The notes: a model not told the origin generated them from the letters alone. A DNA stretch of 64,000 bases from Brooklawnia propionicigenes (GCF_030297015.1 NZ_AP028056.1:2924939-2988938), one strand, 5' to 3'. Positions 1 through 64,000 are shown, counted from the stretch's first letter. Translations and numbers: made by a program.

Positions 1-14
1 TCGGTGGTGGCCAT
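1..14 (-). CDS. acpP: acyl carrier protein, N-terminal codons only
   Basis: Only the first four complete codons are inside the window. They read Met-Ala-Thr-Thr on the minus strand, followed by GA, and a good ribosome binding site (AAAGGA) lies just upstream. The position directly downstream of fabH in a fabD-fabH operon is where actinomycetes carry acyl carrier protein, and a MATT(E) beginning is common for that protein. The call rests on context and these few codons. Confidence 0.6.
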
Positions 15-76
15 GATGTGGTCCTTTCTGTTGGCCTGGATGGCGTTGTATGAATCGGGCTGTATCGGAGGGTATA

Positions 77-1072
77 TCAGGGCAGGACGACGACCTGGCC
101 GGCATAGACCAGCCCGGCGCCGAAGCCGATGATCAGGGCATTGTCGCCGGACTTGGCCTCGCCGGATTCGAGCAGGGCCTCCATGGCGATCGGGACGGAA
201 GCCGCCGACGCATTTCCCATGTGCTTGATGTCGCGGCTGACCACGACGCTTTCCGGCAGCTTGAGGCGGCGCAGCATGGCATCGGTGATGCGATTGTTCG
301 CCTGGTGGGGGATGAAGACGTCGAGCTCGTCGGGCTTCAGACCTGCCACCTCGAGGGTTTCCACGGTCTTCTCGACGATGTAGGTGGTCGCCCAGCGGAA
401 AACCTTGTTGCCCTCCATGTGGATCTTCGGGCTGAAACCGCCGGCTGCAGCGACGTCGAAATCGTCGGAGTGAATGATCTCGGCGGTGTTGATCTCCGAG
501 CCCCATACGACCGGGCCGATGGCCGGCGTATCCGAGGGGCCGATGACTGCGGCGCCTGCGCCATCGCCGAACAGGAAGGCGGTGGAACGATCGGTGTAGT
601 CGGTCTGTTCGCTCAGCACCTCGACGCCGACCACGAGCACGTAGTGGGCGGAGCCGACGCGCACCATAGAGTCGGCGAGGCTCACCCCATAGCAGAAGCC
701 GGCGCAGGCGGCGCTGAGGTCGGTGGCGGCCGGGTTCGGCAGCCCGAATTCGGATGCCACTTGCACTGCCAGCGAGGGGAACCGGCGGTGATTGGAAACC
801 GAACTGACCAGGACCGCATCGATCTGGTCGGTCGGCACTCCCGAGCGGTCGATGGCCTTGCGGGCTGCCTCGGTGGCCAGCGACAAGGTGTTCTGCGAAT
901 CATCGACCCAGCGGCGCTCGATGATGCCGGTGCGTTGTTGAATCCATTCGTCCGAGGAATCGATGATGGTGCACATCTCGGCGTTGTCGACAACGCGGTT
1001 GCCGCGGGCGCCGCCCACCCCCAGAATCCGGGAGTAGGCCGAGCCTTGCGAGGCTTTGATAGGCGAGCTCAT
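77..1072 (-). CDS. fabH: beta-ketoacyl-ACP synthase III
   Basis: This enzyme starts type II fatty-acid synthesis by condensing acyl-CoA with malonyl-ACP in the cytoplasm. The thiolase-fold protein is 331 residues, normal for FabH. The catalytic Cys (about residue 123, in AACAGF), His (about 256, in PHQANN) and Asn (about 287, in GNASAAS) are all present with FabH spacing. The start at 1072 is preceded by GAGG at short spacing. An alternative ATG at 1081 overlaps the fabD stop as ATGA and would add three residues, so translation is probably coupled to fabD. It is the second gene of fabD-fabH-acpP. Confidence 0.95.
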   Translation of the reverse strand: MSSPIKASQGSAYSRILGVGGARGNRVVDNAEMCTIIDSSDEWIQQRTGIIERRWVDDSQNTLSLATEAARKAIDRSGVPTDQIDAVLVSSVSNHRRFPSLAVQVASEFGLPNPAATDLSAACAGFCYGVSLADSMVRVGSAHYVLVVGVEVLSEQTDYTDRSTAFLFGDGAGAAVIGPSDTPAIGPVVWGSEINTAEIIHSDDFDVAAAGGFSPKIHMEGNKVFRWATTYIVEKTVETLEVAGLKPDELDVFIPHQANNRITDAMLRRLKLPESVVVSRDIKHMGNASAASVPIAMEALLESGEAKSGDNALIIGFGAGLVYAGQVVVLP

Positions 1073-1077
1073 TTTCC

Positions 1078-2013
1078 TCATTTCGCTTCGGAGTGACGCG
1101 CGCAGAAATCGCGGGCGTCGTCCAGTTGATCGGGGGTGTTCAGGTTGAACAGCTCGACGCCCTTCAGGTTCCGCTTGGCGATACCCGTCAGGGTTCCGGC
1201 CGGAGCCAACTCGAGCAGCCCGGTGGTTCCCAGGGAAGCCATGGTGTCCATGCACAGGTCCCAGCGCACCGGGTTGGTGACCTGATCGACCATGCGGTCC
1301 AGGTATTCGGCGCCGGATTCGACCACGGCGCCATCGCGGTTCGACAGCAGTCGGGTGACCGGTCGCGCCGTACCGATGGATTCCGCGAGCAGCCGGAGAC
1401 GCCGCGATGCGGGGGCCATGTGAACGGTGTGGAAGGCGCCGGCGACCGACAGCGGGATGACCCGAGCACGGGCCGGGGGATTGTCCTCGAGGGTCTTCAA
1501 CTGCTCGAGGGTGCCGGCCGCGACGATCTGGCCGGATCCGTTGTAGTTCGCGGGGGTGAGCCCGGCAGCCTCGATCGCGGCCAGCACGTCGTCCGGCTTG
1601 CCGGCGATGACCGCGGACATCCCGGTGGGCTGCACCGCTGAGGCGGCGGCCATGGCCTGACCACGCTCGCGGACGAAGACCATCGCGGCTTCCGGGTTGA
1701 TCGCACCGGTCAAAGCGGCGGCGCCGATCTCTCCGACCGAGTGTCCGGCGACGATGTCTGCGGGCCCGCAGCCGTATTCGGCGTCCGGGAAAAGCTCGTG
1801 GGCGATGGCGAGAGCCGAGGCGACCAGCAGTGGCTGGGCGATCGCGGTATCGCGGATGGTGTCGGCATCGGCTTCGGTTCCGTAGTGCGCCAGATCGAGA
1901 CCGACCACGGCGGACAGCCAGGTGAGTCGGTCAGCGAAGCTGGTGATCTTCAACCATTCGGAGAGGAAGCCGGGCGTCTGGGCGCCCTGGCCGGGAGCGG
2001 CGATAACAAGCAC
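1078..2013 (-). CDS. fabD: malonyl-CoA:ACP transacylase
   Basis: FabD loads malonyl groups from malonyl-CoA onto acyl carrier protein. The 311-residue protein shows the N-terminal GQGAQ oxyanion motif, the nucleophile elbow GHSVGE with Ser92, and the partner His195 in AGAFHTVH, as in well-studied FabD proteins. The start is GTG. It is the first gene of the leftward fabD-fabH-acpP operon and its 3' end overlaps the start region of fabH. A 102-bp gap separates it from the regulator gene upstream, so the operon promoter is probably in that gap. Confidence 0.95.
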   Translation of the reverse strand: MLVIAAPGQGAQTPGFLSEWLKITSFADRLTWLSAVVGLDLAHYGTEADADTIRDTAIAQPLLVASALAIAHELFPDAEYGCGPADIVAGHSVGEIGAAALTGAINPEAAMVFVRERGQAMAAASAVQPTGMSAVIAGKPDDVLAAIEAAGLTPANYNGSGQIVAAGTLEQLKTLEDNPPARARVIPLSVAGAFHTVHMAPASRRLRLLAESIGTARPVTRLLSNRDGAVVESGAEYLDRMVDQVTNPVRWDLCMDTMASLGTTGLLELAPAGTLTGIAKRNLKGVELFNLNTPDQLDDARDFCARHSEAK

Positions 2014-2047
2014 CCTTACATCCTGCCCGGTCGGCCGGAAGGAGCAT

Positions 2048-2074
2048 GTGCGCCGCGTGACGAATTTGGCGCAC
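2048..2074. promoter_or_regulatory. inverted repeat upstream of fabD, candidate FasR operator
   Basis: A perfect inverted repeat, GTGCGCC-N13-GGCGCAC, lies 35-61 bp upstream of the fabD start in the gap between the regulator gene and fabD. FasR of Streptomyces is known to bind upstream of fabD. That this repeat is the site here is inference. Confidence 0.35.
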
Positions 2075-2115
2075 CGACATTGTGCGTAATCTACAAACCA
2101 GAGCTGATCTTCGTC

Positions 2116-3327
2116 CTAATTGCTGTGCTGACGTCCCAAAGTGATGGCCAGCCGCAGCACATAGGCCTCCCGGGGCGCGCTGGGGGAGTAGCCGGTCACC
2201 TCGGCGATGCGTTTGAGGCGGTAGCGCACAGTATTGGGGTGGACGAACAGGGCCCGGGCGGTGGCTTCGACCGAGCCGCCCTGGTCACCGAAGCTGACGC
2301 AGGTTTCCAGCAGGTCGCCGCCGGCGGCCAGTAACGGCTTGTAGACCGACTCCACGAGTTCGCGGCGTGCCTGGCCGTTGCCAGCCAGCGCTCGTTCGGG
2401 CAGCAGATCGCGGGCGGTCAGCACTCGTGGCCCTTCCGGCCATGCCTTCGCAGAGCGCGCACCCGACAGGGCGGCGCGGGCCGACTCGGAGGCTCGCATC
2501 AATCCGGCGACCGGCGGCCCCACCACGATCGGGCCGGATCCGAAGTGCGCGGCCAGCGATTCCAGCCAGCCGATGCTGGCCTGCTGATCGGGCTCGGCAT
2601 CCGGCGAGGTGGGCGACAGCACGACCACCAGCCGATCGCCGTGCAGCGCAGCCATGGCCACCAGCCCGAGGCGCTCGGCGTCCTTGCGCAGCCCGCCGAA
2701 GTCCTCGTCGTCCGACATCGCCCCGATCGCAACCACCACCGGCGCCTGCGAGTGCCAGCCCAGCGTGGACGCCCGAGACAACAGGTCTTCGTTCGAGTCG
2801 GCCCGCACCACCGCGTCCACGATGAGCGCCTCGATCCGCTCGTCCCAGCTGCCCCGGGATTCGGCCGCTCGCGCGTAGACCTCGGCCGCAGCGAAAGCGA
2901 TCTCTCGCGAATAGTGCAGGATGGCGGTCTGCAGCACGGCACGGTCACCTCGCGGCATCAGTTGACCGATTTGCGCCTCCACCACATCGATCGTGGTGCG
3001 TATCAGATCGACCGTCTGGTGCAGGTTGATCTTGCGAGTGAGGGAACGCGGCGCGACGTTGAAGATCCGAGCCGGGTCGAGATCGGACTCGGCATCGTCG
3101 GCGAACCAGTCGACGAATCCGTTGATGCCCTCGTTGGCGACCATGCTCACCCAGGAACGCTCCTCGGCGCTCAGATCCGAATACCAGGGGTGGCGGATCT
3201 CCATCTCCGCGACGACCGCCGTGCTCATCCGGCCGGCCTGGGCGGCCAGTCTCTTGGCAATGGCGGAGCGGGTGCGGGCGGCAGGTACGAACGACCTGCC
3301 GGCACTCGCCGGGGCTTTCACGGCCAT
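2116..3327 (-). CDS. fasR: PucR/CdaR-type transcriptional regulator, FasR-like
   Basis: The 403-residue protein has a long N-terminal region, a middle GGDEF-related CdaR-type region and a C-terminal PucR helix-turn-helix (near ATARALFVHPNTVRYRL, about residues 355-390). Its place immediately upstream of fabD is the same as that of FasR, the activator of the fabD-fabH-acpP-fabF operon in Streptomyces coelicolor. I chose ATG 3327 because AGGAGG sits 5 bases before it; an in-frame ATG 15 bases earlier has no such site. It probably controls the fab genes just downstream on the same strand. Confidence 0.85.
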   Translation of the reverse strand: MAVKAPASAGRSFVPAARTRSAIAKRLAAQAGRMSTAVVAEMEIRHPWYSDLSAEERSWVSMVANEGINGFVDWFADDAESDLDPARIFNVAPRSLTRKINLHQTVDLIRTTIDVVEAQIGQLMPRGDRAVLQTAILHYSREIAFAAAEVYARAAESRGSWDERIEALIVDAVVRADSNEDLLSRASTLGWHSQAPVVVAIGAMSDDEDFGGLRKDAERLGLVAMAALHGDRLVVVLSPTSPDAEPDQQASIGWLESLAAHFGSGPIVVGPPVAGLMRASESARAALSGARSAKAWPEGPRVLTARDLLPERALAGNGQARRELVESVYKPLLAAGGDLLETCVSFGDQGGSVEATARALFVHPNTVRYRLKRIAEVTGYSPSAPREAYVLRLAITLGRQHSN

Positions 3328-3396
3328 TGAACCTCCTGGCATCTATCTGCCGGGCACTCTACCGCGGTGCGGCGATCGGTACGCGTATTGAAAGAC

Positions 3397-3429
3397 CGAG
3401 CCCCGGCCGCTGGCGCGCACCGGGGCTCG
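3397..3429 (-). terminator. terminator of the PfkB kinase gene
   Basis: A 10-bp perfect stem (CGAGCCCCGG with CCGGGGCTCG) is followed on the minus strand by GTCTTTC. It lies 15 bases past the kinase stop and separates that gene from the regulator gene. Confidence 0.65.
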
Positions 3430-3443
3430 AATCGCAAGAAGGC

Positions 3444-4517
3444 TCAGCGCTTGATGCGAGCGTTGCCCTCCCAGACGGACCAGATCTGCTCCTCGTCGGC
3501 AGGCACGGCGTAGTCGGTCAGGAAGGTGGTGGTGATCGCGCCGGATGCCCAGCCGAACTGCAGGCACTTCTCGGGCTCCCAGCCCTTGATCAGACCGTAG
3601 AGGATGCCGCCGACGGTCGAGTCGCCGCCACCGATGCGGTCGAGCACGCCGATGTCACGGGGCTCTGCGACATAGAACTCGCCGCCCGCCCACAGAATCG
3701 CGCCCCACAGATGATGGTTGGCGTTGACGACCTCACGCAGCGTGGTGGCGAAGACCTCGACGCCGGGGAAACGCTCGTGGGCCGTGTTGATCATGGCCTT
3801 GAAGCCCTCGATCTTCGCGCCGATGCCCTTGCCACCGGCCTCCGGGCCCTCCAGGCCGAGTGCCAGCTGGAAGTCCTCCTCGTTGCCGATCAGGATGGAG
3901 CAGTTGTTGGCGATCTCGGTGAAGCCCGCACGCAGTTCCTCCTCACGTCCCTTCCAGAAGGAAGCGCGGAAGTTGAGGTCGAAGCTGACCGCGGCGCCAT
4001 GCTTCTTGGCGGCGTGAGCGATGTCCAGGCAGAACTGCAGGGTCTTAGGCGACAACGCGGCGATCAGGCCCGACATGTGGACGATCTTCGCGCCCTCGTC
4101 GCCGAAGATGCGCTCGAGGTCGAAGTCCTTGGCGTCCAACTGCAGCCCGACCTCACCGGCGCGGTCGTTCCAGACCCGCGCGCCACGATTGCCGTAGCCG
4201 GAGTCGGCGATGTTGAACTGGTGGCGGTAGCCCCAAGCTCCGCCCTGCGGCAGATCAGGACCCTCGAAATCCATGAAGCGCGAGGCCAGGTTCGACTTGA
4301 TCATCAGTGAGATCGGGCTGCCCTGAACGAAGTTGGTGAGAATCTTCACCGGCTGGCCGAGGTAGCTGGCGATCGAACCGACGTTGCTCTCCGCCGAGGT
4401 CACCTGCATGGTGAAGCGGTTCGCGGTCTGCACGGGCTGTGCGTCCTCAGGACAGATACGGATACCCATGCTGGTCGGAATGACGAGCGACCATTCGGCG
4501 TCCTCACGGAGTTTCAT
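3444..4517 (-). CDS. PfkB-family sugar kinase, probably 2-dehydro-3-deoxygluconokinase type
   Basis: The 357-residue protein has the ribokinase/PfkB fold. The C-terminal anion-hole motif is RIGGGDS (about residues 294-300), where Asp299 is the predicted catalytic base; Gly replaces the usual Ala of GAGD. A sugar-contacting region with NFRASFW (about 182-188) resembles 2-keto-3-deoxygluconate kinases. The start ATG 4517 has an AAAGG site upstream; longer versions would run into the aceE promoter region. The gene stands alone between aceE (divergent) and the regulator gene, with its own terminator. The substrate is inferred from family resemblance only; other ketose or deoxy-sugar acids are possible. 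Confidence 0.75.
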   Translation of the reverse strand: MKLREDAEWSLVIPTSMGIRICPEDAQPVQTANRFTMQVTSAESNVGSIASYLGQPVKILTNFVQGSPISLMIKSNLASRFMDFEGPDLPQGGAWGYRHQFNIADSGYGNRGARVWNDRAGEVGLQLDAKDFDLERIFGDEGAKIVHMSGLIAALSPKTLQFCLDIAHAAKKHGAAVSFDLNFRASFWKGREEELRAGFTEIANNCSILIGNEEDFQLALGLEGPEAGGKGIGAKIEGFKAMINTAHERFPGVEVFATTLREVVNANHHLWGAILWAGGEFYVAEPRDIGVLDRIGGGDSTVGGILYGLIKGWEPEKCLQFGWASGAITTTFLTDYAVPADEEQIWSVWEGNARIKR

Positions 4518-4793
4518 TATTATGCTGCCTTTCGAGATCGTGAACCGGCGCCTGCTATGCATCGTCGGCTTCGCTCGCGCCGCGGCTGTATGCCCGGATT
4601 CTACCGTGATGGATTCGGTTCGCCCCTGGTTATTGCCAAGCGTTGCAGCAGGCGGGCCAGGTTCGGCCGACCGGCCATCGCGATGCTGTGGGCGGGATCG
4701 CCGGACTCCTGGCGAAAACAAGCGGTTCGCGGGAAGATTGCGGGTGTAGCTGGTGTTGAAGTGACATCTGTCGTGACTTGAAAGGACCTCAGC

Positions 4794-7538
4794 GTGATCC
4801 CTCGCGAGCAACCCGGCCCCCTGCTTAATGGCCTTCCTACCAACCTCCCGGACACTGATGTCGACGAGACCAATGAGTGGTTGGAGTCACTGGATGGGCT
4901 GATTGAATCAGGTGGACGCAACCGGGCCCGCTACGTCATGCTCCGGCTCAACGAACGAGCCCGTGATCAGCGCATCGGCGTTCCCTCGCTGGTGTCGACC
5001 GACTACGTCAATACCATCCCGAAGTCGAAGGAAGTGCCGTACCCCGGCGATCCCGATCTGGAGCAGAAGGTTCGCCATATGCTCCGCTGGAATGCGGCCA
5101 TTCAGGTGCATCGCCAGCAGCGTCCCGGTGTCGGTGTCGGTGGCCACATCGCCAGCTATGCCTCGGCAGCCACCTTGTACGAGGTCGGCCTGATGCACTT
5201 CTGGCGTGGCAAGGATCATCCGGGTGGGGGCGATCAGGTCTTCTTCCAGGGCCACGCCTCGCCAGGCATGTACGCCCGAGCGCTGCTCGAAGGACGACTC
5301 ACCGAAAACGACCTCGACGGCTTCCGTCAGGAATACAGCCGCCCCATGGGTGGCCGCGGGCTGCCGAGTTACCCGCACCCGCGCCGGATGCCCGACTTCT
5401 GGGAGTTCCCGACCGTCTCCATGGGCATCGGCCCGATCAACGCGATCTACCAGGCGTCCTTCAACCGCTACCTGGAGAACCGGGGCATCAAGGACACCAG
5501 CCAGCAGCACGTCTGGGCGTTCCTCGGCGACGGTGAGATGGACGAGGTCGAGTCGCGCGGTGCGCTGCAGCTGGCCACCAATGAGGGCCTCGACAACCTC
5601 ACCTTCGTGATCAACTGCAATCTGCAGCGTCTGGACGGCCCGGTGCGCGGCAACGGCAAGATCATCCAGGAGCTGGAGTCGTTCTTCCGTGGCGCCGGCT
5701 GGAATGTCATCAAACTCGTCTGGGGTGCCAACTGGGATCCGCTGCTCGAGAACGACACCGAGGGCGCGCTGGTCAACGTGATGAACACCACGCGTGACGG
5801 TGACTTCCAGACCTTCAAGGCCAACGACGGCGCATACGTACGTGAGCATTTCTTCGGGCGTGACCCCCGCACGGCTGCGATGGTCGCGGACTGGACCGAC
5901 GATCAGATCTGGGCCCTGCGCCGTGGCGGCCTGGACTACGCGAAGATCTACAACGCCTACAAGGCAGCCACCGACTACACCGGTGGGCCGACCGTCATCC
6001 TGGCGCACACCATCAAGGGTTACTTCCTCGGCAGCCACTTCGCTGGCCGCAATGCGACTCATCAGATGAAGAAGCTGGCGATCGACGACCTCAAGGGCCT
6101 GCGCGACCGCTGTAACATCCCGGTCTCCGATGAGGTGCTGGAAGCTGATCCCTACCAGCCGCCGTACTACAACCCCGGTCCGTCCAGCCCGGCAATCCAG
6201 TACCTGCTGGAGCGTCGCCGCGAGCTGGGCGGATTCGTCCCGGAGCGGCGCGGTGAACCCAGCAAGAAGCTGCAGTTGCCCGACGAGAAGGCGTACAAGG
6301 CCACCCGCAAGGGCTCGGGCAACCAGAAGGTCGCGACCACGATGGCCTTCGTGCGTCTGCTGAAGGATCTGTTGCGCGATCGCGGCCTTGCGCCGTTCAT
6401 CGTCCCGATCATCCCGGACGAGGCCCGCACGTTCGGCATGGATTCGTTCTTCCCGACGATCAAGATCTACAACGCGAACGGTCAGCAGTACACGCCGGTC
6501 GATCACGACCTGATGCTGAGCTACCGCGAAGCCACCAACGGCCAGATCATGCACGTCGGCATCAATGAGGCCGGTGCCACGGCGGCGTTCACGGCGGTCG
6601 GCACCAGCTACGCCACCCACGGCCAGCCGATGATCCCGATCTACATCTTCTACTCGATGTTCGGTATCCAGCGCACCGCCGACATGTGGTGGGCCGCCGC
6701 CGACCAGTTGGCGCGAGGCTTCTACATCGGCGCCACGGCCGGCAAGACCACGCTGACAGGCGAGGGTACCCAGCACATGGATGGGCATTCGCACATCCTG
6801 ACCTCGACCAATGAGGGCATTGTCAGCTACGACCCGGCCTATGGCTATGAGATCGGCTACATCGTCGAGGACGGCCTGCGCCGCATGTACGGGGACAAGC
6901 CCGAGGATGTCGCCTACTACCTGACGGTCTACAACGAGCCGATGCTGCAGCCGGCCGAGCCCGAGAATGTCGACGCCGAGGGCATTCGCCGCGGCATTCA
7001 CCTGATCGCGGAAGGTGGCGAGGGTGACAAGCGCGCCCAGCTGCTCGCGTCCGGTGTCGGCGTGCCGTGGGCGCTGGAAGCCCAACAGCTGCTGAAGAAC
7101 GACTGGGGCGTCGAATCGGATGTCTGGTCGGTGACCAGCTGGAATGAGCTGGCCCGCGACGGCCGTGCCTGCGACGAGGAGGCCTTCATCAACCCGGAGG
7201 CCGAACGACGAGTGCCGTTCGTCACCCAGAAGCTGGCCGGGCGCCAAGGCCCGGCGGTCGCGGTGAGCGACTTCATGCGTGCGGTTCACGAACAGATCCG
7301 CGCGTGGGTGCCGACCGACTACTACCCGCTGGGTGCCGATGGCTTCGGTTTCTCGGATACCCGGGCGGCGGCACGCCGGCACCTGCGCATTGATGGTCCG
7401 TCCATCACGGTGCGCGCGCTGCAGGCGCTGGCCGATCGCGGTGAACTGCCGCGTGAGGTCGTGCGTCAGGCGATCGACCGCTACCAGCTGAACAATGTCA
7501 ACGCGGGTTCTTCCGGCGAGGTGGGTGGCGACGCGTAA
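4794..7538 (+). CDS. aceE: pyruvate dehydrogenase E1 component, homodimeric type
   Basis: This thiamine-diphosphate enzyme decarboxylates pyruvate and passes the acetyl group to the E2 lipoyl domain of the pyruvate dehydrogenase complex. The 914-residue length is that of the single-chain actinobacterial and gammaproteobacterial form. The cofactor motif starts with GDGEMDE and ends with NCN in the N-terminal domain, followed by the pyrimidine-binding and C-terminal transketolase-like domains. The start is GTG with AAAGGA about 7 bases upstream. The divergent 276-bp gap to the PfkB kinase gene must hold promoters for both genes. A strong hairpin follows the stop. Confidence 0.96.
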
Positions 7539-7573
7539 CCCGATGCTCGCGACCCGGTCGCAATGATCGATCA

Positions 7574-7617
7574 ACGCCGGCGGTGCGGTTCTTCTCCGGA
7601 GGCCGCACCGCCGGCGT
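7574..7617. terminator. bidirectional terminator between aceE and the reductase gene
   Basis: A perfect 15-bp stem (7574-7588 with 7603-7617) and a 14-base loop lie between two convergent genes. On the plus strand it is followed by CTTGTCTTTG. Confidence 0.8.
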
Positions 7618-7632
7618 CTTGTCTTTGTGGTG

Positions 7633-8178
7633 TCAGCGATCCTCGCGGAGCCGGCCGAGGACCTGGTAGCGGGCGCAGACGAAGGCTCTGTTGCGACTGG
7701 TTTCGGCCAGCCTCAGGTCGAGGCGACGGGGGAGCAGTGGCTTGCCTGACCCGAGGGTCACCGGTGCAATCGAGACGATGATCTCGTCCAGCAGGCCGGC
7801 GTCGGCGAACTGGCCGGCGAGGTTGCCCCCGCCCACCACCCACAGATCCCGTCCGCCTGCTGCTTCGACCATCCGGGAATAGACGGTCCGCACGTCGCCG
7901 GAAGCCAGTCGCACATCCGCACCCTCAGGGATGTCGAGCACGCGCGACGTCAGGACCCAGGCCGGCACCGTGTAGGACCAGGGCTCGGGATCGTTGCGCA
8001 GCACCCACTCGTAGGTGGTCGATCCCATGACGATCGCGCCGATGCCCGCGATGAACTGCCCGTAGTTGAAGGGACCGTCATCGTCGATCTGTTGACGCAG
8101 CAGCCAGGCAAGAGAATCATCGGGGTCCGCAAGAAAACCGTCGAGCGTAGTGGCCGTGTAGTAGGTCAGCTTCGTCAT
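7633..8178 (-). CDS. RibD C-terminal/dihydrofolate-reductase-like protein
   Basis: The 181-residue protein begins with MTKLTYYTATTLDGF, typical of the RibD-C/DHFR-like family of NADPH-dependent reductases. It also has the family core GSTTYEW (about residue 50) and WVVGGGNLAGQF (about residue 118), where the glycine-rich turn binds NADPH. Many members are small uncharacterised reductases rather than riboflavin or folate enzymes, and no riboflavin genes are nearby. I chose ATG 8178 because this is the usual beginning of the family. The physiological substrate is unknown. Confidence 0.85.
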   Translation of the reverse strand: MTKLTYYTATTLDGFLADPDDSLAWLLRQQIDDDGPFNYGQFIAGIGAIVMGSTTYEWVLRNDPEPWSYTVPAWVLTSRVLDIPEGADVRLASGDVRTVYSRMVEAAGGRDLWVVGGGNLAGQFADAGLLDEIIVSIAPVTLGSGKPLLPRRLDLRLAETSRNRAFVCARYQVLGRLREDR

Positions 8179-8319
8179 GTAGCCATTGTGCCGTCCGGAG
8201 CAGTGAAAGACTGCTACCTGTGAGGGTGGGGCGCCCGCATGCGTCGGTCGGGCTGCGTCTGGCAATCTGGTGTCAGACGCCGGTTGGCGTGGTCAGCAGT
8301 TGTGTGGTGAAGTGGAGGA

Positions 8320-8739
8320 ATGGTGGTATCCCCTCAGCGGCCAGGATCGAACGGTATCGACCAGCTTGGACTGCACGAAGGAATGGTCGTTCAAGAGCTG
8401 GGCTGGGACGATGACGTCGACCAGGACCTGCGTGACGAAATCATGGATGTGATCGATGGCGAGCTGATCGAGGACGCCGTCGAAGCCGTCGATTTGGTGC
8501 TGCTGTGGCAGCGCGATGATGCTGATGTGGCCGATGCACTCGTCGACGCTCAGCGCGATCTGTCGGACACCGGCTGGATCTGTGTGCTTACCCCCAAGAT
8601 CGGGCGTCCGGGCTACGTCGACCCGGCCGATATCGATGAGGGGGCAACGACAGCGGGGATGGCGCTCACCACCGTGATCGAGGTCTGCCCCGACTGGCAG
8701 GCCCGAAAGGTCGTTCGTCCTCGCGGCACGCGCCGCTGA
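8320..8739 (+). CDS. DUF3052 family protein
   Basis: The 139-residue acidic protein matches the actinobacterial DUF3052 family: a GxxVQELGWDDDVD segment, an EAVDLVLLW strand and the conserved LTPKIGRPGYVDPADI region near residue 90. Function is not established. Members are commonly found near aceE and the fab genes, as here. GGAGG is only one base from ATG 8320 but four bases from the in-frame GTG at 8323, so the true start may be the latter. Confidence 0.85.
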   Translation: MVVSPQRPGSNGIDQLGLHEGMVVQELGWDDDVDQDLRDEIMDVIDGELIEDAVEAVDLVLLWQRDDADVADALVDAQRDLSDTGWICVLTPKIGRPGYVDPADIDEGATTAGMALTTVIEVCPDWQARKVVRPRGTRR

Positions 8740-8829
8740 GCCGCTGGCGGCTCTGACGACTGCTCATGCCGAGTTCAGGTGTGGCTGTGCTGCCCGGGCG
8801 CGGGCACAACTGACCAATGGCAAGTTGAT

Positions 8830-8850
8830 CTTGCGGAGTCGCGACTCAAC
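8830..8850. promoter_or_regulatory. HAIR-like box 1 (HspR operator candidate)
   Basis: CTTGCGG-N7-ACTCAAC resembles the HspR-associated inverted repeat consensus CTTGAGT-N7-ACTCAAG. The right half is nearly perfect and the left half is weaker. It lies 123 bp upstream of hsp20. Confidence 0.6.
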
Positions 8851-8872
8851 TTTGGATTGACTTACCAAAAAA

Positions 8873-8893
8873 GTTGAGTCTGGTCGACTCGAT
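8873..8893. promoter_or_regulatory. HAIR-like box 2 (HspR operator candidate)
   Basis: GTTGAGT-N7-ACTCGAT has the exact spacing of the HspR-associated inverted repeat, with mismatches at the outer positions. Its TTGAGT could also be the -35 element, with an AATAG-containing -10 about 18 bp downstream, so repressor binding would block the promoter. Confidence 0.7.
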
Positions 8894-8972
8894 TCGGGAA
8901 TAGCTGCCGCAGCGGTCCTGTTGTGATCTACGTGGGCGTCATGCAGGCGCCCTGAAGACACAAGGAGTAATC

Positions 8973-9437
8973 GTGAGCACTGTTTACAATCCTTTCCGCG
9001 ATATGGATCGCGTTTTTACTCAGCTCGCGCGCACTGCCGCCACTGAGGCACGCACCATGCCGATGGATCTTTACCGCGATGGCGATGAGTTCGTCGTCAA
9101 GATCGACCTGCCCGGTGTTGATCCCGACAGCATCGACATTGATGTTGACGACCGGACGCTGAGCGTCCGCGCAGAGCGCGAGCAGGAGGAGATTCACTCC
9201 GACGATGAGAATCATCGCTGGGTTAGCCGTGAGCGCAGCTACGGTTCGTATGCTCGCCAGCTCACCTTGGGCCAGGGCCTGAATGTCGGGGAGATCACTG
9301 CTGATTACGCCGACGGCGTCTTGACCCTGAAGATCCCGGTGGCCGAGGAAGCCAAGCCTCGCAAGGTGAAGGTCAACAAGGGCAAGGTTCCTGTCGAGGT
9401 CGAGTCGGCCGCCGAGCCCGAGCCGATTCAGAACTGA
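8973..9437 (+). CDS. hsp20: small heat-shock protein, Hsp20/alpha-crystallin family
   Basis: This ATP-independent chaperone binds unfolding proteins during stress. The 154-residue protein has a short N-terminal arm starting NPFRDMDRVF, an alpha-crystallin domain (about residues 28-125) with LPGVDPDSIDIDV, and the A-D-GVL motif ADYADGVLTL near residue 110. A conserved PVAEEAKPRKV extension follows; in the family the Ile-x-Ile-like tail drives oligomerisation, and here the tail carries only IPV. The start is GTG with AAGGAG six bases upstream. Two HAIR-like boxes in front suggest control by HspR, which is not encoded in this window. Confidence 0.93.
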   Translation: MSTVYNPFRDMDRVFTQLARTAATEARTMPMDLYRDGDEFVVKIDLPGVDPDSIDIDVDDRTLSVRAEREQEEIHSDDENHRWVSRERSYGSYARQLTLGQGLNVGEITADYADGVLTLKIPVAEEAKPRKVKVNKGKVPVEVESAAEPEPIQN

Positions 9438-9480
9438 GCCTGAGCCGATCCACAAACTGAGGTCGGCCAGACACGACGAC

Positions 9481-9522
9481 AAGGCGTCCGTCTCCCTGAA
9501 GCGAGGGGATGACGGACGCCTT
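9481..9522 (+). terminator. hsp20 terminator
   Basis: A 12-bp perfect stem (AAGGCGTCCGTC with GACGGACGCCTT) is followed by TCG after the last T of TTT. It lies 44 bases past the hsp20 stop. Confidence 0.75.
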
Positions 9523-9613
9523 TCGTATGCCGTGATGCTGATCTGGGCTCAGTGGCAGGCGACCGGACCCGCAATACTGAAGCGCCGCCCGGATCGGCTA
9601 CTATCTAGCCTGC

Positions 9614-9687
9614 GGGCGCATAGCTCAGTTGGTTAGAGCAGCTGCCTTACAAGCAGCAGGTCGTTGGTTCGAGTCCGACTGCGCCCA
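9614..9687 (+). tRNA. tRNA-Val (anticodon UAC)
   Basis: The 74-nt cloverleaf has acceptor stem GGGCGCA/TGCGCCC, a D-loop with AGCTCAGTTGGTTAGAGC, and anticodon stem GCTGC/GCAGC with loop CTTACAA giving TAC. Its T-arm is GTCGTTGGTTCGAGTCCGAC with a one-base boundary uncertainty. The 3' CCA is not encoded. A TACTAT box about 10 bp upstream could be the -10. Confidence 0.95.
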
Positions 9688-9724
9688 CTTCGCAAGACCC
9701 ACATCGCGATCGCCGAGCCTGCGT

Positions 9725-9988
9725 TCAGCTTGGGCCCCTGCCTCGTCGCGAAGGAATGGTCGGATCCTCGTGTTTGCGCAGATACTCCCGGATCACGTCG
9801 CAATCCCTGGCGGGATCGCGCACGATGTGCTTCGAAACAACCACGAAGGCGGCTTTGTCGATCACCACGAGCCGCAGCCCGTGCTCCGGGATGCGTTTCG
9901 ATTTTCGTTCGTCATAGCGACGGCGTTGCTCACCCCGACCGACGCCGGAGACAGTATGGCGCCGGTCGAAGACTCGGCCCCAACCCAT
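9725..9988 (-). pseudogene. possible remnant of a YcxB-like/PH-fold membrane protein
   Basis: About 45 C-terminal residues of this 87-codon frame (RLVVIDKAAFVVVSKHI and DVIREYLRKH) look like the end of YcxB-type proteins, which usually finish with a hydrophobic strand, a 'P-R-AF' turn and a helix. The preceding Arg-rich 40 residues do not resemble anything, there is no transmembrane segment, and no clear start or ribosome binding site is visible. A decayed 3' fragment is the simplest reading, but a chance frame cannot be excluded. Confidence 0.25.
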
Positions 9989-10006
9989 TGCGCCGGCCCC
10001 GCCGAC

Positions 10007-10483
10007 TCAGCTATTGATGCGGGCCTTGACCAGGCCCGCGACCGTCTTGCCGTCGGCTCGTCCGGCCACTTTCGCGTTGACTGCCTTGACGATCGCACCC
10101 ATCTGGCGCATGGTCGGCTTGGCTCCCAGCTCGGCCTCAGTGGCGGTCATCTGAGCGTCTACGATCGCGACAAGTTCGTCGGTGCTGAGCGCCTTCGGCA
10201 GATAGCGATCCAGGAAGTCGGCCTCGGCGGACTCTTTCTCCGCCAGTTCGGGTCGGCCGGCCTCGGCGTAGGTCTGGGCGGACTCGGCTCGGCTGCGCCG
10301 TTCTTTGGTGATCACCGAGATCTCCTCGGCGTCGCTCAGCTCGCGAGCCTCATCACCGGCGACCTCTGCGTACTGGATGGCCGCCAACGCCATCCGGATC
10401 GTCGATTTGGCGAAGTCGTCCCGCTGCTTCATGGCAGCAATCAGGTCCTCGCGCAACTGGTTCTTGATCTCACCCACGGCCAA
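10007..10483 (-). CDS. GatB/YqeY domain protein
   Basis: The 158-residue protein is a stand-alone YqeY domain, related to the C-terminal tRNA-binding domain of GatB. It starts MAVGEIKNQLREDL and contains the family core ALAAIQYAEV, the VITKERRSR region, FLDRYLPKALS and the C-terminal GAIVKAVNAKV helix. The family may interact with tRNA but its exact role is unknown. It is a single gene, divergent from prfB with a 98-bp shared upstream region. Confidence 0.9.
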   Translation of the reverse strand: MAVGEIKNQLREDLIAAMKQRDDFAKSTIRMALAAIQYAEVAGDEARELSDAEEISVITKERRSRAESAQTYAEAGRPELAEKESAEADFLDRYLPKALSTDELVAIVDAQMTATEAELGAKPTMRQMGAIVKAVNAKVAGRADGKTVAGLVKARINS

Positions 10484-10581
10484 CTCCCTTACACGGATTC
10501 GTCGTCCATTCTCGCACGCGACCGATGCCGCCCAGGTCGAGCGCTGGTTGGCTGTGATGCCAGACGGTAGACTTCCGGTTT

Positions 10582-11688
10582 GTGGCCGTTGCAGATCTCC
10601 CCGACATCATTCATGAACTCGACCGATCATTGACCTCGATCGAGGTCGTTGTCGACCCCGATTCAAAGAAGGTCGAGATCGCGAAGCTGGAGGAAGAATC
10701 CGCAGCGCCGGACCTGTGGAACGACCAAGCCAATGCGCAGCGGGTGACCAGTCGGCTCTCGCGGCTGCAATCTGAAGTCGAGCGCGTCGAGGATCTGCGC
10801 CAACGACTGGACGATGTCCAGGTGCTGCTCGAACTGGCCGCCGAAGAAGGCGATCGCGACAGTGCGGCCGAAGCAGAACACGAAGTCAGCGTGCTGAAAG
10901 GCGAGATCGAGGCGCTTGAGGTCCGTACCCTGCTGGGCGGAGAGTACGACGAACGCGATGCGCTGGTTACCATCCGTTCCGAGGCAGGTGGGGTGGACGC
11001 GGCCGACTTCGCGGCGATGCTGCTCCGCATGTACGAGCGCTGGGCCGAACGTCACGGCTACCCCATCGAGGTCTACGACGTCAGCTACGCCGAAGAGGCC
11101 GGCATCAAGTCGGCCACGTTCACCGTCAAGTCCCCCTATGCCTACGGAACGCTGTCGGTCGAGCAGGGTACCCACCGCCTGGTGCGGATCAGTCCCTTCG
11201 ACAACCAGGGACGCCGACAGACCAGCTTCGCCGGTGTCGAGGTGCTTCCGGTGGTGGAGGAGACCGACCACATCGACGTGCCGGAGACCGACATCCGGGT
11301 CGATGTCTTCCGCAGTTCGGGTCCCGGCGGCCAGTCCGTCAACACGACCGATTCGGCAGTTCGCATCACCCACCTGCCGACCGGCCTGGTAGTCAGCTGC
11401 CAGAACGAGAAGAGCCAGATTCAGAACAAGGCCGCCGCGCTGCGCGTCCTGCAGGCCCGGCTGCTCGAGAAGGCGCGCCAAGATCGCGAAGCCGAGATGA
11501 ACGCGCTGAAGTCAGCGGGCAATTCCTGGGGCTCACAGATGCGCAGCTATGTGCTGCATCCCTACCAGATGGTCAAGGACCTGCGCACGAACTACGAAAC
11601 GGGCAATACCGACGCGGTCTTCGACGGTGATATCGATGCGTTCATCGACGCCGGCATCCGCTGGCGTCAGCGCGACGACGCGGCCTGA
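10582..11688 (+). CDS. prfB: peptide chain release factor 2
   Basis: RF2 ends translation at UGA and UAA codons. The 368-residue protein carries the stop-codon recognition tripeptide SPF (in RISPFDN, about residues 204-210) and the peptidyl-tRNA hydrolysis motif GGQ (in SGPGGQSVN, about 246-254). The coding frame is continuous; the in-frame UGA and programmed +1 frameshift that control RF2 in Escherichia coli are absent. The start is GTG. It precedes ftsE, as in most actinomycetes, but a 158-bp gap with a promoter-like sequence separates them. Confidence 0.96.
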
Positions 11689-11725
11689 TCATCGGAGCCG
11701 GCCTGGTGCGGTCCCGCGTGGCGAG

Positions 11726-11753
11726 TTGCTCGCTCGCGAGAACCGTTTACACT
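11726..11753 (+). promoter_or_regulatory. candidate promoter of ftsE
   Basis: TTGCTC and TACACT are spaced by 16 bp in the prfB-ftsE gap, about 93 bp upstream of the ftsE start. The call is based only on similarity to primary-sigma promoters. Confidence 0.45.
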
Positions 11754-11846
11754 CGTGACGTGGACTGAGAGTTTCTCAGGAAATCTGTCCATGATCCCGC
11801 CCGGGGAAGTGCCTCGCAGGTTGGAAGCGACGAACAGGACGGTCAC

Positions 11847-12533
11847 GTGATCACATTCGAGGATGTCTCGAAGACCTACTCAGGCCAGACCAAGCCTGCG
11901 CTACGGCACATCAACCTGCAGATCGACAAGGGGGAGTTCGTCTTTCTCGTCGGTACCTCGGGTTCTGGCAAGTCGACATTCCTGCGCCTGATCCTGCGTG
12001 AGTACCGGCCCACGTCCGGAAAGATCTTCGTCCTCGGCAAGGACCTCGGGCATCTGCACCAGTGGAAGGTCCCGGCGCTGCGGCGCCAGATCGGCACCGT
12101 CTTCCAGGACTTCCGGCTGCTGCCCGGCAAGACGGTCTATGAGAACGTGGCCTTCGGTCTGCAGGTGCTCGGCCGTCCGACCTCCCAGATCCGCCAGATC
12201 GTGCCTGAGACCATTGACCTGGTCGGGTTGTCAGGAAAGGAAGACCGCCAGCCCGAGGAACTGTCGGGCGGCGAGCAGCAGCGCGTCGCGATCGCGCGTG
12301 CCATCGTGAACCGGCCGAAGATCCTCATCGCCGACGAGCCCACCGGCAATCTCGACCCGCAGACCAGCGTCGGCATCATGAAGCTGCTGGATCGCATCAA
12401 CAAGCGCGACACCACCGTCATCATGGCCACCCACGACCAGACCATCGTCGACCAGATGCGCAAACGAGTCCTCGAACTCGATCAGGGAAACCTGGTCCGT
12501 GATCAGGTCCGGGGCGTCTACGGCACCGCGTGA
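11847..12533 (+). CDS. ftsE: cell-division ATP-binding protein FtsE
   Basis: FtsE is the ATPase of the FtsEX complex, which sits at the division septum and switches on peptidoglycan hydrolases. The 228-residue protein has Walker [10 protein letters not shown] (about residues 36-44), a Q-loop in VFQDF, signature LSGGEQQR (about 139), Walker B ILIADEPT and the switch His in MATHD. The start is GTG with AGGA upstream. FtsX follows 33 bp later. Confidence 0.96.
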
Positions 12534-12566
12534 GCGGCCGGACCTCTGCTAGGAGAGCACTGAAAT

Positions 12567-13481
12567 ATGCGACATACCTTCCGTGAGACGTGGTCGGGCC
12601 TCAAGCGCAATGCGTCCATGACGGTCGCGGTCATCGTGACCATGACCGTCTCCCTGACGCTCTTCGGTCTATCGGTGATGACCTTTCAGGAGGTCGACCG
12701 GGTCAAGGGCCGCTGGTACGACAAGATCGAGATCTCGGTCTTCTTGTGCACCAAGGACTCGGCGGGCACCAGCCAGTCCGGCAACTGCGAACCCGGCCAA
12801 GACACCACCGACGTTCAACGTGACTACATCCGCACTCGGTTGGAGCAGAACCCTGACGTCCTCGAGGTCTTCTACGAGTCGAAGGAAGACGCCTACCAGG
12901 ACTACCGGAACACCTATGCCGACTCGCCACTGCTGGACAGTCTGACGATCGAGCAGATGCAGGATTCCTTCCGCGTGAAACTGGTCGATCCGCAGAACTA
13001 TCAGGGGGTGGTCGCCGAGGCGTCCAGCCTGCCGGGCGTTCAGAATGTCCTCGATCTGCACGAGGTGCTCGACCCCATCTTCTCGGTGCTGAACGGGCTG
13101 AAGTGGGGCACCATGGGCATGGCGGTGCTGTTGCTCGCGGCAGCCATGCTGCAGATCGGCAACACCATCCGGATGTCCGCCTTCACTCGTCGCCGCGAGA
13201 TCGGCATCATGCGGTTGGTCGGCGCGTCCAACATCTACATCATGCTGCCGTTCGTCCTGGAGGCGCTTTTCGCGGGCGTCGTCAGCACGATTCTGTCGGC
13301 CGCCGCGCTGCTGGGTTCATATGAGTTCCTCATCGAACGCAACGCTAAAGTCTCTATCCAGGCTTTACCTTGGATTACGTGGACCGACGCCTGGATGGCG
13401 GTCGGCCTGGTTGCGGTCGTCGCAGTTGTTCTGTCTATCGTCCCTACGTTGATCACAACGCGGAGGTATCTCCGCGTCTGA
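12567..13481 (+). CDS. ftsX: cell-division permease-like protein FtsX
   Basis: The 304-residue membrane partner of FtsE has an N-terminal transmembrane segment (about residues 20-40), a large extracellular domain (about 45-175) that in this family contacts the hydrolase, and three C-terminal segments (about 180-200, 220-245, 270-295). The FtsX signature QIGNTIRMSAFTRRREIGIM with a conserved REIGIMRLVGA lies near residues 190-215. The extracellular domain contains two cysteines (about residues 57 and 71) that could form a disulfide. A coiled-coil M23 peptidase gene follows 33 bp downstream. Confidence 0.96.
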   Translation: MRHTFRETWSGLKRNASMTVAVIVTMTVSLTLFGLSVMTFQEVDRVKGRWYDKIEISVFLCTKDSAGTSQSGNCEPGQDTTDVQRDYIRTRLEQNPDVLEVFYESKEDAYQDYRNTYADSPLLDSLTIEQMQDSFRVKLVDPQNYQGVVAEASSLPGVQNVLDLHEVLDPIFSVLNGLKWGTMGMAVLLLAAAMLQIGNTIRMSAFTRRREIGIMRLVGASNIYIMLPFVLEALFAGVVSTILSAAALLGSYEFLIERNAKVSIQALPWITWTDAWMAVGLVAVVAVVLSIVPTLITTRRYLRV

Positions 13482-13514
13482 CATGCCGGACGTACAGACA
13501 GGGGGCTGAGTGTC

Positions 13515-14972
13515 GTGACTCAAGGTTCTGCCCGGACTGCCCGAACTCCATCGACTCTTTCCGGTCGCAGACCTTGGCTGTGGCGGATGCTCACGGGATT
13601 GATCGTCATCGGATGTCTCGGCTCGCTCACTGCTCCTGCTCGAGCCGACGATCTGGACGACCAGCAGGCCAATCTGCAGTCCCAGCTCCAGCAGTCGGTC
13701 ACAGACATCGACAACCATCACGCCGCTCTGGACGCCGCCACCGCTCAGGTCGTGAGTTCGCGCCAGGCGCTGGCAGATGCGCAGGCCGTGCTGGCCAAGG
13801 CCCAAAGCGAGCGGGACGCGGCATATGCGGTCGACCAGCAGAAGGCCAACGCCTTGGCGAGTGCTGAACAAGAGCTTTCGGACGCCAAGACGGCCGTTTC
13901 GCTCGGCAAGAATGCCGTGGCAGCCCAGCAGTCCAAGGCTGCGCAGGACATGCGCACCACACACCAGCAGAACACCGGGCTGATCTCACTGGGAATGCTG
14001 TTCGTCGATACCGAGGATGTCGGAAGCGTCAGCTCGCGCGTCCAGTGGGCCTCCACGTTGTACAACGCGAACTCCACCGAACTGAATCGGCTTACCCAGC
14101 TGCAGTTGCAGCTCCAGAACGCGCAGACCCAGCTGGCGACCCTGGAGGACAACGCCCGAGTGGCCCGAGAAGCAGCGGCCGCGCAGTTGAGCCGGACGCA
14201 GGCCGCCGAACAGGCAGCCGACAGCGCGGCGAACCAGGTTTCCCAGCTGGTGGCCGCCAATGAGGCCGCTGAGGCGAGCGCCGCGCAGGTGCTGGCCGAC
14301 GAAAGGGCGGCCCACGCTTCAATGCAGGCCCAGATGGATTCGGTGACGCAGGCGATCCAAGAACGCAACGCCCGGCAGGCCGCCGAGGCCGCCGCGGCTG
14401 CGGCCGCAGCTCAAGCAGCAGCAGAGGCCGCCGCCGCTGCGGCAGCGCAACAGGCTGCCGAGGCCGCTGCCGCAGCTCAACAGGCAGCCGCGGCGCCTGC
14501 CGCCGCAGCACCGGCCGCCGCAGCGCCCGCCGACACGTCCTCATCGACTGCGGCCGCGTCGTCCAGCGGATTCCCGCTCTACACCCCGGCCAACGGCCCC
14601 TACACCTCTCCGTTCGGTTGGCGGACCAATCCGGTGCTCGGCTACTCCGAACTGCACGACGGTCTCGACATCGGTGCGGGCTGCAACACCCCGGTCTACG
14701 CTGCGGCCAGCGGCACGGTGGGTCAGACCGTCCCCGAGTGGTCGAGTGGCGGCTGGGGCAACCGGGTCATCATCGACCACGGCTGGATCGACGGCGTGCA
14801 GGTGAGCACCGGATACAACCACCTCTCGAGCTACATCGTCGGCCCTGGCCAATGGGTGAACCGTGGACAGGTCATCGGCTACATCGGGACGACCGGGCTG
14901 TCGACCGGATGCCATCTGCACTTCCACGTGTGGATCAACGGCCAGGTCACCAATCCGGCCCCCTACCTGTGA
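13515..14972 (+). CDS. secreted coiled-coil M23 (LytM) peptidase
   Basis: The 485-residue preprotein has an Arg-rich start, a hydrophobic signal segment (about residues 22-42) with likely cleavage after APARA, a long coiled coil (about 46-290), a low-complexity Ala/Gln/Pro linker (about 290-345) and a C-terminal LytM domain. The domain keeps the metal ligands His and Asp in HDGLDIG, and His in HLHFH, so it should be an active glycyl-type endopeptidase. The position after ftsEX and the coiled coil suggest it is the hydrolase controlled by FtsEX. Escherichia coli EnvC has the same layout but a degenerate active site. The start GTG is preceded by a G-rich site. Confidence 0.9.
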   Translation: MTQGSARTARTPSTLSGRRPWLWRMLTGLIVIGCLGSLTAPARADDLDDQQANLQSQLQQSVTDIDNHHAALDAATAQVVSSRQALADAQAVLAKAQSERDAAYAVDQQKANALASAEQELSDAKTAVSLGKNAVAAQQSKAAQDMRTTHQQNTGLISLGMLFVDTEDVGSVSSRVQWASTLYNANSTELNRLTQLQLQLQNAQTQLATLEDNARVAREAAAAQLSRTQAAEQAADSAANQVSQLVAANEAAEASAAQVLADERAAHASMQAQMDSVTQAIQERNARQAAEAAAAAAAAQAAAEAAAAAAAQQAAEAAAAAQQAAAAPAAAAPAAAAPADTSSSTAAASSSGFPLYTPANGPYTSPFGWRTNPVLGYSELHDGLDIGAGCNTPVYAAASGTVGQTVPEWSSGGWGNRVIIDHGWIDGVQVSTGYNHLSSYIVGPGQWVNRGQVIGYIGTTGLSTGCHLHFHVWINGQVTNPAPYL

Positions 14973-15020
14973 GGCTGAACGGCTGAGTCCTGGCAGCTTG
15001 GTACCGGCCAGCTCGGACCT

Positions 15021-15058
15021 GCCCCGCCGGGACGCTTGGTAGGCTGTCCCGACGGGGC
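15021..15058. terminator. hairpin between the M23 peptidase gene and smpB
   Basis: A 13-bp stem with one C-A mismatch (15021-15033 with 15046-15058) lies in the 121-bp gap. There is no clear T-run, so it may only attenuate transcription into smpB. Confidence 0.4.
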
Positions 15059-15093
15059 TGGTTCGTCCCTGGGCACGCAGAACGGGAGCAGAC

Positions 15094-15573
15094 ATGCCAC
15101 GCGAGAAGGGCCGCAAGGTGGTCGCGCAGAACAAGAAGGCGCTGCACGACTACAACATCGGCGAGCGCGTCGAAGCAGGCATCGTGCTGACCGGCACCGA
15201 GGTGAAGTCGCTACGCGCCGGACGAGCGACCCTGGCGGACGCGTTCGCCACGATCGACAACGGCGAGGTCTGGCTGCGTAACGCGAACATTCCCGAGTAC
15301 GAGTTCGGCACGTTCCACAACCATGCAGCCAAGCGCAACCGCAAGCTGCTGCTCCACAGAGCCCAGATACACAAACTGGAACGCCAGATCTCCGACTCCG
15401 GCCGCACCCTGGTGCCTCTGGCGATCTACTTCAGCGATGGCTTCGCGAAGGTGGAGATCGCGGTGGCGACCGGCAAGCGCGAGTGGGACAAGCGGCAGAC
15501 CATCGCCGCCCGCGACATGCAGCGCGACGTCGAACGCGAAATGGCCGATCGCCGGCGTCGGCACGGCCGCTGA
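15094..15573 (+). CDS. smpB: SsrA-binding protein SmpB
   Basis: SmpB carries tmRNA into stalled ribosomes for trans-translation. The 159-residue basic protein has the family start [10 protein letters not shown], the core [10 protein letters not shown] (about residues 34-43), the LLLHRAQI region and a C-terminal Arg/Lys-rich tail that folds in the mRNA channel. The tmRNA gene is about 0.9 kb downstream on the same strand with one membrane-protein gene between. Confidence 0.97.
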
Positions 15574-15639
15574 ACCTCCAGGGACAGTTGGGGGCGCCAC
15601 CTGCTGGAGTATCGCTGGGTCGTGCGTCATCGTGGGATC

Positions 15640-16302
15640 ATGACTTACGACCAGTGGCCCTTGCTGAACAACAACGAGCCGACCGCTTCTGCCACGGGCC
15701 CGCAGATTACACCGGACGATCCCATCAACGAGACTCAGCGCGGCGATGCCGAACGCATTCTCCATCAGGCATATCGAGATGGCCGAATCTCAGCCACGGA
15801 CTTCGAAGCCCGGTTCACCCGCGCAATGAATGCCCAGCGGCTCGGCCAGCTGTACACGGCTATCGAGAACATTCCGGCGCCCGTGAAGCAGTCCCTGGTT
15901 GCCGTCAACCAGCAGTACCGGGCATACACCGGCCAGCGGCCGAACGTTGGTGTGCCGGTGATCCCCGGAAGTGATTCCGGCGTCGCGATGCTGGCTCACC
16001 TGTCGGGGCTGGTCACCTGGATCATTGGCCCCGCGATCATTTACGGTTCGTCGCGGCCCGGCACTGTTCTTCGCCGCGAAGCCGCGAAGGCATTCAACTA
16101 CCAACTGGTGGCTGCGGGCGTCTTCATCGCGGGGGCGATCGTCTTCGGCGTCGTCGGAGCCGGCGGGCTGGTCACCTTCTTGTGGCTCGGCTGGCTGGGA
16201 TTGACGATCGCCGGCGCTGTCAAGGCAGCTCGTGGCGAGGACTGGGTGAACCCGTTGAGCAAGGCGGTCAAGATCCGCCCGCTGCCCACAGATGGCCGCT
16301 GA
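15640..16302 (+). CDS. DUF1707 plus DUF4870 membrane protein
   Basis: The 220-residue protein has an N-terminal DUF1707 segment (about residues 28-75; RGDAERILHQAYRDGRIS) followed by a linker and a DUF4870/Tic20-like region with three hydrophobic helices (about 112-210). The REAAKAFNYQL motif is typical of DUF4870. DUF1707 resembles short anti-sigma or SHOCT-like modules in actinomycete membrane proteins, but no function is proven. I chose ATG 15640; an in-frame GTG 18 bases upstream is possible. It sits between smpB and ssrA. Confidence 0.8.
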   Translation: MTYDQWPLLNNNEPTASATGPQITPDDPINETQRGDAERILHQAYRDGRISATDFEARFTRAMNAQRLGQLYTAIENIPAPVKQSLVAVNQQYRAYTGQRPNVGVPVIPGSDSGVAMLAHLSGLVTWIIGPAIIYGSSRPGTVLRREAAKAFNYQLVAAGVFIAGAIVFGVVGAGGLVTFLWLGWLGLTIAGAVKAARGEDWVNPLSKAVKIRPLPTDGR

Positions 16303-16457
16303 GCCTCCCACCTTCAGGTCGCACGCGCCGCAGCCAGCGAATGCTCGTCCAATGGCTGCGATGGCCGGCAGCCGCTCGAACCTCCGGGCCGCCGCTGGGT
16401 GCGCCGAGGGGAATGCGGTGGGGTCGGCTATTGTTGTAGTCACTGACAACTCAACAG

Positions 16458-16823
16458 GGGGGTGACTGGTTTCGACTGGGGACGGTAGTTCCAGGAGAAG
16501 CGGGTCGAGAATCCAAGGTCAACTCGTAAATGTCCCTTGGGAACCAATAAGTGCCAACGTACAGCGCACTGACTTCGCTCTCGCTGCCTGAGCAGTGACC
16601 GAAGGGTCAGCCCGGATGCTGCCTTCCGTCCGGTTCCTGGCCTCATTTAGAAGGCTTGCCTATCAGCTCCAGCCTGGAGGGCTGATCGGGACTTAAACCA
16701 GGCTGGGCCTGTCTGCAACATGCTGACGTGAGTGCAGAGGCCAAGCAGAACGATTAGTCAGCTGCACCCGGAGAATGTCTGGAGCGCCTCATCAGGACGC
16801 GGGTTCAATTCCCGCCACCTCCA
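16458..16823 (+). ncRNA. ssrA: transfer-messenger RNA
   Basis: The gene starts GGGGGTGACTGGTTTCGACT and ends with the T-arm GCGGGTTCAATTCCCGC and acceptor CACCTCC-A, pairing with the 5' end including the usual G-U at position 3. CCA is not encoded. The tRNA-like ends enclose pseudoknot-forming regions and an internal tag frame. The RNA tags proteins from stalled ribosomes for proteolysis with SmpB. A very strong terminator follows 48 bases later. Confidence 0.96.
16553..16591 (+). other. tmRNA tag-peptide reading frame
   Basis: The frame reads ANVQRTDFALAA followed by TGA. The resume codon is GCC after AATAAGT. The FALAA ending is the standard degradation signal of actinobacterial tags. Confidence 0.93.
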
Positions 16824-16870
16824 CCCCAACGTTCGTCGTTCAAACCCACGACGGACGACGTTTGAGTCCC

Positions 16871-16910
16871 CGACTCGTCCTTTGCCTTCGGGCGGAGGGC
16901 GAGTCGTTTT
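16871..16910 (+). terminator. ssrA terminator
   Basis: A 16-bp stem with three G-U pairs (16871-16886 with 16891-16906) and a TTCG tetraloop is followed by TTTT. Confidence 0.92.
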
Positions 16911-16954
16911 GCTGTTCACCCGCCCTTTCGGACAGGACATCATCAGTCGTGCCG

Positions 16955-18160
16955 CTAGGCACCGATGCCCGCAACCCTGGTCTCATGGGAGTTCGGCAAG
17001 GAGCCGAGTGGCAGATATGTCCTCACTTGCCATTCGTTACCCACCGGGCCTGCTGAGAACTCGCCGCTCACGCCGAGCACGCGCCCGGCCATCCGGTTGA
17101 GTCCGGTGCCTGAGGAGGAGGCCACTCGAGGCGTCGATCCTGTCGCGAGCGGACTGCTGATCGTCATGGTGATCGCCTCAGGCTGTACATCCAGCACAAA
17201 ACGGACGTCACCGGGACCCGCGTACTTGATGATGTTGGTCGCGGACTCGCGGACCACACGTGCAAGGACGATCTCCGCGCCACGGGGGATGCCCTCGTCG
17301 TGTAGATCCCCTTCGAGGACCACCGAATGGCCCGCGCCGCGGAACTCTTCTCGGGCCTCGTCGATGGCGGCCTTGAGGTCCCCGGCGGAGACCTCGGTTC
17401 CAGCGGGCGCATCCTCTGCGAGTTTGATGATGAAGCGGAGGTCGCTGAGCGCCTTGCGCGCTGCTGTGCGGATCGCTTCCTGCGAGGCATCACGCATCTC
17501 GTCATCGTCGAGCAACTGCGTGTGGAGAGAAATGATCGTGAGCTGGTGGGCGATGCTGTCGTGCAGTTCGCCGGCAATCCAGCGGCGCTCGGCGACGATC
17601 GCTTGACGCTTGTGTTCTTCGCGTTCGGCGAGTTGGTACTCGAGTCGACGACCGCGCGCATACGCCGTGCGTAGCGCGACACCGATCGAGCCGGCCACTG
17701 CTGCGACGAGCAGGTATATGGCCATCTCCGGTGGGGCGATGACGCTGGGGCTGATTCCCGACGTCACAGCAGCTGTCGCCAGCAAGAGACCACCGAAATA
17801 CGCGATGATCAGCGGCGACGATGCAAGACGCAGGACCAGCAGGGCGGCCAACGACCCAGCTGTGATTGACGCCGAAGCGTAGGCGGTCGTCAAAGATAAC
17901 GCGACAGTAACACCGAGGAGCGATGTGGCCACCAGCGGTGACCAGATATAGAGAGCAAGAGTCAGCGTCGAAACGACACTCACGAGATGGTCGAGGTGAT
18001 TGGTGCCAGAAGTCACGAACCCGATGACGTCGAACGTCACCATGACGGCAAGCAGTGCCAACAGCGCGACGCTCTCGACCCGGTTCAACCGTTCTGTCTG
18101 GTTGAACCATCCGCGACCGTGCGCCGCAAATGCGGCATCACTCCTTGTCATGGGTTCCAT
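16955..18160 (-). CDS. two-component sensor histidine kinase, NarL/DesK class
   Basis: The 401-residue kinase has four to six membrane segments (about residues 30-165), a short coiled linker (about 170-190), a HisKA_3 dimerisation domain with the phospho-acceptor His200 in AGELHDSIAHQL, and an ATPase domain (about 285-385). The N box is RESATNIIKYA and the glycine loop is SGTGLNRMAGRV. There is no large sensor domain, so it probably senses a membrane or envelope condition. It is divergent from a NarL-type response-regulator gene that is presumably its partner. ATG 18151 is an alternative start three codons in. The trigger and targets cannot be told from the neighbours. Confidence 0.9.
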   Translation of the reverse strand: MEPMTRSDAAFAAHGRGWFNQTERLNRVESVALLALLAVMVTFDVIGFVTSGTNHLDHLVSVVSTLTLALYIWSPLVATSLLGVTVALSLTTAYASASITAGSLAALLVLRLASSPLIIAYFGGLLLATAAVTSGISPSVIAPPEMAIYLLVAAVAGSIGVALRTAYARGRRLEYQLAEREEHKRQAIVAERRWIAGELHDSIAHQLTIISLHTQLLDDDEMRDASQEAIRTAARKALSDLRFIIKLAEDAPAGTEVSAGDLKAAIDEAREEFRGAGHSVVLEGDLHDEGIPRGAEIVLARVVRESATNIIKYAGPGDVRFVLDVQPEAITMTISSPLATGSTPRVASSSGTGLNRMAGRVLGVSGEFSAGPVGNEWQVRTYLPLGSLPNSHETRVAGIGA

Positions 18161-18464
18161 ATGGCCTGCACTAGTAGTTCGGCATTGGGCTATGCGAACA
18201 GTCTAGGACGGTCTACAAATGCAGTTCAACAGGGGGCTACGCAAGCAGTCCGGGCTATACTAACGACCGATACCAAGAAGGTAGGCGACGGTAGACCAGA
18301 AAGACATTGGAACACCTCCTTTCAGGTAGTCTTTTGTATTGCTGATATCAATACTCACGTCTTTGGCGGACATAAACATCCCCAATATGGCTATACTTTT
18401 CATCGATCAAAGTGAAGGATCACCTTGGACAAAGGTCGAGGTGTCGGCGCGCTAGAATCACTCC
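18161..18464. promoter_or_regulatory. divergent promoter region of the two-component pair
   Basis: This 304-bp gap is clearly more AT-rich than its surroundings and has no credible gene. It holds a perfect inverted repeat GTATTG-N7-CAATAC at 18336-18354, a plausible operator for the response regulator. A TAGAAT box at 18453-18458 ends six bases before the response-regulator ATG, consistent with a leaderless transcript. Confidence 0.6.
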
Positions 18465-19118
18465 ATGACTGAGATCCGGGTGCTGATCACCGATGATGAC
18501 CCGCTGGTACGAGTTGCGCTCTCCCACTTCGCCTCACGCGACCCGGAGATCAAGGTGGTAGGCGAGGCGGAGAACGGGCGAGAAGCCATCGCGACCGTTG
18601 AACGCTTGCTGCCGGATATCGTGATGATGGACGTTCAGATGCCGGAGATGAGTGGCATCGAGGCCACAGAAGTCATTACTTCGCGTTGGCCCGAGGTGCG
18701 TGTGCTGGCTGTCACCACCTTGGATAATCGCGAGAATGTGCTGCCGATGTTGAGCGCCGGCGCCACCGGCTACATGTTGAAGGACTCGACTGCGGACGAA
18801 ATCCTCCAGGCCCTGCATCAGGCGTACGGGGGCGAGAGCTCTCTTTCGCCGCGAGTGGCCGCGATGCTCGTGCAGCACGTGCGCAACGCGTCTCCCGTGC
18901 ACACCAGCGGCGAGCTTGCGCAGCTCACTGAGCGAGAATCCCAGGTCCTGCACAAGCTCTCGCTCGGCATGTCGAATGCGGAGATGGCGGGCGCCCTCCA
19001 CGTGTCCGAAGGGACCATCAAGGCGCACCTCGGTAGCATCATGCAGAAGTGGAATGTGCGCGATCGCGTCCAGGTGCTCGTGAGGGCTGCCCGCGCGGGC
19101 CTCGTCGACTTCTCCTGA
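18465..19118 (+). CDS. NarL/LuxR-family response regulator
   Basis: The 217-residue protein has a receiver domain (about residues 4-120) with acidic pocket DDD (10-12), phospho-acceptor Asp56 in VMMDVQMP, a conserved switch Thr in AVTTLDN and Lys in MLKDS. It ends in a LuxR-type helix-turn-helix (about 148-212) with LTERESQVL and VSEGTIKAHL. It is divergent from the histidine kinase. No ribosome binding site precedes the ATG, but a -10-like TAGAAT is at the distance expected for a leaderless message. Confidence 0.93.
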   Translation: MTEIRVLITDDDPLVRVALSHFASRDPEIKVVGEAENGREAIATVERLLPDIVMMDVQMPEMSGIEATEVITSRWPEVRVLAVTTLDNRENVLPMLSAGATGYMLKDSTADEILQALHQAYGGESSLSPRVAAMLVQHVRNASPVHTSGELAQLTERESQVLHKLSLGMSNAEMAGALHVSEGTIKAHLGSIMQKWNVRDRVQVLVRAARAGLVDFS

Positions 19119-19526
19119 CCCCCCCCCTGCCCACGAAATCAGGGCTTGATGCCCGCGGGGGATGGTCAACGAGTACCTCCGTTCGTTGCCGGAGCAGGGC
19201 AGTGATTGCACGAGTTGAGGGTAACGCTCGCTGAAAGGCGCTCCGTCCGGTGTGGAGGTGGTTGAGCGCTCAGCCCCGCCAGCAGCTGCGCGCGAGTGGA
19301 GTTTCCTACTCGCAGTCGCCGGGGTCTTGTGCCCTAAACCCGCAGGCATTGTGCCCGAAGGTAGTCGGCACAGCTCCACATCGACGTGGCCCGGATAGGG
19401 CGGAAACATGTGGAAAGGCGGGATCCGCGCTCAGGATGCAGTTGGCCTGAGGATCACATTGATGACCGGGTGAGGCCGCACGGCGGGACTCCAGAGCCTC
19501 ACGGCGATCCCGTAGCACGGGACAGA
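19119..19526. other. 408-bp intergenic region without a recognisable gene
   Basis: It begins with a run of nine C just after the response-regulator stop. Short frames inside show no family resemblance or ribosome binding sites. I see no clear terminator hairpin with a T-run, no tRNA and no repeat. It separates two converging genes. Confidence 0.5.
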
Positions 19527-20102
19527 TCACTCATCGGCGACCCAATCGATGTGTTTGATGTCGATCTCGGAGGCCATATCCCGCAGGAAGCGGATCACGA
19601 CCTCCCGCTCCGGCTGACTGAGTCGAGCCGCGGAATGGAACCGCCGAGCCTGATGACGTCCCACCGTTTCGTAGGCAGCCTGCCGCGTCTGGGCGGTGAT
19701 ACGGATCTGCAAGGCCCGGCGATCGGTCGGATGGGGACTGCGCGTCACGTGACCGCCGCGCTCGAGCCGGTCGAGGAGCTTCGTGGTGGCCGCCGCCGAG
19801 ATGCCCAGATGGCCCGCGATGTCGCCCGGGGTGACCGTTCGTCCACGATTCTCATTGACGATGAGATAGTGCAGGGCGCGCATGTCGGTCTCGTTGAGCT
19901 TCATGTATCGAGCCGATGCCTCGCTGACCTTCCGCTCAGCCTCGCGCAGCGTGCCCAGAGCCTGCATCAGTCGGGAGATCTGCTCGACATCGGACTCGTC
20001 GATCTGGGAAAGATCCAGAAGCTGAGCCGCGGGGTCGTTGTCGCGGACCCCGTAGACGCCCTCGTCCGCGTCCTGCGGAGTTCCCGCTGTCTCGGCTTCC
20101 AT
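19527..20102 (-). CDS. MarR-family transcriptional regulator
   Basis: The 191-residue protein has a MarR winged helix-turn-helix (about residues 75-150): LNETDMRALHYLI, a recognition helix in ISAAATTKLLDRLERGGHV and a wing with PTDRRALQIRIT. The N-terminal 45 residues are an acidic extension not typical of small MarR proteins. It is divergent from an MMPL-type transporter gene and the 72-bp gap contains an AT-rich palindrome. The usual arrangement is that the regulator represses both itself and the exporter and is released by a small molecule. Confidence 0.92.
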   Translation of the reverse strand: MEAETAGTPQDADEGVYGVRDNDPAAQLLDLSQIDESDVEQISRLMQALGTLREAERKVSEASARYMKLNETDMRALHYLIVNENRGRTVTPGDIAGHLGISAAATTKLLDRLERGGHVTRSPHPTDRRALQIRITAQTRQAAYETVGRHQARRFHSAARLSQPEREVVIRFLRDMASEIDIKHIDWVADE

Positions 20103-20123
20103 GCACCTCAGTCTAGTACAATA

Positions 20124-20150
20124 AGCTAATTAATAGCTAGGTTAACTAAT
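20124..20150. promoter_or_regulatory. candidate MarR operator
   Basis: AGCTA-N5-TAGCT at 20124-20138 is followed by a GTTAAC palindrome at 20141-20146 inside an AT-rich patch of the MarR/MMPL divergent gap. Overlap with -10-like TAATAT suggests repression. Confidence 0.6.
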
Positions 20151-20174
20151 ATCGGGCGAAACGGACGGAGAATC

Positions 20175-22466
20175 GTGGACAACCTGATGAAGGCCCGAGA
20201 GACAGACTCCACGGCGGCGAGCGTCCACAAACCACGGTGGTGGTTGAGGGTCCTGCTCCCGGCTCTCATCATCGTCGCGTGGCTGACCGCCGCAGCCATC
20301 GGAGGCCCGCTGTTCGGCCGGATCGACGAGGTCTCATCCAATGATCAGAGCGCCTACCTGCCCGCCTCGGCCGAATCCACTCGGGCGGGCGTCCTCGCGC
20401 GGGACTTCTACGATTCCGAGGACATCCCGGCCCTGGTCCTCATCGTCGCCGACAACGGAACTCTCGACCAGACCCAGCTCGACGCGATCTCCGGCACCGC
20501 TCAAGAGCTCGGGGGCCTCGAGGGCGTCTCCGAGATCTCCCCGCCGATACCTTCGGATGATGGCGCTGCGGTGCAGATCGTGGCGCTGATCGATTCAGCC
20601 GGCGACACCACTGCCACCGTCGAGGCCATGCGAGACCTGCTCGGCAGTGGTCCGGCGGCCGGGCTCAGCGCATATGTCACCGGACCAGCCGGACTGGCGG
20701 CCGACCTGATGGATGCCTTCGGTGGCATCGACGGCATTCTGCTGGCAGTAGCCCTGGCCGCGGTGTTCGTCATTCTGCTCATCGTCTACCGCTCGATATT
20801 CCTGCCGGTCACCGTGCTCATCACCAGCATGTTCGCCTTGTGCGCGGCGCTGCTCACCGTCTGGCTGCTGGCCCGTTCCGGCCTGTTCCTGCTCAATGGT
20901 CAGACCCAGGGGATTCTCTTCATCCTCGTCATCGGCGCGGCGACCGACTATTCACTGCTTTATGTATCGCGTTATCGTGAAGAACTCCTGCAGTACTCGG
21001 ACAAATGGCAGGCCGCAAAGAAGGCTTGGCTGGGCACCGTAGAACCGGTTGCCGCCTCGGGTGGCACCGTGATTGCGGGATTGCTCTGTCTCGTGCTGAG
21101 CGATCTGAAATCCAACAGCGTGCTGGGGCCGGTGACCGCCATCGGCATCGTCTTCGCCATGCTCGCGGCCCTCACTCTGCTCCCGGCTCTGCTGGGCCTG
21201 TTGGGACGCGTCGCGTTCTGGCCACGCATTCCCCGGTTCGATCCCGGCAGCGAAGGTGAGGAGCACATCAACCGGACCGGCATCTGGGGACGTACTGTCG
21301 GGTTCGTCGAACGGCGTTCGCGTCCCATCTGGATCCTCACGACAGTGGCCCTGCTGGTAGGTGCATTCGGGGCCACGACCTTCCAGGCCCGTGGCGTGCC
21401 CGACACAGACCTCGTCCTCAGTGCCTCCCAGGCTCGCGACGGCCAAATTGCGCTGGCACGCCATTTCCCTGCGGGATCGGGGAGTCCGGCGACCGTGATC
21501 GTGGAGCAGTCCGAGCTTGACGCGATTGTCGGACTCTTCGCCGCTGATCCCGGGGTCGATTCCATCTCGGTGATCACCAGCGATTCGCCGAGCGGGCAAG
21601 CGCCGATCAGCCCTGACGGCATCACCCCACTCGGCCCGAATCGTGACCCCGAACCGACGGTGGTGGACGGGCGAGTGCTGCTCCAGGTCACCTTGTCGGA
21701 TCCGGCGGACTCGGATGAGGCTCTGGCCACCATCGAACGGCTGCGATCCGATGCCCGGCAGGTCGCCCCGGACGTGCTCATCGGTGGCCCGACCGCAACG
21801 ACCCTGGACACCACAATCGCCTCGATCCACGACCGTAATCTCATCATCCCGATCATTCTGATCGTCATTCTCGTCATCTTGATGCTGCTGCTGCGCGCGG
21901 TTGTCGCGCCGATCCTGCTGATCGCCACAACGATTCTGTCGTTCGGCACGGCACTGGGGGTATCCGCAGTCGTGTTCAATCACATTCTGAAGTTCCCCGG
22001 CGCCGACCCGGCTGTCCCGCTTTACTCCTTCGTCTTCCTGGTGGCATTGGGGATTGATTACAACATCTTCCTCATGACCCGGATACGCGAAGAGACTCGC
22101 ACGCATGGCACCCACCAGGGGATCGTCCGTGGTCTGGCCATCACGGGCACGGTGATCACCTCGGCAGGAGTCGTGCTGGCGGCGACCTTCGCAGCACTGG
22201 CCGTCATCCCGATTCTGTTCTTGGCTCAGTTGGCCTTCATCGTCAGCTTCGGAGTGCTGCTCGACACCTTCATCGTGCGGACGCTGCTCGTGCCCGCGCT
22301 GGCGCTCGAGATCGGACCCAGAATCTGGTGGCCGTCCCGGCTGGCCAGACCAAAGCCTAGGTATGCAGTGGACGCACAGTCAGCGACTGCTGAAGCATCC
22401 CCACCGGACCACCCAGATCATGCAGCACCGAACTGGTCAGCCCCAGCCCATCGGGCCCGAAACTGA
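20175..22466 (+). CDS. MMPL-family transporter (RND superfamily)
   Basis: The 763-residue protein has the two-fold MMPL layout: a transmembrane helix (about 25-45), an extracellular loop (about 45-180), five helices (about 185-345), a helix near 385, a second loop, and five helices (about 550-715). GAATDYSLL (about 255-263) and GIDYNIF (about 630-636) are the conserved proton-relay Asp-Tyr motifs. Substrates of the family are lipids, siderophores or drugs. MarR control suggests export of a toxic or lipophilic compound. The GTG start has GGAG upstream. The last 37 codons overlap the 3' end of the convergent thioesterase gene; the tail after about residue 730 is polar and Pro-rich. Confidence 0.92.
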   Translation: MDNLMKARETDSTAASVHKPRWWLRVLLPALIIVAWLTAAAIGGPLFGRIDEVSSNDQSAYLPASAESTRAGVLARDFYDSEDIPALVLIVADNGTLDQTQLDAISGTAQELGGLEGVSEISPPIPSDDGAAVQIVALIDSAGDTTATVEAMRDLLGSGPAAGLSAYVTGPAGLAADLMDAFGGIDGILLAVALAAVFVILLIVYRSIFLPVTVLITSMFALCAALLTVWLLARSGLFLLNGQTQGILFILVIGAATDYSLLYVSRYREELLQYSDKWQAAKKAWLGTVEPVAASGGTVIAGLLCLVLSDLKSNSVLGPVTAIGIVFAMLAALTLLPALLGLLGRVAFWPRIPRFDPGSEGEEHINRTGIWGRTVGFVERRSRPIWILTTVALLVGAFGATTFQARGVPDTDLVLSASQARDGQIALARHFPAGSGSPATVIVEQSELDAIVGLFAADPGVDSISVITSDSPSGQAPISPDGITPLGPNRDPEPTVVDGRVLLQVTLSDPADSDEALATIERLRSDARQVAPDVLIGGPTATTLDTTIASIHDRNLIIPIILIVILVILMLLLRAVVAPILLIATTILSFGTALGVSAVVFNHILKFPGADPAVPLYSFVFLVALGIDYNIFLMTRIREETRTHGTHQGIVRGLAITGTVITSAGVVLAATFAALAVIPILFLAQLAFIVSFGVLLDTFIVRTLLVPALALEIGPRIWWPSRLARPKPRYAVDAQSATAEASPPDHPDHAAPNWSAPAHRARN

Positions 22467-23160
22467 CCCGGGTGTCCAATCCGACCCATCGTCCCTGGGG
22501 TTGGGTGAACAGGTGAACTGTCCACTCGACGTTCGGGTACATCCAGTCGGTCGGCTTCTGACGGATGGCGATGCCATTGGCGGCGTCCACCAGTGCGCAG
22601 AAACTGGCGAGCGGACTGACCGGTTCGCCGGTCACAAGCTCGACATCGGTCGTGAGCCAGGCGCATCCTCGTCCGGGTTCGACCGGCCCGACCCGCTTAC
22701 CTCGCAGACTCGCGATGAACCCCCCGGGCCAGATGTCCGACATCCGGAAGTCGGGCTGGGTTTCGGGATCGGGCAGAGGGTCGAACGGTGATCCCGCGAC
22801 CGCGCTGGTGTCCTCGGTGCTCAGCAACCAGGCCCGCCCGCGAATGATGACCCGGCCGATGGTCATGGTGGTCTCGATGAGTTCGATCGTGCGTCCTGGA
22901 CGAACCACCTCGGTGTGCATTTCGATGGTGCCGCGGGGAATCTGACCCAGCAACTCGAAACTGAAACGGCTGAATCGCATCGCCGGATCGAGATGGGCCT
23001 GTCGCCAGCGCTCCATCTCGTGCACCACCAGCCCGGCGACCGGGGCGAGATGCAGTTCGTCCTCCCGCCAGGTACCGCCCGCGTGTTCGGTGGGGGAGTA
23101 GCAGTGCGGGCCGAGACGGACGAAGTAAGCGTTTTCTTCAGCGTCGATCGGTCGAGTCAC
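22357..23160 (-). CDS. acyl-CoA thioesterase-like hotdog protein
   Basis: The protein resembles the 'thioesterase-like superfamily' with two tandem hotdog domains, typically 260-280 residues with a start near AYFVRLGPHCYSPTEHAGG. The first domain contains the hotdog helix around GLVVHEMERW and the strand TEVVRPGRTIELIE. The second contains SFCALVDAANGIA and ends in a strand near residue 250. The proposed GTG start at 23160 gives 267 residues; ATG 23208 would add 16 residues that do not look conserved. Its 3' end overlaps the MMPL gene by 110 bp in the opposite direction. The acyl substrate is unknown. Confidence 0.75.
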   Translation of the reverse strand: MTRPIDAEENAYFVRLGPHCYSPTEHAGGTWREDELHLAPVAGLVVHEMERWRQAHLDPAMRFSRFSFELLGQIPRGTIEMHTEVVRPGRTIELIETTMTIGRVIIRGRAWLLSTEDTSAVAGSPFDPLPDPETQPDFRMSDIWPGGFIASLRGKRVGPVEPGRGCAWLTTDVELVTGEPVSPLASFCALVDAANGIAIRQKPTDWMYPNVEWTVHLFTQPQGRWVGLDTRVSFGPDGLGLTSSVLHDLGGPVGMLQQSLTVRPLHT

Positions 23161-23310
23161 GAACAGACACTGTATCGAGTGTTGGCTCGGCCACGCGACT
23201 CTTGCCATCTGCTGATCCGCTGGCAGGAAGCGACCGGGTGTCGGGCAACCGCCGTTCAGTTCATCGCTCAAACATCCTCCCGCCCTCAGCAATGATGGGA
23301 GAATCGATGG

Positions 23311-23877
23311 GTGATGTCAGCCGAGCCGCCGAGAGCTGGAGAGCTGCTGGTGTCCACCTCGGGGGGCAACCAGGAGTTCTTCGATCAGTCCGTGGTGCTC
23401 TTGTTGGACTGCGACCACGACGGGGCGTTGGGCGTCACACTCAACAAGCTCGCGGGCACGTCTTTGGAGGCGGTGTTGCCCGATTGGACGGCCCTGGTCG
23501 CACCACCGCGGGTGCTTTTCGCGGGCGGACCGGTCTCACCCCAGGGCGCGGTCTGCGTGGCGAAACTGCAGGATCCCACCGAAGAGCCGCCGGGCTGGCG
23601 TCCGGTGATCGGTGACATCGGCCTGCTGCACCTGGACACACCGGTGGAGATCGCCAGCGGCGGCTACACAGATCTGCGCATTTTCGCCGGCTACTCCGGG
23701 TGGGCGCCCGGCCAACTGGACGAGGAGCTCGCCCGTGGCGCCTGGTTCCGGATGCCCAGTCGCGACGAGGACATCTTCACCGCGGACCCGACGAGCCTGT
23801 GGCGCCGGATACTGCGCAGGCACGGCGGGACACCGGCGCTGCTGTCGACCTGGCCGAAAGACCCCGAACTCAACTAG
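23311..23877 (+). CDS. YqgE/AlgH family protein
   Basis: The 188-residue protein matches the UPF0301 (YqgE/AlgH) family: GELLVSTSGGNQEFFDQSVVLLL at the N-terminus (here cited only as the first motif GELLVST), HDGALGVTLNK, FAGGPV and GYSGWAPGQLDEE. The biochemical role of the family is not settled. The start is GTG 23311 or the adjacent ATG 23314. It lies next to the mtrA operon but 132 bp separate them. Confidence 0.9.
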   Translation: MMSAEPPRAGELLVSTSGGNQEFFDQSVVLLLDCDHDGALGVTLNKLAGTSLEAVLPDWTALVAPPRVLFAGGPVSPQGAVCVAKLQDPTEEPPGWRPVIGDIGLLHLDTPVEIASGGYTDLRIFAGYSGWAPGQLDEELARGAWFRMPSRDEDIFTADPTSLWRRILRRHGGTPALLSTWPKDPELN

Positions 23878-24009
23878 AGCGGGTTACGAAAGCTGCTGGC
23901 CACGTTCACGGACGATGGCGGTGCGGACGGGGGCGCGCGGGGTTGCGAGTCCGCACGGCCGGTTGTCCAGCTGGCTAGGATGGCAAGCAACCGACTGCAA
24001 CGAGGGGGC

Positions 24010-24738
24010 ATGAGCACTTCCGTGGGTCCGATGGGCAATCAACACAAGATCCTGGTGGTCGATGACGACGCTGCCCTGGCCGAGATGCTGCAGATCGTCC
24101 TGCGGCAAGAGGGCTTTGACACCGAATGGTGCGCGACCGGTGACCAGGCATTGAGCGCATTCCTGCAATACCAGCCATCGCTCGTGTTGCTGGACGTGAT
24201 GCTGCCCCGCATCGACGGCATCCGGGTCTGCCGTCAGATCCGCGAACTGTCGGGCATACCGATCATCATGCTCACTGCCCGGACCGACACCACTGACGTC
24301 GTTCGAGGTCTTGAGGAAGGCGCCGATGACTACGTTTCGAAGCCGTTCAAGACCAAGGAACTGATCGCCCGCATTCGCACCCGGTTGCGCGCCAATGTCC
24401 CCCCGGAGACACCGGCCCCCGAGTCGTTGCGTATCGGTGATCTGGAGGTCTCCACTCTGAGTCATCAGGTGAGTCGCGACGGCAAGCCGATCAATCTCAC
24501 CCCCCTCGAATTCGATCTGCTGGTCGCATTGGCGAAGCGTCCCAAACAGGTGCTCACCCGTGAGGCCCTGCTGGAAGAGGTCTGGGGATACCGGCATGCG
24601 GCGGACACCAGGCTGGTCAACGTGCACGTCCAGCGGCTGCGCTCCAAGGTCGAACACGATCCCGAACACCCCGAGATCGTGGTCACCGTTCGTGGTGTCG
24701 GCTATCGCGCCGGTGAGCAGGCCGCGGGCGACGACTGA
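24010..24738 (+). CDS. mtrA: OmpR-family response regulator MtrA
   Basis: MtrA is the DNA-binding half of the MtrAB system, which in actinobacteria controls cell-wall and cell-division genes and osmotic adaptation. The 242-residue protein has a receiver domain with Asp62 in LLDVMLP, ADDYVSKPF near residue 105, and a winged-helix output domain (about 145-238) with LTPLEFDLLVALA and RGVGYRAG. The ATG at 24010 follows a G-rich sequence at very short spacing, so an internal ATG at 24031 is an alternative. Its stop overlaps the mtrB start. Confidence 0.95.
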   Translation: MSTSVGPMGNQHKILVVDDDAALAEMLQIVLRQEGFDTEWCATGDQALSAFLQYQPSLVLLDVMLPRIDGIRVCRQIRELSGIPIIMLTARTDTTDVVRGLEEGADDYVSKPFKTKELIARIRTRLRANVPPETPAPESLRIGDLEVSTLSHQVSRDGKPINLTPLEFDLLVALAKRPKQVLTREALLEEVWGYRHAADTRLVNVHVQRLRSKVEHDPEHPEIVVTVRGVGYRAGEQAAGDD

Positions 24739-26339
24739 TGAGCGGGCGACCGCCGCGTTGGTATGTCACGCTGGCTCGTCTCGTGCGTGCCGTCTGGGGG
24801 TCGTCCCTGCCGTTGCGGGTGATCATCATGACCATGGTGGCGTCCATCTTCGTGCTGCTGCTGGGTGGGTTCGTCTATCTCAACCAGGCGAAGAACGACC
24901 TGGTGGAGGCGAAGAAGCAGGCGTCGGTCGTGGAGGCCCGCGGTGCGCTGTACCGGATGCAGAACCAGCTGGACGACACGGATCTGGGCAGTGATTCGCT
25001 GCTGGAACGGCTCGGCCAATTGGCCAGTGAGGTGGGCAGCCAGCCCAGCCAGTTCAGCGTGATGATCGAGACGGCCGCCAGCAGCTATATGTCGCGTGGC
25101 CTGCAATCCGACAGCGTGCCCGATGAGCTTCGTGAGGCGCTGGCGGCCGACGTGGAGGGTGTCTATGTCACCCTCACCCAGGTGCGCTACACCGACGGCA
25201 CGGCAGAGCCGGCAGTGGTCGTCGGCGGACATCTGTTCGCGCCGTCGGGACAGGCGTTTCCCGTCTACTTCATCTTCCCGGCCAGCACCGAACAACAGAC
25301 CCTGCACATGCTGCAGCGCGATCTGGTGTCGACCGGGGTGCTGCTGATGATCTGCCTCGGGGTGATCAGCTACGTGATCGCCCGTGAGATCACCAAGCCG
25401 CTGCGCACCACCGGTGAGGTCGCCGGACGCATCGCCGCCGGCGATCTCGACCAGCGGATGAAGGTCAAGGGCACCGACGAACTGGCCAGCCTGGCGACCT
25501 CGATGAACAATATGGCCGGTGAACTGCAACACCAGATCGGCCGGCTGGAGGACCTGTCGCGAGTGCAACAGCAGTTCGTTTCTGACGTCAGTCATGAGCT
25601 GCGTACCCCGCTGACGACCATGCGGATGGCCACCGAGGTCCTGCATGAGTCCCTCGACAGCTTCAGTCCGCAGCTGGCGCGCAGCGTCGAACTGCTACAT
25701 GACCAGGAGGAGCGCTTCGAGTCGATGCTCGGCGACCTGCTGGAGATCTCGCGCTTCGATGCCGGGGCCGCCGACCTGACCACCGACGACATCGATCTGG
25801 GTGACCTGGTCGAGGCCGAAATGCATGCTCAGCAGGCGATGGCCGCCGCGGTGGGTTCCGAACTCGTACTGCACCGTACCGGGCCCTGCGTGGTCGAGGC
25901 GGACGCCCGGAGAGTGCAACGCATCGTCCGCAACCTGCTCAGCAACGCCATCAGTCACGGCGAACACCGGCAGATCACCCTCACGGTCGCCGGTGACCTG
26001 CGGGCCGTGGCGCTGACCGTGCGCGACTACGGGGTGGGTTTCGAGCCGGAACAAGCCGACCAGGTCTTCCGGCGCTTCTGGCGTGCGGACCAGAGCCGCA
26101 ATCGCATCGTGGGTGGCACCGGTCTCGGGCTGGCCATCTCGCTGGAGGACGCCCGGCTGCACAACGGCTGGCTGGAGGCCTGGGGGCGTCCTGGGGAGGG
26201 CGCCCAGTTCCGGTTGACGCTGCCGCGCAACCAGCAGATCGTCCTCGGCTCGTCGCCACTGCCATTGGAACCGACCGGGCGCGAACTCGTCGCAGGTCAG
26301 CCGGGCACGCCCTCGCACCAGGACGGGATCCAACCATGA
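24738..26339 (+). CDS. mtrB: sensor histidine kinase MtrB
   Basis: This is the membrane sensor partner of MtrA. The 533-residue protein has transmembrane helices at about 27-48 and 197-215, an extracellular domain between them, a HAMP domain (about 215-270), HisKA with His286 in DVSHELRTP, and a HATPase domain with N box NLLSNAIS and GGTGLGLAI (about 455-463). Start and stop are tightly coupled: TGATG with mtrA and ATGA with lpqB, so the three proteins are co-translated. Confidence 0.96.
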   Translation: MSGRPPRWYVTLARLVRAVWGSSLPLRVIIMTMVASIFVLLLGGFVYLNQAKNDLVEAKKQASVVEARGALYRMQNQLDDTDLGSDSLLERLGQLASEVGSQPSQFSVMIETAASSYMSRGLQSDSVPDELREALAADVEGVYVTLTQVRYTDGTAEPAVVVGGHLFAPSGQAFPVYFIFPASTEQQTLHMLQRDLVSTGVLLMICLGVISYVIAREITKPLRTTGEVAGRIAAGDLDQRMKVKGTDELASLATSMNNMAGELQHQIGRLEDLSRVQQQFVSDVSHELRTPLTTMRMATEVLHESLDSFSPQLARSVELLHDQEERFESMLGDLLEISRFDAGAADLTTDDIDLGDLVEAEMHAQQAMAAAVGSELVLHRTGPCVVEADARRVQRIVRNLLSNAISHGEHRQITLTVAGDLRAVALTVRDYGVGFEPEQADQVFRRFWRADQSRNRIVGGTGLGLAISLEDARLHNGWLEAWGRPGEGAQFRLTLPRNQQIVLGSSPLPLEPTGRELVAGQPGTPSHQDGIQP

Positions 26340-28096
26340 AGCGTCTCACCATCGCGGTCTGGGTGGCCGTGACCCTGGCCCTGGTGCTGGCCGCCTGCGG
26401 GCGGTTTCCAACGTCGGGACCGATCGAGACCGTTGGGGACGGCGGCAGCGGTGAGCGCCCGACCGGCATTGACGTCGCCGCGCAACCCCCATCCGACGGG
26501 GCAAGCCCTGAGGCGATTCTCGAGGGGTTCTTCGCAGCCTCCGAATCGCCGGCCGACGGATACGCGGTGGCCCGCCAGTACCTCACTGATCAGGCGGCGA
26601 GCAGCTGGCGTCCCGAGGACGGCATCAATATCTACGACTCCAGCGGCCAGTCGCGGGTGATCACTGCCGACGGATCGGCCGTCGTGCGGGCATCGCTGGT
26701 CGGCCGACTCGGTTCGGACCATGTCTTCACCGCCGTCCGGGACACGGAGTACAACCACAATTTCGAGTTGACCACAGTCGATGGGCAGTGGCGGATCAAC
26801 AATCCGGGCGAAGGCATTCTGATGTCGCGGCAGCGTTTCCAGCAGGCATTCCAACCGGTCTCGGTCTACTTCCTCAGTTCGGCGGGCAGCCGGCTGGTGC
26901 CCCAGCAGGTCTTCTTGCGGCAGGCCGAGTTCGGCTCGTCCGCTCCGGACGCGCTGGTCCGTGCGGTTATCCGGGGACCCGGTGTCTGGCTGCGTCCCGC
27001 GGTGCTCAATGCACTGCCGGACGATGTGGCATCCAGCGGTACCTGGGTGGGCGATGACGGCATCGCGCGGCTGGCCCTGAGCGAGGAGATCGAGGCGCTC
27101 AGTGCAGATCAGCGGGTGCAGGCCGCCGCGCAGCTGTTGTTCACCTTGTCGTACTTCGAGTCGATCAAGGGCCTGCAGATCAACGTGAACAATCGTCCCC
27201 TGTCGATTCCGGGTGCCGACGATGACGGCATCATCGGATTCGGTGCGCTGTCCGGGTACAACCCCGAGCGGCCGCGCGCACCGCGCGATCTCTACGCGAT
27301 CCAGGGTTCGGGAATCGTCAGGCTCCCCGAAGTCGCCGGAACGGCTGCGGTAGCCCTGCCCGGGCCACTGGGAGCCGGCTGGGACCAGCAACCGGGCAGA
27401 CTGGCCGTCTCCTGGCAGGGCACGCTGGTCGGCGTGGTGAACTCGGACGGCACGAATCTGTACCGTGCTGCCACCATCGATGGGGAACCGGTGGAGGTCT
27501 ATCACGGGTCCGCTTTGGCCAAACCCCAGTTCGACAGCGCGGGACGGCTGTGGACGCTGGACAACACCGCTGACGGGGTGGTTGCCGTGCAGGTCCCCCA
27601 ACAAGGAACGCCGCTGCTGGTGCCGATCCCCGAGATCGGCGGGGGCCAGGTGCTCAGTTTCCGGATCTCGCCGGATCTGACCCGGATGGCGGTGATCGTC
27701 CAGAACGGGCAGACCCAGCAGTTGGGGTTGTTGCGCCTGCGCGGCAGCGATCAAGGAACCATCGATGGATGGCGGGAGCTGCCGTTGAACACCGCGGCCG
27801 GCCAGATCGTCGCCTTCGGGGATGTGGCGTTCCTGTCGTCGGGGAAGATGATGGTGCTGGGAGCCAGCGAACGCGACGCCCAGTTGAGCGTGTACTCCTT
27901 CGATGTCGATGCGGCCCAGGTCACATCCCAAGGGCCGCTCCGAGACGTCGACGTGGTGGCGTTGACCGCTATGCCGCTGGACGGCACGGTCGCCGCAGCA
28001 GTGGTCACCTCGACGAGGCTCGCTCTGCGCTATGAAGCCCAGTATCGCTGGGAAGAGCTGCTGGGCGATGTCAGCGACGCCGCCTACCCGAGCTGA
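26336..28096 (+). CDS. lpqB: lipoprotein LpqB, GerMN and beta-propeller domains
   Basis: LpqB is an exported lipoprotein that modulates MtrB signalling in actinobacteria. The 586-residue protein has a signal peptide and lipobox ending at Cys21 (LAAC), a region around residues 50-185, a GerMN (sporulation/germination) domain (about 185-300) and a C-terminal propeller (about 310-580). The gene overlaps mtrB by four bases, the standard mtrA-mtrB-lpqB operon. Confidence 0.94.
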   Translation: MKRLTIAVWVAVTLALVLAACGRFPTSGPIETVGDGGSGERPTGIDVAAQPPSDGASPEAILEGFFAASESPADGYAVARQYLTDQAASSWRPEDGINIYDSSGQSRVITADGSAVVRASLVGRLGSDHVFTAVRDTEYNHNFELTTVDGQWRINNPGEGILMSRQRFQQAFQPVSVYFLSSAGSRLVPQQVFLRQAEFGSSAPDALVRAVIRGPGVWLRPAVLNALPDDVASSGTWVGDDGIARLALSEEIEALSADQRVQAAAQLLFTLSYFESIKGLQINVNNRPLSIPGADDDGIIGFGALSGYNPERPRAPRDLYAIQGSGIVRLPEVAGTAAVALPGPLGAGWDQQPGRLAVSWQGTLVGVVNSDGTNLYRAATIDGEPVEVYHGSALAKPQFDSAGRLWTLDNTADGVVAVQVPQQGTPLLVPIPEIGGGQVLSFRISPDLTRMAVIVQNGQTQQLGLLRLRGSDQGTIDGWRELPLNTAAGQIVAFGDVAFLSSGKMMVLGASERDAQLSVYSFDVDAAQVTSQGPLRDVDVVALTAMPLDGTVAAAVVTSTRLALRYEAQYRWEELLGDVSDAAYPS

Positions 28097-28205
28097 CCTG
28101 TTCAACGACCGCGAGTCTCGACGTCCGGTTCTCAATGTGCGGAGGCTATCCACAGACGGGCACAAGGTTGACCGATCCGGACGGTGACTCACCAATACTT
28201 GCGGC

Positions 28206-28886
28206 ATGCCAGTGACTCTTCCGGCGGCATTGCACCGACTGCGTGATGCCGCGGCCGACCTGACGCTCGGCTCTGGTTGTCCCGGCTGCCGGACGCCGGG
28301 CTGGGGGCTTTGCGAAGCGTGCCGCCGGCAGTTGCCGTCCGGCGCGCACCTGGTCGAGCGTCCGGGGTGGACCCAGATGCCACCGGTGGCGGCCTGCGGC
28401 TGGTATCGAGAGCCTCTGTCGTCGATCGTCATCGCTCACAAGGACGACGGGGCCTGGCAGCTGGCCGGGCTCTTGGGGGGTCTGCTCGGCCAGGCCGTGG
28501 GCGGGCTGAATCCGGCGGAGTGCGCTCACGTGCTGCTCGTTCCGGTGCCGTCCGACCCGGCCGCCGTGCGCAGGCGCGGCTATGACCATTCGAGCGCACT
28601 CGCTAAAGCAGCCGGCCGCAGGCTCGGCCTCGGGGTTCGTCCGCTGCTGCAGCGCGCCCGCGCCGCAGCCGATCAGGTCGGTCGCGGCAGGGACGATCGG
28701 TTGCGCGCACAGCAGGGCACCATGGTGGCTGCAGCCGGTGCATCGGCGGCGCTGATCGTGACCGATGACGTAGTCACGACGGGGTCAACGATGAGCGAAG
28801 CAGTGCGGGCATTGCGCGCTGCGGGGTACCTCGTCCGGGGCGCAGCTGTGGTCTGCGACACCCCCAGATGGGCAACTCCTCGTTAA
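28206..28886 (+). CDS. ComF-family phosphoribosyltransferase-like protein
   Basis: The 226-residue protein has an N-terminal zinc-finger-like CPGC...CEAC pattern (about residues 24-42), then a phosphoribosyltransferase fold with RRRGYDHS (about 121-128) and the PRPP-binding loop LIVTDDVVTTGSTM (about 180-193). ComF proteins take part in DNA uptake in some bacteria; in actinomycetes the role is unclear. It lies between lpqB and hpf as in mycobacteria. Confidence 0.92.
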   Translation: MPVTLPAALHRLRDAAADLTLGSGCPGCRTPGWGLCEACRRQLPSGAHLVERPGWTQMPPVAACGWYREPLSSIVIAHKDDGAWQLAGLLGGLLGQAVGGLNPAECAHVLLVPVPSDPAAVRRRGYDHSSALAKAAGRRLGLGVRPLLQRARAAADQVGRGRDDRLRAQQGTMVAAAGASAALIVTDDVVTTGSTMSEAVRALRAAGYLVRGAAVVCDTPRWATPR

Positions 28887-29071
28887 CCGCCTGAGCTGCC
28901 ATCGAGATGAGTAACGTTGGTGTATGGCACGATCTATTGGAACGTCGACCAGCAGCTTCAGGGCTCAGGAAGGCGTTTCTGGTGGGTCGTGCCACGTATT
29001 TTCCGCCCCGGCGGTTTGAGCCGCCGAACGGCCGGCCGGAAACGGCTGGTCCGGACAAGGAAGGAATGATC

Positions 29072-29695
29072 ATGGACGTCAGTATCACCGGCAGGCATCT
29101 GACCATCTCCGATGCGACCCGTGAGCAGGTCAGCGAAGAACTGACCGCGACTGTCGAGAAGCTCCGCGATCGCGTAATCCGTGCCGAGGTCGAGTTCACT
29201 CAGACCGATTCCAAGGGTGATCCGGATGGTCAAATCCGGTGCGAGATCACGTTGCGAGGCAAGGGACCGGTCATCCGGGCCGGCGCCAATGCGTCCGATA
29301 AAACGATCGCCTTCGATCGTGCGGAAGAGAAACTGAAAGCGCAGCTGCGCAAGGCCGCCGACCGGCGGAAGAGGCACCGTGGTCTGCGCGCGGCCAAGGA
29401 GTTGGCTGATCTCGACCTGGCGATGATGGCCGTCGAAGAGAGCCTCGACGAACAGGTCGCAACGCGCAAGGTGGGCAGCGGCCTGGAAGTCACCGGGGAT
29501 GGCCCGCTGGTCGTGCGCGAGAAGCGGTTCAGCACCGTTCCGTTGACCTTGGCCCAGGCACTCGACGAGATGGAACTGGTCGGTCACGACTTCTTCCTCT
29601 ATGTCGATGCCGAGACCGAGGAGCCGAGCGTGGTCTACCGCCGCAAGGCCTACGACTACGGGGTCATCCACCTGTCCGTCAGCTCCGAACGCTGA
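29072..29695 (+). CDS. hpf: ribosome hibernation-promoting factor, long form
   Basis: The 207-residue protein has an N-terminal S30AE domain (about 1-100) that blocks the decoding centre and a C-terminal dimerisation domain (about 145-205; VRTK-like VREKRFSTVPLTLAQA and DFFLYVDAET). This long form makes 100S ribosome dimers in stationary phase. I chose ATG 29072 because AAGGAAGG lies about 7 bases upstream; longer forms would start in unrelated sequence. A hairpin follows the gene. Confidence 0.94.
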   Translation: MDVSITGRHLTISDATREQVSEELTATVEKLRDRVIRAEVEFTQTDSKGDPDGQIRCEITLRGKGPVIRAGANASDKTIAFDRAEEKLKAQLRKAADRRKRHRGLRAAKELADLDLAMMAVEESLDEQVATRKVGSGLEVTGDGPLVVREKRFSTVPLTLAQALDEMELVGHDFFLYVDAETEEPSVVYRRKAYDYGVIHLSVSSER

Positions 29696-29736
29696 CCGGA
29701 TGGTGAGCGAGCTGGTCGGCCGGTGAGGTAGACACA

Positions 29737-29770
29737 ATCGGGGGCGTTGCTCATCAGCAGCGTCCCCGAT
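29737..29770 (+). terminator. hairpin after hpf
   Basis: A 15-bp stem with two G-U pairs (29737-29751 with 29756-29770) and a CATC loop lies 42 bases past the hpf stop. There is no T-run, which is common for actinomycete terminators. A TACACT box at 29829-29834 downstream could be the secA -10. Confidence 0.6.
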
Positions 29771-29904
29771 CCGGCTCGGCGGCCGTGCAGGTCGGTCCGG
29801 CACGGTGTAAGCCACAGCGACCACGAACTACACTGGTGGACGCTGCTGTCATAGGCGCGCATCCGGTGCGTCCAGCGGCGAGGACTCAGCAAAGGACGTA
29901 TCCC

Positions 29905-32775
<2,871 letters not shown>

Positions 32776-32792
32776 GCTGATCGGTTGTCCAG

Positions 32793-32840
32793 TGCTGCCC
32801 GGTGCGGCCCGCTATGGATGCGGGACCGCGCCGGGCAGCA
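32793..32840. terminator. hairpin between secA and the DUF6459 gene
   Basis: TGCTGCCCGG and CCGGGCAGCA form the base and CGGCCCGC with GCGGGACCG extends the stem with small mismatches. It overlaps the stop of the convergent gene. Confidence 0.6.
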
Positions 32841-33264
32841 GCACATTCAGCTGACGGCAGCTCCAGCGTCCGGCCCGCGACACCAGGCACAGGGTCGCGC
32901 ACAGCCGGCCGCGCCCGTAGTCGAAGTGCAGTTGGCCCTCGACGCGCTCGGGTGAGACCTCGATGAGGTTCATCCTGTTGAGGCGTATCCGCTCGCCGCG
33001 GTGCGCCTGCGTCCAAGCCATCAGCCGTTCGCACTCGGCAGCGGACAGCCACTGCCTGAGCTGCTTGGGATCGCGGTGACCGGTGAGAGTCTCCGCGACC
33101 AGCCGGGCCGCATTTGTGGCGATCGCCTGTGCTGGCGCGGGCGCCGGGTCGGCTTGCCGGGCAGTCTCCTGGCCCAGCTCGGCCAACTGGTCCCAGCCGT
33201 GCATGCTGAGACGCTCATCGTGTGCGCACATCGTGTGGATGATCAGCGGTGGGGTGAATTCCAT
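32812..33264 (-). CDS. DUF6459 (Rv3235-like) protein
   Basis: The 150-residue protein has a variable N-terminal half and a conserved C-terminal half with RQWLSAAECERL, FDYGRGRLCATL and RAGRWSCRQLNVL, as in Rv3235-type proteins found close to secA in actinobacteria. The function is unknown. It has no signal peptide or membrane segment. It converges on secA. Confidence 0.7.
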   Translation of the reverse strand: MEFTPPLIIHTMCAHDERLSMHGWDQLAELGQETARQADPAPAPAQAIATNAARLVAETLTGHRDPKQLRQWLSAAECERLMAWTQAHRGERIRLNRMNLIEVSPERVEGQLHFDYGRGRLCATLCLVSRAGRWSCRQLNVLLPGAVPHP

Positions 33265-33380
33265 GCCTCAGCATGACCCCATCCGGGCCTGTCATGGCGG
33301 CCGCTCGGCCGATCTGTGGATAAGTTGGCTTTCGTGAGACTTGCCTAGACTCGATCACAGGACCGGACGAGGGAGACCCG

Positions 33381-33854
33381 ATGACAGAGCGAGTACTGGT
33401 GTGCGTACCTGTGGACACCGATCAGGCGCGTCAGATCGCTCGCGGGCACAGGATCGACGACCCCCTGCAGGCATTCACCGCGGGCCCCCTCCTCTACGAG
33501 ACCTTCGGGCTGCAGCCGTCGGACGATGAGGAGGCGGAGTACGCGACCTTGCTGTTGGCCGGCCTGTGGGGCCTCATCCACCACGGGCAGCGGCTCGTGT
33601 TGACCGCGATGGTGGATCCGCAGACCCTCAGTCCGGGCGAGGAAACCCCCAATGGCGGCGTGACGCTTGCCGGCCTCGGTGCGGGCTCGGTCGAGGCCTG
33701 GTTCAGCGACGACGACCAGGCACCCATCGAGGCGGTTTGCGCAGCGGTCGGCGGGCTGGAGCTTGACGAGGCCTGGGAGTTGCCGGAGGTGGCAGCGCTT
33801 CATGCCGATCACGATCTGGCCTGGCATTCTGTCACCGAACTACCCGAGGAGTGA
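33381..33854 (+). CDS. DUF6912-like protein
   Basis: The 157-residue acidic protein starts RVLVCVPVDTDQARQIARG and has DDEEAEYATLLLAGLWGL, a pattern I associate with the DUF6912 family of actinobacteria. No catalytic motif is visible. Its TGA directly abuts the Ku start and supplies the Ku ribosome binding site (GAGGAG), so the two are co-translated. The family name is moderately certain; the function is unknown. Confidence 0.6.
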   Translation: MTERVLVCVPVDTDQARQIARGHRIDDPLQAFTAGPLLYETFGLQPSDDEEAEYATLLLAGLWGLIHHGQRLVLTAMVDPQTLSPGEETPNGGVTLAGLGAGSVEAWFSDDDQAPIEAVCAAVGGLELDEAWELPEVAALHADHDLAWHSVTELPEE

Positions 33855-34691
33855 ATGATGCCCAGAGCGATGTGGGAAGGCGCGGTTTCTTTCGGGTTGA
33901 TCGTCATACCCGTCAAGCTCTACGGCGCCACCGAGCCCGTCGACGTGCCATTGCATCAGGTGCACGGCGTCGATGGTGGGCGGATCCGCTACCGCCGGGT
34001 CTGCGAGATCTGCGGGCAGGAGGTGCCCTACGATCAGATCGACCGAGGCTACACCGCAGCCGATGGACGCGTGGTCGTGCTCACCAAGCAGGACCTGGAG
34101 CAGCTGCCGCTGGCGAGCAAGGGCACGGTCGAGATCTCCACCTTCGTGGACGAATCGGAGATCGACCCGGTCTATTTCGAGAAGACCTACCTGATCGAGG
34201 CCAAAGGCGTCGGCGTCAAGCCGTATGTACTGCTGCGCGACGCATTGGCCAAGACCGGTAAGGCCGGCGTGGTCAAGGTGGCGCTGCGCACGCGGGAATC
34301 GCTGGCGCTGATCCGGCCGCGCGGAGACCTGCTGGTGATGGACACGATGCTGTGGCCGGACGAGGTCCGCGATCCGTCATTCGCCGCACCGGATACCGAG
34401 GTGCATGCCAGCCCTGCCGAGGTGACGATGGCCGAGACGTTCATCGGTCAGATGTCCGGGCATTGGGAGCCGTCCGAGTACACCGACAGCTATCGGGCGG
34501 CTCTGGAGGCGCTGGTGACAGCCAAACTCGAGGGCGCGACGGTTCCCGAACCGGTCAAGACCGAGGGCGGTGGCGAAGTCGTCGACCTGATGGCCGCTCT
34601 GCGCGCGTCGGTCGAGGCGGCCAAGAAGCGCGGTCACGCATCCTCGGGCAAGTCCTCGGGTTCGGACAAGGACGAGGCAGCGGCGGGCTGA
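33855..34691 (+). CDS. ku: bacterial Ku protein
   Basis: Ku homodimers bind DNA ends and recruit ligase D for non-homologous end joining. The 278-residue protein starts RAMWEGAVSFGLIVIPVKLY, has the core VCEICGQEVPYDQ and ends with a Lys/Ser-rich tail thought to contact DNA or LigD. The length is normal. No ligD lies within the window, so the partner must be elsewhere. ATG 33858 is an alternative start. A hairpin follows the stop. Confidence 0.95.
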   Translation: MMPRAMWEGAVSFGLIVIPVKLYGATEPVDVPLHQVHGVDGGRIRYRRVCEICGQEVPYDQIDRGYTAADGRVVVLTKQDLEQLPLASKGTVEISTFVDESEIDPVYFEKTYLIEAKGVGVKPYVLLRDALAKTGKAGVVKVALRTRESLALIRPRGDLLVMDTMLWPDEVRDPSFAAPDTEVHASPAEVTMAETFIGQMSGHWEPSEYTDSYRAALEALVTAKLEGATVPEPVKTEGGGEVVDLMAALRASVEAAKKRGHASSGKSSGSDKDEAAAG

Positions 34692-34725
34692 GACTGCCCG
34701 GCTGCCCGATCAACGGCCGAGACGC

Positions 34726-34754
34726 CAGCGGCCCCGTGGACACGGGAGCCGCTG
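34726..34754. terminator. hairpin between Ku and the catabolic island
   Basis: CAGCGGC-c-CCGTG pairs with CACGG-ga-GCCGCTG around a 3-base loop. It sits between convergent genes and marks the right-hand end of the housekeeping block. Confidence 0.55.
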
Positions 34755-34780
34755 TGCGCGATGGCTGAACTGGTCGGGCC

Positions 34781-36088
34781 CTACTTCTGGCCTTGTGCCG
34801 CCTTCATGAAGCGGCGCTGGTAGCTGATGACCTGGTTGGTCGAGGTGAAGCGGGCCAGGTAGGCCGGCTCGGCGGTCACCACGACGCGGTCGGCCATGTC
34901 GGAGAACTCATCACTGGCCAGCAGGTTGTCGATGTCGGGATAGTTGTGGTCACCTTCCATCGAGCAGATGATCAGCCGGGTGTCGGGCAGATTCGCATTG
35001 CGCAGCAACCGGAGGTTGTGGCGCACCGAATCCAGGCCGTCGCTGCCCTCGTCGTCGGTGATGTGGCGGTAGGCGATGATCGTCCGCGCCCGCGCCACGG
35101 CCTCCTCCGGATCCAGCCCGGCGTCCGTGCTGGCCAGGTAGTCGGTGGACAGCATGTAGTCGCTCAGTTCGGCGGCAGCATCGACGTCGCCACCGTCAAC
35201 GCGGGCGAGCAGTGCGACCATCTTCTCCGACTGCATCAGGCGATGCCTGATGAACGAGTTGATGAAGTACGGTCGGGCCTGCAGCGCCAGCTGGGTCTGG
35301 TAGCCCTCGAACATCAAGGTGTAGTTGATGCGGAAGCCGGCTTCGGTGAGCTTGAGGGTCAGATTGTGCCCGCGCAGTGCGTCCTCGGTGGCGGGCTGCC
35401 AGTAGCGGCGGTCGAGACGGCCGTCGCCGGTGAGCAGCTGGCCGACATTGTCGGCATTGACCGGACCGGTGTGCGGCACCTTGATGACAACACGATCCTG
35501 GCCGAGCAGTTCCTTGAAGAAGGTCGCCTCTTCCAGAATCTTGTTGAAATCCGGCTCGAATGGATTGTTGAGTTCCACCGAGATGTCACAGCCCGGACCG
35601 AGAATGCGTCCGAGTTCGGCCATCACCTCATCACGAGTGCTGAACTTGTGATCGATGTTCGCCTTGGGATTGTTGATGAACAGGTCGTAGATGATGCCGG
35701 GGTTGCAGGTGAGGTTGCCGAGCAGGGGAGCGATCGGGGCGACCTCGTAGGGGTTCGCGGAGTCGGCGGAGTAGATGACAGCAGTCGGGCGCTTGCGTCC
35801 GTCGCTGTCATAGCCGATGTCGCGCTTCAGGTTGACGTTCAGTAGGCCGTCGGGCTCCAGCTCGTATTCGAAGCGGAACCCGGCCGGAGTGTGGCCGGGT
35901 TCGGCCTTGAAGTAATCACAGATGCGGACGAACTCGTCGGTCACGCCGATGTGGGTCGCGGTCTCGGCGAGCAGCGAGAACTGCAGTTCGTCGATGGGTT
36001 GGGCGAGGACGCGGGAAAGGTGGTCACTGACGCCGCGCGCAGGCTCAAGACCGAGCGAACGCAATCGCAGTTGTAGCGGAGGTGTCAT
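34781..36088 (-). CDS. large transaldolase-like (Schiff-base aldolase) protein
   Basis: Residues about 120-290 follow the transaldolase barrel: LTCNPGIIYDL stands for the TTNPS strand, Lys203 in VVIKVPHTG is the expected Schiff-base lysine, and INYTLMFEGYQ with FINSFIRHRL matches the late NxTLxFSxxQ and SPFVGR strands. At 435 residues it is longer than TalC (about 220) or TalB (about 320), with about 110 N-terminal and 140 C-terminal extra residues of unknown role. It is the last gene of a leftward unit with an FGGY kinase and DapA-type aldolase. AGGAG precedes the start. Reaction and substrate are inferred only to class: transfer or cleavage of a dihydroxyacetone-type unit. Confidence 0.65.
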   Translation of the reverse strand: MTPPLQLRLRSLGLEPARGVSDHLSRVLAQPIDELQFSLLAETATHIGVTDEFVRICDYFKAEPGHTPAGFRFEYELEPDGLLNVNLKRDIGYDSDGRKRPTAVIYSADSANPYEVAPIAPLLGNLTCNPGIIYDLFINNPKANIDHKFSTRDEVMAELGRILGPGCDISVELNNPFEPDFNKILEEATFFKELLGQDRVVIKVPHTGPVNADNVGQLLTGDGRLDRRYWQPATEDALRGHNLTLKLTEAGFRINYTLMFEGYQTQLALQARPYFINSFIRHRLMQSEKMVALLARVDGGDVDAAAELSDYMLSTDYLASTDAGLDPEEAVARARTIIAYRHITDDEGSDGLDSVRHNLRLLRNANLPDTRLIICSMEGDHNYPDIDNLLASDEFSDMADRVVVTAEPAYLARFTSTNQVISYQRRFMKAAQGQK

Positions 36089-36133
36089 CGAGGATTCTCC
36101 TAACTTCTGATGGTTGATGTCGCCGTTGCGGGG

Positions 36134-36601
36134 TTAGTTGGTGGGTTTCAGGGAATAGCCGCGTTCGGTCAGGCCGCGTTCGATGAGGTTGATGGAACGC
36201 GTTTGTTTGATGATCAGGTAGCCGAGCGGGATGAAGAGGATCGATATCGCCCAGGCAAGCAAGACGTTGCTGGGGTAGATGAGGACGATGCCCACCAGCA
36301 CGAGGGTGCCCAGTAGCATCTCCGAATTGCGCCGACCCTTCAACAGCTTGCGGGTGGTCAGTAGATTGTCGACGATCGCGCGCTTCTCTGCGGACGTCTT
36401 CCGGCCCGACATGCGATCGTCGAGCTCTTGGTGGTGTTCCTTGTTCTCGCGTACCTGTTGGAAGATCCCCCGCGCAAGATAGCCGGCGGCGAGGATGGCG
36501 AATCCGACTGCCCAGATGGTCTGACCGCGACTGGCGAACAGACTCGCCAGGACACCCAGCGAGAAGACCGTCATCAGGTAGATCCCCCAGCGCTGGCTCA
36601 T
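36134..36601 (-). CDS. small four-helix membrane protein of the catabolic operon
   Basis: I do not recognise this 155-residue protein. It has two hydrophobic segments near the start (about 7-23 and 27-46), a charged central loop (about 47-95, rich in Lys, Arg and Glu) and two segments near the end (about 96-113 and 116-134). Its ATG overlaps the kinase stop as ATGA, so it is made together with the kinase. The layout resembles DUF-type helper proteins rather than a permease. A role in membrane tethering or as a transporter accessory is speculation. Confidence 0.6.
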   Translation of the reverse strand: MSQRWGIYLMTVFSLGVLASLFASRGQTIWAVGFAILAAGYLARGIFQQVRENKEHHQELDDRMSGRKTSAEKRAIVDNLLTTRKLLKGRRNSEMLLGTLVLVGIVLIYPSNVLLAWAISILFIPLGYLIIKQTRSINLIERGLTERGYSLKPTN

Positions 36602-37932
36602 ACTCTCAACTCCCCGTTGTAGTGTCGTGCCAACTCCACGTTACCGAGTACCGAGCAGTTGTCCACGACCTCGAAGCTGAAGCCGGGGAACTGCTGCTCT
36701 TTGAGCTTGATGAACGCGGGCGTGGACAGACCGCCGGTGAGTTTGATGACCGAGTCCATTGGCACTACATCGGCGGCCAGCCTCACCACGTCATAGAGCA
36801 CTTTGTTCATGGACTTGAGCATGGTGGCGAGCATCTCGTCACGGGTGGCGGCCAATGTCAGGCCATGCCAGGCTGCGGTGCGCTTGTCCAACGACTGGCG
36901 ATCGCCGGTCAGATAGGGATCGAAAGTCACCTCGCCGTCGGTGGTGTACCGGTCGATGCACGAAGGCAGGTATTCGGTGTTGAACTGCTCGCGGGTCATC
37001 TCGCGGCAGAACTGTTCGTAGAACCAGTCGATGCCGAATCCGCCGGCGGTGGTGGCGTAGATCTGCCAGATGCCGGGCAGCGCAGAGTTGCGTAGATAGT
37101 AGCCGGGATTGGTGACCGGTTTGTCGATCAGGACCGAGACCATGTCCGAACTGCCGGCGGTGTTCATGATGCGGCCCGCCCGATCGTTGTGGGCACCCAT
37201 CTGAGCGGCGGCCATGTCATTGGTGCCGACCGCGACCGGAATACCCGCCGGAATGCCCAGCTGTTTCGCAGGAGCGGGCAGCAGCGCGCCGAGTAGTTCA
37301 CCTGGGTTGCGGATCTCGCTGAACCATTCGTGTTTGAGGTCGAAGGCATCGAGTAGTTCAGCCGACCAGCCGCCCTGGGTCGTCGTTTCGTAGAGCCCCA
37401 GCATGGACGCGTTGACCAGGTCGACCATCCACTCGCCGGTGAGGCGATGATGGACATAGGTCGGCAGATGACCGATACGGTGGGTGCGTTCCAGCACTTC
37501 CGGCTCGTTCTGCTGCATCCACAGCACCGTCATGATGCCGGCGCCGCCGGCGAACGGATAGATGCCCGCGATCGACAGGTACCGGTCCTTGCCCACCTTC
37601 TCGTTGATGTAGTCGGTGATGGAGCGACTGCGGCGGTCCATGTGGGTGATGATGTTCGGGTACGCCAGGGTTCCGTCTTCGGCGATGAAGACCGGCGAGG
37701 GGGAGAAGGTGTCGTAGCAAAGGACCCCGATCTGCTCGCGCAATTCGGCGGGCAGCCGTTTGGCGGCCTGGCTCGTGGCATCGAAGAGCACCTCGGGGTC
37801 GATCTCGACCTTCTCACCCGGGAGCAGGATGTAGGGGTAATCCTGCTTTTCGGAGGCCAGCACACGGAGATCGTCGTCGAGGATCTCCATTTTCACCGCT
37901 GACGTTCCGAAATCGATCGACAGGTAGTACAC
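36598..37932 (-). CDS. FGGY-family carbohydrate kinase
   Basis: The 444-residue protein has the ASKHA fold: N-terminal phosphate-1 motif LSIDFGTSAVKM, a middle AVGTNDMAAAQMGA region, MNTAGSSDM and the C-terminal adenosine motif KLTGGLSTPAF. The FGGY family phosphorylates ketoses, polyols and related compounds such as xylulose, erythritol and apulose. It is shorter than glycerol or xylulose kinase (about 490-500). The start is GTG, 14 bp after the DapA-type aldolase gene. The substrate is unknown and probably determines the identity of the pathway. Confidence 0.88.
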   Translation of the reverse strand: MYYLSIDFGTSAVKMEILDDDLRVLASEKQDYPYILLPGEKVEIDPEVLFDATSQAAKRLPAELREQIGVLCYDTFSPSPVFIAEDGTLAYPNIITHMDRRSRSITDYINEKVGKDRYLSIAGIYPFAGGAGIMTVLWMQQNEPEVLERTHRIGHLPTYVHHRLTGEWMVDLVNASMLGLYETTTQGGWSAELLDAFDLKHEWFSEIRNPGELLGALLPAPAKQLGIPAGIPVAVGTNDMAAAQMGAHNDRAGRIMNTAGSSDMVSVLIDKPVTNPGYYLRNSALPGIWQIYATTAGGFGIDWFYEQFCREMTREQFNTEYLPSCIDRYTTDGEVTFDPYLTGDRQSLDKRTAAWHGLTLAATRDEMLATMLKSMNKVLYDVVRLAADVVPMDSVIKLTGGLSTPAFIKLKEQQFPGFSFEVVDNCSVLGNVELARHYNGELRV

Positions 37933-37946
37933 GGTGGATGGTCCTT

Positions 37947-38864
37947 TCAGGCCTGGAATGCCGCGAGTTCGGCCAGTCCGGTGTCCAGAGCCGCACGGAT
38001 CTGGGATTCAGCCTCGGCGCCGATGGGCCGGAGCGGACGTCGCGGCGCACCCGCGCGGTAGCCACGAATGTTCATGGCAGCTTTCAGGCTTGCCACGCCC
38101 TGCTTGCCGCCGCCGCTCTTGGCGACGCCTTGCAGTAGCCGGTAGTAACGACGAGCAGCTTCCGGGGAGGCAGTGAAGTAGAGGTCGGTGAGTCGTGCGC
38201 ATTCGTCCGGCAGGTAGTTGGCCGCCGAGACCACGCCACCGGGCCCGTCGAAGGCCAGGCAGGTCATGATGTTGCTCAGCGAACCCGCCATCACGGCGAA
38301 GTCGTCGCGCGACCCGGCGGCCACCATGTACTCGGTCATCATGGTCGGCGAGGTGTCCTTGATGCCCGCGATGTTCGGGTGGTCGGCCAGCTCGGCGAGC
38401 ACCTTCGGCGGAACAGTCACGCCATTGGCATAGCCCGGCGCCACGTAGAGCAGCACAGGAACCGGGCTGGCGTCGGCCACCGCTGTGTAGAAGTCGGCCA
38501 GTGCTGGGCCATCGTCGAGCTTTGCGAAGTAGTTCGGGGTGAGTACGGAGATGTAGTCGATGGCATCGGCCCAGGGCTCCAGCGTGCGGATGAACGCGAT
38601 CGTGGTGCGGGTGGATTCCCGTCCGGCGCCGACGATCAGGGTTTTGTCGCCCTTGTTCGCGGCTGCGGTCGCGATCACGGTGCGCGACTCATCGTCATCA
38701 ATGGCCTTGAACTCGCCGTTGGTGCCCAGCACCATGTAGCCGGCCACTGCGGTGGCCCCCCACATGCCGAAGTTGAGCTCGAGAGCGGCGACGTCAACCG
38801 CCTCATCGGCGGCGTCGAACGGTGTCGCGACGGGGATGATCACGCCGCGCAGTTGGTGGTTCAT
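37947..38864 (-). CDS. DapA/N-acetylneuraminate-lyase superfamily aldolase
   Basis: The 305-residue class I aldolase or dehydratase has GTNGEFKAI (about residues 47-55), the proton-relay Tyr140 in LLYVAPGYANG and the Schiff-base Lys169 in AGIKDTSP. The dihydrodipicolinate synthase, N-acetylneuraminate lyase and 2-keto-3-deoxy-sugar-acid aldolase families all use this framework. The absence of lysine-biosynthesis genes and the sugar-kinase neighbour favour a sugar-acid aldolase or dehydratase. GGAG lies five bases before ATG 38864. An 18-bp motif shared with two other sites is 91 bp upstream. Confidence 0.85.
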   Translation of the reverse strand: MNHQLRGVIIPVATPFDAADEAVDVAALELNFGMWGATAVAGYMVLGTNGEFKAIDDDESRTVIATAAANKGDKTLIVGAGRESTRTTIAFIRTLEPWADAIDYISVLTPNYFAKLDDGPALADFYTAVADASPVPVLLYVAPGYANGVTVPPKVLAELADHPNIAGIKDTSPTMMTEYMVAAGSRDDFAVMAGSLSNIMTCLAFDGPGGVVSAANYLPDECARLTDLYFTASPEAARRYYRLLQGVAKSGGGKQGVASLKAAMNIRGYRAGAPRRPLRPIGAEAESQIRAALDTGLAELAAFQA

Positions 38865-38954
38865 AGTGCTCCAAACAGATCGGCCGAAGAACACGACAAC
38901 AGACGAACAGGCATCCGGACGACCGCTATGTCGTTGTCAGTCCCGGCAACTGGC

Positions 38955-38972
38955 TTGCATACATGCTATAGG
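38955..38972 (-). promoter_or_regulatory. shared catabolic-island motif, copy A
   Basis: Read on the minus strand, this is CCTATAGCATGTATGCAA, 91 bp upstream of the DapA-type aldolase gene. It shares 11 of 18 positions with copies B and C, including the first six bases and the final CAA. The TATAGC part could be the -10 of a promoter, with an operator overlapping it. Confidence 0.5.
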
Positions 38973-39012
38973 AAAACCCAGAGCCCTGCCAGTTGTGAAC
39001 GCGCAATTGCCT

Positions 39013-39065
39013 CATCAAGGGGTCCGCGCCCTGCCAATGGTGGCAGCGGCGCGGATCTCTTGATG
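39013..39065 (-). terminator. nested hairpin between transporter and aldolase genes
   Basis: CATCAAG/CTTGATG, then TCCGCGCC/GGCGCGGA, then GCC/GGC form a long nested stem 22 bases past the transporter stop. There is no T-run, so it may be an attenuator that lowers expression of the downstream genes or protects the transporter message. Confidence 0.55.
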
Positions 39066-39086
39066 CACTTGCGGACCAGGTCTTGG

Positions 39087-40580
39087 TCAGAAGAAGAACT
39101 GGTAGAGGCCGATGAGGCCCATCACTGTCATCAGTACCGAGGAAATGATCAGCAGCACCTGCAGGAACGGCTTCATCCGCAGTTGCTTGGGCAGCACCTT
39201 GTATTCGGTGAACAACAGGATGAATCCCCACAGGCCCAGGGCGAAGACGCCGCCCAGGAGGCCCGCGAAGGCGATCACGGTGGTGTAGCTGACGCCGGTG
39301 AAGGCCAGGAAGATCGCGACGCCGAGAGTGTAGGTGGCAACGCCCAGCTTCACCTTGACCCAGTTGGCCGGGTTGGCGACGGCCGGGAATGCAGGCGCGA
39401 AGGCCTCCCGGAATGTGTAGGGGTACGTCGTGGTCAGCAGGGCCTGTTGCGAGCCCCAGAACACTGCCCACATGGCCACCATGTACAGGTACTTCAGCAC
39501 GGGATGAATAGTGGTGAAGAACGCGGCTTGTGCGGTCAGGATGTTGTTGTTGCCAGGAACTTCCTGCAGGCCGTCGGTGCCGAGGATGACAACGCCGAGA
39601 ACCATGAAGGTGATCGCGAAGATGCCGACTGCAGTAAAGGAGCTGACCGAGTCGATCTTGACGGCCTTGACGCCGTGGCCCGACCTCGCCAGGTTCTCCT
39701 CGTCCATGGCGATCGGAATGAGCTCGCCCTTGCCCAGCGCCTGCAGTTGCAGGTTGATGTCGGCATTGTCGGCGCGGCCGAGCATGCCCCAGGTCTTCTC
39801 GCGGAAGGTGCCGATATAGCCGATGTAGTCGTAGATGCCGCCGCCGAGAGCACCGATGTAGGCCAGAATCTCAACGGGAATGGCGACTGCCGCCACGTCC
39901 GGGAACTTCTGCTGGACCCATTCAGGGTATGCGGAGGGGATCTCCGGCAAGAACAGGCCGCGCACCATAGCACCGAGATCGGGCTGCGAGACGATGAGCG
40001 CGACGACCGAGAAGAAGACCAACAGACCAACGACGGCCGTCTGCAGGTTCTCGACAAAGCTGAAGTTCTTGACCCACAACGTCACGTAGGCGATGAGGCT
40101 CCAGGCGATGCCGGCCCACAGCCAAGGTTCCTGTGAGCCGGTGATGACCCAGGGAGTCCACTGGCTGAGGGCGAGAATGTAGGCGACGCTCCAAGCCGGG
40201 AAGCAGACGGCGGCCAGCGTGCCGAAGAAGACAGCCAGCCAGTGCCGGCCGATTCCCCGCTGCCCGACGCCGGGCAGCAGATGACCCATGCGTGCGAAGG
40301 GATGCTCGCCGGTGATGACCATGTAGCGCCCGGCGGCGTAGGTGACGGTGGCCTTGAAGATGGCACCGAGGACGAATGTCCACAAGATGGTGTAGCCGAA
40401 GACTGCGCCGCCTCGAGTGGCTTGGAAGACCTCGCCATTGCCGATCGTCACAGAAGCCAGGATGAATCCCGGCCCCACGATGCTGGCTAAGTCGAGGAAT
40501 CGCTTGGAAGCAAGTTTCGGGTCTTGCTCGGGATACCGCAAGGGCTCCAGTATGGGTGTCGTTTCAACCCCAGTACTCAT
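39087..40580 (-). CDS. Nramp-fold membrane transporter lacking the metal-binding motifs
   Basis: The 497-residue protein has 11-12 hydrophobic segments and the Nramp-family beginning GPGFILASVTIG. In metal transporters helix 1 carries DPGN and helix 6 carries MPH. Here the corresponding regions are IGNGE (about residues 46-50) and GGGIYDY (about 246-252), so the metal-coordinating Asp, Asn, Met and His are not seen. The gene heads a sugar-catabolic unit, so I infer an organic substrate for the pathway rather than Mn or Fe. ATG 40580 has AAAGGAG seven bases upstream. A divergent Nramp relative with altered metal specificity remains possible. Confidence 0.75.
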   Translation of the reverse strand: MSTGVETTPILEPLRYPEQDPKLASKRFLDLASIVGPGFILASVTIGNGEVFQATRGGAVFGYTILWTFVLGAIFKATVTYAAGRYMVITGEHPFARMGHLLPGVGQRGIGRHWLAVFFGTLAAVCFPAWSVAYILALSQWTPWVITGSQEPWLWAGIAWSLIAYVTLWVKNFSFVENLQTAVVGLLVFFSVVALIVSQPDLGAMVRGLFLPEIPSAYPEWVQQKFPDVAAVAIPVEILAYIGALGGGIYDYIGYIGTFREKTWGMLGRADNADINLQLQALGKGELIPIAMDEENLARSGHGVKAVKIDSVSSFTAVGIFAITFMVLGVVILGTDGLQEVPGNNNILTAQAAFFTTIHPVLKYLYMVAMWAVFWGSQQALLTTTYPYTFREAFAPAFPAVANPANWVKVKLGVATYTLGVAIFLAFTGVSYTTVIAFAGLLGGVFALGLWGFILLFTEYKVLPKQLRMKPFLQVLLIISSVLMTVMGLIGLYQFFF

Positions 40581-40836
40581 CGGATCGCTCCTTTGTGACC
40601 GGGGAGCTGCGCCGGTTGCGACAGCTCCAGAGGCCCGGTGGTCCATCCTTGGCCGCACTGGCCGGAGAACCGCTGGGTGTGGGACGCCGCGCATCGCGCG
40701 ACGCTGGAGAATGCAGAGTCGTCTGCTTGTGAGTCTTCCGGCACCTGGAACAGGCCCACCGGGGTCGTAGTCCGAATCACTGGCAACGCTGCCTCCTTCA
40801 TGGGCTACAACTGGTCTCCTGCGTCCAGGTGCAGCG

Positions 40837-40854
40837 CCTATATGCTACATACAA
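40837..40854 (+). promoter_or_regulatory. shared catabolic-island motif, copy B
   Basis: CCTATATGCTACATACAA on the plus strand lies 257 bp upstream of the transporter start. It shares CCTATA and CAA with copies A and C. Confidence 0.45.
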
Positions 40855-41054
40855 CGCGCCCGTCAGCGCAAGGTCACCCCAGCCCTCCCGGTTCGGCGAT
40901 TCAAAAAGAGTGTCACTAGGTGATATACGAACTGATCTTGCGCTCGACGGGCCATTTCCGGCGAGCATAGCATCCGTCTGCCCAGCTACTGGTCACGGCT
41001 GGCGCAGAAAATCGTATGCAAAAGCACTCACTCAGGGTCGAATCGTGTGAACTT

Positions 41055-41072
41055 CCTATAGCATTGACTCAA
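41055..41072 (+). promoter_or_regulatory. shared catabolic-island motif, copy C
   Basis: CCTATAGCATTGACTCAA on the plus strand lies 117 bp upstream of the rightward dehydrogenase gene. Its first 10 bases are identical to copy A. Confidence 0.5.
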
Positions 41073-41188
41073 TCAACTGGTCACCGACCGACCACTGACT
41101 GCTGACCCGCGTGAAGATCAAGGCACCGACGCCGCGCTGGCGTCGGGGCGATGAGGGACCGCAGTCGCTTCAGAAGGGAAGCAACTTC

Positions 41189-42142
41189 ATGGCCATCAAC
41201 ACCATTGCTCTGGTGGGCGCGGGTTACATGGGCGGCGGGATCGCTCAGGTTTTCGCGATCGCTGGGCACCCCGTCATCCTGGCGGACGCCGACGCCGAAC
41301 TTACGAAAAGGAACCTTGCCCGGCTGATCGCCGAGGCCAAGGACTGGGAAGGGCGGGGCCTTTTCCTGCCCGGCCAGGCTGCACTTGTCGAGAAGCATCT
41401 CAGCGCGGCGCCGAGCATCGAGGAAGCTGTTGCCGATGCCGATTACATCCAGGAGGCCGTGCCGGAGAAGCCCGAGATCAAAGACGCCGTGTTGCGACGC
41501 ATCGAGGCTGCCGCTCGTCCGGACGCGATCATCGCGTCCAATACCTCGACGCTACCGATCGGCGGTCTTGCCAAGTCACTGAACAAGGCCGACCGCTTCC
41601 TGGGCGTCCACTTCTCGAACCCATCGCCGTTCATTCCCGGCGTCGAGGTGATCTTGCACGCAGGAACCGACGAGTCACTGGTGCCCGAGGTCGAAGAACT
41701 CGTCCGCTCGACCGGGAAGCTGACCGCGCGGCTCAGTGATTCGCCCGGCTTCGTGCTCAACCGCCTGCAGTATGCGCTGCTCAAGGAGGCCATCAGCATC
41801 GTCGATGACGGGGTAGCCAGCGCCGAGGACGTCGATATCATCACCCGTACCACCTTCGGATTCCGGCTGCCGTTCTTCGGCCCGTTCGCGATCGCCGACA
41901 TGGCCGGCCTGGATATCTATCTCGACTGCTTCAAGACCTTTGAGGACAACTTCGGCGAGCGTTTCGCGACGCCCGAAGGGCTCAAGAAACTCGTCGCCGA
42001 GGGTCATCTGGGCACCAAGTCGGGTGGCGGCTTCGTGATCCCGGCCGGCGACACCACCGACCTGGTGGCCTACCGCAACACCGCCTACGCACGGCTGCAG
42101 CAGCTGCTTGCCGAGCTCGGTGAGGCTCCAGGCGTCAAGTAA
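41189..42142 (+). CDS. 3-hydroxyacyl-CoA-dehydrogenase-family oxidoreductase
   Basis: The 317-residue protein has the NAD-binding GAGYMGGG (residues 10-17) and all the active-site positions of the 3HCDH family: SNTS (about 117-120), His141 in GVHFSNP, Glu153 in PGVEV and Asn191 in FVLNRL. The C-terminal helical domain is present. The family also includes L-gulonate 3-dehydrogenase and L-carnitine dehydrogenase, so in this sugar-gene setting a 3-hydroxy sugar-acid dehydrogenase is more likely than a fatty-acid enzyme. ATG 41189 follows a GAAGGGAAG site. The TIM-barrel gene follows 50 bp later. Confidence 0.8.
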   Translation: MAINTIALVGAGYMGGGIAQVFAIAGHPVILADADAELTKRNLARLIAEAKDWEGRGLFLPGQAALVEKHLSAAPSIEEAVADADYIQEAVPEKPEIKDAVLRRIEAAARPDAIIASNTSTLPIGGLAKSLNKADRFLGVHFSNPSPFIPGVEVILHAGTDESLVPEVEELVRSTGKLTARLSDSPGFVLNRLQYALLKEAISIVDDGVASAEDVDIITRTTFGFRLPFFGPFAIADMAGLDIYLDCFKTFEDNFGERFATPEGLKKLVAEGHLGTKSGGGFVIPAGDTTDLVAYRNTAYARLQQLLAELGEAPGVK

Positions 42143-42192
42143 CACTTTGCCGGACACAGCAAACCTGCCTATCAAGAGGAAGACAGTAGACA

Positions 42193-43125
42193 ATGTCGAA
42201 GTACAACCCGGACAATTGGCCGATCGCCTGCCCCATGCTGGTCTTCGGCGGGCTCGACTCGAAAGGCGGTCCCATTCAGGATGCGGATGCCTCCGAATGG
42301 CACGCGCAGATGAAGGAGGTCGCCGACCTCGGCTTCACCGAACTGGATCCGCTGGATGTATGGGTGCGAGTCGGCGATCTTTCGCCGCAGCGGTTGGACG
42401 AGTTCAAGCAGGCCTTGGCCGACACCGGGCTCACTGTTCCGGGTATCTCCACCTCCCGTAAGTCGGTGGTCGATGCCAGGCGCGGCGACGAGTACCTGGC
42501 TTATGGCCACCGGGTCATCGATGCGGCAGTGTCGCTGGGCGCGGAGGTAGTTTCGTTCGGCTTCTTCCAGGCCACTACGCCGGCCCAGAACGCCGCCGTG
42601 TGGTTCTGGCTGGCGCAGGGGCACAAGGACTCGGCTGACCCAGCGATCTACGAACTGGCGGTCGACCGCATCCGCGAACTCGCTGTGCATGCCGAATCCG
42701 TGGGTATCCAGATCACCTTGGAGATGTATGAGGATACCTATCTGGGAAGCTCGGACGGCTGCGTGAAGTTCGTCACCGATGTCAATCACCCAGCTTGCGG
42801 GCTGAACCCCGATCTGGGCAATCTGGTGCGGTTGCATCGTCCCTTGGAGCCGGTGACCGAGGCATTCGAGAAGATGCTGCCGTACACGAACTACTGGCAC
42901 ATCAAGAACTACACTCGCGATTTCGATCCGGCCACCGGAGCCTATGCGACTCATCCGGCTCCACTGCCGGGCGGGTACGTGAACTATCGGCCGATCATCG
43001 CCCGGGCCCTCGAACTCGGCTTCGAGATGCCGTTCATGGTGGAGCACTACGGGTCGGATTCGCTGTGGAATCTTGCGCAGTCGCGCGAGTACATCCGTTC
43101 GGTGCTGCGGGCCAAGATGGCCTGA
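42193..43125 (+). CDS. xylose-isomerase-like TIM-barrel sugar isomerase/epimerase
   Basis: The 310-residue protein has the AP-endonuclease-2/xylose-isomerase-like barrel. Candidate metal ligands at barrel ends are Glu177 in ITLEMYED, Asp207 in LNPDLGN, His236 in YWHIKN and Glu284 in MVEHYG. Members isomerise or epimerise free or phosphorylated sugars, including EryC-type tetrulose-phosphate enzymes and apiose isomerase. It is co-transcribed with the upstream dehydrogenase and followed by a strong terminator. Whether the substrate is free or phosphorylated cannot be told. Confidence 0.85.
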   Translation: MSKYNPDNWPIACPMLVFGGLDSKGGPIQDADASEWHAQMKEVADLGFTELDPLDVWVRVGDLSPQRLDEFKQALADTGLTVPGISTSRKSVVDARRGDEYLAYGHRVIDAAVSLGAEVVSFGFFQATTPAQNAAVWFWLAQGHKDSADPAIYELAVDRIRELAVHAESVGIQITLEMYEDTYLGSSDGCVKFVTDVNHPACGLNPDLGNLVRLHRPLEPVTEAFEKMLPYTNYWHIKNYTRDFDPATGAYATHPAPLPGGYVNYRPIIARALELGFEMPFMVEHYGSDSLWNLAQSREYIRSVLRAKMA

Positions 43126-43142
43126 TCACTGATCAGCGGCAG

Positions 43143-43175
43143 ACGCCCCTCCGGAGATTCCGGAGGGGCGTTTTT
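43143..43175 (+). terminator. terminator of the rightward catabolic pair
   Basis: A perfect 13-bp stem (43143-43155 with 43159-43171) with a 3-base loop runs into TTTTT. Confidence 0.92.
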
Positions 43176-43180
43176 CGTCG

Positions 43181-44470
43181 TCAGTCCAGCGGGGCGGAGG
43201 CCGGGAACAGATCGCCGTTCTCGTCGAATTCCAGTTCGGCCGGTTCGGTCAGCTGGGTGAGTGCCGGATTCGCGGCGACCTCGTCCAGCAGGGGTTCGGA
43301 AACCCAGATCTCGGCCACATCGAGGGTATCGACGATGCGGACGATACGAGCCTTACTCGGGTCCGGAAGCAAAGTCAGCCGTGTCGCGCATTGCAGCGCC
43401 ATCTTCTGGTTCGCCATGAACGGGGCGATTCGTGAGCCGGCGATGCCGTTCGATGTCACACCATTGGTGAACATCGCGACGAAGTCGATCTGGTTGAACA
43501 GCCGGGCCGTGGTGATGTCGGCCAGGCCGATGCCGGTCGCATTTCCGTGCGATTCGGGCGTCAGATCGAGCACCACGATCTGGTTGACGTTCATTTCGGG
43601 ATTCTTGACCCCGATCAGCGAGCGCCCGAGCACATTCGGATCCATGCCATCACCGGAGATGTTCTTGCCCATGTAGTCGACGACCAGCACATCGATATCG
43701 TGGATCAACAGTTTCGGCAGATGCCGACGCGATTCTTCGAGCAGCGTGGGTTCGGTCTGCTCGATCTTGCCGGTTTCGATCAGCACGACATCGCGGGTCT
43801 GATCGAGCGAGTTCTCCAGTACACCGACTCCGAAGATGATGTTGCCCCTCTCGAACATCACCGGCGCGATCGTCTGGATCATCTTGCCCGCCATGTGCAG
43901 GCCACGGGAGTGCGCCTGCAGAGCGCCGCGGTGCTTGCCGACGCCGATGGCGGCCATCTTCATCAGGCCCGACTCGATCGGCCCGACGATATCGGTGTGC
44001 GCCTTGATCCGGTTGCACAAGATCAATCCGTCGCAGGCCAGCGCATCGGAGGAGAAGAGCACCTTCAGCCCGTCCACCTCGCCCAGCTCGGTGACGTCGA
44101 GGCTGGAGATGATCTCGCAGCCGGTCGCCTCCGGGGTGAAACCCATGCCGAGCAGCATCTGCCGCTGTCCATCGGCCGTGGCCCCGCCATGGCTGCCCAT
44201 GGCGGGGATGATCACCGCAGAGGCACCCTTCGACTTCACCCAATCGGCCAGCGTGCGAACGATCAGCGGCATATTCGCGATGCCGCGGCTGCCGACCGTG
44301 ATCCCGATCCGCTGCCCGGGCTTGACGGTATCGGCGAACTCCGGTTCGGCGAGTTGCTCATTGATGCGTCCCGCAACGTCGTCGAGCCGCGGGGCCTGCA
44401 GATCCTGATGAACCCTGGCGAACCGAGGCAGTGCGATGTCGTCAAGAATCAGATTGAGTGAGTTCGTCAC
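43181..44470 (-). CDS. DUF2088 (LarA N-terminal domain-like) protein
   Basis: The 429-residue protein belongs to the DUF2088 family that includes the nickel-pincer lactate racemase LarA. It shows ITVGSRGIANMP near residue 52, PAMGSHGGAT (about 90-99), NRIKAHTDIVGPIESGLMKM (key Lys, His and Asp; about 148-167) and IGVGKHRGA. Some LarA relatives racemise or epimerise other 2-hydroxy acids, and DUF2088-only members are uncharacterised. No larB, larC or larE cofactor genes are in the window. GTG 44470 has GGAG upstream, 16 bp after the kinase gene, so it forms an operon with the DhaK-DhaL fusion. Epimerisation of a hydroxy acid is inference. Confidence 0.75.
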   Translation of the reverse strand: MTNSLNLILDDIALPRFARVHQDLQAPRLDDVAGRINEQLAEPEFADTVKPGQRIGITVGSRGIANMPLIVRTLADWVKSKGASAVIIPAMGSHGGATADGQRQMLLGMGFTPEATGCEIISSLDVTELGEVDGLKVLFSSDALACDGLILCNRIKAHTDIVGPIESGLMKMAAIGVGKHRGALQAHSRGLHMAGKMIQTIAPVMFERGNIIFGVGVLENSLDQTRDVVLIETGKIEQTEPTLLEESRRHLPKLLIHDIDVLVVDYMGKNISGDGMDPNVLGRSLIGVKNPEMNVNQIVVLDLTPESHGNATGIGLADITTARLFNQIDFVAMFTNGVTSNGIAGSRIAPFMANQKMALQCATRLTLLPDPSKARIVRIVDTLDVAEIWVSEPLLDEVAANPALTQLTEPAELEFDENGDLFPASAPLD

Positions 44471-44486
44471 AGGTTTCTCCTACAGG

Positions 44487-46223
44487 TCAGTTCGTCTCGG
44501 ACGCGAATAGATCCGCATCGCCCAGAGCCCGCATCAGCATGCAGAATGATGTTGCTCCCGGGTCGGGCACGCCCAGAGATTTTTCACCGAGCACACGCGA
44601 GCGCCCGAGCTTCGACACGAAATCCGCGGTCCGGTCTGCGGCGCTCTGCGCAGCGGTGGTTGCCTGCTGCCAGGCTTCGGCCAGTGGGACGCCTTCGGCC
44701 TGCTTGGCACTGAGGGTGTCGGCGAAGGGAATGAGCGCGTCCACCATCGTCTTGTCGCCGACCGTAGCGCCGCCCAGCCGCTGCACCGCGTCGACCGCGT
44801 CGCGCACCCCGGTCACGATGGCCTGCGGTGACGCCGGGGTCTCATCGCCCAGCGCCCTGCCGAAGGCGGTCAGTATGGCGCCCCACAGCGCTCCGGACGT
44901 GCCGCCCGCACTTTCGGACCACTGGGCGCCGGCACGCACCAGCAAGGTGCCCGCGCCGGCACCTGCCTCGGCCGCCCGATGGGCGGCCTCCACGGCGCCG
45001 GTAGCGCCGTAGCGCATGCCCTGGCCATGATCGCCGTCCCCGGCGATCGCATCCAACTTGCCCAACTCGGCTTCGTTGTCGATCGTCACCTGCTTGATGA
45101 CCTCCAGCCCCTTCACCACCTGGGCCGCCAGCGCCTGGGAGGCTTCGCTGCCCGGGGTGATCGGAGTCTCGGCCTGGTCGGTGTCATCGCTGACCTGGCG
45201 TTCGGCTCGCTCGGCGACCGCGCCGCGTCGCAGCGCGATGGTATCGACCGGATCGCACCACAACTCCTCCAGCTCATCGTCGAGGAAGGTGATGGTCAGT
45301 GAGATGCCGGCCATGTCCAGGCTGGTCATCAGTTCGCCGACCTCCGGCAGCACCGGGGTGACACCCGCGTCGGTCAGCCGCTCGGCGACTCGGTTCCAGA
45401 CCACATAGAGCTCTTCGCACTTGACCGTGCCGAGCCCGTTCAGCAGGACGATCGCCCTACCGGAGTAGCCCTCGGTACCGATCTCCAAAGCTTCCGCCAT
45501 GACGCCATCCACCAGCAGATCGGCGATCTGGCTCGCGGTGCCCATCGGCACCTCGTAGACTCCCGGCTCTCCGTGCACGCCCAGCCCGACCGACATCTGA
45601 CCGGCGGGGACATGGAACAGCGGCTCCGCGGCGCCCGGCAGCGTGCAGCCGTCGAAGGCCACGCCGAGCGAGCGGGTGCGATCATTGGCTCGCCAGGCGA
45701 GTTCGGTGACCTCGTCGATGGTGTGGCCGCGCTCGGCGGCGGCGCCGGCAATCTTGAAGACGACCACATCGCCGGCCACGCCGCGGCGTTTGCGGGTGTC
45801 ATCGCGAGGTCCGGAGGCCACGTCGTCGGAGACCTCGATGGTGCGCACGTCGTAGCCCTCGGCGCGCAGACGTTCGGCGGCCTGGCCGAAATGCAGCACA
45901 TCGCCGGCGTAGTTGCCATAGGTGATGATGATGCCGCCACCGTTGTCGGCGGCCTTCGCGACGGAGTAGGCCTGGGAGGCAGACGGTGAGGCGAAGATAT
46001 TGCCACAGACCGCGCCATGGGCCATGCCGGGCCCGACCCAGCCTGCGAAGGCGGGAAAGTGACCGGAACCGCCACCGACGATCACCGCCACCTGGCCGTC
46101 GGGGCTGGCGGTGGCGCGCACGACACCGCCATGCACTGCCTTCACATACTGCGGGTAGGCCGTCGCCATCCCGGACACAGCTTCGAGCGCGAAGTTGGAC
46201 GGATCGTTGAACACACGAGTCAT
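44487..46223 (-). CDS. DhaK-DhaL fusion kinase (dihydroxyacetone/erythrulose kinase type)
   Basis: The 578-residue protein joins a DAK1 substrate domain (about 8-330) and a DAK2 ATP domain (about 375-575; LDAIAGDGDHGQG holds the Mg-ATP aspartates). This is the ATP-dependent single-chain type. His217 in LGVHGEPG is the residue that covalently binds the ketose. The usual GSGHEPAH motif reads GSGHFPAF (about 52-59), so Glu and the second His are replaced by Phe, which suggests a pocket different from that of ordinary dihydroxyacetone kinase. Erythrulose kinases of tetritol pathways belong to this family. GAGGAG precedes ATG 46223. Confidence 0.88.
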   Translation of the reverse strand: MTRVFNDPSNFALEAVSGMATAYPQYVKAVHGGVVRATASPDGQVAVIVGGGSGHFPAFAGWVGPGMAHGAVCGNIFASPSASQAYSVAKAADNGGGIIITYGNYAGDVLHFGQAAERLRAEGYDVRTIEVSDDVASGPRDDTRKRRGVAGDVVVFKIAGAAAERGHTIDEVTELAWRANDRTRSLGVAFDGCTLPGAAEPLFHVPAGQMSVGLGVHGEPGVYEVPMGTASQIADLLVDGVMAEALEIGTEGYSGRAIVLLNGLGTVKCEELYVVWNRVAERLTDAGVTPVLPEVGELMTSLDMAGISLTITFLDDELEELWCDPVDTIALRRGAVAERAERQVSDDTDQAETPITPGSEASQALAAQVVKGLEVIKQVTIDNEAELGKLDAIAGDGDHGQGMRYGATGAVEAAHRAAEAGAGAGTLLVRAGAQWSESAGGTSGALWGAILTAFGRALGDETPASPQAIVTGVRDAVDAVQRLGGATVGDKTMVDALIPFADTLSAKQAEGVPLAEAWQQATTAAQSAADRTADFVSKLGRSRVLGEKSLGVPDPGATSFCMLMRALGDADLFASETN

Positions 46224-46346
46224 CGACGACTCCTCAGATACGGACGCGGCCTGCGTCTGGGTAAATGGTTACTCGGTTCGGTATTCGCTTCTACGGGAAT
46301 CCCGGGCAGCCGGCCAGACTCGGACCGGCCGTGCTGGGCACTGAAT

Positions 46347-46352
46347 ATCATA
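46347..46352 (-). promoter_or_regulatory. candidate -10 element upstream of the DhaK-DhaL gene
   Basis: TATGAT on the minus strand lies in an AT-rich patch of the 253-bp gap, about 125 bp upstream of the kinase start. A clear -35 is not visible. Confidence 0.35.
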
Positions 46353-46476
46353 CACGATCCATGGCTTGCGGTGCCGCAGCGGCCGCCGGTCAGGGTGGCC
46401 GGGCAGCGCAACGGGCCGCCGCCCGCAAGGGCAACGACCCGTCGTCGCTATATGGAGTGGCGCAGTTCGCGGCTCC

Positions 46477-47400
46477 TTAGAACGCGCTCACTCGCCGGAA
46501 GATGCTCTCGGCATCGATGCCCGCATTGGCCAGTAGGCCGTCGTAGGGGCCGGCGGGCTGGTAGGCGTGCGGCACGCCGATCGGCAGCAGCCTGGCGGGT
46601 TGTTCGCGGCAGAGCAGTTCGGCGACGGCACCGGCCAGGCCACCGGTCTCGTAGTGCTCTTCGACAGTGACCACCGCACCGGTGCGCGCTGCCGAAGCAC
46701 AGATGAGTTCGGCGTCCAGGTGCGAGGGCGTCGGCATGCCGATCAGATCGACCGAGATATCGGCCGCGGCGAGCTGCTCGACCGCGGCGACGGTCTGCAC
46801 CGATTCGTAGCCCGTGGTGATGATGGTGACATCCGAGCCGTCACGCAGGTGGCGGCCCTTGCCGATCTCGACGGGTTCCTCGGGGAACAGATCCGGCAGG
46901 CCCTGGGCGCCGATCCGCATGTAGGTCGGTCCGACGTGGTCGAGCATCGCGGCCACGCAGCTGCGGATCTCACCGGGATCGCTGGGGGCGAAGACCACCA
47001 GGCCGGGGATCATGCGCATGATGGCGTAATCCTCGAGGGAGTGGTGGGTAGCCCCCAGATCCGCATAGGTGAATCCGCCGTTGCGTCCGACGATCTTGGC
47101 GTTCTGGCCCATGTAGCCCAGGTCGTTGCGCACCATTTCGTAGCTGCGCGACGTCACGAACGGGGCGATGGCGGCGAAGACGGGAATCAATCCCGTGGTG
47201 GCCAGACCGGAGGCGATACCGGTGACGCCCTGCTCCATGATGCCGAATTCGAAGTAGCGCTCGGGATAGGCCTTGGCGAAATCGCCGAAGCCCGAACTCT
47301 TGCCGGAGTCTGCCGACAGCACCACGATGCGGTCGTTGTCCGCGGCAATGGCGGTCACCGCGCGTCCGAATTCCTTGCGGGGGTCGGTCAGCTGACTCAT
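46477..47400 (-). CDS. transketolase, C-terminal subunit
   Basis: The 307-residue protein carries the pyrimidine-binding and C-terminal domains of transketolase. Glu56 in FGIMEQG is the catalytic glutamate that activates thiamine diphosphate. Together with the gene upstream it forms a two-subunit transketolase, which moves a two-carbon ketol unit between sugar phosphates. The ATG overlaps the stop of the N-terminal subunit gene as ATGA. Split transketolases of this kind are common in dedicated catabolic pathways, for example apulose-4-phosphate transketolase. Confidence 0.92.
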   Translation of the reverse strand: MSQLTDPRKEFGRAVTAIAADNDRIVVLSADSGKSSGFGDFAKAYPERYFEFGIMEQGVTGIASGLATTGLIPVFAAIAPFVTSRSYEMVRNDLGYMGQNAKIVGRNGGFTYADLGATHHSLEDYAIMRMIPGLVVFAPSDPGEIRSCVAAMLDHVGPTYMRIGAQGLPDLFPEEPVEIGKGRHLRDGSDVTIITTGYESVQTVAAVEQLAAADISVDLIGMPTPSHLDAELICASAARTGAVVTVEEHYETGGLAGAVAELLCREQPARLLPIGVPHAYQPAGPYDGLLANAGIDAESIFRRVSAF

Positions 47401-48248
47401 CGGGTCACCTTCTGTTCGCATTCGGCGATCTTCGCGTCCAGTTCCGTGATCGCCTGCTCCAGCTCGCCCTCGGCGGGCTTCCAGTAGTGATAGGCCAGCG
47501 TGTCCTCGGCGAAGCTGATGCCCTTGGCCTTGGTGGTGTGAGCGACGATCACGCTCGGCTTGCCCGGCGTGAACGGTGCGGTGTCCAGCGCGGCGAGGAT
47601 CTCGGTCATGTCGTTGCCGTTGATCTCGCGGGCCGCCCACCCGAAGGCCTCGAACTTGCCGGCGATCGGAGCCATGTTCATGACCTGGGCGACGGGTCCT
47701 GAGATCTGCAGGCCGTTGTTGTCGACGATCGCGATGAGATTGTCGACCTTGTGGTGAGCTGCCGCGGCGGCGGCCTCCCAGTTGGAGCCCTCCGGAAGCT
47801 CGCCATCGCCCATTACCGTGAAGACTCGGGCCGTCGTCCCGGCCAGCCGCAGGCCGAGCGCCGCACCGACCGATATCGACAGGCCATGACCCAGCGCACC
47901 AGTGTTGCCCTCCACACCTGGCAGCTTGTGCATGTCCGGATGTCCGCCCAGGGCGGTCATCATGGCGCCGTAGGTCTGGAGCAGTGCCGGATCGAAGTAG
48001 CCGCGTTCGGCGAGCACTCCGTACTGGCCCATGGCCTTGTGTCCGGCACTCAGCAGGAAACGGTCACGTTCAGGCCAATCCGGGCGAGCCGGATCGACGT
48101 TCATGATGTCGAAGTACAGCGCCGTGATGAGGTCGATCGCCGACATGGCACCGCCCAGATGGCCGGAATGACCGGTTTCGATCATCCGGACGACATTGCG
48201 GCGGGCTCGGGCAGCATGCAGTTCGAGTTCGGCTACCCGATCGCTCAC
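47397..48248 (-). CDS. transketolase, N-terminal subunit
   Basis: The 283-residue protein holds the diphosphate-binding domain. It shows HSGHLGGAMSAID near the start, HGLSISVG (about 121-128) and the thiamine motif GDGE (147-150) ending in DNN (176-178). The length is right for the N-terminal half of a split enzyme. GTG 48248 overlaps the rpiB stop by four bases, and the 3' end overlaps the C-terminal subunit gene. The coupling implies balanced synthesis of both halves with RpiB. Confidence 0.92.
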   Translation of the reverse strand: MSDRVAELELHAARARRNVVRMIETGHSGHLGGAMSAIDLITALYFDIMNVDPARPDWPERDRFLLSAGHKAMGQYGVLAERGYFDPALLQTYGAMMTALGGHPDMHKLPGVEGNTGALGHGLSISVGAALGLRLAGTTARVFTVMGDGELPEGSNWEAAAAAAHHKVDNLIAIVDNNGLQISGPVAQVMNMAPIAGKFEAFGWAAREINGNDMTEILAALDTAPFTPGKPSVIVAHTTKAKGISFAEDTLAYHYWKPAEGELEQAITELDAKIAECEQKVTR

Positions 48249-48685
48249 AGCTGCTCGGCCTCAATCTCCACCACGCGGGCGACCTTGACACCACTGCGCG
48301 AATTGGGATCGAAGGTGTTGGCAAGATAGAGCTCGAGCAGCACCTTCGCGGTTTCGACGCCGGTTGTCTGGGCGCCCATGGCGATCATGTTCGCATTGTT
48401 GCTCAGCGTGGCGCGCTGAGCCGAGTACGGGTCTGCGATCAGTGCGCAGTAGGCGCCCTTGACCTTGTTCGCCGCCAACGAGACACCGATGCCGGTACCG
48501 CAGACCACCACACCGCGGTCGTACTTGCCCTCGGCGACCGCGTGCGCCACGTCAGCTGCGACATTGGCATAGATCGGGTCATCCGAGCCGAAATCGGTCA
48601 CCTCATGACCGAGTGATTCGGCCTTGGCGATGAGTGCCTTCTTGAGCTCTGCCGCGTTGGGATCACAGCCGAATGCGAGCTTCAT
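48245..48685 (-). CDS. rpiB: RpiB-family sugar-phosphate isomerase
   Basis: The 146-residue protein has the RpiB/LacAB fold with the active-site Cys62 in VVVCGTGIG and the anion-binding region NKVKGAYCAL. The family interconverts aldose and ketose phosphates, for example ribose 5-phosphate with ribulose 5-phosphate, or erythrulose 4-phosphate with erythrose 4-phosphate in tetritol catabolism. It is the first gene of a coupled rpiB-transketolase operon, which favours a catabolic role over housekeeping. The GG-rich leader gives only a weak ribosome binding site. Confidence 0.9.
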   Translation of the reverse strand: MKLAFGCDPNAAELKKALIAKAESLGHEVTDFGSDDPIYANVAADVAHAVAEGKYDRGVVVCGTGIGVSLAANKVKGAYCALIADPYSAQRATLSNNANMIAMGAQTTGVETAKVLLELYLANTFDPNSRSGVKVARVVEIEAEQL

Positions 48686-48750
48686 GGATCTTCCTCTCCC
48701 GTGAAGATGATGAGCGGTGGCGGGCAAACCCGTGCGCCGCATTACCTCTA

Positions 48751-48761
48751 AGATATATGAT
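48751..48761 (-). promoter_or_regulatory. AT-rich candidate promoter/operator of rpiB
   Basis: AGATATATGAT in the rpiB/SDR divergent gap is the only AT-rich patch and reads TATATC as a possible -10 on the minus strand, about 66 bp upstream of rpiB. Confidence 0.35.
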
Positions 48762-48886
48762 CGAGCGCAGGCATGCAGCCGATGGGTTGTCCGTGACGAT
48801 ACCCCTGCGCGAGGCTGCCAGCCTGTTCGCTACGTCATCTTTTCGCTGCCTGCAGTGGTGCGGGCGCCGTCCCAAGGAGGAATCGA

Positions 48887-49666
48887 ATGTCGGAAACTGG
48901 AAACCCGTTTCCCGAGCAGCGCACTGCAGTGGTCACCGGGTGTGGTGCCCCGGCCGGTATCGGACGCCACGTCGCCCGCAGGCTGGCGTTGTCCGGGTAC
49001 AACATCGCGGCTGTCGACATCAACCCCGCGGTAGCGGACTTCGCCGCTGAACTTGCCGCGGAGTTCACCGAACAGAAGACCATCGGTGTGGTGTGCAATA
49101 TCGCTGACGAGGCCTCGGTCAACGCCGCCTGGCAGCGTATCGATGCCGAACTGCCGCAGGTCGTGGGCCTGGCCAATGTCGCCGGGATCGCGTGTCCCAC
49201 TCCGCTGCTCGAACTGACCGTGGACGAGTTCGACAAGGTGATGGGCGTCAACGCACGCGGCACGATGCTCATGATGCAGTACGGTGCTCGGCGGATGATC
49301 CAGGCCGGGGTCGGCCGGATCGCCAACTTCTCGTCCATCACCGCCTATGACGGCGGCGGTACGTTCAGCAAGATCGCCTATGCGGCCGGCAAGGCAGCGG
49401 TCATCGGGCTCACCCGCGGCGGTGCCCGCGAACTCGGTCAGTACGGCATCACCACCAACTGCATCTGTCCGGGACCGATCGACACCGAGATCATGGGCGG
49501 CAAGCTGACCGACGAGCGCAAAGCATCGATGTCGTCCAACATTCCGCTCGGTCGTGTCGGTCAGCCGAGCGAGATCGCCGACGTCGTCGACTTCCTGCTG
49601 TCGCAAGGCGCCAGCTTCGTCAACGGTGCGACGTTCAATGTCGATGGCGGCAAACACATGAAGTGA
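48887..49666 (+). CDS. short-chain dehydrogenase/reductase of the catabolic island
   Basis: The 259-residue classical SDR has the NAD(P)-binding TGCGAPAGIG (about residues 17-26), NVAG (about 97-100), Ser149 or Ser150, and the catalytic pair Tyr165 and Lys169 in YAAGK. The acidic Asp44 after the second strand (AAVDIN) favours NAD. It is divergent from rpiB across a 201-bp gap; AAGGAGG lies six bases before the start. A polyol or sugar dehydrogenase is the likely role, the exact substrate unknown. Confidence 0.88.
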   Translation: MSETGNPFPEQRTAVVTGCGAPAGIGRHVARRLALSGYNIAAVDINPAVADFAAELAAEFTEQKTIGVVCNIADEASVNAAWQRIDAELPQVVGLANVAGIACPTPLLELTVDEFDKVMGVNARGTMLMMQYGARRMIQAGVGRIANFSSITAYDGGGTFSKIAYAAGKAAVIGLTRGGARELGQYGITTNCICPGPIDTEIMGGKLTDERKASMSSNIPLGRVGQPSEIADVVDFLLSQGASFVNGATFNVDGGKHMK

Positions 49667-49714
49667 TGGCTGCCTCCGATGGTCGGTCCGGGCTGCGGCC
49701 CCGGGCCGGCGGGC

Positions 49715-50197
49715 TCAGCCGATGATGCGGCCGGCCAGGTAGTCGTTGCCGACGCTTTGCTGGATGTCGATGACCCGGCGCACATAGGGCGCGGCGGCCT
49801 GCTCCAGGGTTCTGCCCAGCAGCGGCACCGTGATGACGAAGTCAGCCAGATAGTCGACGATGCTGAGCCCGCTTTCGGAAACCAGGTGCGCGGTTCCACC
49901 CATCGAGGCCGGCATTCCCGGAGTCACCACGGTGATGCGCCCGTTGCTGGTGCCGTCGTCGGCGAGCGGGTTCCATGAGATGGTGAGGTCGATTTCCATC
50001 GTGGAACCGGTGAACCGCTGCGCTCGCGCCGGGGCCGGCAGCGCGGCCCGCATATGGCTGCCTGCCGAATCCACCGAGGCGGCCCATTCGGCTGCGCCCG
50101 CACGGCGGGCGACCTCGGTAAGCCAGAGTTCGTCAGCCATCATGGCGAGGATCCGGTCGGGGCTGGCGGAGTAGTTGTGTCGAGCGCTGATCTGCAT
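49715..50197 (-). CDS. DUF2505 family protein
   Basis: The 160-residue protein starts MQISARHNYSASPDRILAMM, has TGSTMEIDLTISW and ends with a segment around VDYLADFVITVPLLG, as in the DUF2505 family of actinobacteria, which has an SRPBCC-like fold. No function is established. No ribosome binding site is visible; CACAAT ends seven bases before ATG 50197, consistent with a leaderless transcript. GTG 50203 is an alternative start. Confidence 0.8.
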   Translation of the reverse strand: MQISARHNYSASPDRILAMMADELWLTEVARRAGAAEWAASVDSAGSHMRAALPAPARAQRFTGSTMEIDLTISWNPLADDGTSNGRITVVTPGMPASMGGTAHLVSESGLSIVDYLADFVITVPLLGRTLEQAAAPYVRRVIDIQQSVGNDYLAGRIIG

Positions 50198-50322
50198 GGC
50201 CACTATTGTGGCCCACTTCGCCCACCTGCCGAAGTCACGTTTTACGATGCGCCGGGGCCATTAGTGTGGGGCACGAAGACCCGCTCAGGTAACAGACGTT
50301 CGGCATGGGAGTGTGACCCCGA

Positions 50323-53300
50323 ATGAATAGTGACGCTGATCACCGGCCAGCAACCGATCATGAGCAACTGCTCAGCGAGGTGGCCGAGTTGGCAGTGGAT
50401 AGAGGCCTCGACATCGCCACCCCCGAGCGAATCGCCGAGTTCCTTCAGCACTACTTCAAACACGCTGACAGCTCAACGCTGCTGGCACGCCCGGCAGGAC
50501 TGATCGCCGGGGCGCTGTTGCACCACGCGAAGCTGGCCTGGTGGCGGCTTCCGGGGGAGTCCCATGTCGAGTTGTTCACCCCTTCGCTGTACTCCGACGG
50601 CTGGGATGCGGGCGGCCACACGGTGCTGACGGTGGTCACCGACGACAAGGACTGGCTCGTTGACACCGTCACGATGGTGCTGGCCCGTCAGGGGTGGGCG
50701 GTTCGAGATCTGGTCCATCCGCAATACAGCGTGCTGCGCGATGCCGACGGGCGGCTGCTTGATGTCGTACACCGGGATCAGGAGCAGTCCGCCATCGCGG
50801 AGGCCTGGTTGTGGATCGAGCTCTATCCGCCGGCCGGCTCGTCGGCAGAGGAGGCGATACCCGATCTGGCCGAGGCGCTGGAGGCAAGCCTGGCCGATCT
50901 CGAGGCCGCGACCCGTGACCACGACGCCATGCACGCCCTGCTACTGGCCACGGCAGAGCAGGCGGAATCGATGGGCGGCTACGACGCGCTGATCGCGGCT
51001 CAGATGCTGCGCTGGTGTGCCGATGACCGCTTCCTGCTGCTCGGGGCCCGCGACTTCGAGTTGGTGGACGGTCAGCTCAGCCCGTTGCCGGGTGGGTTGG
51101 GCATTCTCGCCGGTGATCCGCGTGCAGCCGCCAGCTTCGGCGCGGTGCCGCGGGAGGGCCAGCTGCTGGTCATTACCAAGGATTCCGCGCGTTCCACGGT
51201 CCTGCGGTCGAGCTACATGGACTACCTGGCCCTGCATCTGCCCGGTCCTGACGGCAGCCATGTGGAGCGCCGGTTCCTCGGTCTGTTCATGACCTCTGCC
51301 CTGAGTGAACCGGTGGCCAGCATTCCGGTGCTGCGAGGCAAGGCACGTCAGATCAGCGCAGCGATCGGCTACGACCGGGCGTCCTACGGCGGACGATCAG
51401 TCGCAGCCGCTATCGAGGCGCATCCTCGCGACGATCTGTTCGAGGCCAGCGTCGAGGAACTGACCCCGATCATCGCCGAGATCGCCGACGCCGAGGATCC
51501 CCGGCGGGTGATCACCCACCTGCGTGCGGGCAGATGGGGACGGTTCATCTCGGTGCTGGTTCACCTGCCGCGCGAGCGGTACAACACGTCGGTCCGTCAC
51601 CAGATCGAGCAGTTGCTGCTGTCGGTCACGGGCGCCCAGTCGTCCGAGTGGAGCGTCCAGGTCTCGGACGCTCCACTCGCCACGCTACATATCACTTTGA
51701 AGATGCCGGACGGCCAGCAGCTGCCCGAACTGAACACTGAGCGGGTCGCGCGAGATGTTGAAGAAGCCTCCCGCAGCTGGGACGACCGCTTCATCCAGAT
51801 CGCCGAACGTCTGGACAGTTCGCAGCGCGGCGTCCAGTACCCGGACGCCTACAAGGAGCAGTACTCGCCGCTCGAGGCGGTCAACGACCTGGTCTCGCTC
51901 AATCAGGTGAGCGGGCCCGACGGCATGGTCCAGGTGATGTATGCGCCGAGCCCGCCCGAGAACGGCGTGGATTTCCGGCTGAAAATGGCCCGGGTCGGCT
52001 CCGAGATGGTGCTGTCGCAGGTGCTGCCGCACCTGTCCAGCCTCGATGTCGATGTCATCAACGAGCGTCCGTTTGATCTGCAGTTGCGCGGCGTCGACGC
52101 GCATATCTACGACTTCGGCCTGCGGTTGCCGGGTGGTGCGGAGCGGTTGGAAGGCTGGTCGCACGAGGCCAGGGGACGCTTCACAGCCGCGGTCGCCGCC
52201 AGCTACGCCGGGCTGGGGGAGGCCGATCGGCTGAACCGGCTGGTCACCGAGACCGACCTGAACTGGCAGCAGGTGGCATTGCTGCGGGCGATCTCGCGCT
52301 ACCTGCGTCAGCTGCGAACCAGCTACTCACAGCCTTACATCGCCGAGACGCTGAACAAGCACCTGCCGATCACCACGGCGTTGGTCGAGCTGTTCGAGGC
52401 CAAGTTCTCGCCGTGGCAAGACGCCGAGATAGATCGCAAAGCCCGCGTCGCGGAACTGACCGAGCAGGTGAGCCGGGCCATCGATGCGGTCACGGTGCTG
52501 GACGAGGACCGCATGCTCCGCCAGTACCTGAGCGTCATCACGGCGATGGTGCGCACCAACTTCTATGCCTTGGACGACCCTGCCGAGACTGCCGGGGCAA
52601 GTCCGCGCCGTGCTGCTCTCGCCGTGAAGATCGAACCACGGCGGCTGGAGTTCGTGCGCGGTCCCCAACCGGCCCACGAGATCTTCGTTTACTCGCCGCA
52701 GGTCGAAGGCGTTCATCTGCGCTTCGGCAAGATCGCCCGTGGCGGTATCCGTTGGTCCGATCGGGCCGAGGACTATCGCACCGAGGTGATGGATCTGGTC
52801 AAGGCTCAGACAGTGAAGAATGCCATCATCGTGCCGGTCGGCGCCAAGGGTGGCTTCTATCCGTTGCGGCTCGCCGGGCTCGAGCCGGCCGCTCGCGTCG
52901 CGGAAGCCCGGGCGAGCTACGCGACGTTCATCACCGCCTTGCTGTCGGTCACCGACAACATCGTGCACGGCACCGTGGTGCGTCCGGACCACGTCCTGGC
53001 CTGGGACGACGACGACTCGTATCTGGTGGTGGCCGCCGACAAGGGCACCGCGACCTTCAGCGATTTGGCCGATGAGATCGCCGTCGATCGAGGGTACTGG
53101 CTGGGCGATGCCTTCGCCTCGGGAGGCTCGGAAGGCTTTGACCACAAGAAGATGGGCATCACCGCGCGTGGTGCCTGGATCTCGGTGGCTCGGCACTTCG
53201 GTGAACTCGGAATCGATCCGGCGGCCCAGGACTTCACCTGCGTGGGAATCGGCGACATGTCCGGTGACGTCTTCGGCAACGGCATGCTGATGTCGGCCCA

Positions 53301-55137
53301 CACCAAACTGGTGGCGGCTTTCAACCACCGTCACATCTTCCTCGATCCCGATCCCGATCCGCAGTCGTCTTTCATCGAGCGGCAGCGGCTGTTCACTGCC
53401 GGGCGCAGTTGGGATGCGTACCGCACCGATCTGCTCAGCGCGGGCGGTGGGGTCTACCTGCGCACCGCCAAATCGATCCCGGTGACCGAGCCGGTGCGCC
53501 GAAGCCTGGGGCTGAGTCCCTTCGTCACCACGCTGACACCCGCCGAGATGATCAAGGCGATCCTGTGCGCGCCGGTGGACCTGATGTGGAACGGTGGCAT
53601 CGGCACCTGGGTGAAGGCCACCAGCCAGCCGCACAGCGCGGCCGACGATCGCAGCAACGACGCAGTCCGGGTGGACGCCTCGAAGGTGCGCGCCCGCTGC
53701 GTCGGCGAGGGCGGTAACCTGGGCTGGACGCAGGCAGGACGCGTCGAATATGCGCTTGCCGGCGGCAAGATCAACACTGATTTCATCGACAACTCGGCCG
53801 GAGTGGCGACCTCGGACCACGAGGTCAATATCAAGATCCTGCTCGATGCGGCGGTGTCTGCGGGCCGACTGGACCGCGACGAACGCAACAGCCTGTTGCA
53901 TCAGATGACCGATGAGGTCGCCGAGATCGTGCTGCACCAGAACGTCGTGCAGAACCGTGCGCTGGCCAACTCGTTGCAGGAGGCGCCGGCCCATGCGGGT
54001 GTCCACGATGATCTGATCACCACGCTGGAGGCCAAAGGCCGGCTGGACCGGATTGAGGACGGGCTGCCGTCGAGCGAGGAACTCGCGATTCGATCCGCGC
54101 ACTCCCAGGGCATGACCGGCCCCGAGCTGGCGACGGTCCTGGCCACGGTGAAGAACACCATGGCCGACGAACTGCTCGCCAGTGATCTGCCCGACGATCC
54201 CTACCTGGAAGACCGACTGATCAAGTACTTCCCGCTCCCGCTGCGGGAACGCTTCGCCGACCAGATGCCGGCTCACCGGCTGGCGCGGCAGATCATCACC
54301 ACGGTCGCGGTCAACCGCTTCGTCGATTCGCAAGGCCTCAGTGCCGCGCACCGGTTGGGCGAGGAGACCGGTGCCAGTGCGGCCGACATCGTGCGCGCGC
54401 AACTGGCCGCCCGCAATCTGATGGACGCTGGTGGACAAGAGACCGCGCTCGCCTCCTCGGGGGTCGACGCGGTCACCCAGACACTGGTCCGGGTGCGGAT
54501 TCGGCAGCTGGTCGAGCGTGCCACCCGGTGGATTCTGCAGACCCACCGTAGTGGCATCGATATCGCAGCGGTCGTGGACGAACTCAAACCGGGAGTGCGC
54601 GAGGTGATGACTCAGCTGCCCGAACTGATCACCGAGGCCGGAGCCGAGCGTTACCAGACGCAGATGGACGAGCTGACCGCCCGCGGGGTGAACGCGGAAC
54701 TCGCCGAGCGGCTGGCCAGGTGGTCGCTCGCGCACGCCGCATTGCCGATCGTCCGGGTGGCACGGCGACATGGGGGCAGCATTCCGCGGTGTGCGCGGGT
54801 CTACTTCCAGCTCAGCGAACGGTTGGGCATCGAACGCGCGCTGCGCCGTTCGCTCGATCTGCCGCGCACCGGCCATTGGGAGATCATGGCCAGGGCGGCG
54901 ATGCGCGAGGAGTTGATCAGCGCACAGACTGCTATCGCTGCGGCTGCTCTCGACCTTGCCGGGCCCGACGAGGACGACAGCGCGGCGGTCATCGAGCGCT
55001 GGTGGCGGGCCAATCCGGATGCCGCCCGCCAGCAGACGCTGCTCGACGAGTTGGCCGCGGGGCCGGTTGACCTGGCACGGATGTCGGTGGCTGTGGCCTC
55101 GCTGCGCGGCCTGTTGGAGACCGCGCAGGCAGGATAG
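50323..55137 (+). CDS. gdh: NAD-specific glutamate dehydrogenase, large type
   Basis: This enzyme oxidises glutamate to 2-oxoglutarate and ammonium with NAD. The 1604-residue chain is the size of the 180-kDa L-GDH class. It has the long N-terminal regulatory region (about 1-700, with ACT-like parts), the catalytic core with IRWSDRAEDYRTEVMDL near 807 and KGGFY near 844, the NAD domain around GNGMLMSAHTKL, and a C-terminal helical region. The start is ATG 50323 with a weak GGGAG about 11 bases upstream. The gene is divergent from DUF2505 and 5 bp upstream of the PHP gene. Confidence 0.95.
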   Translation: MNSDADHRPATDHEQLLSEVAELAVDRGLDIATPERIAEFLQHYFKHADSSTLLARPAGLIAGALLHHAKLAWWRLPGESHVELFTPSLYSDGWDAGGHTVLTVVTDDKDWLVDTVTMVLARQGWAVRDLVHPQYSVLRDADGRLLDVVHRDQEQSAIAEAWLWIELYPPAGSSAEEAIPDLAEALEASLADLEAATRDHDAMHALLLATAEQAESMGGYDALIAAQMLRWCADDRFLLLGARDFELVDGQLSPLPGGLGILAGDPRAAASFGAVPREGQLLVITKDSARSTVLRSSYMDYLALHLPGPDGSHVERRFLGLFMTSALSEPVASIPVLRGKARQISAAIGYDRASYGGRSVAAAIEAHPRDDLFEASVEELTPIIAEIADAEDPRRVITHLRAGRWGRFISVLVHLPRERYNTSVRHQIEQLLLSVTGAQSSEWSVQVSDAPLATLHITLKMPDGQQLPELNTERVARDVEEASRSWDDRFIQIAERLDSSQRGVQYPDAYKEQYSPLEAVNDLVSLNQVSGPDGMVQVMYAPSPPENGVDFRLKMARVGSEMVLSQVLPHLSSLDVDVINERPFDLQLRGVDAHIYDFGLRLPGGAERLEGWSHEARGRFTAAVAASYAGLGEADRLNRLVTETDLNWQQVALLRAISRYLRQLRTSYSQPYIAETLNKHLPITTALVELFEAKFSPWQDAEIDRKARVAELTEQVSRAIDAVTVLDEDRMLRQYLSVITAMVRTNFYALDDPAETAGASPRRAALAVKIEPRRLEFVRGPQPAHEIFVYSPQVEGVHLRFGKIARGGIRWSDRAEDYRTEVMDLVKAQTVKNAIIVPVGAKGGFYPLRLAGLEPAARVAEARASYATFITALLSVTDNIVHGTVVRPDHVLAWDDDDSYLVVAADKGTATFSDLADEIAVDRGYWLGDAFASGGSEGFDHKKMGITARGAWISVARHFGELGIDPAAQDFTCVGIGDMSGDVFGNGMLMSAHTKLVAAFNHRHIFLDPDPDPQSSFIERQRLFTAGRSWDAYRTDLLSAGGGVYLRTAKSIPVTEPVRRSLGLSPFVTTLTPAEMIKAILCAPVDLMWNGGIGTWVKATSQPHSAADDRSNDAVRVDASKVRARCVGEGGNLGWTQAGRVEYALAGGKINTDFIDNSAGVATSDHEVNIKILLDAAVSAGRLDRDERNSLLHQMTDEVAEIVLHQNVVQNRALANSLQEAPAHAGVHDDLITTLEAKGRLDRIEDGLPSSEELAIRSAHSQGMTGPELATVLATVKNTMADELLASDLPDDPYLEDRLIKYFPLPLRERFADQMPAHRLARQIITTVAVNRFVDSQGLSAAHRLGEETGASAADIVRAQLAARNLMDAGGQETALASSGVDAVTQTLVRVRIRQLVERATRWILQTHRSGIDIAAVVDELKPGVREVMTQLPELITEAGAERYQTQMDELTARGVNAELAERLARWSLAHAALPIVRVARRHGGSIPRCARVYFQLSERLGIERALRRSLDLPRTGHWEIMARAAMREELISAQTAIAAAALDLAGPDEDDSAAVIERWWRANPDAARQQTLLDELAAGPVDLARMSVAVASLRGLLETAQAG

Positions 55138-55142
55138 ACATC

Positions 55143-56000
55143 ATGCGCATCGACTTACACACCCATTCCTGGATCTCGGACGGCACGGACAGCCCCACCC
55201 GGCTGGTGCTCAACGCGCAGCGCGCCGGTCTCGATGTGGTCGCGCTGACCGATCATGACACGCTCGCCGGTCTCGACGAGGCCCGCGAGGCAGGCCGGCG
55301 GATCGGCGTGCGGGTGCTGGGCGGGGTCGAACTCAGCGCCATCCAGGACGGCACGGAGGTGCATCTGCTGGGCTACGGCCCGCGCCGCAACGATCCGGAA
55401 CTGAACGCCGAGCTGGAGCGGCTGCGGGTGGGACGAACCGAGAGGCTGCCGAAGATGCTCGCCAAGCTCGAGGCACTCGGCATGCCGCTGAGCCTTGATG
55501 AGGTGCGCGCCCAGGCGAAGGACTCGCAGACCTCGCTGGGGCGTCCGCATGTCGCCGACGCCATGGTCGCCCGCGGCTATGTGGCCAACCGGGACGAGGC
55601 ATTCGAGCGTTTCCTCGACCGCACCGGAGCTGCCTATGTGGGGCGCCCGGCGGTACCGCTGGCTGCCGGGGTCGACCTGCTGCACCACGCAGGTGCGGCG
55701 GCCGTCATCGCGCATCCGGGCATTCGCGGCATGGCAGAGGTGCTGACCGGCACCCTGCTGACGCAGTTGCGCGCCGAGCACGGCCTCGACGGCATCGAGG
55801 TCGACTATCCGCTGCACGACCCGCAAACCCGCGACCTGTATCAGCAGCTCGGTTCGCGTCTGGATCTGGTGCGCACCGGCTCGAGCGACTACCACGGCAC
55901 CGGCAAGACCGGCCACGATCTCGGCTCGGCAACCACCCGGGCGTCCGCCTTCGACGAGTTGCTGCGCCGCATCCAGGCACACGGAGGCCAGATCGACTGA
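55143..56000 (+). CDS. PHP-domain phosphoesterase, RNase AM/TrpH type
   Basis: The 285-residue protein has the PHP metal-binding motifs in order: DLHTHSWISDG (residues 4-14), LTDHDTLAG (about 36-44), a Glu in GGVELSA, AHPGI (about 184-188) and TGSSDYHG (about 245-252). The length and pattern match YciV/RNase AM, which processes rRNA 5' ends and degrades nucleoside 3',5'-bisphosphate. It follows gdh by five bases and precedes trpS, an arrangement close to 'trpH' of other bacteria. Confidence 0.88.
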   Translation: MRIDLHTHSWISDGTDSPTRLVLNAQRAGLDVVALTDHDTLAGLDEAREAGRRIGVRVLGGVELSAIQDGTEVHLLGYGPRRNDPELNAELERLRVGRTERLPKMLAKLEALGMPLSLDEVRAQAKDSQTSLGRPHVADAMVARGYVANRDEAFERFLDRTGAAYVGRPAVPLAAGVDLLHHAGAAAVIAHPGIRGMAEVLTGTLLTQLRAEHGLDGIEVDYPLHDPQTRDLYQQLGSRLDLVRTGSSDYHGTGKTGHDLGSATTRASAFDELLRRIQAHGGQID

Positions 56001-56071
56001 GTGGGGCGGGCCGATCGAACGGCTAAGCTGGACGCGCTCAACCCGTAGTATGCGAAGGAGAAGCGCGACCA

Positions 56072-57193
56072 ATGACTTCAGGCGATCTGCCCACGAATCC
56101 GGCGGAATCTGGTGATGGCCTCGCATCCTCGGTTGACGGGTCTTTGCGCGCCAGCCTCAAGCGCAGCGAACAGATCGAAGCCGATCTTGAGGTGCACCCC
56201 GAGCGTTACCGGATGCTCACCGGTGACCGCCCGACGGGCAAGCTTCATCTGGGGCACTATTTCGGTTCGCTGGTCAACCGGGTGCGACTGCAGAACCTCG
56301 GCCTGGACTCATGGGTGCTGATCGCCGACTATCAGGTGATCTACGACCGCGATGGGGTCGGTGACCTCAAGGCGAATGTGTACAGCGCCATCGCCGACTA
56401 CCTGGCGGTGGGCATCGACCCGGCGCGCTCGACGATCTTTGCGCACTCGGCGGTTGCCCCGCTGAACCAGCTGCTGCTGCCGTTCTTGTCGCTGGTCACC
56501 GACGCCGAGTTGCGCCGCAACCCCACGGTCAAGGACGAGCTGGCCAATTCCGATCGTCCGATGAGCGGACTGATGCTCACCTTCCCGGTGCACCAGGCCG
56601 CGGACATTCTCTTCTGCAAGGCGAACATCGTCCCGGTCGGCAAGGATCAGTTGCCGCACCTGGAGTTGACCCGGCTGGTCGCGCGTCGATTCGACGAGCG
56701 ATACGGACGCGCCGACGAGGCCGTGCCGGTGTTCCCGATGGCTGACGCTTTGCTGTCGCCGGCCCCGGCGATCCTCGGGCTGGACGGCGCCAAGATGAGC
56801 AAGTCACGGGGCAATGTCATCGAGTTGGGAATGAGCGCCGAGCAGACCGCCAAGCTGATCAAGAAGGCCAAGACCGACTCCGATCGGCACATCACCTTCG
56901 ATCCCGAGAACCGCCCCGAGGTATCGAACCTGCTCATGCTGGCGGCGCTGGCCAGCGGGGGAGACCCGGTGCAGATCGCCGAGCAGATCGGCGACGGCGG
57001 AGGCGGCGGCCTGAAGAAGCTGGTCACCGAGGCCGTCAACGAGCATCTGGCGCCGATCCGCGAGCGCCGCGCCGAACTGGCCGCCGACCCCAGCTATCTC
57101 GAGACGGTGCTGCGAGTCGGCAATGCCAAGGCCAACGAGGTCGCCGAGCGTACCCTCGGTGAGGTTCGCAAAGCCATGCAGATGGACTACTGA
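56072..57193 (+). CDS. trpS: tryptophanyl-tRNA synthetase
   Basis: This class I enzyme charges tRNA-Trp. The 373-residue protein has the HIGH-type motif LHLGHYFG (about residues 57-64), GLMLTFPVHQAADIL in the active-site region and KMSKSRGN (about 248-255). About 40 residues before TGDRPTGKLHLG are an N-terminal extension not found in short TrpRS. ATG 56072 follows AAGGAGAAG. Confidence 0.95.
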   Translation: MTSGDLPTNPAESGDGLASSVDGSLRASLKRSEQIEADLEVHPERYRMLTGDRPTGKLHLGHYFGSLVNRVRLQNLGLDSWVLIADYQVIYDRDGVGDLKANVYSAIADYLAVGIDPARSTIFAHSAVAPLNQLLLPFLSLVTDAELRRNPTVKDELANSDRPMSGLMLTFPVHQAADILFCKANIVPVGKDQLPHLELTRLVARRFDERYGRADEAVPVFPMADALLSPAPAILGLDGAKMSKSRGNVIELGMSAEQTAKLIKKAKTDSDRHITFDPENRPEVSNLLMLAALASGGDPVQIAEQIGDGGGGGLKKLVTEAVNEHLAPIRERRAELAADPSYLETVLRVGNAKANEVAERTLGEVRKAMQMDY

Positions 57194-57225
57194 TACTCCC
57201 GGATCCTTTGGAGGCTGAAGGCAAC

Positions 57226-58305
57226 ATGTCCGACTCACCAGTTCTGCCGGCGGAGGTCTCGCAGACACTGCGGACGATCGTCGACGAGGCAGGCATCACT
57301 CAGAACACCGGCTTGGTCGAGCGTCTGCTGGCGACCGGTATCGGTCTGGGCACCGACCAGGCCGGCAAGCTCGATCTGAAGATCGCCAGCGCCGCGCTGA
57401 CCGAGATGCGGGCGGCCTTCGCGCTGTTCGCACCGTTCGAGCAGATCCCCAAGGCGACGGTCTTCGGATCGGCTCGTACCAAGCCCACCGATGCGGCCTA
57501 TCAGCAGACCAAGCGGATCGCCGCGGAGTTGGCCGGGCGCGGCTGGATGGTCGTCACCGGTGCCGGGCCGGGCATCATGCAGGCAGCTGCCGAGGGTGCC
57601 GGGCCCGACCTGTCGCTGGGTGTGTCCATTCGCCTGCCGTTCGAGGAGAAGCCGAACTCGTCGATCGCCAACGGCCGCAACGTGGCGATGAAGTACTTTT
57701 TCACCCGCAAGCTGATGCTGGTCAAGGAGTCGAGCGGCTTCGTCTACGTGCCCGGCGGTTTCGGAACCCTGGACGAGCTGTTCGAACTGCTGACGCTTCA
57801 GCAGACGGGCAAGTCGGAGCCGACGCCGATCATCCTGCTGGACGAGCCGGGTGGCCATTTCTGGACGGGTCTGCGCGATTTCGTCAACGACCATCTGCTG
57901 CGCGCGGGAGTGATCTCGCCCGACGATTTCGGACGGGTGGTGCTGACCGATTCGGTCAGTGAGGCCGCCGACAAGATCACCGGGTTCTGGCGCAACTACG
58001 ACTCGTTGCGCTGGGTCGGGGACCGCCTCGTCCTGAGGTTGCACACCGAGCCGACCGACGCGGAAGTCGAAGAGCTGAACCAGCGGTTCGGCAGCATGCT
58101 CACCCGGGGGACGATCCACAAGCGAGGACCGCTTCGTCACGAGGTGGACGACGGTGATCGCCTCGGTCTGCCGCGCCTGGTGTGTCGCTTCGATCCGTTC
58201 CAGGTCGGCTCGATCTACCAGCTGATCGGCGCGATCAATGCGCTGCCGAGTGCCTCCGCGATACCTGAGACTCCGCCGGACGCGGCGTCGGGCGACCTGA
58301 AGTGA
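57226..58305 (+). CDS. LOG-family protein
   Basis: The 359-residue protein has the Rossmann-like LOG core (about residues 70-250): VTGAGPGIMQAA and PGGFGTLDELFE, the nucleotide monophosphate phosphoribohydrolase motifs. The LOG family includes cytokinin-activating enzymes and the nucleotidase PpnN; this longer form has N- and C-terminal regions of about 70 and 100 residues. ATG 57226 has GAAGG upstream. It is 33 bp downstream of trpS. Confidence 0.87.
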   Translation: MSDSPVLPAEVSQTLRTIVDEAGITQNTGLVERLLATGIGLGTDQAGKLDLKIASAALTEMRAAFALFAPFEQIPKATVFGSARTKPTDAAYQQTKRIAAELAGRGWMVVTGAGPGIMQAAAEGAGPDLSLGVSIRLPFEEKPNSSIANGRNVAMKYFFTRKLMLVKESSGFVYVPGGFGTLDELFELLTLQQTGKSEPTPIILLDEPGGHFWTGLRDFVNDHLLRAGVISPDDFGRVVLTDSVSEAADKITGFWRNYDSLRWVGDRLVLRLHTEPTDAEVEELNQRFGSMLTRGTIHKRGPLRHEVDDGDRLGLPRLVCRFDPFQVGSIYQLIGAINALPSASAIPETPPDAASGDLK

Positions 58306-58326
58306 GGGCTGCGGAGGCGGGCCTGA

Positions 58327-59088
58327 TCAGCTGAAGTAGGCCGCACCGTTGACGTCGATGGTGGTCCCCGAGACGAAACCCGATGCCCGGGGGTCGGCCA
58401 GCCACAGCACCGGGCCGGCCACATCGGCCGGGAATCCCGGCTTCTTCAAGGCGATACCCTCGATGGCCGCGGCGCGCCCTGCGGCAGTGTTGAACAGCTC
58501 ATGGAACGGAGTGTCGAGGATCAGGCCCGGAGCCACCGCATTGACGCGGATCTGGCGGGCCGAGAACTCCTTGGCCCATGCCTTGGTCACCCCGATGACC
58601 GCGGCTTTCGACGCGGCGTAGGCCGACGCGCCGGGCCCGCCACCGTTCTGGCCGGCGAGCGAGGCGACATTGATGATCGAGGAGCCATCGGCCAGATACT
58701 TCAGCGCGGCTCTGGTGACCAGGAAGCAGCTGGTCAGGTTGACGTCCAGCACCTGGTGCCAGAGCTCCAGCGGCATCTCGTCGACGGTCGAACGCTGAAT
58801 CATGCCGCCGGCATTGTTGACCAGCACATCCAGGCCACCCAGAGTGTCGGCGACCTGAGCGAGCACTGTGGTCACCTGGTGCTCATCGGTGACATCCAGC
58901 TGGACGGCGAACGGAGGGTTCCCGCCCAGCTCGGCGATCTCGTCCAGGAGAGCCTGGTCGGGTTCATGGGTTTTCCAGGTGAAGGCCACCTTGGCGCCCA
59001 GCTCGGCGAAGCTCCTGACGATGCCCAAGCCGATGCCCACGCCGCCACCGGTCACCAGGACACGCATATCTGTGAGGTCGAAAGTCAT
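58327..59088 (-). CDS. short-chain dehydrogenase/reductase
   Basis: The 253-residue classical SDR has TGGGVGIGLG (about residues 13-22), NNAGG (91-95), Ser143, and Tyr157 with Lys161 in YAASK. It lies immediately after the DEAD-box helicase stop (TGA-C-ATG), so it is probably co-translated with it. The substrate is unknown; the C-terminal DVNGAAYF is a standard SDR ending. Confidence 0.88.
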   Translation of the reverse strand: MTFDLTDMRVLVTGGGVGIGLGIVRSFAELGAKVAFTWKTHEPDQALLDEIAELGGNPPFAVQLDVTDEHQVTTVLAQVADTLGGLDVLVNNAGGMIQRSTVDEMPLELWHQVLDVNLTSCFLVTRAALKYLADGSSIINVASLAGQNGGGPGASAYAASKAAVIGVTKAWAKEFSARQIRVNAVAPGLILDTPFHELFNTAAGRAAAIEGIALKKPGFPADVAGPVLWLADPRASGFVSGTTIDVNGAAYFS

Positions 59089-59089
59089 G

Positions 59090-60520
59090 TCACGATTGTG
59101 CATCACGAGCGACGACCTCGCCATTGCGGCGGCGAACGCGCTTGCGGTGCGGGCGAGCCGACTTCTTCTCGTCGGAGCGTTTGTGGTCGTGCTTCTTGTC
59201 GTCCTTGTCGTGGTTGTCCTTGCCGCGCGAATGGCCGGAGCGGTGATCCTTGTCGTGATCGACCTTCTTGGCAGCGGCAATTCGTCCCTTGGTGCCCTCG
59301 GGGATCTGCAGATCGGCGAGCAGCTGCGGGGTGGTCGAGTAGGTCTCTTCGAGTTCGGCGAAGTCGAGATCCAGGGCCTTGTTGATGACCTTCCACATCG
59401 TGACGTCCGACCAGTCCACCAGCGTGATCGCCACACCGGAGTGTCCGGCCCGCCCGGTGCGCCCGATCCGGTGCACATACTGCTTCGGATCGTCGGGCAC
59501 CTCGTAGTTGATGACGTGCGTGACGCCTTCGACATCGATGCCGCGGGCCGCCACATCGGTGGCCACCAGAGCCTTGATCTTGCCGTGCCGGAACTTCTTG
59601 AGCGTGCGCTCGCGCTGGGCCTGATTGAGGTCGCCATGGATGGTCGCTGCGTCGAAGCCGCGGTCGGCCAGCTCGTCGGCCAGCCGCTGGGCGGCGCGCT
59701 TGGTGCGGGTGAAGACCATCACCTTGCCGACGTTCGGCGCCTGCAGCAGCTTGCCGATGATCTCCGGCTTGTCCAGGTCGTGCGCCTGATAGACGAACTG
59801 GGTGGTGTCAGGCACCGTGGCCTGCGCGTCCTGGCCCTCGGCGCGCACATGCACCGGATGATTGAGGTTGGCCCGTGCCAGTGCGACGATCTGGGCGGGC
59901 ATGGTGGCACTGAACATCAGTGTCTGCCGGGAGGCCGGAGTCATCGCGGTGAGGCGCTCCACGTCGGGTAGGAAGCCCAGGTCGAGCATCTCGTCGGCTT
60001 CGTCCAGCACCATGGTCTGCACATGCGACAGGTCGAGGCTGCGCCGGTGAGCCAGATCGAGCAGCCGGCCGGGAGTACCGACCACGACGTCGACACCGCT
60101 AGCCAGCGCATCCAGCTGTTCGTCGTAACCAACGCCACCGTAGATGGTCAGGATGCGAGCACCCAGCACGGTGGCTGCCTTGGTCAGGTCGGAACTCACC
60201 TGGAGCGCGAGCTCGCGGGTCGGCGCCATCACGAGGGCCTGCGGCTTGCCGTAGAACTTGAACTTCTCGAAGTCGTCCTTGCCCGGCAGCCTGAGCCGCT
60301 GCAGCAGCGGCGCGCCGAAGGCGAGGGTCTTGCCGGTGCCGGTGCGGGCCTGACCGATGAGGTCGGCCCCGGTGAGGGCGATCGGAATCGCCAGTTCCTG
60401 GATCGGGAAGGGGTGGGTGATTCCCTCGTTGGCCAGGGCCTCGACGATGGGAGCGGCGACGCCGAGCTCTTCGAAGGTGGTGGTGGCTACGTTCTCGGGA
60501 ATGATGTCAGTGTCAGTCAT
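59090..60520 (-). CDS. DEAD-box RNA helicase, RhlE-type
   Basis: The 476-residue protein has all the DEAD-box motifs: Q motif FPIQ, ARTGTGKT (motif I), PTRELA, TPGR, DEAD (motif II), SAT (III), and HRIGRTGRAG (VI). A long C-terminal tail (about 420-476) is very rich in Lys, His, Asp and Arg, typical of cold-shock and ribosome-assembly helicases. In mycobacteria the rhlE gene is next to a MiaE-like gene, as it is here across a 144-bp divergent gap. Confidence 0.94.
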   Translation of the reverse strand: MTDTDIIPENVATTTFEELGVAAPIVEALANEGITHPFPIQELAIPIALTGADLIGQARTGTGKTLAFGAPLLQRLRLPGKDDFEKFKFYGKPQALVMAPTRELALQVSSDLTKAATVLGARILTIYGGVGYDEQLDALASGVDVVVGTPGRLLDLAHRRSLDLSHVQTMVLDEADEMLDLGFLPDVERLTAMTPASRQTLMFSATMPAQIVALARANLNHPVHVRAEGQDAQATVPDTTQFVYQAHDLDKPEIIGKLLQAPNVGKVMVFTRTKRAAQRLADELADRGFDAATIHGDLNQAQRERTLKKFRHGKIKALVATDVAARGIDVEGVTHVINYEVPDDPKQYVHRIGRTGRAGHSGVAITLVDWSDVTMWKVINKALDLDFAELEETYSTTPQLLADLQIPEGTKGRIAAAKKVDHDKDHRSGHSRGKDNHDKDDKKHDHKRSDEKKSARPHRKRVRRRNGEVVARDAQS

Positions 60521-60664
60521 ATAGCTGTCTCTCGCGTCCGCCTCTATGGCGGCATCTCAGGGGCGCGAAACCACGCCACGGGCAATTCTAACCTGTGTGA
60601 ACCAATGCGCCGGCTTTGCGCGCCAGACCGTGGCCGTGACGGACCCGGGCGCTAGCCTGAAGCG

Positions 60665-61321
60665 GTGAGCAAAGAGATCCCTGCCGAACCAGTCACGGCG
60701 CTGCTGGCCTGGTTGGCGTACCAGAATCTGTGGGTGGCCGAATCGCTGATCGCGCACCAGGGAGTGCGGACCGAACTCGGTGATCGGCTGACGGTGGCCA
60801 GGCTCAGCTCCGACGCGCTGTGCCGTTTCACCGCGGCTTGCGACGCCATTCCGGGCGGTCAGAGCGCCGCGCAGGAGGCGATGGCTCCGATGCTCAGCCC
60901 GGTCGATGAGTTCTGGACGATGACCAAGCCGCGCGTCCAGGTCGAGCAGCGGTTGCGGCTGCTGGTGCTCGCCAGCATCGAGTTGGAACTGGTGCAGCGC
61001 CTGGAGGATCGGCTGCCCGAGCCGGCCCGCAGCGTGCTGACCCCGGCGGCCGGATTGTGGCGTGCCATCGATCACGGGAGTTCTCAGGTGCTGGAGGCGA
61101 CCACGACACACACTCGAAGCGTCGATGAACTGTCGTTGTACGCCCGTCGGCTGCTCGGCGAGGTGGTGGTGATGGCTCAGCGGCTGCTGGTCCGCCAGGC
61201 AGACCTGCGGATCGTGCTGGCGGGGGAGGCGGACGAGGAGCTCAGCATCTCGACGGCGGTGCTGGACGACGTCCTGCAAGCGACTGCCGCGCGATTGGCC
61301 CAACTCGGGCTGTCCGTCTAG
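60665..61321 (+). CDS. ferritin-like protein, MiaE-like (pfam13794 type)
   Basis: The 218-residue all-helical protein resembles the actinobacterial ferritin-like family that is named after tRNA-(ms2io6A)-hydroxylase. Recognisable stretches are LLAWLAYQNLWVAESLI near the start and LSLYARRLLGEVVVMAQRLL near residue 160. Few of the Glu/His iron ligands of true MiaE are obvious, so an enzymatic role is doubtful. The start is GTG. It neighbours the DEAD-box helicase as in Mycobacterium. Confidence 0.75.
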   Translation: MSKEIPAEPVTALLAWLAYQNLWVAESLIAHQGVRTELGDRLTVARLSSDALCRFTAACDAIPGGQSAAQEAMAPMLSPVDEFWTMTKPRVQVEQRLRLLVLASIELELVQRLEDRLPEPARSVLTPAAGLWRAIDHGSSQVLEATTTHTRSVDELSLYARRLLGEVVVMAQRLLVRQADLRIVLAGEADEELSISTAVLDDVLQATAARLAQLGLSV

Positions 61322-61498
61322 CGCCAACTGCGCGGGGGTGCCCTGCGAGGTCGAGGGATCGGGCCGGCGCGGGCGGTGGCTATGATGCTGCCGGGGACCC
61401 CGGAGCATCGCCATCGGCGGCCTGCTCCGGCGGCAGGAGTTCATCGGCACTGTCAGGACTTCTTCTCGCAACCTTCAACTCGGATTCAGGCAGGAAAA

Positions 61499-62365
61499 AT
61501 GGACATCGTCTCAGGTCGCACCAAGGTCATCTGTATCTTCGGCTCACCGATAGCGCAGGCGATGTCGCCATCGCTGCACAACGCCTCGTTCCAGCAGCTG
61601 GGTGTCGATTGCGTCTGCATTGCCGCCGACGTGCGGCCCGAAGGTCTCAAGGACGCGGTCCAGGGTGCACGCGTGATGGGATTCTCCGGTCTGATCGTGA
61701 CGATGCCCGACAAGACCGGGATTCTGCAGTACCTCGATGAGCTGTCTCCGGCAGCTGAGCTGATGGGCGCGGTGAACACTGTTGTGCGTGATGGTGACCG
61801 GCTGATCGGTCACAACACCGACGGTGCGGGATTCATGCGGGCGGTGGCGCTGGCCGGTGTCGATGTCATCGGCAAGAAGATGACCCTGATCGGCGCGGGC
61901 GGTGCGGGATCTGCCATCTACACGCAGGCAGCACTCGACGGGGTCAAGGAGATCGCGGTCTTCAACATCAGGGACGGGTTCTTCGATGCCACCGCCCGGC
62001 GCCTTGCCGAAGTGGCAGACCGCACGGGAATGCACCTGAAGCTGTACGACCTGGCCGACAAGACCGAACTGGCCAAGCAGATCTCGGACAGCGCCCTGAT
62101 CGCCGATGCGACCAAGGTGGGCATGCCTCCACTGGACAACGAATCCAATGTGGCCAAGCAGTGGCTCGTTGCCGGCCAGGCAGTGGCAGACACCGTCTAT
62201 GTGCCTCGAGTCACGAAGCTGCTACGCGAAGCCCAGGAAGTGGGGGCGACCCCGATCAGCGGGCTGGGCATGCTGCTGTGGCAGGCCGCCATCGCCGAAC
62301 AGCTCTGGTTCGGTCTGGAGATGCCGGTGCCTTACATCCAGGACCGGTTCTTCGGCGACCACTGA
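61499..62365 (+). CDS. shikimate/quinate dehydrogenase family protein
   Basis: The 288-residue protein has the AroE fold: substrate motif MSPSLHNASF (about residues 22-31), catalytic Lys in VTMPDKTG, GAVNTVV, NTDGAGF (about 101-107) and the dinucleotide loop GAGGAGSAI (about 126-134). The residue after the second Rossmann strand (NIRDG) is acidic rather than basic, which suggests NAD as the cofactor, as in quinate/shikimate dehydrogenases of Corynebacterium type. It is not surrounded by other aromatic-pathway genes. CAGGAAAA precedes ATG 61499. Confidence 0.85.
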   Translation: MDIVSGRTKVICIFGSPIAQAMSPSLHNASFQQLGVDCVCIAADVRPEGLKDAVQGARVMGFSGLIVTMPDKTGILQYLDELSPAAELMGAVNTVVRDGDRLIGHNTDGAGFMRAVALAGVDVIGKKMTLIGAGGAGSAIYTQAALDGVKEIAVFNIRDGFFDATARRLAEVADRTGMHLKLYDLADKTELAKQISDSALIADATKVGMPPLDNESNVAKQWLVAGQAVADTVYVPRVTKLLREAQEVGATPISGLGMLLWQAAIAEQLWFGLEMPVPYIQDRFFGDH

Positions 62366-62392
62366 TGCCGCACCGCCGGGATGAGCGGGGGC

Positions 62393-62620
62393 CTACTCGC
62401 CGCTGAAACCGAAGCCGACCGGACGAGCGTGCTCCTGGCCGAGCTCGATGTAGCCGATGCTGCCCGCGGGCAGCAGGATCCGGCGTCCTTGCGTGGCCTC
62501 GATGACCAACAGGCCATCGTCACCGGCCTCGCGCAGGTTCTTCTCGATCTGCTCGGCGGTCTGGTCCGTCTCGATATTGAGCTCACGTCCAATATTGCGG
62601 ACGCCAATCTTGATCTCCAC
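62393..62620 (-). CDS. DUF3107 family protein
   Basis: The 75-residue protein (from GTG 62620) has the family signature VEIKIGVRNIGRELNIE and PAGSIGYIELG. It corresponds to the small Rv3208A-type protein of unknown function next to the Rv3206c-Rv3212 block in mycobacteria. TAGGTT ends seven bases before the GTG, consistent with leaderless transcription. Confidence 0.85.
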   Translation of the reverse strand: MEIKIGVRNIGRELNIETDQTAEQIEKNLREAGDDGLLVIEATQGRRILLPAGSIGYIELGQEHARPVGFGFSGE

Positions 62621-62713
62621 GTCCCCAAACCTACCCGGTCGGTCGGCCACACCGGCGCCGACCGGTTCGGCTGGACGCGTAAGCGGGCTGTGATCGCCGA
62701 CCCCGGACGTGCA

Positions 62714-62745
62714 GCAGGGGCCGCACCTGTTGGCACGGCCCCTGC
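62714..62745. terminator. hairpin after the cold-shock gene
   Basis: A 10-bp stem (GCAGGGGCCG with CGGCCCCTGC) with a 12-base loop lies 56 bases past the cold-shock stop. There is no T-run. Confidence 0.55.
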
Positions 62746-62800
62746 GGGGTATCAGGAGGTCACGGCTTACACACGCGACCTCGAAGTCTGTGGTCTTACG

Positions 62801-63007
62801 TCAGCCGATGATGTGAACGCTATCGGCCTGCTGGCCCTTGGGGCCCTGGGTGATTTCGAATTCGACCTTCTGACCTTCTTCGAGCGAACGGAAGCCCGCC
62901 GCATCGATGGCCGAGTAGTGAACGAAGACGTCGTCATTCGATCCGTCCACGGCAATGAAGCCGTAGCCCTTCTCGGCATTGAACCATTTAACGGTTCCCT
63001 GCGCCAT
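62801..63007 (-). CDS. csp: cold-shock protein
   Basis: The 68-residue single-domain protein has both RNA-binding motifs KGYGFI (RNP1) and VFVHYS (RNP2) plus the N-terminal GTVKWFN. It binds single-stranded RNA and DNA as an RNA chaperone. ATG 63007 has GAGGAG five bases upstream. The gene has a leader of perhaps 90 bases between AT-rich promoter sequence and the start, as seen for other cold-shock genes. Confidence 0.95.
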
Positions 63008-63169
63008 GTGTACTCCTCATACTTACTTTGGCGGTCCGTACCTCACGGCCACCTGCCGTTCCAGCCCCGGCGGGGTGGAGCAAAAACGGGATACAGCTTA
63101 GGTACTGCAGCCTGAACTTGCCTGGCAACCTCCACTCTTCCACATAGACAGCTCATAAGTCACGGGAAA

Positions 63170-64000
63170 ATGTCAGACGGTCATGGTTCCATGGATCTCA
63201 TGATCGGTTCCGAGACCCCCACCCTGCGTCCCGCGCGACCGGTCCGCGAGCCCGGCCCGCTTACTGCCGGGCAGCGCTTGGTGGTGGCACAGGCCGCGCT
63301 GAAGGGTCCCGCGCTTTGCGTGGTGGGTGGGCCGGCGAGTGGCAAGACATCCGCCCTGGTTGCCGCCGTCGCAGCTCGGGTGAAGGAGGGTATCTCCTTG
63401 TCGCAGCTGGTTGTGTTGTCCGCCTCGCGCGGCCAGGCGCAGCAACTGCGGGCCCGCATCGTCGCCGCACTCGACACCACTCAACGGGGCCTGCAGATCA
63501 CCACGGTGCACGGCTGGTGCCTGCAGCTGCTGCACCGTTTCGCCGAGACCGAACTCGGCATGCCGCGGCTGCTGAGCGCTCCCGAACAGGAATACCGGGT
63601 CCGGGAATTGTTAGCCGGTCGTGACCAATCAACGTGGCCGCAGGCGCTGTGGCCCGCGCTCGGCACCCGAGGCTTCGCCCGCCAGATCCGCGCGATCCTG
63701 GCCAGGGCGCGGCAATTGGGCTTCGATCCTGGCGATCTGGCCGCGGCCGGACAGGCAGCCGGGCGTCCCGAATGGGTCGCCGCCGCGGGCTTCTTCGGTG
63801 AATATCTCGACGTGCTGGACGCCGAGGGGGTGATCGACTACACCGAGCTGGTATTCCGGGCGCGGCTGCTGCTGGCCGACCCGGCGAACTCGGCGCTGCT
63901 GCCGCACAGCGCAGCCATGGTGTTCTGCGACGAGTTCGCCGAACTCGACCCGGGCATGATCAACCTGCTCGCCGACGCCCAACGCGCGGGTAGCCGGGTG
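63170..64000 (+). CDS. UvrD/Rep-family helicase (AdnA-like), N-terminal part
   Basis: The frame starts at ATG 63170 (GGGA upstream) and runs without a stop to the right edge: 277 codons so far. It has Walker A GGPASGKTS (about residues 53-61), the Ia region VVLSASRGQAQQL, TTVHGWCLQLLHRF and a Walker B-type VFCDEFAELDPG (about 255-266). This pattern and the position upstream of the Rv3201c-Rv3202c-like region fit the AdnA/AdnB helicase-nuclease family, which resects DNA ends. The nuclease part, if any, is outside the window. Confidence 0.82.
   Translation, partial: MSDGHGSMDLMIGSETPTLRPARPVREPGPLTAGQRLVVAQAALKGPALCVVGGPASGKTSALVAAVAARVKEGISLSQLVVLSASRGQAQQLRARIVAALDTTQRGLQITTVHGWCLQLLHRFAETELGMPRLLSAPEQEYRVRELLAGRDQSTWPQALWPALGTRGFARQIRAILARARQLGFDPGDLAAAGQAAGRPEWVAAAGFFGEYLDVLDAEGVIDYTELVFRARLLLADPANSALLPHSAAMVFCDEFAELDPGMINLLADAQRAGSRV

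Follow-up and report, generated by a model that had tools for sequence, protein, structure and literature searches.

Tetritol use involves a DhaK-type kinase and an RpiB-type isomerase. The oxidative D-apionate pathway, attributed to Carter et al. 2018, reportedly consists of ApnO, OiaC, LerK, LerI, and an erythrulose-4-phosphate isomerase. Literature searches on the apionate enzymes returned one incidental mention, and some of the enzyme names are given in PMC11747546. In Mycolicibacterium smegmatis and Brucella, tetritols are converted via erythrulose phosphates into D-erythrose 4-phosphate (Huang 2015, as cited in PMC12780249). A chemically related scheme operates on L-gulonate: a dehydrogenase of the 3HCDH family works together with a decarboxylase of beta-keto acids, and the product is L-xylulose (PMC12435205). 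On the side of uptake, Nramp-related proteins are described as lacking the metal motifs, with most of their groups uncharacterised (PMC12873925).

Two loci served as references for the apionate enzymes. A Rhizobium plasmid locus annotated with OiaX (3-oxo-isoapionate-4-phosphate decarboxylase) also encodes a four-carbon acid sugar kinase, TPI, a PGDH_C dehydrogenase, and an RpiB that passes the D-erythrulose-4-phosphate isomerase model. An Erwinia locus combines DhaKL, TPI, a TIM protein, PGDH_C, and RpiB; by elimination from the known apionate pathway, we take PGDH_C to be ApnO and the Erwinia TIM protein to be OiaC.

The window analyzed here is a stretch of 64,000 nucleotides from Brooklawnia propionicigenes (NZ_AP028056.1:2924939-2988938), which holds at 34781-49666 an island of 13 genes (12 if the split transketolase is counted once) that we read as a sugar-acid island:

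34781-36088, minus strand: transaldolase-like protein (PF00923), 435 aa; Pfam score 35.2 bits, cut-off 27
36134-36601, minus strand: small membrane protein of 155 aa that probably works with the Nramp-related transporter
36598-37932, minus strand: FGGY-family carbohydrate kinase; FGGY_N 119 bits
37947-38864, minus strand: DapA-family aldolase/dehydratase; DHDPS 103 bits; start set at codon 11 (ATG) of the ORF as listed
39087-40580, minus strand: Nramp-related transporter without the DPGN metal motif; start inferred from relatives
40581-41188: divergent intergenic region between the Nramp-related and 3HCDH genes, bounded by the assigned gene starts
41189-42142, plus strand: dehydrogenase of the 3HCDH family, proposed to oxidize aldonates at C3; start at MAINTIALVG
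42193-43125, plus strand: TIM barrel of the xylose-isomerase-like kind, proposed to decarboxylate 3-oxo acids; closely related to PDB 5TNV
43181-44470, minus strand: nickel-pincer (NPN) isomerase of group 22 (NF052515), proposed aldonate C2-epimerase
44487-46223, minus strand: DhaK-DhaL fusion kinase (Dak1+Dak2), proposed erythrulose kinase
46477-47421, minus strand: split transketolase, C-terminal half; start inferred from a relative (L035)
47397-48248, minus strand: split transketolase, N-terminal (ThDP) half
48245-48685, minus strand: RpiB-family isomerase with SNNAN for HNDA, proposed erythrulose-4-phosphate isomerase
48887-49666, plus strand: SDR oxidoreductase; homologues (58-64% identity) neighbor the TIM gene in many loci of Brachybacterium, Rothia, and Kocuria

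Pfam and NCBIfam back every gene named in the preliminary description at its coordinates (TAL_FSA, FGGY_N, DHDPS/DapA, Nramp, 3HCDH, AP_endonuc_2, Dak1+Dak2, the N- and C-terminal transketolase halves, LacAB_rpiB, and SDR), so that its gene list is confirmed, with 13 genes when the transketolase is counted as two. Its placement of the island between conserved blocks also holds: a block with SecA and Ku lies on the left, and one with NAD-glutamate dehydrogenase on the right.

Inside the genus, the island acts as one unit, because its gene order is kept in relatives and its markers are present or absent together. Two further species hold the complete set of 13, identically ordered (52-91% identity), and a metagenome-assembled genome apparently of the same species (Propionibacterium sp., L060) carries the 13 genes at 98-100% identity. 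The transaldolase-like gene of the left operon and the TIM-barrel gene of the middle section are both found in four of eight genus genomes, our own included, and are jointly missing from the other four. In an empty-site comparison, one genus genome without these two genes keeps SecA-Ku, and the right flank was not found on the stretch examined. The additions that are specific to the genus are real and co-inherited.

Outside the genus, only part of the island recurs. Searching named genomes with the TIM-barrel protein yielded 80 loci, and all cassette counts refer to the 57 TIM-anchored loci with full flanks, own species left out. DhaK-DhaL accompanies the TIM gene in 51 of the 57 and a carboxylate-type transporter (GntP, ACS-type MFS, or TctA) in 42; a 3HCDH is present in 37 and a PdxA-like dehydrogenase in 15, the two never together; RpiB follows with 35, TPI with 33, and the SDR with 27, the last not consistently in mycobacterial cassettes. 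Thus, a core of five genes (3HCDH or PdxA-like dehydrogenase, TIM, DhaKL, RpiB, and acid transporter) is widely conserved, and it spreads over Actinobacteria, mycobacteria included, and Alphaproteobacteria. In mycobacteria, for instance, TPI, RpiB, DhaKL, and GntR, arranged in this order, face TIM, 3HCDH, and GntP. The carboxylate-type transporters and the GntR-FCD regulators of the cassette suggest an acid substrate. The complete 13-gene set was not found among 79 other TIM-anchored loci, none of which has the NPN isomerase, the split transketolase, DapA, or the transaldolase-like protein, while FGGY gave weak matches only; the tie of these genes to the core therefore rests on synteny within one genus. 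Co-occurrence in related genomes, which the preliminary description had named as a check, holds for the full set within the genus and fails outside it, the five-gene core alone being widespread. Its remark that no described pathway has all these genes together stands, as far as literature searches reach.

The lower arm of the proposed pathway is made up of DhaK-DhaL and RpiB. The DhaK-DhaL fusion is 52% identical to the DhaKL of the Erwinia ApnO-OiaC locus and falls under the same subfamily model. In all 47 cassette RpiBs that were aligned (own-species copy included), the ring-opening histidine is replaced by serine, whereas a likely housekeeping RpiB of the same genome reads HNDAR. The cassette enzymes show the S-N-N/D-A signature of D-erythrulose-4-phosphate isomerases, which reads SNNAQ both in 5IFZ and in the reference RpiBs from Erwinia and Rhizobium. 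The best solved relative of the window RpiB, 5IFZ, passes the D-erythrulose-4-phosphate isomerase model NF051858; the window protein scores 133.4 bits against a cut-off of 240, so the signature counts as support for an erythrulose-4-phosphate role and not as membership of the family. This signature supports the earlier proposal that DhaK-DhaL phosphorylates a tetrulose and RpiB isomerizes the tetrulose phosphate, with erythrose 4-phosphate as the end point. The island itself has no TPI, although the wider cassette often includes it; with TPI looked at within the island only, this speaks marginally for a D-erythrulose over an L-erythrulose route. As a separate observation, an AT-rich element close to ATCATAYATGATC lies in two island intergenic regions, at 46347-46359 and 48750-48762, and is conserved in two relatives; the sites are well placed for a shared operator, but the window count at 3 mismatches is not above chance, which makes the element a lead.

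How the substrate enters this arm is where we depart from the preliminary description, which had an SDR oxidize a polyol. On such a route, the SDR would convert a tetritol or pentitol into a ketose for DhaK-DhaL and RpiB, and the acid genes would serve another substrate. The SDR gene adjoins the RpiB operon, divergently, its product matches the GolD/DthD family model below threshold, and tetritols are degraded via erythrulose phosphates to erythrose 4-phosphate (PMC12780249). Nevertheless, we consider a polyol entry quite unlikely. The SDR occurs in 27 of 57 loci, inconsistently in the mycobacterial cassettes, against 42 of 57 for a carboxylate-type transporter, and the island lacks a polyol transporter of known kind. 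The conserved partners are an acid dehydrogenase, a TIM barrel, and carboxylate-type transporters, and the window has a 2-hydroxyacid NPN isomerase. The polyol reading was probably wrong at the entry step.

The split transketolase, confined to the genus among the loci examined, shares the island with a sugar kinase, and the two together could suggest an apiose route, in which the FGGY protein would be an apulose kinase and the transketolase would act on apulose 4-phosphate. This is very improbable: by BLAST, none of the island proteins is a homologue of ApnO or OiaC, and the island has no apiose-type ABC transporter.

The entry step we favor uses the two genes in the middle of the island. The product of the first matches 3HCDH_N (156 bits) and 3HCDH (79 bits) in Pfam. 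The NCBIfam matches of the second, the TIM protein, are weak and point to 3-epimerases, so it could, judging from its sequence, be an isomerase or epimerase instead of a decarboxylase; a literature search found no paper on structure 5TNV. One same-genus genome has a second TIM-type gene (G176 C1:156919-157821, L171), whose product shares 54% identity with the window protein; next to it lie genes for a GntR-FCD regulator, an MFS protein, and a 2-hydroxyacid dehydrogenase. An assignment of 3HCDH and TIM as ApnO and OiaC was rejected, since the OiaX locus has PGDH_C and the window proteins have no BLAST match to the references; a search confined to the island proteins gave no BLAST match to ApnO (PGDH_C) or OiaC from any of them. 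Six actinobacterial loci hold an ApnO-OiaC-type pair together with a window-type TIM gene, and 3HCDH-TIM and ApnO-OiaC therefore look like parallel entry pairs into one erythrulose arm.

The third gene of the middle section had been listed as a DUF2088 protein, and it is present as stated; its nickel-pincer nature had been missed. It belongs to NCBIfam NF052515 (nickel pincer cofactor-dependent isomerase group 22), with 475.9 bits against a cut-off of 400, and the genome encodes the NPN cofactor genes larB, larC, and larE. H94, H158, K171, and H187 are invariant in 13 homologues and match, as assigned by spacing, the two catalytic histidines, the cofactor lysine, and the Ni-binding histidine; the K-to-H spacing of 16 equals that of the canonical LarA of the same genome. 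Sequence and profile searches did not match the group-22 enzyme to LarA among solved structures, the proteins being too divergent. The genome carries two further LarA-like genes (L169 and L170), of which the L169 copy looks like canonical LarA. Relatives of the group-22 gene adjoin UxaC, altronate or arabinonate dehydratase, DapA, and TctABC/TRAP genes, and a Rubrobacter relative has in its neighborhood a member of the Nramp family together with PdxA and a four-carbon acid sugar kinase. In six TIM loci (L078, L081, L083, L091, L123, and L138; Brachybacterium where the genus is named), an FMN-dependent 2-hydroxyacid dehydrogenase and a D-2-hydroxyacid dehydrogenase are found near the TIM gene. 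It is possible that this pair performs a two-step C2 inversion that the NPN enzyme could replace.

The Nramp-related protein of the left operon has TIGNGE where canonical Nramp TM1 has DPGN, and four homologues likewise show IG[NS]GE or LGSGE. It passes NCBIfam NF037982 (73.7 bits, cut-off 50), and the label 'divalent metal transporter' arises because that cut-off is loose. The homologues sit near sugar-acid or TIM-cassette genes; separately, on a Haladaptatus plasmid (L162), an archaeal Nramp-family gene lies near UxaA-family hydrolases, an MFS gene, and TctABC. The 155-aa membrane protein matches no Pfam or NCBIfam family above cut-off, and a 30% homologue adjoins the Nramp-related gene in two Brachybacterium loci (L081 and L083), which suggests that the two form a two-protein transporter. 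The FGGY kinase falls under every NCBIfam equivalog cut-off, and the DapA-family protein is likewise under the NCBIfam cut-offs. The transaldolase-like protein has a lysine in VVIKVPHTG, resembling the Schiff-base region of transaldolases; among the 396 genomes sampled from the phylum, one other than our own encodes a full-length match (56%), and a search of plasmids gave none. This relative (L161, G370, 8337-14195) lies in a run with a GntR-type regulator, a class II aldolase, a putative HAD phosphatase, DhaL, and DhaK.

It is conceivable, although we lean against it, that the island joins two unrelated modules, with the Nramp-DapA-FGGY-membrane-transaldolase operon handling a second sugar or a 2-keto-3-deoxy acid, a reading compatible with our explanation of the other genes. 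Of the five left-operon genes, only Nramp reliably accompanies the TIM cassette elsewhere. However, left-operon and middle markers are found in the same four of eight genus genomes and are jointly missing from the rest, and elsewhere in the phylum a relative of the transaldolase-like gene neighbors DhaL and DhaK.

The gene identities, the conservation of 3HCDH/PdxA, TIM, DhaKL, RpiB, and the acid transporter, and the residue signatures of RpiB and the NPN enzyme are results of computation. On balance, we think it somewhat probable that the island breaks down a sugar acid via a 3-oxo acid and a tetrulose to erythrose 4-phosphate. The reaction can be rationalized into four predicted steps. (i) Uptake and epimerization: an aldonate, most likely a C5 pentonate, would be taken up, possibly by the Nramp-related transporter, and the NPN group-22 isomerase would invert C2, making both C2 epimers usable. 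(ii) Oxidation and decarboxylation: the 3HCDH enzyme would oxidize C3 to give the 3-oxo acid, from which the TIM-barrel enzyme would remove CO2 to leave a tetrulose (erythrulose). (iii) Phosphorylation and isomerization: DhaK-DhaL would phosphorylate erythrulose, and the RpiB-type enzyme would isomerize erythrulose phosphate to erythrose 4-phosphate. (iv) Return to central metabolism: the split transketolase, perhaps with the transaldolase-like protein, would pass on erythrose 4-phosphate. We infer all reactions, the stereochemistry, and the chain length (C5 over C4 or C6) of this route; C5 is favored on the grounds that the product from a C4 acid would be dihydroxyacetone, with nothing for RpiB to do, and that from a C6 acid a pentulose. 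The roles given to Nramp, DapA, FGGY, the transaldolase-like protein, the SDR, and the transketolase are putative as well.

The C4 case can be stated as a tetronate route, in which threonate or erythronate would be oxidized at C3 and decarboxylated to dihydroxyacetone, and DhaK-DhaL would yield DHAP. DhaK-DhaL and TPI suit a path from dihydroxyacetone through DHAP to GAP, PdxA-like enzymes stand in for 3HCDH in 15 of 57 loci, and the Rubrobacter group-22 gene lies beside a four-carbon acid sugar kinase and PdxA. Such a route is unlikely, as it gives nothing to do to an RpiB that is present in 35 of 57 loci with a tetrulose-type signature, and the ApnO-OiaC pair, which feeds the erythrulose arm, shares six loci with the cassette.

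More broadly, and as a tentative proposal that we would rate as rather doubtful in its entirety, the pentonate reading could describe a route, not described in the literature searched, that proceeds via C3 oxidation, TIM decarboxylation to erythrulose, and DhaK phosphorylation across mycobacteria and many other Actinobacteria and Alphaproteobacteria, supplemented in the window genus by an NPN C2-epimerase and an Nramp-related carrier of sugar acids, not of metal. Literature searches found no description of this sugar-acid route. If true, it would give the first function for nickel-pincer group 22 and predict a sugar-acid pathway in mycobacteria. It supplies candidate roles for an uncharacterised nickel-pincer group, for structure 5TNV, and for a largely uncharacterised branch of the Nramp superfamily, and three dehydrogenase families (3HCDH, PdxA-like, and PGDH_C) may feed one tetrulose arm.

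Several known systems can be compared with the island. Its transporter shares the PF01566 fold family with Nramp metal transporters and Nramp-related proteins (PMC12873925) and differs from the former in that DPGN is replaced. The group-22 enzyme resembles aldonate epimerases of the LarA superfamily such as GntE (PMC7583248) in its NPN cofactor, its conserved catalytic and Ni-binding residues, and its sugar-acid context; unlike GntE-type epimerases, group 22 has no assigned reaction in the literature examined. The proposed entry pair parallels the L-gulonate route (PMC12435205), where 3HCDH-family C3 oxidation is likewise followed by beta-keto-acid decarboxylation to a ketose, but there the chain is C6 and the decarboxylase is a DUF1907 protein instead of a TIM barrel. 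With tetritol use, the island would share a path from erythrulose phosphates to D-erythrose 4-phosphate by a DhaK-type kinase and an RpiB-type isomerase, whereas its predicted entry is by an acid and an acid dehydrogenase, and the wider cassette has carboxylate-type transporters. The D-apionate route offers a further parallel, in that a C5 acid is oxidized and decarboxylated before a DhaK-type kinase and RpiB lead to erythrose 4-phosphate; the island dehydrogenase is 3HCDH and not PGDH_C, BLAST detects no similarity between the island's TIM protein and the OiaC candidate, and TPI is missing. In summary, the core is best read as a version of the oxidize-decarboxylate-phosphorylate scheme of apionate catabolism, new in that different enzymes would carry it out.
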